DNA from: Campylobacterales bacterium
GTDB taxonomy: Bacteria; Campylobacterota; Campylobacteria; Campylobacterales; Nitratiruptoraceae
NCBI GenBank assembly: GCA_027065825.1
Contig: JAMONM010000083.1
Location: forward strand, 1 to 32,519
DNA: 32,519 nt
Direction of reading: 5' to 3'
The notes under the pieces were generated by a model. That model worked only from the letters and a program-made list of their open reading frames with translations, searched no databases and was not told where the DNA came from. A program made the translations under genes and the position numbers. Below, piece by piece: positions 1 to 32,519 of this stretch (the first letter of the stretch is position 1; each line of letters opens with the position of its first letter).

Positions 1-1
1 C

Positions 2-1765
2 AAAATAGAAAAAGAGGTGGCCGATCTGATAATCAGGGTCAAGGATTTTGTTCCCCTTATGCGGGAACTGATGCAGATATTCGTAGATTCTGGGCTATTT
101 CAGTTCGCGTGGACCGGGAAAATCGACACCCGCGTTTCAAGAGTCATACCGCTGGTCTCCTGCGGAATCGGCAATGAGAGCGAAAAGATAGAGAACACTT
201 TGATGGACTTCTCCTTTTTTAGGGAGGTTTTGGACGTAATGGTGGGCAAAAGGGAGCTGGTGGCCGATACCGGATCTTTTAAGGAGTTCGGTTTCAGAAA
301 GAGGATCATCTTCCCCATATTCAAAAAGTGGGAGTACGACTCGTGCGAGGATGTCGCATACGTTGTTCTGGTCTACTCCAAAGAGCGTCTGGAGCTCTCT
401 GCCGAGGAGATGAACAGAATCAAAGAGGTTATTTACAAGATAAATCTGGCGGCTACCGATATCTTTTTGAGAGAGCAGGTGAGCGAAATCGCCTCGGTGG
501 ACGTATTGACCTCCCTACCTAACAGAGAGCGGTTTTTAAAAAGGATAGATCAGCTCATATCCGAAGAGACCCCTTTTGCGGCGGTGATGCTCGATATCGA
601 CAGGCTCAGAAAGGTAAACGACGTTTTGGGTTTCTGGGCCGGCGACGAGGTTATAAAAAATCTGGCGGATTTTTTAAAGGAGGTCCTAAAGGAGGAGTTC
701 GTAGCCAGGGTAGGAACGGACGAGTTCGGTCTGATCATAAAGGGGGACAAGCTTAGAATATACTCGTTGCTGGACGAGATTATCTCATATAACGAAAAGT
801 TCGTGCAGATACAGAGCAGCTCTTTGTACGTTCCCTTTAGCAGCGGAGTGGTCTTTTTCCCCGAAGACGGAAAGACCAAGGAGGAGCTGGTGCTGAAACT
901 CGAAAACGCCCTTGAAGAGGCCAAAAAGCGAGGAGGCAAAGCGCTCCAGTACGCCAACAGGAGCATCTCTTTTTTGCCCAAGGACTATCTGGAGTTGGAA
1001 AGAGAGCTCAAAGAAGCGATAAAAAAAAGAGAGTATATTCTGCATTATCAGCCTATCGTGGATCTAAAAGGCAAAAAGGTATGGGGCGTGGAGGCTCTGA
1101 TCAGATGGGAGAGCCAAAAAAGAGGATTGGTGCCGCCGGCTAAATTTATGGACATTCTCGAAGAGAGCGGTTTGATAAACGAGGTAGGCGACATAGTTAT
1201 AGACGAGGTTTGCAAAGTAGCCAAAGAGTTTGAGGGCTTTGATATAAACGTGGCCTTTTCGATGAACATTTCGGTAATTCAGCTGATGAACGAAAACATA
1301 GCCTCCAAAATTATTGAGACAGCCCAAAATTACGGCGTGGATACCGGCAAGATCGTGGTTGAGATTACGGAGTCGGTTTTGATGGAAAACCTGGAGTATC
1401 TAAAAGATCAGATAGAGCAGATGGTTCAAAGCGGAATTCAGATCGAGATAGACGATTTCGGCACCGGTTACTCCTCTTTGAGCTATTTAAAGAGACTGCC
1501 CATATCCTCCCTGAAGATCGATAGGGAGTTTATCAAGGATATTATCTCGGACGAGGAGGATCGATCTATAGTGTCGGCCATCATATCGATGGCCTCGGCG
1601 CTAAACAAAAAGAGCATAGCCGAAGGCGTGGAAAGCGTGGATCAGCTAAAGCTGTTACAAAAGATGGGGATCGATCTGATACAGGGATTCTATTTCGCAA
1701 AACCGATGCCGAAAAAGGAGCTCAAAAGATATCTTGAGAACTTCTCTTTGGAGAGATTTCTCTAA
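2..1765 (+). CDS. GAF-GGDEF-EAL cyclic-di-GMP protein, 5' end cut by window
   Basis: This is probably a phosphodiesterase that degrades cyclic-di-GMP to control surface or motility behaviour. The reading frame is open from base 2. A GTG at 17 could start it, but the codons before it (K-I-E-K-E) read like coding sequence, so the gene probably begins outside the window. Numbering from the GTG, residues ~20-150 resemble a GAF sensor domain, ~160-320 a GGDEF domain and ~330-575 an EAL domain. The GGDEF signature is GTDEF and no RxxD inhibitory site is visible, so cyclase activity is doubtful. The EAL domain keeps its catalytic set: EALIRW, NISVIQL, EITES, DDFGTGYSS, AEGVES and QGFYFAKP. No membrane segment is seen in the visible part. 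It converges on nirA, with the two stop codons overlapping. Confidence 0.93.
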   Translation, partial: KIEKEVADLIIRVKDFVPLMRELMQIFVDSGLFQFAWTGKIDTRVSRVIPLVSCGIGNESEKIENTLMDFSFFREVLDVMVGKRELVADTGSFKEFGFRKRIIFPIFKKWEYDSCEDVAYVVLVYSKERLELSAEEMNRIKEVIYKINLAATDIFLREQVSEIASVDVLTSLPNRERFLKRIDQLISEETPFAAVMLDIDRLRKVNDVLGFWAGDEVIKNLADFLKEVLKEEFVARVGTDEFGLIIKGDKLRIYSLLDEIISYNEKFVQIQSSSLYVPFSSGVVFFPEDGKTKEELVLKLENALEEAKKRGGKALQYANRSISFLPKDYLELERELKEAIKKREYILHYQPIVDLKGKKVWGVEALIRWESQKRGLVPPAKFMDILEESGLINEVGDIVIDEVCKVAKEFEGFDINVAFSMNISVIQLMNENIASKIIETAQNYGVDTGKIVVEITESVLMENLEYLKDQIEQMVQSGIQIEIDDFGTGYSSLSYLKRLPISSLKIDREFIKDIISDEEDRSIVSAIISMASALNKKSIAEGVESVDQLKLLQKMGIDLIQGFYFAKPMPKKELKRYLENFSLERFL

Positions 1766-3663
1766 AGGAGCTCCTTTATCTCCTTTATGATTTCGCTAAA
1801 TACCTGGTAGCGTTTTTTGGTATCGTGATGTACCATTTTGTAGATTATATCTCCTATCTCCTTAGGGATTTTTGGATTTAGAGTGCTCGGGTGTTCAGGC
1901 TTTTTCGAGCCTACGGGCTGGAAGTTGTGCAGTTCCAGATAGGCTTTGTCGGACGTTAGATCCCTGTATATAGAGTTGCCGAATTCGAAGATCTCAAACG
2001 GTTCGAATCTGCCTATTGCTCTTTTGTTGTGGAGGGTAAATCTGTACTCGATTTCGGCTCGCTTTAGCAGAGCGTTGAATCCCATCAAAAACGCCACCGC
2101 CCCGGAGGAGAAGTTTTCAAAGACTCTTTCGTTGAACTCTTCGAAATTCTCCTCTTTTCTGTAGGAGTAAAACTCGTATATCAGGGCCTCTATCAGATCT
2201 TTGGAGTCTTCTAGAGGCAGTGACTTTATAATCGTTCTGGCCTCTTTAGGTTTAGTTTGGCTGCCTCCCAGCAGAATATCGCAGCCAAAGAGGGTTTTGC
2301 CGCCTTTTTTTGCTTTGGCTCCGACAAATCCGATATCGCCCCACTCGTGTATACCGCACCCTTTGACGCAGCCGCTCCAGTATATTCTGATTTTCGTATC
2401 GGATAGAGGGAATTTTTTCGCAAGATACTCTGAGAGCTCTATAGCGTCCGGTTTGTTGGGAATGACGCCGAACGAGCACTCGTTTTTTCCGGCGCATGCC
2501 ACCAGATGGTTAAAAAAGGGCGAGTCCACGTTTTTATAGATTGTGAAGTACTCCTTTTTCAGCGCGGAATCGGGATCTTTTACGTTTGTTATATAGAGGT
2601 TCTGCTCTACGCTGATTCGAAGCTCTCCGCCGTTTTCGGCCGCGATTTGGGCCGCTTTTTCCATGGCCGTTCCGGAGAAGATCCCGCCCGGGACTACGGA
2701 GTGCAGGGCGAAGGTACCGTTTTTTAGCATAACTTTTCCCTGGGTGTTGTCCCAATGTTCCATGCTGCAAAGTCTCTTGCCGGCTTTTTGGAACTCTTTT
2801 TGAGAGAACTCCTCCAGAGCTTTTTTGAAATTCTCCATACCTACGGCTTCGATCAGATAGTAGAGTCTGTTTCTGTTTCTGTTGTCCCTAAAACCGTACT
2901 CTTTGTAAAAGGTAACCAGGTTTTCGAAAAAGTCAGCCGTCTCTTCGGCTTTTAAAAATATGTCGGCGCTCTTTGCGATTTTGCCGACTTTGCCGCCCAG
3001 ATAGACGTTGTATCCGTAAACGCCGTCTTTGATCGCTAAAACGAAGCAGCAGTCGTGACCGTAAACGTTGCATCTGTTGGCTAGCGAACCGCTGATTGAA
3101 GTGTTGAATTTTCTAGGCAGGGTACCGATCCACTCCTCCTTTTTTAAAAAGAGTTTTTGGAGTTGCTCTATTATCTCGAAGGATGGTAGAAAGTTGTCCA
3201 TGGCGATAGAATCGAGAGGATCGGTGACGATGTTTCTGATATTGTCTATTCCGGTTTGATATGCGGTAATGCCCACTTTTTCAAGAGCGTCGAAAATTTC
3301 GGGAACCTCTTCGATCCTAATGTTTCTAAGCTCCACCTGCATTCTGGTCGTCAGATCTATGTAGTCCTCTCCGAACTTTTTCGCTACTTGAGCCAGAGCG
3401 AGCGCCTGTTCGGGAGTGAGTCTGCCGCCCGGAATTCTGACTCTGAGCATAAATTTTTTCGGGGTGAATTCGTTTTTGTCAAACAGTCCGAAATATTTCA
3501 AAAATACCTTTTTGTCGTTTTCCTCTATCGATTCGTAACCCTTTTGGGCTAGTTCGTATAGTCTTTGTCGCGCCTCTTTGGGGGAGAGGTTCTTTTTTAT
3601 CTCTTCGATTTTGTTTATTTTTTTGCTTCGGTTTTTGGCGGCCTGTATCACGCTATCTAACAT
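1762..3663 (-). CDS. nirA: Ferredoxin-type nitrite reductase with kinase-like C-terminal tail
   Basis: Siroheme/[4Fe-4S] enzyme expected to reduce nitrite to ammonium in the cytoplasm, the second step of nitrate assimilation. The cluster and siroheme ligands form the family pattern C-X5-C...C-X3-C at Cys390, Cys396, Cys432 and Cys436. Two ferredoxin-like half domains flank them (e.g. RVRIPGGRLTPEQ near 75-87). At 633 residues it is longer than usual for NirA (roughly 510-560). The extra part, residues ~553-633, reads like helices F to I of a Ser/Thr protein kinase (EIFEFGNSIYRDLT, then RYQVFSEI) with no catalytic loop or DFG. The start ATG overlaps the nasA stop by 11 bases (translational coupling). 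It is the last gene of the nas operon. A sulfite reductase is the main alternative, but the operon favours nitrite. Confidence 0.92.
   Translation of the reverse strand: MLDSVIQAAKNRSKKINKIEEIKKNLSPKEARQRLYELAQKGYESIEENDKKVFLKYFGLFDKNEFTPKKFMLRVRIPGGRLTPEQALALAQVAKKFGEDYIDLTTRMQVELRNIRIEEVPEIFDALEKVGITAYQTGIDNIRNIVTDPLDSIAMDNFLPSFEIIEQLQKLFLKKEEWIGTLPRKFNTSISGSLANRCNVYGHDCCFVLAIKDGVYGYNVYLGGKVGKIAKSADIFLKAEETADFFENLVTFYKEYGFRDNRNRNRLYYLIEAVGMENFKKALEEFSQKEFQKAGKRLCSMEHWDNTQGKVMLKNGTFALHSVVPGGIFSGTAMEKAAQIAAENGGELRISVEQNLYITNVKDPDSALKKEYFTIYKNVDSPFFNHLVACAGKNECSFGVIPNKPDAIELSEYLAKKFPLSDTKIRIYWSGCVKGCGIHEWGDIGFVGAKAKKGGKTLFGCDILLGGSQTKPKEARTIIKSLPLEDSKDLIEALIYEFYSYRKEENFEEFNERVFENFSSGAVAFLMGFNALLKRAEIEYRFTLHNKRAIGRFEPFEIFEFGNSIYRDLTSDKAYLELHNFQPVGSKKPEHPSTLNPKIPKEIGDIIYKMVHHDTKKRYQVFSEIIKEIKELL
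1763..1778. other. Perfect 16-bp palindrome at the convergent gene ends
   Basis: TAAAGGAGCTCCTTTA is its own reverse complement and holds or touches the stop codons of the EAL gene (TAA at 1763-1765) and nirA (TAG on the minus strand, 1762-1764). It could form a small stem in either transcript, but with no free loop and no T-tract it is at best a weak transcription end site. Both stops lie at its left edge. Confidence 0.4.
1765..2007 (-). other. Kinase C-lobe-like extension of NirA (residues ~553-633)
   Basis: The 3' end of nirA encodes a segment that matches the end of a protein kinase domain and not the end of known NirA proteins. EIFEFGNSIYRDLT aligns with EIFAIGVTLYESLT of the kinase encoded upstream in the same operon, and IIYKMVHHDTKKRYQVFSE aligns with IILRAVEIDPQNRYQHYSE (9 of 19 identical by eye). 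The conserved helix-I Arg of kinases (K-K-R-Y-Q) is present. The nucleotide-binding lobe, catalytic loop and DFG motif are absent, so it cannot be a working kinase. It may be a remnant of a gene fusion or an interaction module. Confidence 0.7.
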
Positions 3664-5947
3664 CGCTCTCCTTTTTCGTTGAGGTAAAATCGGTATAATC
3701 GGCGGATTTTTCCTTTCGGTATCCGATGGTTCCGGCTATTTCGCTTCGGATCTCCACTCCTTGAGGCATCTTTTCGGAGTGGAGCGATACGGCCGTCTGC
3801 TTAAAGTTGGGCTCTCCGCTTTTTGGATCGAAAAGAGGGGCGGTAACAATGTTTATAAGCTGTTTGTTAAAGTGAAAGGGAACGAATACCGTTCCGGGAG
3901 CTACCGTCTGCGTGACTTTTACCCTCAGGTTTTCCACCTTGCCTCGGGGGGAGGATACGGTTATCTTGTCGTAGTTTTTGACTCGGAGTCTCCGTGCGTC
4001 GGTCGGATTGATCTCTATCCACGCTTCGGGAGCGAGAGCTTCCAGAATCTCTATGGTCCCTGTTTTTGTCCTGGTATGGAAATGCTCCACGGTTCTGCCC
4101 GTATTTAGTATAAAGGGAAACTTTTTCGCAGATTCGCTCTCAAAGGGGATCCAGTCGGCGCAAACGAATCTGGCTCTGCCGTCCTCGTGTGCAAAAGGCA
4201 TATCTTCCCCGTAGAGACGTTTACATCCCTCCGGATGCTTTTCGTTGCACGGCCACTGAATCCCGCCCTTTTGTTCTATGGTTTCGTAGCTCATTCCGCT
4301 GTAGTCGCAGAGTCTCCCTTTTGAGACTCTTTTGATCTCTTCAAAGGCGTCAAGCGGTTTTTTCCACCCTTTAAAAAGCATCTCTTCAAGACCTAGATAT
4401 CTCGAAAACTCCAAAAATATATCGAAATCGCTCTTGGAGTCCGCGGGCGGAGAAACGGCTATGTTGGCTTTGTTGCATCTGCGCTCGCTGTTTGTGTAGC
4501 ATCCCTCTTTCTCTCCCCATGTGGCCGCAGCGAAAATCACGTCGGCGATCATGGCCGTATCGCTCATGAACGCGTCCTGGACAACCAGCAGATCGAGTTT
4601 TTTGAGCGCTCTTCTTAATCTTTTCTGATCCGGAAAGCTGACCAGAGGATTTGTGCATACCACCCACAACGCCTTTATCTCCTCTTTTTCTATCGCTTCG
4701 ATGATTTCGGCATATTTGTAGCCTCTGGAGGCGGGGACTCTCTCTAAGGGAACGTTAGCTATTTCGGCATACTCTTTTCGGTCAAGATCGTTTTCGAAGC
4801 TTCTGTATCCGGGTATGGAGGAAGTAAAGCCGAATTCTCTGGTACCCATCGCGTTGCACTGGCCAGTTATACTAAAGGGGCCGCAGCCTTCCTTGCCTAT
4901 TTTGCCGGTCATAATGGCCAGATTGTTAATCGCGCTGACAGTATCGGTGCCCTGATAGGACTGGTTAACCCCCATGGTCCAGCAGATTAGACTCCTTTCG
5001 CTGTTTGCGTAAAGTTTTGCCAGCTGATAGAGGGTTTTTGTATCTAAGCCGGTTATGTGCGCGGTTTCTCCCGGTTTATAGTTTTGAATATGCTTTACGA
5101 ACTCTCTCCAGCCGTTCGTTCTGTTTTTGATAAAGCTCTCATCGTACCATCCCTGTTCCCATATTATGTATGCCAGACCGTTAAGAAGCGCCAGATCCGT
5201 TCTGGGTTTAATCGGAACGTATATATCGGCCAGCGATGCCGTTTTCGTGTATCTTGGATCGATTACCACGATCTTTTTGTTTTTTCTGTTTTTCATTAGA
5301 TGATGTACGATTATCGGGTGGTTGTCGGCCAAATTGGCGCCTATTACGAAGATTGTCTGAGCTTTCGCGATATCTTCGTAGCTGGCCACGGGGCCGTCGC
5401 TGCCGAAACTCTGTTTGTAACCCATAACGGCGCTGGACATGCAAAGAGTCGTGTTGCCGTCGTAGTTGTTGGTTCCAAGACCGATCTGAACCAGCTTGCC
5501 CAGAGCGTAAAACTCCTCGGTCAAAAGCTGACCGGTGGATATGACCGCCAAGGATCCGCTGGAATAGCGTTTTTGGATCTCTTTAAATCTTTTGGCAGTA
5601 TATTCGAAGGCTTCTTGCCAGGTGACATCTTGGAGTTTTCCGCTTTTTCTGATTTTTGGCCTGAGCGTTCTGTTTGGAGCGTAGAGCATCTGATGTTCGC
5701 TCAATCCCTTGGGGCAGAGCGTGCCGAGGTTTACATCGTGTGTAGGATCCCCTTTGGTGTATGTGGCTCGTCCGTTTTTGACCCCTATATAGAGTCCGCA
5801 ACCGACGCCGCAGTATCCGCAGGTGGATTTGATCCAGCGATCCGGTTTTTTCTCCTTTGATATCTTTCCAAATAGCGGATCGTCCGCAAGAGCGTATTTA
5901 TCCTCTTTGATATCCAGTTTTAGCAGCTCTTTTATTTTCGAAAACAT
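3653..5947 (-). CDS. nasA: Assimilatory nitrate reductase catalytic subunit (molybdopterin, NasA type)
   Basis: Reduces nitrate to nitrite for ammonium assimilation. The N-terminus carries the [4Fe-4S] site of the DMSO-reductase superfamily, Cys43-X2-Cys46-X3-Cys50...Cys78 (CGYCGVGCG, then CPKG). The molybdenum ligand is expected to be Cys169 in TLCMSSAV, typical of NasA and NapA. There is no twin-arginine signal, so it is cytoplasmic, which separates it from periplasmic NapA. At 764 residues it lacks the C-terminal BFD-like [2Fe-2S] domain that some NasA proteins have, so electrons must come from another subunit. The gene before it, with a 9-base gap, encodes a four-cluster ferredoxin with membrane anchor, the natural donor. 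Its stop overlaps the nirA start by 11 bases. Confidence 0.93.
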   Translation of the reverse strand: MFSKIKELLKLDIKEDKYALADDPLFGKISKEKKPDRWIKSTCGYCGVGCGLYIGVKNGRATYTKGDPTHDVNLGTLCPKGLSEHQMLYAPNRTLRPKIRKSGKLQDVTWQEAFEYTAKRFKEIQKRYSSGSLAVISTGQLLTEEFYALGKLVQIGLGTNNYDGNTTLCMSSAVMGYKQSFGSDGPVASYEDIAKAQTIFVIGANLADNHPIIVHHLMKNRKNKKIVVIDPRYTKTASLADIYVPIKPRTDLALLNGLAYIIWEQGWYDESFIKNRTNGWREFVKHIQNYKPGETAHITGLDTKTLYQLAKLYANSERSLICWTMGVNQSYQGTDTVSAINNLAIMTGKIGKEGCGPFSITGQCNAMGTREFGFTSSIPGYRSFENDLDRKEYAEIANVPLERVPASRGYKYAEIIEAIEKEEIKALWVVCTNPLVSFPDQKRLRRALKKLDLLVVQDAFMSDTAMIADVIFAAATWGEKEGCYTNSERRCNKANIAVSPPADSKSDFDIFLEFSRYLGLEEMLFKGWKKPLDAFEEIKRVSKGRLCDYSGMSYETIEQKGGIQWPCNEKHPEGCKRLYGEDMPFAHEDGRARFVCADWIPFESESAKKFPFILNTGRTVEHFHTRTKTGTIEILEALAPEAWIEINPTDARRLRVKNYDKITVSSPRGKVENLRVKVTQTVAPGTVFVPFHFNKQLINIVTAPLFDPKSGEPNFKQTAVSLHSEKMPQGVEIRSEIAGTIGYRKEKSADYTDFTSTKKESDVR

Positions 5948-5956
5948 CGTTTGCTC

Positions 5957-7534
5957 CTATCGTTGCGTTCCGACGAAAAATCCGCCGGGCATAGAGTGTT
6001 TTACGGCGGTCAGATAAAAGAGCGATCTGCCTGCCAGTTCGCTCAAAAACGAGATTATTACCGCCGAGGCCAGAAAGAGGGCCGCAAACCCCACCGATCC
6101 GGCGTTTAAAGCTATATCCGCCGTCAAAGGCAAAACGACTGCGCCCAGAGGCAGCGTAACCATTCTGAAACGGTACTGTCCTTTGAATTTCTCTTCGAGA
6201 AGAGTTTTGGATTTTTGCACGATCCTTTTGTCGGCCTCGTTCATATCCGATCTCTCGTAGAATCTTTGCGACTCCAAAAAAAGATATATCTGCAGACTGC
6301 CAAGAAGAATTGAAAGAGCCAGCAGGATGTTTACTATCGCGTAATCTCCCTCTACCAGAGCGATCAGGGCCAAAACCAGCGTTCCGATATAGCCCGTGCT
6401 GAAAAAGCGGTATATGGTACTGTTTCTGTTCCAGGTGGGCTTGGCCGGGATTTTATATATCATGGCCTGAGAATAGATGCCTATAGCTCCAGCCGCCACC
6501 GTTGCCGCTTCGGCTATTAATCTGAGAGTTTTTCCTGCTCCTGATAGATACATTACGGATACCGCTGCGGCCAGGAGCGTAAAAACTCCCAAAAAGAGCG
6601 CTTCTTTGCTTAGCCAGGAGTTTTTTACGTTTTTGAGGGCTCCGTAGCCCTTTAGAGGTCTGCCAAGATGCAGAGCCGAAAGAGAAAGCCCTAAAGCCCC
6701 CAGCATAAAGAGAGTGGGGGCCATATATTTTGAAGGCTCGTTCAGACCGAACATAAGATGGGCCGCGTCGCCTAAAAATAGGGCAAAAAATCCCACGAAA
6801 GCTATCTGGGTCAAAACGGTCATAAAAACCAGCGGAGTCTCGGCGTGGGCGGGTTTGATAAGCTCTTCGTCCGCAGAGACGTAGTTTTGGGGGATATTTT
6901 TAGGCAGCGTGTATCTGGTTGTGGAGTTCGTTACTCTGGCATCTATCAGGCCTGGCGCGTTGCCCTCCTTGTCTATGGAGTCTTCAAGCCATTTTTGCGT
7001 ATCCACGGCCTCTATCTCTATCGCTCCTTCCGGACAGGCCTGAACGCATGCGGGGGTCTGCGAGTTCTCTATCCTTTCGTAACACATGTGGCATTTTGTC
7101 ACTATGCCCCTCTCTTTATGAAACACGGGAACGTCATAGGGACAGTTCCACGTGCAGTATTGACACCCTATGCAGGCCTCGTCATCGTGGACAACTATTC
7201 CGTTTTCGAGTTTTATATAGCTTTTAGTAGGGCACCCTTTGAGGCACCAGGGATCGATACAGTGGTTACAACCCATTGACAAAAACATTCTAAAGGTGTG
7301 CGGAAATTCGCCTCCTTCTATCTCACCGACACGTCTCCATTTGACCTCCGCCGGGTTGTTGTTCTGTTCGTTGCACGCTACTTCGCAACATCTGCAACCT
7401 ATGCATTTGGTGGCGTCAAAATGGAATCTATACTGCTGGTTTTCGCCAAGAGGAGGCAGATCTATGGTATAGCTTCCGCACTGCATATCGGTTTTGGCTT
7501 TGTAGTTTATGAAACTTTCTACGGCACTACTCAT
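5957..7534 (-). CDS. Four-cluster ferredoxin fused to DmsC-like quinol-binding membrane anchor
   Basis: A fusion of DmsB/PsrB-type and DmsC-type subunits. Residues ~35-170 hold sixteen cysteines in four [4Fe-4S] motifs: C44-C47-C50-C54, C89-C92-C97-C101, C121-C124-C127-C131 and C148-C151-C163-C167. Residues ~230-520 form about eight hydrophobic helices and include HLGRPLKGYGALKNVKNSWL, typical of DmsC anchors. It probably takes electrons from the quinol pool and passes them to NasA. There is no signal peptide; a ferredoxin part on the cytoplasmic side would fit a cytoplasmic NasA. It sits between the kinase-phosphatase gene (10-base gap) and nasA (9-base gap). Separate subunits are usual in DMSO and polysulfide reductases, so the fusion is notable. 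The assignment as nitrate reductase donor rests on the operon. Confidence 0.88.
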   Translation of the reverse strand: MSSAVESFINYKAKTDMQCGSYTIDLPPLGENQQYRFHFDATKCIGCRCCEVACNEQNNNPAEVKWRRVGEIEGGEFPHTFRMFLSMGCNHCIDPWCLKGCPTKSYIKLENGIVVHDDEACIGCQYCTWNCPYDVPVFHKERGIVTKCHMCYERIENSQTPACVQACPEGAIEIEAVDTQKWLEDSIDKEGNAPGLIDARVTNSTTRYTLPKNIPQNYVSADEELIKPAHAETPLVFMTVLTQIAFVGFFALFLGDAAHLMFGLNEPSKYMAPTLFMLGALGLSLSALHLGRPLKGYGALKNVKNSWLSKEALFLGVFTLLAAAVSVMYLSGAGKTLRLIAEAATVAAGAIGIYSQAMIYKIPAKPTWNRNSTIYRFFSTGYIGTLVLALIALVEGDYAIVNILLALSILLGSLQIYLFLESQRFYERSDMNEADKRIVQKSKTLLEEKFKGQYRFRMVTLPLGAVVLPLTADIALNAGSVGFAALFLASAVIISFLSELAGRSLFYLTAVKHSMPGGFFVGTQR

Positions 7535-7544
7535 GCTAACTCCG

Positions 7545-9170
7545 CTATTTTAAGATTGCAAATATCAAAACTAGATTCAGCAGGAACGAGGCAACGAAAG
7601 CCCATTTGTATACTTTTGCCGGTTCTCGCTCCAAAAGAGAGGCGTTCGGATCGAAATAGGGTTTGGTCTTTTCAGGATTAGAAAGTTCAAAATCCATTTC
7701 GCTGTAGTGCTGATATCTGTTTTGGGGATCTATCTCCACGGCTCTTAATATAATCGATTCGAACCAGTCCGGAACTGCTTTGTTGTAGTGTCTGATCCGC
7801 TTTGGGGGTTTGAAAGCAGGATTTTGAAAGGGCTCTATCTCTCCATAGGGAAACTTTTGGGTGAGAGATTCGTACAGAGTTACGCCTATGGCGAAAATTT
7901 CGGTTCCCTCGCTGATAGAGGAGCCTTTAAATCTCTCCGGGGCCAGATACGAGGGCGTACCTGCCCTGCTGGTGAGAGAAAAGATTTCGACTATGGAGCC
8001 GAAATCGATCAGTTTGAACACCTCTTTTCCCTGCCGTTTGGTGATAATTATGTTTTCCGGTTTGATGTCGCCGTGAACGAGATCGTATTTGAGCAGATAG
8101 GCCGAGGCGTGTAACAGGAATTTTGCGAGCGATATGGACTGCTCTATGGGGAGCGGTTTTCTTTTTAGTCTCTCTTTTAGGGTCTCTCCGCTGATATACT
8201 CCATAAGATAGTATCTGGCGCTCCTGTTTTTGGGTATTACGGCTTTTGGAAAGAAACCGGCCTTTAATCTTTTGGCGTTCCAGGCTTCGGTAACGAACAG
8301 GTCGAGAAGTTTTTTGTCTTCGGCCGCTTCTATCGGCGGAAACTTCATGACATATTTTATTCCCTTTTTTTCCACCAGCCAGGTTCTTTCGTTCTGTATG
8401 AGCGGCTTTAAGAGTCTGTAACCGTCCAGCAGATCCCCTTTTTTCAGGGTTTGCGGAATAGGTAGGTTTTGATTTTTCAGCTCGGCTCTTTTATCGGTCT
8501 CTCTGATCTCTATGGTAATAGCGCTGGTGTCGTCGGGAAGATCGTCTTTGACCTTTTTACTGGCGTATTTGACCAAAGAGGTCGCATCCAGTTTTAGTTT
8601 CGATTTTATCTCCTCTTCGCTTAATACGTTGCTGAGTCCGTCGCTGCAAAGGAGAATTTTGTCTTTGGGTTTTATGAAATTTTCAAAAAAGTAGGGTTCC
8701 ACGCTTTCGCTCATCCCTATCGCCTGCGTGAGGATATGGCTGTTTTGCTCTAGAATATGGTCGAAAGAGAGCTTTTTTAGTACCGAGTCCCTTAGCAGAT
8801 ATATCGGACTGTCTCCCACGTTCGCTCCATACAGCCTGTTCCCCTCAATAACTACGATGCTCAATGTTGTAAGATGTTCGGGACGTTCGTACTCCATAAT
8901 AGATTCGTTGTACAAAATTTCGTTTATGTTTTTGATAAAGGTAAAGAGCGATTTTTCTATACTCCAGCTGGAAGGTCTCGTTTTAAAGTTGTTGAGCATA
9001 TAGTTTACGACCCTTTTGGCTGCTTCGCCTCCCGATAGAGCGCTCCCGACGCCGTCGCAAACTATGGCGACGGCTATGTCGTCGTAGATTCTGGCCGCGT
9101 AGGCGTCTTCTCCGGTTAGCTCGCTACCTTTTGCCAGTCCGAACGCGCTGATTTTAAAGTTCTCTTTCAT
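7545..9170 (-). CDS. Bifunctional PP2C phosphatase / Ser-Thr protein kinase, C-terminal membrane anchor
   Basis: A signalling protein joining both opposing activities. The chosen ATG (MKENFKIS) lies 11 bases after the narK stop; a longer frame begins at 9224 inside narK but its extra 18 residues look non-coding. Residues ~5-225 are a PP2C phosphatase with metal-site motifs EDAY, CDGVGSALSGGE, NVGDSPIYLL, CSDGLSNV and DDTSAI. Residues ~245-495 are a kinase: VMKF (Lys276), HGDIKPEN (Asp368), DFG (389-391) and APE (410-412). The glycine-rich loop is poorly conserved, and HGD replaces HRD. One hydrophobic helix (~522-540) ends the protein, so the enzyme domains probably face the cytoplasm. Similar fusions occur in nitrate-assimilation loci of other Proteobacteria (from memory). 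Its target is unknown; NarK, NasA or NirA are candidates. Confidence 0.9.
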   Translation of the reverse strand: MKENFKISAFGLAKGSELTGEDAYAARIYDDIAVAIVCDGVGSALSGGEAAKRVVNYMLNNFKTRPSSWSIEKSLFTFIKNINEILYNESIMEYERPEHLTTLSIVVIEGNRLYGANVGDSPIYLLRDSVLKKLSFDHILEQNSHILTQAIGMSESVEPYFFENFIKPKDKILLCSDGLSNVLSEEEIKSKLKLDATSLVKYASKKVKDDLPDDTSAITIEIRETDKRAELKNQNLPIPQTLKKGDLLDGYRLLKPLIQNERTWLVEKKGIKYVMKFPPIEAAEDKKLLDLFVTEAWNAKRLKAGFFPKAVIPKNRSARYYLMEYISGETLKERLKRKPLPIEQSISLAKFLLHASAYLLKYDLVHGDIKPENIIITKRQGKEVFKLIDFGSIVEIFSLTSRAGTPSYLAPERFKGSSISEGTEIFAIGVTLYESLTQKFPYGEIEPFQNPAFKPPKRIRHYNKAVPDWFESIILRAVEIDPQNRYQHYSEMDFELSNPEKTKPYFDPNASLLEREPAKVYKWAFVASFLLNLVLIFAILK

Positions 9171-9181
9171 AGTTCTCTCTT

Positions 9182-10459
9182 TTAGATTTTGCCTCCGGCG
9201 TGAACTCCCCAGGTGGTTCTCCATCTAGTTTTAACCATCGTAATTCCCACTATGGCCAGCAGTACGATACCGGTAAAAATCATAAATCCCACCGAGTAGC
9301 TGTCGAACGCGGCCTTGCTCCATCCCAAAGTTTTAACGAGAGCGGTACCGCCGAGACCGCCGGCACAGCCCACTATACCGGTCATTATACCCATATCTTT
9401 TCCGAATCTTTGGGGTACCAGCTGGAAAACGGCACCGTTTGCCATCCCCAAAAAGGCCATTATTACGAAAAGTACCACGATAGCCGTATAGAAACTCTCT
9501 ACGAGAGTGGCGTTAAGTATGGCCATGGCGGCTACCACGCCGTAGAATATGTATAGAGACTTTACCCCTCCCAGTCTGTCTGCGACGGCTCCTCCCACAG
9601 GTCTTAGCATCGCGCCAGCGAATATACACAGAGCGCCGAAATAGCCGGCAACGACTTTTACGTTGCTCTCGCCGAGAAGTTTCAGTCCGATTTCCGCCAT
9701 TTCCGGTTTGTATACGTTCATAAGGTATACTTTCATATAGTTCGCAAAGCCCACGAATCCCCCGAAACTGACGGCGTAAAAGAGGCTAAACCACCATGTG
9801 TCTCTGTCCCTTAGCAGTTTCAGATAGTCGCCGAGACTCTTTTTTCTGGGAGTGTAGATCTCTGGCGGCGCGTCTTTCGCCATTAGAATATATGTGAGCA
9901 GTATGATGGCAGAGAGTACGCCGCCTACCAGAAAAACGGCCGGCCATCCCCAGATTTCCGCAATTTTCGGGGCAAAAATGTAATCTATGACAACCCCTAT
10001 GTTTCCCGCCCCGGCCAGACCGAGAACCAGTCCCTGCAGTCTGGGGGGATACCACTGCCCGGCCTGGGGTAGGGCCACGGCGAAACTGGCTCCGGCGAAA
10101 CCAAGCCCGAAGGCGACCATCAGTAGTTCCTGATAGGTTATGCTCTCTCCCCTGAAATAGGTATAAAACAAAGAGGCTATAACTATTAGCTGAGCGATAA
10201 TGGCGGTCTTTTTGGCTCCTATATTGTCTACGAGAAAACCTAAAACGATTCTAAGGATCGCTCCGCCCAAAATGGGAATGGCCAAAAGTGTGGCTTTCTG
10301 GTTCGGGTCGAGAACGTATCCGTTTTGCGCCAGGGACTCGGCGATTTCCGTGGCCAGAGGCCCCAGCATGGTCCACACCATAAAACTGAAATCGAAATAT
10401 AAAAAGGCTGCGATCAGTGTGGGCAGATGGCCCGCTGTTTTCAGTTCGCCAAGTTTCAC
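9182..10459 (-). CDS. narK: Nitrate/nitrite major facilitator transporter (NarK/NasA-transporter family)
   Basis: Inner-membrane protein of about twelve hydrophobic helices, expected to bring nitrate into the cell for NasA or move nitrite. The two nitrate-signature regions of the nitrate/nitrite porter family are visible: GFAGASFAVALPQAGQWYP in the first half and GMANGAVFQLVPQRFG with GIVGCAGGLGG in the second. The length of 425 residues is normal for a single NarK domain. It starts at a GTG preceded by AAGGAG five bases upstream. It is the first gene of the five-gene nas operon, and a 17-bp palindrome and a TATAAT sequence lie in front of it. NarK-type carriers also work in respiration; the operon makes an assimilatory role more likely. 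Confidence 0.92.
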   Translation of the reverse strand: MKLGELKTAGHLPTLIAAFLYFDFSFMVWTMLGPLATEIAESLAQNGYVLDPNQKATLLAIPILGGAILRIVLGFLVDNIGAKKTAIIAQLIVIASLFYTYFRGESITYQELLMVAFGLGFAGASFAVALPQAGQWYPPRLQGLVLGLAGAGNIGVVIDYIFAPKIAEIWGWPAVFLVGGVLSAIILLTYILMAKDAPPEIYTPRKKSLGDYLKLLRDRDTWWFSLFYAVSFGGFVGFANYMKVYLMNVYKPEMAEIGLKLLGESNVKVVAGYFGALCIFAGAMLRPVGGAVADRLGGVKSLYIFYGVVAAMAILNATLVESFYTAIVVLFVIMAFLGMANGAVFQLVPQRFGKDMGIMTGIVGCAGGLGGTALVKTLGWSKAAFDSYSVGFMIFTGIVLLAIVGITMVKTRWRTTWGVHAGGKI

Positions 10460-10489
10460 GTGATCTCCTTTTAAAGTTGTTACAAAAGA

Positions 10490-10495
10490 ATTATA
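10490..10495 (-). promoter_or_regulatory. Candidate -10 box of the nas operon
   Basis: TATAAT on the minus strand, 31 bases before the narK GTG, within an AT-rich stretch that could also offer shifted versions. The centre of the palindrome at 10528-10544 lies 41 bases upstream of its first base, the same spacing as at amt1. Confidence 0.45.
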
Positions 10496-10527
10496 TATAT
10501 AAATACGGTTCCGTTAAGACAACACAA

Positions 10528-10544
10528 TGATTAAAAATTAATCA
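10528..10544. promoter_or_regulatory. Operator palindrome 1 (narK side)
   Basis: TGATTAAAAATTAATCA is a perfect inverted repeat with 7-base arms and an AAA centre. It lies in the 294-base divergent region between narK and amt1. An identical copy is at 10668-10684 and a one-base variant is in front of amt2. It is placed to control the nas operon. The rest of the intergenic region is AT-rich and shows no gene. Confidence 0.65.
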
Positions 10545-10667
10545 CTTTATTGTTTAAATAATAAATGCTAAAAAAAACTTATGAAAAAAATTAAGCATTC
10601 CCTAAAGTAAGAGCCTTTTCTTTCTATAAATATAAAAATTGCCAATATTTCGCCCTGAAATCCAAAT

Positions 10668-10684
10668 TGATTAAAAATTAATCA
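10668..10684. promoter_or_regulatory. Operator palindrome 2 (amt1 side)
   Basis: An exact second copy of TGATTAAAAATTAATCA, ending 69 bases before the amt1 ATG. It is followed by a possible -10 box (TAAAAT) whose first base is 41 bases from the palindrome centre. The flanks also resemble the amt2 site: both copies are preceded by T and followed by GTC. Confidence 0.68.
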
Positions 10685-10716
10685 GTCACAACCGGGTCAC
10701 GCTTTTGCTTTGATGA

Positions 10717-10722
10717 TAAAAT
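10717..10722 (+). promoter_or_regulatory. Candidate -10 box of amt1-glnK
   Basis: TAAAAT 31 bases before the amt1 start codon, the same distance as the candidate -10 box of narK. No clear -35 box is seen. A loose sigma-54-like GG-N10-GC pair (10695-10708) overlaps this region but matches the consensus poorly. Confidence 0.35.
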
Positions 10723-10753
10723 TCTTGCGAACAAAAATCAAAAAGGAGCAGCG

Positions 10754-12034
10754 ATGAGAAAGCTTTGGCTGGCAGCGGCCGCTTTGTTTCCTTCGGTATT
10801 GATGGCGGAGGACAAGCTAAACAGCGGCGATACGGCATGGATGATAGTGGCCACGGCGTTCGTTATGTTGATGACGCCTGCGGGTCTGGCTCTGTTTTAC
10901 GGCGGAATGACCAGAGCCAAAAACGTACTGAACACCTATATGATGGTGTTTATGGCTTACGTAATCGGATCGATAGTCTGGGTTTTGTGGGGATATTCGC
11001 TGGCGTTTAACGGAGACGGCGCCATTATAGGAAACCTGGACAAGATTTTCCTCAACGGCGTAACGGTAGATTCGCTTTCTGGCAGTTATCCCGAATTCGT
11101 ATTTATAGCCTTTCAAGGAACGTTCGCGGCTATTACCGTAGCTATCGCCAGCGGTTCCGTTATCGAGAGGTTAAAGTTTTCCACCTGGCTGATTTTTACA
11201 GTATTGTGGGTAACTTTCGTATACGTGCCTATCACTCATATGGTATGGGGAGGCGGCTTTTTGTATAACGACGGCGCTTTGGATTTTGCCGGCGGTACCG
11301 TAGTGCATATGAACGGAGGTTTAGCCGGTTTGATTATGGCTTTGATGCTCGGCAAAAGGAAAAACTATCCGAAAGAGCCTATGAAGCCATCTTCAATCAT
11401 TTTGACCGCGTTGGGTGCGGCTCTGCTTTGGTTCGGTTGGTTCGGCTTTAACGCCGGAAGCGAGTTCGCCGCTGACGGAGTGGCCGGAAGCGCGTTGCTG
11501 GTTACCAATTTCGCGGCCGCCATCGGAGCTTTGACGTGGGTAGTTATAGAGTGGATCAGATATAAAAAGCCTACCCTTCTTGGTGCGGCGACCGGCGCGG
11601 TGGCAGGTTTGGTGGCAATTACGCCGGCTGCCGGTTTCGTAGACGTGTTGGGCGCGCTGATAATCGGTATAGGCGGCAGCGTATTCGGATTTTTGGGAAT
11701 TACATGGATGAAAAAGGTTTTCAAATATGACGACAGTCTCGACGCGTTCGGCGTTCACTTTCTAGCGGGATTGTGGGGCGCTCTGGCGACAGGACTTTTC
11801 GCTTTGCAAAATCTGGCGTGGGACGGAAGCCCGTTAAAGGACGAAGGGGACAGAGTCGCCCAGATGCTGGTTCAGTTGGAGTCTGTGGTGGTAACGATGA
11901 TCTATACCGCTGTGGCTACTGCGATAGTATATTTTGTGGCCAGCTTGCTAACCGGAGGGGGCAGAGTTGACGAAGAGACCGAAACTATGGGTCTTGACGA
12001 GGCGGTACACGGAGAAAGAGGATTTAATCTATAA
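10754..12034 (+). CDS. amt: Ammonium transporter 1 (Amt family, with signal peptide)
   Basis: Inner-membrane channel/transporter for ammonium. The first ~18 residues (MRKLWLAAAALFPSVLMA) look like a cleavable signal peptide, as in E. coli AmtB. About eleven hydrophobic helices follow. The twin histidines of the conduction path are expected at His185 (GGTVVHMNGG) and His335 (DAFGVHFLAG). GlnK is encoded 61 bases downstream, the classic amtB-glnK pairing, so PII may block the channel when nitrogen is ample. A strong ribosome site (AAGGAG) precedes the ATG. An operator palindrome lies upstream. The 426-residue length is normal. The second Amt in this window is clearly a different paralogue without a signal peptide. 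Confidence 0.95.
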   Translation: MRKLWLAAAALFPSVLMAEDKLNSGDTAWMIVATAFVMLMTPAGLALFYGGMTRAKNVLNTYMMVFMAYVIGSIVWVLWGYSLAFNGDGAIIGNLDKIFLNGVTVDSLSGSYPEFVFIAFQGTFAAITVAIASGSVIERLKFSTWLIFTVLWVTFVYVPITHMVWGGGFLYNDGALDFAGGTVVHMNGGLAGLIMALMLGKRKNYPKEPMKPSSIILTALGAALLWFGWFGFNAGSEFAADGVAGSALLVTNFAAAIGALTWVVIEWIRYKKPTLLGAATGAVAGLVAITPAAGFVDVLGALIIGIGGSVFGFLGITWMKKVFKYDDSLDAFGVHFLAGLWGALATGLFALQNLAWDGSPLKDEGDRVAQMLVQLESVVVTMIYTAVATAIVYFVASLLTGGGRVDEETETMGLDEAVHGERGFNL

Positions 12035-12055
12035 TTTGGTATCATTCGTAAAAAA

Positions 12056-12075
12056 GGGAGAGACTCCTCTCTCCC
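12056..12075 (+). other. Hairpin between amt1 and glnK
   Basis: GGGAGAGA and TCTCTCCC form a perfect 8-bp stem around the loop CTCC, in the 61-base gap between amt1 and glnK. No T-tract follows, so it is not a good intrinsic terminator. It could protect or process the message and set different levels of the two proteins. Confidence 0.55.
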
Positions 12076-12086
12076 GTTAACTGTAA

Positions 12087-12434
<348 letters not shown>

Positions 12435-12477
12435 ACTGCGTAAAATTTGTGCAAAAAAATTAAGAACCGTTTAATTT

Positions 12478-12494
12478 TGATTAAAAAATAATCA
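12478..12494. promoter_or_regulatory. Operator palindrome 3 (amt2)
   Basis: TGATTAAAAAATAATCA differs from the two sites near narK/amt1 by one base and keeps 6-base inverted arms. It lies between glnK and amt2, with its centre 30 bases before a TAGAAT box. That would put it near -42, a usual place for a transcription activator. Its presence implies that amt2 has its own regulated promoter. Confidence 0.62.
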
Positions 12495-12515
12495 GTCCAT
12501 TCTCCCTCCTTTTGG

Positions 12516-12521
12516 TAGAAT
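12516..12521 (+). promoter_or_regulatory. Candidate -10 box of amt2
   Basis: TAGAAT 29 bases before the amt2 ATG, downstream of palindrome 3. No good -35 box is visible, which fits an activator-dependent promoter. Confidence 0.45.
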
Positions 12522-12549
12522 TTCGTAAATTCAACCGAAAGGACGGGTT

Positions 12550-13725
12550 ATGGACGCAAATACTCTCTCCTATATCCTCGATACCTTCTTCGCGCTTTTT
12601 GCGATGACGCTGATTATATTGATGGTGCCCGGCTTTGCCATGCTCGAAGCAGGTCTTGTGAGGACCAAGAACGTTACGGCGGTTTTGACCGTGAACACCA
12701 TGATCTATTCGGTGGCTTCGATGGCTTTTTTGTTGATAGGCTATCAGCTCGCCTTCGGCGGCTGGGAAAACGACTCTATGAGCAAATGGGCCGCCTTTTT
12801 GTTTCAGATGGCTTTTGTGGGGAAAACGGTAAATATCATGAGCGGCGGGGTAAGCGAACGGACCAGAATAGTTCCTTTGACCCTCTTTACAATAGTAATG
12901 GGGGCGTTTATATATCCTTTGGTGGTCAATTGGACCTGGGGAGCCAATATGCTAGAAGGTACGATTTTGGATATTAGCTCCATGCACGATCTAGCTGGTT
13001 CAACGGTTATACACTCCACCGGTGCCTGGGCTCTGTTGGCCGCTATTTTGATTATAGGGCCCAGAAAAGGCAGATACGTAGGCGATAAGATAAAGGTCAT
13101 TCCGGCGTCCAATATACCGCTGGTGGTGCTTGGGGCCTTTTTGCTGTGGATTGGATGGTTCGGATTCAACGGCGGGAGCGTGGGTTCGATCAGTACCAAA
13201 GAGAACGCCGACGCTGTGGCGCTGACCATCATGAATACGAATACGGCCGGTTTGGCTGGAGCGATAGCGGTGGGATTGATCGTCTATTTTAGATATAAAA
13301 AGTTCGATATAACAATGATTTTAAACGGCGCATTGGGCGGATTGGTGGCGATTACGGCCGGTGCCGATCTGTTTGATATATACACTCCCATTCTAATCGG
13401 CGCTATAGGCGGAGCTCTCGTGGCCTTTTTCGTTCCCTTTTTCGACAGACTGCGAATAGACGATCCCGTGGGGGCTCTTTCCGTGCATCTGATCAACGGA
13501 ATATGGGGAACTTTGGCGGTGGGAATTTTCGCTGACGTCTCGTTTTTGGATCAGTTAAAGGGAGTGGTCGTAGTCGGAATATTCGCTTTTGTATCCTCTT
13601 ATGCCGTATTGTGGCTGATAAACAGATTCGTTCCCTTTAGGGCCGACGAGGAAGAGCAGCTCGAAGGACTCGATATTTCCGAATGCGGAATCGAATCCTA
13701 TCCGGAATTCAAAAGGGCTATTTGA
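12550..13725 (+). CDS. amt: Ammonium transporter 2 (Amt family)
   Basis: A second Amt-family inner-membrane transporter of 391 residues, distinct from the first: it has no signal peptide and begins directly with a helix. The motif MLEAGLVRTKN near residue 31 and the paired histidines His155 (AGSTVIHSTGAW) and His313 (VGALSVHLINGIWG) are typical. The cytoplasmic tail is short (~20-25 residues) and acidic, with EEEQLEGLDI. It has its own operator and promoter, so it may be expressed differently from amt1-glnK. The stop codon lies inside the hairpin shared with the convergent RND gene. Paired Amt genes with a PII between them suggest two transporters of different affinity, or one acting as a sensor. 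Confidence 0.94.
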   Translation: MDANTLSYILDTFFALFAMTLIILMVPGFAMLEAGLVRTKNVTAVLTVNTMIYSVASMAFLLIGYQLAFGGWENDSMSKWAAFLFQMAFVGKTVNIMSGGVSERTRIVPLTLFTIVMGAFIYPLVVNWTWGANMLEGTILDISSMHDLAGSTVIHSTGAWALLAAILIIGPRKGRYVGDKIKVIPASNIPLVVLGAFLLWIGWFGFNGGSVGSISTKENADAVALTIMNTNTAGLAGAIAVGLIVYFRYKKFDITMILNGALGGLVAITAGADLFDIYTPILIGAIGGALVAFFVPFFDRLRIDDPVGALSVHLINGIWGTLAVGIFADVSFLDQLKGVVVVGIFAFVSSYAVLWLINRFVPFRADEEEQLEGLDISECGIESYPEFKRAI

Positions 13726-13736
13726 GCCCTTTTTTT
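13711..13736. terminator. Bidirectional intrinsic terminator inside both coding ends
   Basis: AAAAGGGCT and AGCCCTTTT make a perfect 9-bp stem around ATTTG. T runs follow the stem in the plus direction and A runs precede it, so it can work on both strands. The amt2 stop (TGA, 13723-13725) and the RND stop (TAG on the minus strand, 13718-13720) both lie within the hairpin. Confidence 0.8.
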
Positions 13737-16700
13737 ATATCCTCTCCTATCAGATAGAGCGCAGGAACCAGTATCAACGTGATAACGGTGGCAAAGAGTA
13801 TTCCAAATCCCAGCGAGATAGCCATAGGTATCAAGAATCTGGCCTGTCTGGAGGTTTCAAATATCATCGGCATCAAGCCTACGAATGTGGTAAGCGTAGT
13901 GAGAAAAACCGGTCTGAATCTGGAGAGTGCTGCCTGAGTGGCAACTTTGAAAGCCGAAAAACCGAATCTTTTTTTATATTCGTTGGCGAACTTCAACATA
14001 ATCAGCGAGTCGTTTATGACTATTCCGCAAAGAGCTATCATTCCAAATAGGCTGATCAGACTCATAGAATAGCCCATCAGCAGATGTCCCAAAATGGCCC
14101 CTATTATCCCAAAAGGTATGGCCGACATGACTATTAGCGGCTGGAAGTAGCTCTTAAAGGGTATGGCCAGCAGTACGTATATAGCTATCAAAGAGAACAA
14201 AAATCCGTATTTGAGCGAGGATACGTTCTCTCTGATTTGCGTCTGCCTCCCTTCGAAGGTGTAACTGAGTCCCGGATACTTTTTTACCAGCTCGTTCAGC
14301 GTGGTACTTTCTAGATCGTTCAATACCTCCAAAGCTCTGCTTCTGGGTCTGATATCCGCCTCCACGTTGATGATGCGCTTTCCGTCTTTTCTGATGATTT
14401 CGGCCGGCGTGGTTGAGATTTTGGTCTCTATGAGGGAGGAGATCGGTACCGATTTGCCTTCTACCACAATATAACCTTTTTCGAATGTGGATAGATCTCT
14501 CCTCTCCTCGAGGGGGAGTTTAGCCAAAATTTTTACTTCATCGGATTCAACAATAATTCTGGCTGCTTCGCTACCGTAAAATCTACCTCTAATCTCCTGC
14601 GCGATCTTTCTGGCGTCGAGCCCCAGTCTGTACGCGGCCGGCTTTAGAGTAAACGAGATCTCCTTTTTGCCTTTTTGAAATCCGGGGTCGATATTGAAAA
14701 CGTTCGGATACTCCTCCAGAGCTTTGGCCACCTCCAGCGCTGCCTTTTTTAATACCTTTTCGTCGAAATGGCTCAGTTCCACTGAAATCGGCGTTCCGTG
14801 GGCTCCTACCGAGGCGGAGGAGAAAAACTGAACCGTTACGGCCCCTTCTATTTTCGGTGTAGCTTCTCTCCATTTTCTTCCAAACTCCAGAGTGCTCATT
14901 ATCTCTTTTCGGATATCGGGATCGGCGAGATATACTCTGACTTCGGCGTATTCGGGTCCGGATCGTCCCACTCTGGCGTAGACGCCTCTGATTAGTTCGT
15001 CCCCTCTGGGGATAGACTCTTTGAGTTTCAGGGCGCTATTTATTAGAATCTGTACCCCTTTTTTGGTTACGTTGACGTCTGTTCCGGTCGGAAATCTAAT
15101 AAAGGCTCTGGCGTAATCGCTTTCGGTATCCGGAAAAAGCTGCATACCCATTCTCCCGCTTAGAGCGAATGACAAAGTGGCCACAAAAAGGGACAGAAAG
15201 AGCGTCAGCGTGGCGTATCTGTGTCTGAGACAGAGCTTCAAAAAGCCGGCGAACTTCGTTCTGATCCACCATCTGAAACTTTTGGAAAATCTTTTTTGAA
15301 AGGAGTCTTTTTCCCTGATTTTCGGAAGCTGTGCGAGGTGTGAGGGCAAAATAAACAGAGACTCCAGCCATGAAATGGTAAATACCGCGGTTACCACCAA
15401 TGGAATGGCTTCGAAAATCTTTCCGGTGACTCCGGGAATAAATAAAATAGGCATAAACGCTATTATGTTGGTCAAAATGCTAAAACTGATAGGTACCGCC
15501 ATCTCTTTGGCTCCGATATAGGCGGCCGCTTTAGGAGGGCATCCCAACTCTTTGTATCTGTGAATGTTTTCTCCTACCACTATGGCGTCGTCCACCACGA
15601 TTCCCAGAGCGATAATAAAAGCAAAGAGGGAGATCATACTAAGAGAGAGATCCATCGGTTCAAAAAGCAAAACCGAACCCAAAAAAGATACGGGAATTCC
15701 CATCATAACCCAAAAGGCTAATCTGGGTTCCAAAAAGAGAGATAGCGTAATTAGGACCAGAACCAGACCCAGCGCCGCGTTTTTTAGCAGAAGCTTTACC
15801 CTCTCTTCGTATACTTTGGCTCCGCTGTATAGCGTTTCGACGCTGATTGAAGGCGGTAGAAACGTTTTAGATTCCTTTATGGTCCGCTCTACGATTTTGG
15901 AAATCTCTATGGGAGAGTAGCTTTGCGGATTTTTCACCTCTACTCTAATAGCGGGCAGTCCGTTGTAAAAAGCAAAGTAGTCTTCATCTTCGAAAGCGCT
16001 CTTTATCGAGGCCACCGCACCCAGAGCCAGCGGTTTCGAAAGAGGCGTCTCTATTACGGGAAGATCTTCGAACTCCTTTGGCCGCTCCCCTCTTTGCCTC
16101 AGTTTCAAAACGATCTCTCCGCTCTCGGTTTTTACTATTCCGGCCGGCAGATCGAGGGACTCTTTGGCTATTTTGGCGGAAACGTCCGTAATGTTGAGTC
16201 CGTACCTGTTTAGAGTTTTTGAATCTATCTCTACCGCTATCTGTAGCGGACTGATACCGTAAAAGGTAACCCTCGATATTTGGGGATTTTCCAGGAGCTT
16301 ATATTTGAGTATTTTGGCGTATCTGTAGAGTTCTATCCTCTCAACCGGACCGTATATCACCAGCGATACGGTTGTTCGTTCGTAGGTTCGTTGGGTAATG
16401 ACGGGTTTTTCGGCCTCTTTTGGAAAGGTTCTAATTCTAAAAATCGCGTTTTCTATATCGTTTTGCAGTTTTGTTAGATCGTAACCCCTGAAACTCTCCA
16501 CATAAACGGTTGCGCTGCCCTCTTTGGCCACCCCTTTGTATCTTTTGATCCCTTCTATAGAGTTTAGAGCCTCCTCGATAGGCATCAGTATCGCCTTTTC
16601 GATATCTTCCGGGGAGGCCTGCGGATAGGAGACTCTGATTTGAACCTCGTCTCTTTCGTAGTCGGGAAACACCTCCTGTTTTACGAAAAAGAGCGCCGCA

Positions 16701-16798
16701 AGGCCGCCGAGAAGCAGCAGTATCATTAAAATGTTGGCGACGACGCTGTTTTCGATCATCCAGCCGATCGGGCTTTTTTTATCGAATCCGCATCTCAT
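13718..16798 (-). CDS. RND-family efflux pump, inner-membrane subunit
   Basis: A proton-driven export pump of 1026 residues, the usual size. It shows an N-terminal transmembrane helix, two large periplasmic loops and two sets of helices. The proton-relay aspartate pair is Asp403-Asp404 in GIVVDDAIVVGENIHRY. This is the pattern of the multidrug/lipophile (HAE) group; heavy-metal CusA-type pumps have a different motif here. The substrate is unknown. It is the last gene of the nine-gene operon and overlaps the adaptor gene by 4 bases. Position after the outer-membrane factor and adaptor genes shows a complete tripartite exporter. The link to the redox genes upstream suggests it exports a specific compound made, modified or released by them. 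Confidence 0.93.
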   Translation of the reverse strand: MRCGFDKKSPIGWMIENSVVANILMILLLLGGLAALFFVKQEVFPDYERDEVQIRVSYPQASPEDIEKAILMPIEEALNSIEGIKRYKGVAKEGSATVYVESFRGYDLTKLQNDIENAIFRIRTFPKEAEKPVITQRTYERTTVSLVIYGPVERIELYRYAKILKYKLLENPQISRVTFYGISPLQIAVEIDSKTLNRYGLNITDVSAKIAKESLDLPAGIVKTESGEIVLKLRQRGERPKEFEDLPVIETPLSKPLALGAVASIKSAFEDEDYFAFYNGLPAIRVEVKNPQSYSPIEISKIVERTIKESKTFLPPSISVETLYSGAKVYEERVKLLLKNAALGLVLVLITLSLFLEPRLAFWVMMGIPVSFLGSVLLFEPMDLSLSMISLFAFIIALGIVVDDAIVVGENIHRYKELGCPPKAAAYIGAKEMAVPISFSILTNIIAFMPILFIPGVTGKIFEAIPLVVTAVFTISWLESLFILPSHLAQLPKIREKDSFQKRFSKSFRWWIRTKFAGFLKLCLRHRYATLTLFLSLFVATLSFALSGRMGMQLFPDTESDYARAFIRFPTGTDVNVTKKGVQILINSALKLKESIPRGDELIRGVYARVGRSGPEYAEVRVYLADPDIRKEIMSTLEFGRKWREATPKIEGAVTVQFFSSASVGAHGTPISVELSHFDEKVLKKAALEVAKALEEYPNVFNIDPGFQKGKKEISFTLKPAAYRLGLDARKIAQEIRGRFYGSEAARIIVESDEVKILAKLPLEERRDLSTFEKGYIVVEGKSVPISSLIETKISTTPAEIIRKDGKRIINVEADIRPRSRALEVLNDLESTTLNELVKKYPGLSYTFEGRQTQIRENVSSLKYGFLFSLIAIYVLLAIPFKSYFQPLIVMSAIPFGIIGAILGHLLMGYSMSLISLFGMIALCGIVINDSLIMLKFANEYKKRFGFSAFKVATQAALSRFRPVFLTTLTTFVGLMPMIFETSRQARFLIPMAISLGFGILFATVITLILVPALYLIGEDIKKGLK

Positions 16799-17889
16799 CT
16801 GTCACTCTTTGCAGGCGCTATTTTCATTCCCTCGTACGCAGCGGGGGGAACCGAGGGGACGAAATCGATCGAATCGCGATCAGTTTTTGCGTAAACGTAA
16901 TCTTTAAAGCTCCAAAGCGGTTCGATTTTCACCTTTTTCAGTCTGTTTTTTTGGACGGTCCATACCGTGTTATCAGCTCCTATGCCGCTTTTAGGTATTT
17001 TATAAACGTTTTTGACCGTTTTTCCCTCGATTTCTCCCCATCTAAAGTCGTTCAAAAATATATTCTCTGCCTCTTGCGCCAAAAATTTAACGTAAAGGAG
17101 TCTGCTCTTGTTTTCGAGCTCTTTCGAAAAGCCCAAAAGAGGGAATTTACTATCTTTGAATTTTAAATACGACTCTTTTGAGAGATACTCTATTTTTTCG
17201 GGATCGATAAGGGTTTTTAGAATCATTTTGTCGACTCTGTATCCTTTTAACAGGATTTTAGAAGCCGATACCACGTCGTTTTTAAACGTTAGGACTTCGC
17301 TCACTTTCATATCAAAAGGCGCAGTAATGGTGCATCTTTTAATGTTCAATTCGGCCCTTTTAAGAGCCGCTTTTGCGGCTTCTAGATTTTTTTCGGCCTC
17401 TTTTAGATAGGGCTTTCTCAAAAGAAAGTCTTTTTGCGATTCCGTAAGGGGTCTATTTAGGATCTGCAGCTCCTTTTTCGCGCGCTCGCTCTTTTTACGC
17501 TCTTGCAAAAGAGCGGTTTCGGCCTGGGCGACTTTGGCTCTGGCCTCTATCAGATCGAGTTCGAAATCGGATCTATCCAGTTTTATTAAAATTTCGTTCT
17601 TTTTGATCGTTTCGTAAGTGAATATTTTGGGATTCAACCACTCCACCGAGGAGGAGACTCTCGGTTTCAATTCCGCGGTTTCGTACGGCTCAATGAGGAA
17701 ATATACCTCTTCTTTGAATCTGTACTCTTTCGGATAGAGCGTTACGAAATCTATTTTCGGGACTCTTTTTTTGTGGTGGGTTTTATGCATTTTGGGTTTA
17801 TGGGTTAGCCACTGATATGAGATATATATAGACCAGAGCGCACTCATAGCTATTAAAAGATAGAGTAATAATTTGAACGCTCTTTTCAT
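16795..17889 (-). CDS. Periplasmic adaptor (membrane fusion) protein of the RND pump
   Basis: Connects the RND pump to its outer-membrane channel. The ATG at 17889 (MKRAFKLLL) is chosen because it overlaps the preceding stop as ATGA, like the neighbouring junctions; a start six codons earlier is also open. A membrane helix (residues ~5-22) is followed by a lipoyl/hairpin part with a coiled coil rich in Ala, Glu and Lys (~110-190) and then beta domains. It is divergent: I see no strong AcrA-like signature, and the call rests on layout, coiled coil and neighbours. At 364 residues the length is normal. The basic HKTHHKKR stretch just after the membrane helix is unusual. Confidence 0.82.
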   Translation of the reverse strand: MKRAFKLLLYLLIAMSALWSIYISYQWLTHKPKMHKTHHKKRVPKIDFVTLYPKEYRFKEEVYFLIEPYETAELKPRVSSSVEWLNPKIFTYETIKKNEILIKLDRSDFELDLIEARAKVAQAETALLQERKKSERAKKELQILNRPLTESQKDFLLRKPYLKEAEKNLEAAKAALKRAELNIKRCTITAPFDMKVSEVLTFKNDVVSASKILLKGYRVDKMILKTLIDPEKIEYLSKESYLKFKDSKFPLLGFSKELENKSRLLYVKFLAQEAENIFLNDFRWGEIEGKTVKNVYKIPKSGIGADNTVWTVQKNRLKKVKIEPLWSFKDYVYAKTDRDSIDFVPSVPPAAYEGMKIAPAKSDR

Positions 17890-19196
17890 TTTTCGATCCT
17901 TTCCCATCCTGCCGTGGTTTTTAAATAGTAATCGGCGATATATTCCATCAAGAGTTTTTTCGTTTCGAGTAGATCTATGCGGTCCTCTAAAAGTTCTATC
18001 TCGTAATCTACGAACTCTATCGGAGTCTTTTCCAGCGACAACATATATTCGTAGCCGCTTTGAGCCCTTTTTTCGTCGTTAACGATTTTTGATTCAATGT
18101 AGGCCACTCTTTTTTGTTGGTAATCTACTCTCTTTTTGCTTTCGACGGCGTCGTTGAGTGCTTTTAAAAGAGCGTCTCTATAAAGATATAGCGCCTCCAT
18201 GGTTTTATTGTAGGAGAGATCGCGTTGGGCTTTTATGCCGCCGCCATCATATAGTGTACTCGATGCCGAAGCACTCAGGGATAAAAACCACTCTTTCAAC
18301 AGGTTGGACAAAGATAGCGCGTCATAGGACAATAGAGCCGAGATCTCGATAGAGGGCAGCCTCAGTTTCGTGGAGAATTCGTAGTCGCTTTCATATTTTT
18401 TTACCCGGTAAAAAAAGGCCTCCAGATCGGGTCTGTTTTTTAGATCCTCTATTGAAATTTCGGGCAGTTTTTTGGGTGTTCGCGACTCCGTGCACTCCAA
18501 TGAGGGAGCTTTTTTTTCTTTGGAGATTAGGTAGAGTATCGATCTTTCGTATGTTTGTGCCAGTAGACGGCTCTTTTTGATCTCATATTCAACCGATTCG
18601 ATTTTCGATTTGGCCTGCAGCAGTTCCGGAAGGCTCTTTTCGTTGCTGAGGAGTCTGTGTCGGATTATTTCGGCTCTTTTTTTCAGCAGAGTCAGTTTTT
18701 TATTTAGCAGAGTCAGTTTTTCTCTTTCGGCGCAGTATGAGTGGTAACTGTTTGCCAAATCGACGCTCAGTTCTATTTTGACCGCCTGATTTTGAGTCGC
18801 CGTTTCATAGGAGGCGAACGTTGCCGAATCGACTCTGTTTCTGTTTTTTTTGAATATATCGGGATCGTAATAGAGCGAAAACCGCAAAGATTCGCTGCGG
18901 TATGAGGGTTCTCCCTCCGATTTTTCGACCCCTTTCGAGGCTCTAGCCTCGAGATTCGGCGAAAGCTTTGAGAGAGCTTCTAGTTTTAGGGCCAATGACT
19001 GTTTAAGTCTGTATCTAAGAGAGCGAATTTTCCAGTTGTCGTTCAAAGCTGTTTGTATCAGGGAGGTTAGCTCTTTGTTTTCATAAATTTCCCACCACCG
19101 TTCAACTTGTTTTTCCGGCAAGGAGTCCCGCAGAGGTATATCCTTTACAGAACATCCGGAGAGAATCGCGATTATGAGGAGCGTTAATATCCTCAT
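17886..19196 (-). CDS. Outer-membrane efflux lipoprotein (TolC/NodT-like factor)
   Basis: Outer-membrane channel of the tripartite exporter. The first residues form a lipoprotein signal with lipobox LSGC, so Cys15 would carry the lipid. The mature part begins with a W-W-E-I-Y-E-N-KEL pattern typical of NodT-type factors and continues with long amphipathic helices in two repeats. It is 436 residues long, in the usual range. The ATG overlaps the preceding activase stop by 4 bases, and the adaptor gene overlaps its end in the same way. It is one of three exporter genes at the 3' end of the long operon, so its partner pump is the one encoded here, though such channels can serve several pumps. Confidence 0.85.
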   Translation of the reverse strand: MRILTLLIIAILSGCSVKDIPLRDSLPEKQVERWWEIYENKELTSLIQTALNDNWKIRSLRYRLKQSLALKLEALSKLSPNLEARASKGVEKSEGEPSYRSESLRFSLYYDPDIFKKNRNRVDSATFASYETATQNQAVKIELSVDLANSYHSYCAEREKLTLLNKKLTLLKKRAEIIRHRLLSNEKSLPELLQAKSKIESVEYEIKKSRLLAQTYERSILYLISKEKKAPSLECTESRTPKKLPEISIEDLKNRPDLEAFFYRVKKYESDYEFSTKLRLPSIEISALLSYDALSLSNLLKEWFLSLSASASSTLYDGGGIKAQRDLSYNKTMEALYLYRDALLKALNDAVESKKRVDYQQKRVAYIESKIVNDEKRAQSGYEYMLSLEKTPIEFVDYEIELLEDRIDLLETKKLLMEYIADYYLKTTAGWERIEK

Positions 19197-19990
19197 AACT
19201 CTTCATAGGCCTCTTTTGCTATAAGAGCCGCCCCTAGAGCGGTAGTGGTCTGAGGATTGTCCGCCACGGCGATTTTTGTGGATAGCTCCTCCTCCAAAGC
19301 CGCCACCAGTCCTCTGTTTAACGCCGGTCCGCCGTCGAAATACACGACCTCCTTTAGCCCTACCCGTTTTATCAGTTTGGCGACTCTTCTGGCGATGGAG
19401 TAATGTATTGCTGCCACTATATCCTCTTTTTTATGCTCGTTGCCCAACAGTGTGATTATCTCCGATTCCGCGAATACGGCGCAGGTGCTGTTTATCGTCA
19501 ATACGGTATCTCCTGATGCGAAATGGTATTTGGCCAACTCGTCCACGCCTATTTCCAGCTTCGCAGCCGCCACGTCGAGAAATTTTCCCGTTCCCGCTGC
19601 GCATCTGTCGTTCATGGCGAAATTCGTTACGTTTCCCTCTTCGTCGAGGGAGATCGCTTTGGAATCCTGTCCGCCTAGATTTATTATTGTCCTTATGATA
19701 CCAAATTTTTCGCCTGCTTTTCGCGCTCCTACGGCGTTGGCGGTAATTTCGCTGATGGTTTCGTCCGCCTCTTTGTACAGCTTTCTGCCGTATCCTGTAG
19801 CTACGGTATAGCTGATGTCTTCGAATGTTAGGTTTACCGATTGTAGGAGTCTTTCGAGGCTCTCTTTTGCGTATTTGTAAAACATGCTGCCGCTTGCCGA
19901 GACGCTTTGGGCGACTATATTTTCATCTTTGTCTACTATAACGATTTTTATGGCTGTAGAACCGATATCGATTCCTGCGAAAAAGCTCAT
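19193..19990 (-). CDS. ATP-dependent activator of double-cubane/2-hydroxyacyl-CoA dehydratase type (HgdC/YjiL family)
   Basis: An ASKHA-fold ATPase that, in this family, holds one [4Fe-4S] cluster between two subunits and pushes electrons into a partner iron-sulfur protein by ATP hydrolysis. The start at 19990 is set by an ATGA overlap with the upstream partner gene; a frame opening at 20158 lies within that gene and is not used. Nucleotide-site motifs are GIDIGSTAIK (6-15), NLGGQDSK (104-111) and FDGGPALN. The cluster ligands are expected at Cys130 (NDRCAAGTGKF) and Cys170 (NSTCAVFAESE). At 265 residues it is normal for the single-domain activators. The upstream gene encodes the matching HgdB/YjiM-like protein. 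Confidence 0.92.
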   Translation of the reverse strand: MSFFAGIDIGSTAIKIVIVDKDENIVAQSVSASGSMFYKYAKESLERLLQSVNLTFEDISYTVATGYGRKLYKEADETISEITANAVGARKAGEKFGIIRTIINLGGQDSKAISLDEEGNVTNFAMNDRCAAGTGKFLDVAAAKLEIGVDELAKYHFASGDTVLTINSTCAVFAESEIITLLGNEHKKEDIVAAIHYSIARRVAKLIKRVGLKEVVYFDGGPALNRGLVAALEEELSTKIAVADNPQTTTALGAALIAKEAYEEL

Positions 19991-21258
19991 TTTTTCTTTC
20001 TCCTTCTCGCTTTTAGAGATTCTACGAAGGCTTCCACTCTGGTCAACAGCTGTCCCCCTTGGGCCGGGCTGTAGTCCGATTCGATGTATAGTACCGGAAT
20101 TCCCTCTTTGCCCAGCGCTTCCATTACACTGTGTCTTTCCATTTCGTATACCTGACATCCGGCGAAGGACTGGTAAACCACGCCGTCAACTTTATAAGTT
20201 GCTATTAGATCTTTGATTCTTCTGATTCTGTCCTCGTTTCTGGTAAATATCGGACAGGTGCATCCCTTTAGGTATCTATCGGCGACCGCGTCCACCATAT
20301 CGTATAAAAACCATTCGTCCACGCTGACGAAATCGTTTAGCAGTCGATTTGAGGAGCATGTTTCGTCGGCAACTATGATTGCATCGCTCTGCTCTATCAT
20401 CATGGGAAGCTTTAGATTCGGAAAAATCGGAGGAGATCCGGTATATAGTATTCTGGGGGATCTTTTTCCGCATGAGGAGAGGTTTCGGTTCGCTCTTGAG
20501 TCTACTTCTTTGAGCACCTCTTTTGCAGCTTCGGTCCATCTCTCGAGGTCGTCGAAAAAGAAAGCGTTTGTCATTAAAAAGATTTCGCTTCCGCTGATAG
20601 GGACATTTTGTAACGTTCTGTAACCGTTTATCTCGTGATAGACTTTTTGAGCCTCTCTAATTTTTTTGATCGACTCTTTTAAATCTGATCTTTTGAGTTT
20701 TACTCCCATCAGTTTTTGCAGCTCTTTTGCGAATCTTCTGACGCTGGCTCTCCAGTATCTGCGGCTCTCTTCGCTCTCCTTTACTCTGGGAAACTCCATA
20801 TGGTACATTTGATATCCCATCTCTTCGGCCAGCGAGATCGCCTTGGTTTTTTGGTCGCATGTGGTGGGATGGACGATCAAAGAGAGGTTTTTTTCGTAAG
20901 GGGACTCGAAATTGCTCAGCATACCTAGGGTGGCTTTTACCAAAGAGCAGGATTTTGCGGGCATAAAATCGGAGCCTTTTTGCTCCATGACGTAAAACCC
21001 GTTACAGAGCCTAACCGGAACGGCTCCTAGAGCTCTGATTATCTCTTCGGGAACCTGGATACACATGGTTCCGATCAGAGGGGCCGCGGTAGAGAGTCTA
21101 TTTTTTTTGCAGTAGATATCCTCGTAGAGGTTTAGAAAATACTCCATCGACTCCAGAGGCGATTTAAGATCGAATCTAAACGCATCGATCACTTTTTGGG
21201 CTTCCGCGGCCTCGTATCTGGCGATTTTGGTTTTTTGAACTCTGTTTTTATCTATCAT
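19987..21258 (-). CDS. Double-cubane cluster-type protein, HgdB/YjiM-like (2-hydroxyacyl-CoA dehydratase family)
   Basis: A cytoplasmic iron-sulfur protein of the HgdB/BcrB family. With 423 residues, a single subunit, and no dehydratase partner subunit gene nearby, it fits the double-cubane cluster proteins (E. coli YjiM type), which with an activator reduce small molecules such as acetylene or azide in the characterised Carboxydothermus case. Candidate cluster cysteines are Cys66 (GTMC), Cys104 (AKSC), Cys134 (TTC), Cys301 (DETC), Cys335 (GCTC) and Cys368 (AGC), three in each half, as expected for a double cubane. Its start overlaps the stop of the polyferredoxin gene by 11 bases and it overlaps the activator by 4. 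No acyl-CoA metabolism genes lie near it. The natural substrate is unknown. Confidence 0.88.
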   Translation of the reverse strand: MIDKNRVQKTKIARYEAAEAQKVIDAFRFDLKSPLESMEYFLNLYEDIYCKKNRLSTAAPLIGTMCIQVPEEIIRALGAVPVRLCNGFYVMEQKGSDFMPAKSCSLVKATLGMLSNFESPYEKNLSLIVHPTTCDQKTKAISLAEEMGYQMYHMEFPRVKESEESRRYWRASVRRFAKELQKLMGVKLKRSDLKESIKKIREAQKVYHEINGYRTLQNVPISGSEIFLMTNAFFFDDLERWTEAAKEVLKEVDSRANRNLSSCGKRSPRILYTGSPPIFPNLKLPMMIEQSDAIIVADETCSSNRLLNDFVSVDEWFLYDMVDAVADRYLKGCTCPIFTRNEDRIRRIKDLIATYKVDGVVYQSFAGCQVYEMERHSVMEALGKEGIPVLYIESDYSPAQGGQLLTRVEAFVESLKARRRKKK

Positions 21259-22213
21259 TCTCTTTGTCCATCCTTTCTATAAACCCCTCTTTGGTGGATC
21301 TGAACACGGTCCATTTTAACAGATCCACCCTCAGTGCATCCTCTTCGGGGCAGGAGGCTACGCATTTTAGACAGAATATGCAGTCGTCTCTGAGAATGTT
21401 TTCGCTGTTTACGTCGTCGGCTATATCTTTGATCTGCATGTCGCATACTCTGTAGCAGTCTCCGCATTTTGTGCATCTTTCGCCGTTTTTTTTGAGTTTC
21501 AGTATCGCCGCGGGACTGAAAATATAATGCATCGCGCTCATCGGACAGAAAAAGCAGAAAAACCTCTTTTTAAAAAAGGATCCGATTAAAAAAAGCGCGC
21601 TGAAGGCTACTCCGAAAAAGGTCAAAAAGAGAGCCGTCGCGCTGGAGAAATCCAAAAACCACTGGGAGAAGTCGCCGACGAACATTGGGGTTATGAGTCT
21701 ACCGGGACACATTTTGCAAAATGCCGCTCTCCACTCTCCGTCGAGAAGTCCCACTCCTATAAACAGAGGCATTACGACTACGACGGCTAAAAATATATAT
21801 TTTATTTTGCTGAGGGCCTTGAACTGCTCTTCTTTGTAGGTTCCGTATGGTATTTTGAAAAATTTTCTAAGGGAGGTCAGCCAGTCCTGTACGGTTCCGA
21901 GAGGGCAGAAATATCCGCACCAGGCTTTGTTGAATATCACAAACCAGGCCAGAAATATCAAAAACCCGGTAAGTACTCCCAGGCTTTCGGCGCTAAAGAG
22001 TCTATCCCAGGGTCTTGCCAGCTGATGCTGCAGGGGCATAAAATAGCACATTCCGCCGTGTTCGCGATTGTAGCCGCAGGAAAATATGGGCAGCTCCCTG
22101 CCTAGATCGATAGCGAGATATCCTCCGTAGACAAAGAGTGCAAAAGCAACCAGTTGTATGAGGAACCTATATTTTCTCAGATCGATTCTGTCTAGAGCTT
22201 TTTTAATCTTCAT
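21248..22213 (-). CDS. NapH/CcoG-like membrane polyferredoxin
   Basis: Inner-membrane iron-sulfur protein of 321 residues with about five hydrophobic helices. It carries three membrane-edge C-X2/3-C-P motifs (C99-X3-C103-P, C166-X2-C169-P, C220-X2-C223-P) and two C-terminal [4Fe-4S] ferredoxin motifs (C247-C250-C253-C257 and C278-C281-C284-C288). Two further cysteines (Cys46, Cys56, in a loop with SCGYNREHGGMC) probably face the periplasm. NapH moves electrons from quinol, and CcoG has been described as a copper(II) reductase, so transfer between quinol, a metal or the cytoplasmic double-cubane protein is possible. It overlaps both neighbours by 11 bases. The direction of electron flow cannot be told from sequence. 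Confidence 0.9.
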   Translation of the reverse strand: MKIKKALDRIDLRKYRFLIQLVAFALFVYGGYLAIDLGRELPIFSCGYNREHGGMCYFMPLQHQLARPWDRLFSAESLGVLTGFLIFLAWFVIFNKAWCGYFCPLGTVQDWLTSLRKFFKIPYGTYKEEQFKALSKIKYIFLAVVVVMPLFIGVGLLDGEWRAAFCKMCPGRLITPMFVGDFSQWFLDFSSATALFLTFFGVAFSALFLIGSFFKKRFFCFFCPMSAMHYIFSPAAILKLKKNGERCTKCGDCYRVCDMQIKDIADDVNSENILRDDCIFCLKCVASCPEEDALRVDLLKWTVFRSTKEGFIERMDKENDR

Positions 22214-24455
22214 CGAATGTCACCTCTTTGTGATCGGCTTTGGATTTTCTGTATAGTACCACCACTATCCCGACTCCAATCAGTATCAAAATAGTGGCCA
22301 TTATGGCGTAGGCCGTGGACTCGTATTCGTTTCTGTGGGGAGAGAAGGCTCCAAAATATGTGGTTGTTACCATTTTGTCCCCTATGTTTTCGCTAACAGA
22401 GACTATAAATTTTTCGCGGTATCTTTTGTTGAATTTATCTTTGGGCGGAAAGTAGTCTCTGATTAGTCTGAAAGTAACTTTTCCATTTTCGTCAGTAAGC
22501 GATCTTTTTTGCCAACCGAACTCAGTTTGAAAGGTTACCGGAACTCCCGCGAGCGGTTTTTGGTTTTTCAGAATCAAAAAGGTCACCTTTTGCGAGGTTC
22601 TGAGTCTGGAGTAGAAGTTTTCGTTCTCGTTTCTGAGTCTCAAAATATCCAAAACTATATTTTTTGGAGCCACCGGGGCCATTTTTTCTTTGTCGTATTC
22701 GGTGTGGGAGGAGTGGTCGAATCTTTTGTATTCGGTTTTGGCAATTTTTAGCCATCCGTTGTTTTCGGCTATAAAATATACGGTATAGTATCCGCTTTTA
22801 GGTACCTCAAAAGAGGTCTGCAGGCATCTTTTTTTTCTTTTTTCGAGTCTTTTTTGCTCCTTTTTGTAATCTATCAGTAAAAATTCGCCATCTCCTTTTA
22901 GACATTTGGGATTAGAGAGCTCTCCTCCCATGGCTTTTACTCTCATAAGAGGAGGGCCGTTTTTTTGTCTTGCGGGTCTGTAAGCTCTTTGTAGCCATAT
23001 GGTTTTTGCCTTTTGTATATCGATCGCCTCCACTTTGTTTCGGTGGGAATGGGTTTGATGCTGATGGTGGGCTCGCGGCTTTCTGCCGTAGGTCTCTATT
23101 ACGTAATCTCTGTATAGGGTGACTCCTACGAAGAAAATTATCAAAGAAGCCGCAAAGGGATAGGCTATTATCTTTTTTAGCTTCTGAGCTTCGATCAGGG
23201 CGAATCTTTTATATAGAATATAGAGCGCCCATATGATTCCGATCCATTTAAAAGCGTCGAAAATCTGAAGCCACCGTTCGCCTCTGGAGGCGAGAGGCTC
23301 CACGTCGATATAGATTCCGAACCCCCACGCTATTCCCTCTACGATACGTTCGTAGTTTCTGACAATAAAAAACTCTAGAGCGTGGCCCAAGGATGACATA
23401 ATAAACAGTGGAGCGAAAGCGTAGCCGAGGGTCTCGAAGGTCTCTTTGAACGTTCTGTTTAAAATTTTTGAAGCTATCGTCATACCTAGCAAAGCCGCGG
23501 CTACGCTAAAGAGCAGAGCGTAAACAAAGGTAAAGAGTCCGGCAAGATCGACGGATGTTTTTCCGATTAGAGACTCAACCGCCTGGGCGGTTTGATTCCA
23601 TATGAACTGATCGGCTATATTGCTCCTGTTTAGTCCGTGGTGAAAAGCCATCGATATGGGAATTGAGGCCAAAATCAAGATGTAGGTCCATATTTCGGCT
23701 CTTAGGGGTTTGAACTTTTTATAAAGCGAAAAGCCCGGTTTTACGGTTTTGAATCTGACCGCTTCGCAACTGTGGGTACACTCCATACAGAGCGTACAGT
23801 CTTGCATGGAGTTTTTCTTTTGGAAGTTAAACGGGGATAGACCGTACGGACAACTTTTTGCGCATTCGAATCCTTTACAGCTTTTACAAGCCTCGGAATA
23901 GGTGTCGAACCAGGTAAATGAGAGTTTGGAATAGGCCCTAAGAGCCGTTCCGATAGGACAAATATATTTGCAGTAGGCCATATCTTTGTAAAGAAAATAG
24001 AATATAAACGCGATTACTGTCATAACGGCAAACAGTACGGCGCTACCCAGAGGCGTTCTGTAAACGCCCTCGAAAGCGTAGTGGACGCCCCACCATCCGA
24101 AAACCAGCAAGAAAATCCCTATATATCTGTTCGCCAGAAAGCCCGGGATTTTCTTTTTGAGCCCTATCATCGTTATATATTTTCCCAAAAAACCGTGAGG
24201 ACAGATTCCGCAAAAGATTCTGCCGAAGGTAGGGAGGGTAACCACTATAAAAAGAGGCCAAAAAAGACCCCAAAATAGAGCCGTGGTGAATATGTTCTCT
24301 TTTGATGGATGTGCAAACCCCATATATATGGCGTAAAAAAATAGCGCCGTCGTCGCTACTCTAACGAAAAGAAGAAAAGTTTTGTTCTTAAATATAAAAT
24401 TAAAAAGCGGATTTTTAAAAAGATCTGATGCCGCTCTTTTGATCGTTTTGACCAT
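22203..24455 (-). CDS. Large NosR/NapH-like polyferredoxin with periplasmic C-terminal domain
   Basis: A 750-residue inner-membrane protein. The first half has several helices with C82-X2-C85-P and C162-X3-C166-P motifs, then two [4Fe-4S] motifs at C190-C193-C198-C202 and C220-C223-C226-C230. More helices follow (~255-450). A histidine-rich stretch, HHQHQTHSH (463-471), follows the last of these helices, then a region of ~230 residues that includes a beta-sandwich-like part (TFLILKNQKPLAGVPVTFQT...TDENGKVTF) resembling DUF4198 or carboxypeptidase-regulatory domains, and a final helix (~715-735). The C-terminal domain is probably periplasmic and may bind a metal. It likely passes electrons between the quinol pool and a periplasmic or cytoplasmic partner. 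An AAAAGGACGGGGA site precedes the ATG. Confidence 0.85.
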   Translation of the reverse strand: MVKTIKRAASDLFKNPLFNFIFKNKTFLLFVRVATTALFFYAIYMGFAHPSKENIFTTALFWGLFWPLFIVVTLPTFGRIFCGICPHGFLGKYITMIGLKKKIPGFLANRYIGIFLLVFGWWGVHYAFEGVYRTPLGSAVLFAVMTVIAFIFYFLYKDMAYCKYICPIGTALRAYSKLSFTWFDTYSEACKSCKGFECAKSCPYGLSPFNFQKKNSMQDCTLCMECTHSCEAVRFKTVKPGFSLYKKFKPLRAEIWTYILILASIPISMAFHHGLNRSNIADQFIWNQTAQAVESLIGKTSVDLAGLFTFVYALLFSVAAALLGMTIASKILNRTFKETFETLGYAFAPLFIMSSLGHALEFFIVRNYERIVEGIAWGFGIYIDVEPLASRGERWLQIFDAFKWIGIIWALYILYKRFALIEAQKLKKIIAYPFAASLIIFFVGVTLYRDYVIETYGRKPRAHHQHQTHSHRNKVEAIDIQKAKTIWLQRAYRPARQKNGPPLMRVKAMGGELSNPKCLKGDGEFLLIDYKKEQKRLEKRKKRCLQTSFEVPKSGYYTVYFIAENNGWLKIAKTEYKRFDHSSHTEYDKEKMAPVAPKNIVLDILRLRNENENFYSRLRTSQKVTFLILKNQKPLAGVPVTFQTEFGWQKRSLTDENGKVTFRLIRDYFPPKDKFNKRYREKFIVSVSENIGDKMVTTTYFGAFSPHRNEYESTAYAIMATILILIGVGIVVVLYRKSKADHKEVTFDED

Positions 24456-24473
24456 TCCCCGTCCTTTTATGGT

Positions 24474-25121
24474 TTATAAAGCGTAAAATCCTCCAATTAG
24501 CGCGACGCCGCCTATAAATAATAACGTGCACGCCCCTATCTCTATATGGAGTCTGTATTTTTCGAACTGACTTACTATCCCTTTGATAACCGGAGCGAAA
24601 AAGAGACCGAAAAATAGCGTGGTCATAATTGAGGTTCCTAGTCCAAAAACCGTTCCGTATCCGATCGCTTCCCACAAAGAGTGGGCCGATGCCGCTATTG
24701 CGGCAAGAGCCAGCAACGGAGCGCAGAGGTTCAGAGAAAAGAGCGCTCCTATTGAAAACGAGCTCATATTGGCGTAACTTTTGCCGATGCCGCACGCCAA
24801 TGAGCACCCTTTGCGACTGACGGTTTTATATGCGAGATAAATGGAGATCGCGATCATGGCGCCGCCGCCTATTAACGAGGATACCTCCGGTTTAAGCAGG
24901 CTTTTTATCGCGCCTGAAGTCAAATAGGAAAGGGCGGCGATCGTTCCGTACGAGAATATTCTGCCGGCTCCAAACAGTAAAACAAGCCTTATAGAGCTTT
25001 GCATATCTTTGCCGGCGGCGATCAACAAAGGCCCGACGACGGGCCCGCAGGATATGGTGCAGGCCGTTGTACCGTACACCAGGCCGGTAGCGAACAGGGC
25101 CAAAAAGGAGATTTTTTCCAA
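24474..25121 (-). CDS. TauE/SafE (DsbD-like) membrane protein
   Basis: A 215-residue inner-membrane protein with six or so helices, of the group annotated as sulfite exporter TauE/SafE with a DsbD/CcdA-like fold. The start is TTG, chosen because TAAGGAG (containing the receptor gene's stop) lies five bases before it. A cysteine pair in the first helix (TACTISCGP, Cys21 and Cys25) and a cysteine in the mirrored position (NLCAPL) resemble the thiol pair of CcdA-type electron carriers; a third group is GCSLACG. Members of this group are found beside CcoG and copper-ATPase genes in cbb3 oxidase assembly operons, so thiol or metal handling is more likely than sulfite export. The gene lies between the receptor (9 bases) and the large polyferredoxin (18 bases). 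Confidence 0.82.
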   Translation of the reverse strand: MEKISFLALFATGLVYGTTACTISCGPVVGPLLIAAGKDMQSSIRLVLLFGAGRIFSYGTIAALSYLTSGAIKSLLKPEVSSLIGGGAMIAISIYLAYKTVSRKGCSLACGIGKSYANMSSFSIGALFSLNLCAPLLALAAIAASAHSLWEAIGYGTVFGLGTSIMTTLFFGLFFAPVIKGIVSQFEKYRLHIEIGACTLLFIGGVALIGGFYAL

Positions 25122-25130
25122 CGGCTCTCC

Positions 25131-27311
25131 TTAGAACTTGTAGCTCATACCCACGTAGTATACTCTGCCAGGATCGACTCTGATGCTGGCGTCCTCGGCG
25201 TTGAGTACGCCGTCTTCGTTCCTGTCGCGGTAGAGGTATACCGATCTAAAGTACTGATTGTCGAAAAAGTTGTCCACTCTTGCGAAAAACTCAAAATCGT
25301 TGCCCTTGATTTTGGCGTTATATCTCGCCTGAAGATTCAACACGCCGTAAGAGGGCATTTTTACGAAATTGGTTTCGTCGGCGTAGTAGCTGGATTGCCA
25401 ATACCACTCGGGAACAAGGGTCCAGTTTTTGTCGATCTTTATATATGTGAACAGATCGAATTTGTGATGAGGCACTCTGGGGAGCCTATTGCCCGAAATA
25501 TCGTACGTTTCGTCGTCTTCGGCATCTCCAGGTCCCAGCGATACCGTAAAGGGGAGATGGTTTCTATAATAGGCGTCCAAATAAGTATACGCAAGATCGA
25601 AGGATATCTTTTTGCTTCTGTCGCTTTTTAGGCTAAGCTCTATACCGGTGTTTCTGGCGTCACCCACGTTGTCGAAATATAGATTGGCTCCGTCGGCGGA
25701 ATAGTATGTACCGCCGTTTCTGGCTATCATATCGTAAGTATCCAGAACGAAAGCGCTAAGCTCGTACGTAAAACTGTTGTTAAGCGCCCGTTTGCTTCCT
25801 CTGATCCCGATTTCGTAATTAATGGTGGTTTGAGGATCTATATCCGGATTGTTCTGGCTGTATCTGTCCGGATCGTAGTCGTATGCGTATAGCTCATAGA
25901 TCCTAGGATTTCTAAAACCTGTTGATACGCTGGCGTAAACGGTATCTTTCGAGTCGAGTTGATATGAGGCTCCGAATCTGTACGATATGTTGGTATAGCT
26001 TTTGTCCCTGGAGGAGCTTTGCAGGCTCCAATTGGTTCCGTCGAAGCTGTATTGTACTATATCGTATTTATATTTTTCGTAATCGTATCTACCGTTTACG
26101 GTCAGGGTGGTTTTCGGATTTAGCATATACTTTAGTTCCGTATAAACCGCGTATCTGTCTTCCGTACTTTTCGTATCGCTCCACTCTCCGGCGTAATTTG
26201 TGCCGCTCCATCTACTGCCGTAAGTGGCCGTGGTTAAATCGTACTCCTTTAGCTCTCTTTGTCCTACGTCCACGCCTACCATGTAGCCCAGTTTTTCGTA
26301 CTTGTCTCTATATTCGCTTTTAAATCCCTTTTGATAAATATCTTCGCTACTTTTTCTCGTATAGGTATCGTCGGCTCCGTCACCGTTGAGGTCCTGCGGA
26401 GAGGCTATATAGTCGTAAAGATCTACGTAGTAGTAGAGGTTGGCCATCAAGTTGGCGCCAGAATCGAAATCTTTGCTATAAGTTAGAAAATATTTATCTA
26501 TATCTGAATAGTAGTCATACGCCCAGGGCCAGTCGCCGTCGTCCGCTCCGGTGGGATTGGTTTTGGCGGCCGTAACTCCGGTAACGCTGCCTCTGGTACT
26601 TTCGTCATATTTTCTTGTTATGTCTATTCCGAGCGTGATTTCGCTCATATCGTCTATGAAATAGGTCAGTTTGCCGCTGGCCGATTTGGACCATGCCTGG
26701 CTGTATTGCCAAAAGCCTCCCGTATATCTGTATGCGGCTACCAGATTGGCCAGAAAATTTTCGCCGCTTTTATACATCTGGGCCCTGTAGTTTTGGTAGG
26801 CGTAGCTTCCGTATTCGGCTTTTAGGGATACCTCGTTTTTGTTTTTCGGTTTTTTGGTGGTGATTATTACGGCTCCAGCCAGCGCGTTGGGACCGTACAG
26901 ATAGGAGGCTCCCCCCTTGATCACCTTGATGCTTTCAATCTCGTCCAGATTGAATTTTACCTTTCCGCCGTTTTGTAAAACCGGAACTCCGTCTATAACT
27001 ATGGCTACTCCCGTATCTTCCCACATAAACTCCTGCTGGTTGACGCCCCTGATGTGTATCTCGACGGTGTCTCCGGCCCTTACGTCGGCAGTTATTCCGG
27101 GTACCGTTCTTAGGACTTCGTTTATATTTTTTGGATCGATTATCTCTATCTTTTGTTCTTCGATGATATTGACCGTAGAGACTTCCGTAGCCGGATTTTT
27201 GAAAATATCTTCTATGGTGGAGGACTCTACCGTTATAGGATCGACCGCGTAGTTTTCGGCCATCAAAATCGAAGCCGCCAGCGACAGATATAGCGCCTGC
27301 TTGAGTCTCAT
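25131..27311 (-). CDS. TonB-dependent outer-membrane receptor
   Basis: A 726-residue gated outer-membrane porin that imports a scarce ligand using TonB energy. It has a signal peptide (first ~18 residues, ending LMA), a TonB-box-like PITVESS near residue 25, a plug domain (~40-155, with RGVNQQEF, IDGVPV, VIKGGASYLYGPNALAG) and a beta-barrel ending in the aromatic GMSYKF. The ligand cannot be named; such receptors take iron, nickel or copper complexes, cobalamin or other compounds. Two calcium-loop-like stretches (DLNGDGADD at 307-315 and DRNEDGVLNAED at 696-707) are unusual. An AAGGAG site lies five bases before the ATG. It is the first gene of the nine-gene operon, and exbB-exbD-tonB lie 4 kb away. 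Confidence 0.93.
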   Translation of the reverse strand: MRLKQALYLSLAASILMAENYAVDPITVESSTIEDIFKNPATEVSTVNIIEEQKIEIIDPKNINEVLRTVPGITADVRAGDTVEIHIRGVNQQEFMWEDTGVAIVIDGVPVLQNGGKVKFNLDEIESIKVIKGGASYLYGPNALAGAVIITTKKPKNKNEVSLKAEYGSYAYQNYRAQMYKSGENFLANLVAAYRYTGGFWQYSQAWSKSASGKLTYFIDDMSEITLGIDITRKYDESTRGSVTGVTAAKTNPTGADDGDWPWAYDYYSDIDKYFLTYSKDFDSGANLMANLYYYVDLYDYIASPQDLNGDGADDTYTRKSSEDIYQKGFKSEYRDKYEKLGYMVGVDVGQRELKEYDLTTATYGSRWSGTNYAGEWSDTKSTEDRYAVYTELKYMLNPKTTLTVNGRYDYEKYKYDIVQYSFDGTNWSLQSSSRDKSYTNISYRFGASYQLDSKDTVYASVSTGFRNPRIYELYAYDYDPDRYSQNNPDIDPQTTINYEIGIRGSKRALNNSFTYELSAFVLDTYDMIARNGGTYYSADGANLYFDNVGDARNTGIELSLKSDRSKKISFDLAYTYLDAYYRNHLPFTVSLGPGDAEDDETYDISGNRLPRVPHHKFDLFTYIKIDKNWTLVPEWYWQSSYYADETNFVKMPSYGVLNLQARYNAKIKGNDFEFFARVDNFFDNQYFRSVYLYRDRNEDGVLNAEDASIRVDPGRVYYVGMSYKF

Positions 27312-27341
27312 GTGTGCTCCTTGGTTTTGTTGTCGAAGGAA

Positions 27342-27347
27342 AGTATA
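27342..27347 (-). promoter_or_regulatory. Candidate -10 box of the receptor-RND operon
   Basis: TATACT on the minus strand, 30 bases before the receptor ATG. It is the best match in the 177-base divergent region on this strand. No clear -35 box is seen. Confidence 0.4.
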
Positions 27348-27412
27348 AAAAAAGAGTGTTAAATTTGCGTTAATTAAAGCTTAAACAAATTATTAATTCA
27401 AAATCTTAATGA

Positions 27413-27425
27413 TTTAGTCACTAAA
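27413..27425. promoter_or_regulatory. 13-bp palindrome in the divergent promoter region
   Basis: TTTAGTCACTAAA is a perfect inverted repeat around a single C. It lies about 66 bases upstream of the candidate -10 box of the receptor operon and 36 bases before that of the mutase gene. It could be an operator for either. It is not the palindrome found at narK and amt, and does not match a good Fur box. Confidence 0.35.
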
Positions 27426-27460
27426 AAATCACTTTTAAAACCGTTTTTATTTCATGATGA

Positions 27461-27466
27461 TATAAT
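27461..27466 (+). promoter_or_regulatory. Candidate -10 box of the mutase-pyrC operon
   Basis: TATAAT preceded by TGA, 23 bases before the chosen GTG of the mutase gene. It is an exact consensus -10 hexamer. Confidence 0.5.
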
Positions 27467-27488
27467 TAGCAGTAAAAAAAGGGTGTCT

Positions 27489-28862
27489 GTGTCTATCTAC
27501 AGAGAGTATGATATTAGAGGGATTTTCGGTAAGGAGCTTACCGAAGAGAGAGTAAAAAAGATAGGATACTTTCTGGCTGAGCGGATAAAAAAAACCGGTA
27601 AATTCGTGGCTGTGGGATATGACGCCAGACTCCATTCGCCTACGCTTTTTGAGTGGCTGTGTTCCGGTTTTAGGGCCCGGGGAGTGGTGGTTTTGAATAT
27701 GGGTATGGTACCTACCGGAGTCAACTATTTTTGTAACTACCAAAGTTTCGAAACTCCGGCGGGTACCGTAGAGCCCGCTGCTTCGGTCATGATTACAGGA
27801 TCTCACAATCCTCCTGAATATAACGGGTTTAAAATAACGATTGACAAAAAGCCTTTTTTTGCCGAAGATATATACTCTTTGGGCGAAGAGGTTGAAAACA
27901 GCGATATAAAGATCGACGCCGTGCCGGAGTTTTTCGAGATAGACGCCAAAGAGCGATATATCGACTATATGGTCGAAGAGTTCGGATCGTTGAGAGGTTT
28001 TGATAAAAAAATTGCGATCGACTGCGGCAACGGAGTCGCCGGCGTGGTAGCGGAACCGATCCTGAAGGGGCTGGGGATTTCTTATGAAGCTCTCTTTTGC
28101 GAGCCGAACGGAACGTTTCCAAACCATCATCCAGATCCAAGCGTAGAGGAGAATCTGAAGGCTTTGAAAGATGCTCTCAAAGTATGCGATCTTGGGTTCG
28201 CTTTTGACGGGGACGGGGACAGAATAGCCTTTTTGACGCCCCAACACTCCTTTAAGGGCGACGAACTGGCGATAGTTTTCGCAAGATATATGTCAAATCC
28301 AGTTGTGGTCGGCGAAGTGAAATGCTCTCAGGTTATGTACGATGAAATAGACAAGATCGGCAAGGCCTTGATGTACAAAACAGGTCACAGCAACTTAAAG
28401 GTTTATATGAAAAAGAGCGGCGCAGATCTTGCGGCAGAGGTGAGCGGCCATATATTTTTCGCGGACCGCTATTACGGTTACGACGATGCGGTTTACGCGA
28501 TGCTGAGGATTTTGGAACTCTCCAAAAAAGGCGTGGATTTCGATGCCGAAATAGCTTCGGTTCCTAAAGTGTTCAACACTCCAGAGATAAAGTACGAAAC
28601 CACCGAAGAGAAAAAGTTCAAAATCGTCTCCGAGTTAAAAGATCTGCTCTCATCTCCGCCTGAATGGTTTCCGGGTATAGTGAAAGTGATAGATATAGAC
28701 GGGGTAAGAGTGGTGTTTGAAAAGGGGTGGGGACTGGTTAGAGCCTCCAATACGACTCCGGTTTTGGCTATGAGATTCGAATCATTTGATGAGGATGAGC
28801 TAAAAAAGTACGAGACCGCTTTAAAAAGAGCCGTAGAAGAGATAGATAAAAAGGTGAAATAA
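27489..28862 (+). CDS. manB: Phosphomannomutase/phosphoglucomutase
   Basis: Interconverts hexose 1- and 6-phosphates (mannose and/or glucose) for sugar nucleotides, cell-surface polysaccharide and LPS. The start is a GTG at 27489, five bases after AAAAAGGG; a GTG at 27483 would overlap that site. Motifs of the alpha-D-phosphohexomutase family are in order: phosphoserine loop TGSHNP (Ser105), metal site DGDGDR (240-245), sugar-binding AEVSGHIFF, and phosphate-binding RASNTTP near the C-terminus. At 457 residues the length is normal. The stop overlaps the pyrC start by one base (TAATG). The preference between glucose and mannose substrates cannot be set from sequence; AlgC-type dual use is likely. 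Confidence 0.94.
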
Positions 28863-29869
28863 TGAGAGTAGTTTTAAAAAATCCTCTCGATATGCATCTG
28901 CATCTTCGAGACAACGAGATGCTCCAAAAAGTGGCGCCTTTTAGCGCCAGGTTTTTCAGCGGGGCGCTGATTATGCCCAATCTGGTTCCGCCCGTAACTA
29001 CGAAAGAGCGGCTTTTGGGCTACAAAGCCAGAATAGCTGATGCTATAGGGGCGGAGAGTTTTGAACCCTATATGACCCTTTTTTTTAAAGAGAGTTACGA
29101 TTACGATTTTTTGTCGGATATAAAGAATGAGATTTTAGCCGTAAAACTCTATCCAGCCGGCGTGACTACCAACAGCGAGGCCGGCGTGAAGGGGGTGGAT
29201 ATCCGGAGATTGGGGCCGGTTTTTGAGGCAATGAGCGATCTGGGAATTCCCCTGTGCGTACACGGAGAGAGCGAAGGATTCGTAATGGATCGGGAGGCCG
29301 AGTTTATTCCGGTTTATGAAAAACTGGCAAAAAGCTTTCCAAAGCTAAAGATAGTAATGGAACATATAACCACAAAAGAGGCTGTGGAGGCTCTGGAGCG
29401 TTACGAGAATCTCTACGCCACCATCACGCTGCATCATCTGTATATTACTCTCGACGACTTGGCCGGGGGGCTTCTTAGGCCCCATCTGTTTTGCAAACCG
29501 ATAGCCAAACGTCCCGAAGATAGAATGGCGCTAAGAAGAGCCGCATTTTCGGCTCATCCAAAAGTGATGTTCGGAAGCGATTCGGCGCCGCATCCCAGGG
29601 AGAAAAAGGAGGCTCCGGGCTGTGCGGCCGGAGTATATACCGCTCCTGTCGCTCTGCCTGCTTTGGCGCAGCTTTTTGAGGAGGCGGGCGTTTTGGATAA
29701 TCTCCAAAAGTTTGTCAGCGACAACGCCAAAGTCGTATACGGCGTTAATCCTCCGAAAAAAGAGGTCGTGTTGATCAAAGAACCTTATAGGGTAGAAAGA
29801 GAGTATTGCGGAGTGGTTCCAATGTTCGCCGGCGAGAGCCTAAAATGGAGAGTGGCGGATGTCATATAA
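28862..29869 (+). CDS. pyrC: Dihydroorotase
   Basis: Zinc enzyme of pyrimidine synthesis that converts N-carbamoyl-aspartate to dihydroorotate. It is the compact class II (E. coli PyrC-like) form of 335 residues. Metal and active-site residues are in place: His12 and His14 in DMHLHLRD, the lysine expected to be carbamylated at Lys95 (AVKLYPAG), His134 (CVHGE), His168 (MEHITT) and Asp240 (GSDSAPH). The start overlaps the preceding stop by one base, and its end overlaps the response-regulator start by 11 bases, so it is in one operon with both. No other pyrimidine genes are in the window. Confidence 0.96.
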
Positions 29870-30515
29870 GATTCTGCTTTTGGAAGACGACCCTCTTTTT
29901 GCCGAAACGATAGAGGATTTTTTAACGGAAGAGGAGTTTTCGGTCAGCGTGGTAGATGACGCAAAAAAAGCGCTGAACAGATGTTATAAAGGCAAATACG
30001 ATCTATATATATTCGACGTTAAAGTTCCCTATATGAGCGGTTTTGATCTGCTAAAAGAGCTGAGAAATTCGGGCGACGATACCCCTACGATCTTTATCAC
30101 CTCGTTAAAGGAGAAGGAAAATCTTAGCGAAGGTTTTCGAAGCGGCGCCGACGACTATCTGAAAAAGCCGGTGGACCTGGACGAGCTGCTATATAGAATC
30201 AGGGCCGTTTTGAAAAGAAGTGTCGGCGATGAGATAGTGGATTTTGGAGAGTTTCGTTTCGATATGAAGAGAAAGATTCTCTCAAAGCAGGATCGCGAGA
30301 TCGAACTAAATCCAAAAGAGGCCGAGCTTTTGGCGCTTCTTTTGAAGTTCAGGGGCAAGACCGTAACCAAAGAGATGATTTTCGAAGCTCTCTGGAGCGC
30401 GGACGAGATAACCAGCGAAGGGGCTTTGAGAGTATATATCAACAATCTGAAAAAGGTTGTTGGAAAAGAGAGAATCAGCAACATCAGAGGGGTCGGATAC
30501 AGATTTGAAGATTAA
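29859..30515 (+). CDS. OmpR-family response regulator
   Basis: A two-component transcription regulator of 218 residues. The receiver domain (1-~115) has the acidic pair Asp10-Asp11, phospho-acceptor Asp53 (IFDVKVP), the FITS switch segment and Lys in LKKPVDLDE. The C-terminal winged helix (~125-218) has the usual OmpR/PhoB pattern, with [14 protein letters not shown] and [11 protein letters not shown]...[11 protein letters not shown]. It begins inside pyrC by 11 bases and is followed by its kinase with another 11-base overlap. Targets are unknown; the exbB-exbD-tonB genes downstream and the TonB operon are candidates by position only. Confidence 0.94.
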
Positions 30516-31356
30516 AAGGGAACTTTTTAAGGTAGTAGCGCTCTTTGCCGTTATGAACGCCATCATCGTTTCGGTGGCCTTTTTGGTATTGGAGATTTTA
30601 GGTTACGATAAAAAAGGTTTATCGATAGCCTTTTTGGTCGCTTTGGCTCTCTCGGCGGTTTTCGGATGGCTTCTTGCGCGCTTTTCTCTCTCTTCGGTGA
30701 TAGAGACCAACGAACTGCTCGATAGGCTTTTAAAAGATACGTTGCACGAACTGAACATTCCGGTGGCTACCATTACCGCTAACGTTTCCATGCTGAAAAA
30801 GAACGAGAGCGATCCAAAAAGAGTAAAAAGGCTAGAACGAATCAGCAAGGCGGCTTCGCAGCTGCTGCTACTGTATAAGAATCTGGATTACTATATAAAA
30901 AAAGAGATTCAAAAAGAGACCCGCGAAGAGTTCGATCTAAAAGAGTTGATAAAGGAGAGACTCGAATTTTTCGAGGATATCAGAGGCGATATACGTATAA
31001 AGACGGATCTGGAATCAACTTTTGTCAAAGCCGATCGAAACGGTTTCGCAAAAGCCGTCGACAATCTTATATCAAACGCTATCAAATATAACAAAAAAGG
31101 GGGCTTTGTAAAAGTCGTTTTAAAAGAATCCTCTTTGATCATAGAAGATAGCGGAATAGGTATGGATGAGAGCGAGATATTGAAAATCTTCGAAAGATAC
31201 TACCAATCAAGCGATTCGGCCGACGGATACGGAATAGGTTTGAATATAGTCAAATCCTTTTGCGACGAGAACTTTATTTCCATCTCCATTGAGTCTAAAA
31301 AGGGACACGGAACCAAAATAACACTGCTTCTTGATAGGGTTTTAACTCAAATTTAA
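30505..31356 (+). CDS. Sensor histidine kinase with short membrane part
   Basis: Partner kinase of the preceding regulator. I choose the TTG at 30505, which overlaps the regulator stop by 11 bases like other junctions here; a frame open from 30457 adds residues that only shadow the regulator. That gives 283 residues. Two hydrophobic helices (~8-32 and ~40-58) are joined by only a few residues, so no periplasmic sensor domain exists. The phospho-acceptor is His81 in DTLHELNIP. The ATPase domain has DNLISNAIKYN, EDSGIGM, YGIGLNIVK and KGHGTKITLLL. The signal is probably sensed in or near the membrane. Confidence 0.88.
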   Translation: MKIKRELFKVVALFAVMNAIIVSVAFLVLEILGYDKKGLSIAFLVALALSAVFGWLLARFSLSSVIETNELLDRLLKDTLHELNIPVATITANVSMLKKNESDPKRVKRLERISKAASQLLLLYKNLDYYIKKEIQKETREEFDLKELIKERLEFFEDIRGDIRIKTDLESTFVKADRNGFAKAVDNLISNAIKYNKKGGFVKVVLKESSLIIEDSGIGMDESEILKIFERYYQSSDSADGYGIGLNIVKSFCDENFISISIESKKGHGTKITLLLDRVLTQI

Positions 31357-31402
31357 CATATTTTTGCAAAAATAGCGTAGTTTTAAAAATTAAAGGTGGT
31401 AT

Positions 31403-31828
31403 ATGGACGGGCTTAAAGAACTGGTCGATTACGGAGTCATAGGTCTGTTGGCGGCTATGAGTTTCGTGGCTCTGTGGCTGGCGATAGAGAGATATCTCTT
31501 TTACAAAAAGGTAGATCTGTCCAAATATAGAGACAGGAATCTTTTAGAGGTAGATCTGAGCGAAAATCTTTCGATGATCGCCACGATAGCCTCAAACGCC
31601 CCATATATCGGACTGCTCGGAACGGTTTTGGGAATTATGCTAACTTTTTACACCATGGGACAGCAGGGGATGGTCCAGACCAAAGAGATTATGATAGGAC
31701 TGGCTTTGGCCCTAAAGGCTACCGCAATGGGGCTGGTGGTGGCTATTCCCGCATCAATTTTTTACAATCTCCTGGTTAGAAAGATGGAGGTTCTTGTGGC
31801 GAAGTGGGAATCGTTAAATGAAAATTAA
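31403..31828 (+). CDS. exbB: ExbB/TolQ-type proton channel protein (short form)
   Basis: Membrane part of the TonB energising complex that couples proton flow to outer-membrane transport. It is 141 residues with a helix at the N-terminus (~10-30) and two more (~65-85 and ~100-125), with ApYIGLLGTVLGIM and GLALALKATAMGLVVAIPA typical of ExbB/TolQ. It is shorter than E. coli ExbB (244), as is common in this phylum. AAAGGTGG precedes the ATG. A 46-base gap with TTTTTGCAAAAA separates it from the kinase gene. Its end overlaps exbD by 11 bases. TolQ is the main alternative; the TonB-like next genes favour ExbB. Confidence 0.9.
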   Translation: MDGLKELVDYGVIGLLAAMSFVALWLAIERYLFYKKVDLSKYRDRNLLEVDLSENLSMIATIASNAPYIGLLGTVLGIMLTFYTMGQQGMVQTKEIMIGLALALKATAMGLVVAIPASIFYNLLVRKMEVLVAKWESLNEN

Positions 31829-32192
31829 AAAATTCGACTCTATCAACGTTATTCCGTTTATAGACATAATGTTGGTTCTGCTGGTGATAGTGCTGACTAC
31901 CGCCTCGTTTATAGCAAAGGGGGCCATTCCTCTAGACCTCCCCGAAGCCAGCAGCAGTAAAAAACTCCCTATAAAAAACCTCGAGATCTCTATAACCAAA
32001 GATGGAAAGATATATTTTCAGGAAAAAGAGGTGGACCCCAAAAGACTCAAAGAGGCTCTTTCTAGCGTCGGCAAAGACGACAATATAGTAATCAGAAGCG
32101 ATAAAAACTCGAGGTTTCAATATTTTGTAGAGGTGCTGGGAATATTGAAAGAGAAGGGAATCGACAACATAACCATTGTGACTCGCCGTTAA
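31818..32192 (+). CDS. exbD: ExbD/TolR-type protein
   Basis: Second part of the energising complex. It is 124 residues with one N-terminal helix carrying the essential aspartate (Asp16 in NVIPFIDIMLVLLVIVL) and a periplasmic domain typical of ExbD (EISITKDGKIYFQEKEV ... DNIVIRSDKNSRFQYFVEVL). It starts inside exbB with an 11-base overlap, which implies tight co-translation. The following gene is tonB-like, so ExbD is preferred to TolR. The ion that drives it is presumably the proton. Confidence 0.92.
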   Translation: MKIKKFDSINVIPFIDIMLVLLVIVLTTASFIAKGAIPLDLPEASSSKKLPIKNLEISITKDGKIYFQEKEVDPKRLKEALSSVGKDDNIVIRSDKNSRFQYFVEVLGILKEKGIDNITIVTRR

Positions 32193-32204
32193 AGGTAAAA
32201 GGCT

Positions 32205-32519
32205 ATGAAAAGGGGTTTTTGGATTTCGCTTTTTGTTCATCTGGCTCTTTTTGCCGCTTTTATCTCTTTTTTCGAAAGCGAATTCGCTCTAACTCCTCCA
32301 AAGGGGGAGAAAGTAACGGTAATTAGTTTAAAGAGCCTGGATATTAAGAGCGATGCCTCTTGTAACTGCGGCTGTTCGGCTACGGCACGGAAAAAACCTC
32401 AGCCCAAGAAAATAGCAAAGATCTCTCAGCCGCAAAAAGAGATTAAAACGATACAAAAGCCTATATCTAAGCCAAAACCCAAACCCAAACCGAAACCCAC
32501 ACCCCCAAAACAAGAGCCC
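32205..32519 (+). CDS. tonB: TonB-like protein, 3' part cut by window
   Basis: The open frame begins with ATG 12 bases after the exbD stop (site AAAGG upstream) and runs to the right edge without a stop, so only the first 105 residues are visible. An N-terminal helix (MKRGFWISLFVHLALFAAF) contains the SxxxH pattern of TonB (Ser8, His12). A periplasmic region rich in Pro and Lys (PKPKPKPKP) follows, typical of the TonB spacer. Between them is a cysteine cluster, SCNCGCS (Cys53, Cys55, Cys57), which is unusual. The C-terminal domain that binds receptors lies beyond the window. It likely drives the receptor at 25131-27311 and others. Confidence 0.9.
   Translation, partial: MKRGFWISLFVHLALFAAFISFFESEFALTPPKGEKVTVISLKSLDIKSDASCNCGCSATARKKPQPKKIAKISQPQKEIKTIQKPISKPKPKPKPKPTPPKQEP

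Follow-up and report, generated by a model that had tools for sequence, protein, structure and literature searches.

Operon organization and conserved core

The window (the whole stretch of 32,519 nucleotides analysed here, from a member of the Nitratiruptoraceae) contains an operon of nine tightly overlapped genes, all on the minus strand, at the previously reported positions 13718-27311. In the order of transcription, these genes encode a TonB-dependent outer-membrane receptor (TonR), a DsbD_2-family membrane protein, two membrane polyferredoxins (A and B), an HgdB-type double-cubane reductase, its HgdC-type ATPase activator and the three components of an RND exporter, namely the outer-membrane factor (OEP), the periplasmic adaptor (MFP) and the permease. 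According to the coordinates, TonR and DsbD_2 are separated by 9 nt and DsbD_2 and A by 18 nt; A and B, and likewise B and HgdB, overlap by 11 nt; and overlaps of 4 nt are found between HgdB and HgdC (ATGA), HgdC and OEP, MFP and the permease and, provided that an internal methionine is the start of MFP, OEP and MFP. The HgdC start at 19990 was read directly in the sequence and is preferred to a longer open reading frame of 321 aa, which begins too far upstream and was set aside. A terminator-like inverted repeat (13711-13733) lies at the end of the last gene. The operon is real: coordinates and open reading frames confirm the original prediction of nine minus-strand genes joined by 4- to 11-base overlaps or by gaps under 20 bases.

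The arrangement is not unique to this genome. A survey of public genomes yielded 77 loci with B, in Campylobacterota and in Beta- and Gammaproteobacteria including methanotrophs, and the conserved core consists of six genes, those for the TonB receptor, the DsbD_2 protein, A, B, HgdB and HgdC (hereafter, the module). A and HgdB are found near B in 75 of the 77 loci, the DsbD_2 protein in 68, HgdC in 66 and the TonB receptor in 57, so that the co-occurrence for which a genome search had been proposed holds across phyla. In most of these loci, from different phyla, A overlaps B, B overlaps HgdB and HgdB overlaps HgdC, which indicates that the gene order is not due to chance. Sulfurovum mangrovi ST1-3, a named strain, shows the core synteny too.

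Outside the core, the RND exporter recurs as an accessory. In the window it comprises OEP (17886-19196; PF02321, E 1e-21), MFP (16795-17907; TIGR01730, E 2e-19, which does not reach the curated cut-off) and the permease (13718-16798; PF00873, E 1e-155). In the same genus, a tripartite RND system directly follows HgdC; in the sister family, it forms a convergent RR-OEP-MFP-RND operon; in methanotrophs, it is placed after the DsbD_2 gene; elsewhere, a different, stand-alone RND is found, and many loci have none. Both the model scores (493 bits with NF033617; 261 bits with TIGR00914, cut-off 701) and the tree place the permease closest to the drug-type (HAE) models and not to the CusA/CzcA metal type. 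The window-type and methanotroph permeases cluster in this tree, in which the background sampling is thin, and co-inheritance is not claimed. Of the import-reduce-export cycle initially envisaged, import and ATP-driven iron-sulfur reduction are supported, as these parts are conserved across phyla, whereas export is an accessory, with an RND that varies in placement and is often missing.

Receptor, polyferredoxins and double-cubane pair

TonR (25131-27311; 726 aa; PF00593/PF07715) has YncD and PqqU as its nearest solved structures. It reaches no NCBIfam cut-off, including those for heme receptors, and its best score is with a general siderophore-receptor model, below the cut-off of that model. 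Membership in the copper-receptor family OprC/NosA was rejected given that TonR has no match to TIGR01778 at E 0.001. The plus strand of the window encodes ExbB, which energises TonB receptors (31403-31828; PF01618), ExbD (31818-32192; PF02472, TIGR02804) and, in the open reading frame after exbD, the N-terminal part of a probable TonB that is cut by the contig end (32205-32519); in many relatives, exbB homologues are found inside the module operon. The next gene of the operon (24474-25121; 215 aa, TTG start) encodes a protein in which C21, C25, C106 and C133 are invariant among 61 sequences. It had been labelled TauE/SafE, a name that is used in the public annotation of a homologue, but the Pfam match is to DsbD_2 (PF13386, E 4e-16).

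Polyferredoxin A (22203-24455; 750 aa) was dissected with domain searches, an AlphaFold model and Foldseek. Its N-terminal part contains Fer4_5 and two [4Fe-4S] motifs followed by a transmembrane region; a His-rich linker (HHQHQTHSH) then leads to a C-terminal DUF4198-like metal-binding domain (residues 480-705) and the last TM helix. A sequence search with the C-terminal domain against the PDB found nothing, and it was the fold search alone that helped, with matches to Zcp (Zn/Co/Cu; E 5e-9) and to a Ni-bound DUF4198 protein (9gcb; E 1.5e-5); the Pfam match to PF10670 is below its cut-off. In the predicted model, this domain has the DUF4198 metal-binding fold. It follows a TM segment and lacks the free N-terminal histidine of the described DUF4198 histidine site. 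DUF4198 proteins bind Ni, Zn and Co and occur beside TonB receptors (PMC12537917), and are also found in periplasmic metal-reductase clusters, in particular those of the PepSY type for iron (PMC8238504). Some relatives of A contain an inserted domain of NosL, a Cu(I) chaperone (PMC7558416, PMC6530538).

Polyferredoxin B (21248-22213; 321 aa) is NapH-like by NCBIfam, with a score of 76.6 bits against the NapH cut-off of 234. It has 16 invariant cysteines, and C46, C56, C166 and C169, which are absent from the NapH of the same genome, are on the predicted periplasmic side; B was modelled by AlphaFold with a mean pLDDT of 66, too poorly to place these four, and the iron-sulfur region of A is similarly modelled with low confidence. 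NCBIfam gives no CcoG match for either A or B at E 0.001.

HgdB (19987-21258; 423 aa; PF06050) barely passes the threshold of the double-cubane (DCCP) model NF040772 (350.9 bits, cut-off 350). It matches the DCCP structures 7yyl/6eno with E 1e-78; eight cysteines are invariant among 72 sequences, and seven of these align with cysteines of 7yyl/6eno. HgdC (19193-19990) scores 223.8 bits with TIGR00241 (cut-off 125.4), and two of its cysteines are invariant in 62 sequences, as expected for a bridging [4Fe-4S] cluster. HgdB copies from modules reach 445 bits or more with the query, whereas other full-length DCCP copies from the same taxonomic order score at most 212 bits; by these sequence comparisons, the module HgdB belongs to a separate DCCP subfamily. 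A 31% relative among DCCP proteins is Escherichia coli YjiM.

Acetylene, azide and hydrazine are among the soluble small molecules that known DCCPs reduce; the physiological role of these proteins is not established, and a DCCP-type donor using one ATP per electron could reach towards -1 V (PMC11971306). This chemistry, along with the DCCP cysteine set kept by HgdB, would fit a cytoplasmic role, in which a small molecule is the substrate of the double cubane, which might for example modify or destroy an imported ligand, and B and A supply it with electrons or sense its redox state instead of taking electrons from it. Such a role seems rather unlikely considering that an inner-membrane importer of organic ligands is missing from the core, that the periplasmic metal domain fused to A points outward and that quinol-type electrons from a NapH-like protein would be too weak for HgdC.

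The direct-repeat box and the candidate metal

A direct repeat, TTAACA-N5-TTAACA, counted at matches of at least 11/12, precedes 32 of the 34 module receptors versus 2 of 512 unrelated genes. The same box is found before 32 of 60 nosZ genes (shuffled sequences give about 0.4% per strand) and before some genes for NosL, OprC/NosA-like receptors, DsbD_2, ExbB and response regulators; for these receptors, TIGR01778 is the best match, below its cut-off and with partial sequences. In the genome of the window, the box precedes nosZ (12/12), the module (TTAACGCAAATTTAACA, 11/12; 27357-27373, minus strand, upstream of TonR) and exbB (TTAACTCAAATTTAACA, 11/12; 31342-31358, plus strand, about 45 bp before the gene). 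An OmpR-type response regulator (29859-30515, plus strand; PF00072/PF00486) and its partner, a sensor histidine kinase (30457-31356, plus strand; PF00512/PF02518), are also encoded in the window. In other genera, homologues of the former adjoin modules, some of them with a box of their own, and this gene neighbourhood makes the response regulator a candidate for control of the box. The four genomes of the family that contain the module have orthologues of a PqqD/ATP-grasp/decarboxylase cluster, which lies close to a box site in genome G017; the cluster was dropped as a candidate for ligand biosynthesis because in G000 and G019 it has no box and divergent homologues are present in genomes without the module.

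The occurrence of the box before nosZ, NosL and OprC/NosA-like receptor genes, together with the NosL domains inserted in relatives of A, suggests that the module probably helps these bacteria capture copper. Because the box is absent from the beta- and gammaproteobacterial modules, this link is tested in Campylobacterota only. The position of TonR outside the OprC/NosA family counts against copper. Co-occurrence of NosZ with the module HgdB is modest (18 of 29 genomes versus 101 of 270; p 0.015, uncorrected for relatedness) and 11 module genomes have no NosZ, so that a strict tie to NosZ was rejected.

Several features could instead be read in terms of iron. In such a scheme, TonR would import a tight Fe(III) chelate, the double cubane would reduce it, FeoB, which is encoded in the genome, would take the Fe(II), and the RND system would export the ligand. 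Fe(III) catecholates have reduction potentials down to about -750 mV, which would explain the need for a very low potential; the siderophore-type best score of TonR, the occurrence of DUF4198 in iron-reductase clusters and the drug-type permease, which suits an organic ligand, are compatible as well. Nevertheless, Fur-box-like sites upstream of most operons are at shuffle level (in a crude scan that had no positive control), nosZ and copper genes have the same box, relatives of A contain NosL domains, and the operon has neither a PepSY reductase nor an ABC importer. Reductive recycling of ferric siderophores is thus an unlikely explanation, and the analogy with pyoverdine that was originally drawn is less well supported than copper.

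A tetrapyrrole substrate comes to mind for four Methylococcales-type loci (L123, L133, L143 and L152), in which a CobN-family protein is encoded beside the module. The closest solved structure of the one CobN-family protein tested is the heme de-chelatase HmuS, which binds heme and reduces it with NADH through an electron path that is not known (PMC12583661). Heme or another metalloporphyrin would be imported by TonR, and reduction of the metal or the ring would let the chelatase-like protein remove the metal. This appears quite improbable given that TonR is below the heme-receptor cut-offs, that the box in Campylobacterota is linked to copper and that none of the 22 genomes of the window's family has a CobN-family gene, which led to the rejection of heme/CobN as the general substrate.

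Computation shows the composition and conservation of the module, the shared box and the metal-binding folds; copper as the metal, the direction of the electrons, the ligand, the role of the pump and the regulator are inferred. In our estimate, there is about an even chance that the core serves reductive, TonB-dependent metal acquisition, with copper on an organic or sulfur ligand as the most likely substrate. With energy from ExbB/ExbD/TonB, TonR would bring the metal-ligand complex into the periplasm. In the cytoplasm, ATP hydrolysis by HgdC would drive electrons to HgdB and its [8Fe-9S] cluster, and the electrons would then pass through B and A to the periplasmic face; there, the metal would be held by the DUF4198 domain of A and, in some relatives, the NosL domain. 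The reduced metal, once freed, could then reach periplasmic chaperones and copper enzymes, NosZ among them. The DsbD_2 protein may move thiol electrons or metal across the inner membrane, the RND pump, where present, may export the emptied ligand, and the operon would be under a two-component system also acting on nosZ. Two further observations go against copper: Cu(II) is easily reduced, the need for ATP-driven electrons being left unexplained by the results, and DUF4198 is best known for Ni and iron-linked clusters.

More tentatively, the module might represent a new acquisition class, in which an ATP-driven double cubane sends electrons of sub-ferredoxin potential across the inner membrane to release a metal, probably copper, from its TonB-imported ligand and so supply nitrous oxide reductase and further copper enzymes. 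It would then be, to our knowledge, the first ATP-powered periplasmic metal reductase, would provide one DCCP subfamily with a physiological role and would bear on the biological consumption of the greenhouse gas N2O. The copper supply for nitrous oxide reductase in anaerobic bacteria and in those of sulfidic habitats is poorly known, and an operon that joins a DCCP, a TonB receptor, metal domains and a nosZ-type box makes both this supply and the role of DCCPs directly testable.

Relationship to known systems

Literature searches found no published pairing of a TonB receptor with an ATP-driven iron-sulfur booster, in agreement with the original view that no system of this make-up has been described. 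The DCCP and ATPase reductase of Carboxydothermus resembles the module pair in family model, conserved cysteines and adjacent activator ATPase; the difference lies in the fixed association of the module HgdB with membrane polyferredoxins and a TonB receptor. The ccoGHIS cluster, with the cupric reductase CcoG, shares with the module a membrane polyferredoxin and, probably, a DsbD_2-type protein encoded nearby; it has no TonB receptor or ATP-driven reductase. As in the hmu heme system, a TonB receptor, ExbB-like and DUF2149 proteins and a member of the CobN family are encoded next to the module in some methanotrophs; the described hmu operons lack a DCCP, and the window's family lacks CobN.

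The PepSY-DUF2271-DUF4198 iron-reductase clusters combine, similarly to the module, transmembrane electron transfer with DUF4198 and sometimes TonB genes (PMC8238504). In the module, PepSY and the flavinylated DUF2271 are replaced by polyferredoxins and an ATP-driven donor, and DUF4198 is fused to the conduit. Finally, the pyoverdine system (FpvA, the FpvG reductase and PvdRT-OpmQ) likewise consists of a TonB receptor, an inner-membrane electron conduit and a tripartite exporter. The window encodes neither a PepSY-type inner-membrane reductase such as FpvG nor an ABC importer; compared to the pyoverdine system, the module has an added ATP-driven iron-sulfur reductase, an optional exporter, which is present in the window and is not conserved with the core, and a control element of the copper type.

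Gene content and conservation of the core

As originally predicted, nine tightly joined genes are present on the minus strand at 13718-27311, where neighbors overlap by up to 11 bases or stand at most 18 bases apart. The products belong to the following families: a TonB receptor (TonR), a DsbD_2 membrane protein that carries the TauE/SafE name in public annotation, a polyferredoxin of 750 aa (A), a NapH-like polyferredoxin (B), the double-cubane reductase HgdB, its ATPase activator HgdC, and the outer-membrane factor (OEP), periplasmic adaptor (MFP) and permease (RND) of a tripartite exporter. The window is a complete contig of a 1.6-Mb draft genome; all open reading frames used here were called mechanically. 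Converging on the operon is a PII gene between two ammonium transporters (10754-13725), of which the second overlaps the end of the RND reading frame by 8 bases at a common inverted repeat. The segment at 1762-10459 encodes assimilatory nitrite and nitrate reductase-type proteins and a DmsC-like anchor that carries a fused ferredoxin domain; next come a gene that joins a PP2C phosphatase to a protein kinase and one for an MFS transporter.

Homologs of A were detected in 57 of the 299 sampled genomes of the order (25 of 81 genera), in two forms of neighborhood; here and below, counts are raw as to the relatedness of the genomes. The full form consists of TonR, DsbD_2, A with a C-terminal domain, B, HgdB and HgdC, whereas the simple form combines TonR with an A of 450-490 aa, lacks B and Hgd, and often includes ExbB/ExbD/TonB and a two-component pair. 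When 84,980 species genomes were scanned with the B alignment, 79 loci were kept, which extend the distribution from Campylobacterota to Methylococcales, other Gammaproteobacteria, Betaproteobacteria (Thiobacillus, Sideroxydans, Gallionella, Dechloromonas and Rhodoferax) and one Candidatus Polarisedimenticolaceae record. The co-occurrence expected from the original prediction is borne out: among the 77 loci with a readable B, several of them on contigs that end early, the same-strand neighbors include A together with HgdB (75 of 77 for each), DsbD_2 (68), HgdC (66) and a TonB receptor (57). The A-B, B-HgdB and HgdB-HgdC junctions overlap in most of these loci, often by 4-14 bases. Within the order, bit scores against the window HgdB are at least 445 for the module copies and at most 212 for all other full-length double-cubane cluster proteins (DCCP); judged by sequence, the module HgdB is a separate DCCP subfamily.

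In Sulfurovum mangrovi ST1-3 (L172, NZ_CP087125.1), the whole module resides on a 395-kb replicon labelled plasmid; its TonB receptor is split into two CDS in the annotation, and another TonB receptor gene is located at the end. A cluster of PqqD-like, ATP-grasp, decarboxylase and membrane-protein genes (L229-L232; G000:C98:24904-25929), possibly a peptide-modification cluster, is kept in all four genomes of the family that carry the module, with more divergent copies elsewhere.

A variable exporter

The OEP-MFP-RND genes follow HgdC in the window and in two sampled genomes (G019 and G020). In family f4, they lie in a convergent operon whose first gene encodes a response regulator; in one Methylococcaceae locus (L166), they come directly after DsbD_2. 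Many Sulfurimonas and Sulfurovum loci instead encode a different, stand-alone RND protein (~26% identical) after HgdC, and in many module loci, no exporter was found. Because the exporter varies in position and type and is missing at many loci, export is a recurrent accessory outside the core. Thus, of the proposed import-reduce-export layout, the core genes are indeed kept together, but the export arm does not belong with them. The window RND fits drug-type models better than CusA/CzcA metal-type models. G020, from the same genus, contains a second locus (L026, contig C10) in which TonR, a short A and OEP-MFP-RND accompany a fragmentary HgdC, and no intact B or HgdB was found; it looks like a decayed or simplified module copy.

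The direct repeat and nosZ

A direct repeat, TTAACA-N5-TTAACA, is found 5' of TonR. Its period of 11 bases is typical of OmpR-type regulators, and from this box type and the gene neighborhood, we infer the pairing of regulator and box. Matches of at least 11/12 occur within 200 bases 5' of 32 of the 34 module receptors; among 512 unrelated genes from these loci, the number is 2. Response-regulator, ExbB, DsbD_2, NosL-containing and other TonB-receptor genes give intermediate counts. In a search across 12 genomes, perfect boxes precede nosZ, NosL, OprC/NosA-like receptor, DsbD_2 and response-regulator genes, with part of the 49 sites attributable to chance because the reversed control pattern gave 18. 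The convergent exporter operon of G059 (family f4) also bears a perfect box. The window contains 11/12 boxes before the module (27357-27373) and before exbB (31342-31358); such single sites lean on the comparative evidence because, with one mismatch allowed, the genome-wide count is 11, compared with 8 for the control pattern. The sole perfect copy in this genome is immediately 5' of nosZ.

In the order at large, the box is present within 600 bases before the homologous region of 32 of 60 nosZ genes (shuffles, ~0.4% per strand), in either orientation, at two positions, and in genomes with and without A (upstream regions L233-L292). Co-occurrence of NosZ with the module is modest, and no box was seen in the beta- or gammaproteobacterial modules. 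The presence of this element near about half of the Campylobacterales nosZ genes marks a candidate unrecognised nosZ/copper regulon; for Nitrosophilus labii, Crp/Fnr control has been proposed (PMC11539149). In two loci (L193:1709-3016 and L208:1584-2924), the gene directly 3' of a perfect box encodes a membrane protein whose C-terminal part weakly matches cytochrome c.

Metal-binding domains and possible substrates

The C-terminal beta domain of A (480-705) is well predicted in the AlphaFold model; in structure, it comes closest to forms of Zcp that carry zinc, cobalt or copper (E 5e-9 and similar), along with a nickel-bound DUF4198 protein (E 1.5e-5). In several A relatives, an inserted NosL domain (PF05573, E 1e-12 to 2e-17) separates the membrane and DUF4198 domains. 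B has 16 invariant cysteines; four of them, predicted to face the periplasm (topology assigned by eye from the sequence), are absent from NapH of the same genome. Four cysteines are invariant in DsbD_2, seven of HgdB are kept in alignment with those of DCCP, and two are retained in HgdC.

Taken together, the composition, the box and the metal domains suggest a module for metal acquisition whose regulator is linked to copper and nosZ. Its double cubane, driven by ATP, would most likely act as a booster, with low-potential electrons passing via B and A to the periplasm. The role of DCCP is unknown, and one ATP per electron could take such donors towards -1 V (PMC11971306). The need for such a low potential in copper release is the weakest point of the copper reading; it might be explained by a highly stable ligand, by copper bound to sulfide or by reduction of the ligand itself. 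Reduction of iron-siderophores would account for the potential better than copper does but is a worse fit to the control element and to the NosL insertions. In the methanotroph clade, a tetrapyrrole is a conceivable substrate, given that CobN-family proteins adjoin four modules in Methylococcales-type genomes (L123:2645-6724, L133:6120-10391, L143:13854-18032 and L152:2-4096). Two of the four were assigned by Pfam, and for one of them, the closest solved structure is the heme de-chelatase HmuS; some have an apparent signal peptide, and DUF2149 and ExbB-like genes lie alongside in some cases. These genes may form a de-chelation system in methanotrophs.

A literature search that covered mainly open-access papers yielded no published system of the make-up described here. 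Among known proteins, those of the DUF4198 family bind Ni, Zn and Co and are encoded near TonB receptors (PMC12537917), and they have been found in periplasmic reductase clusters (PMC8238504).
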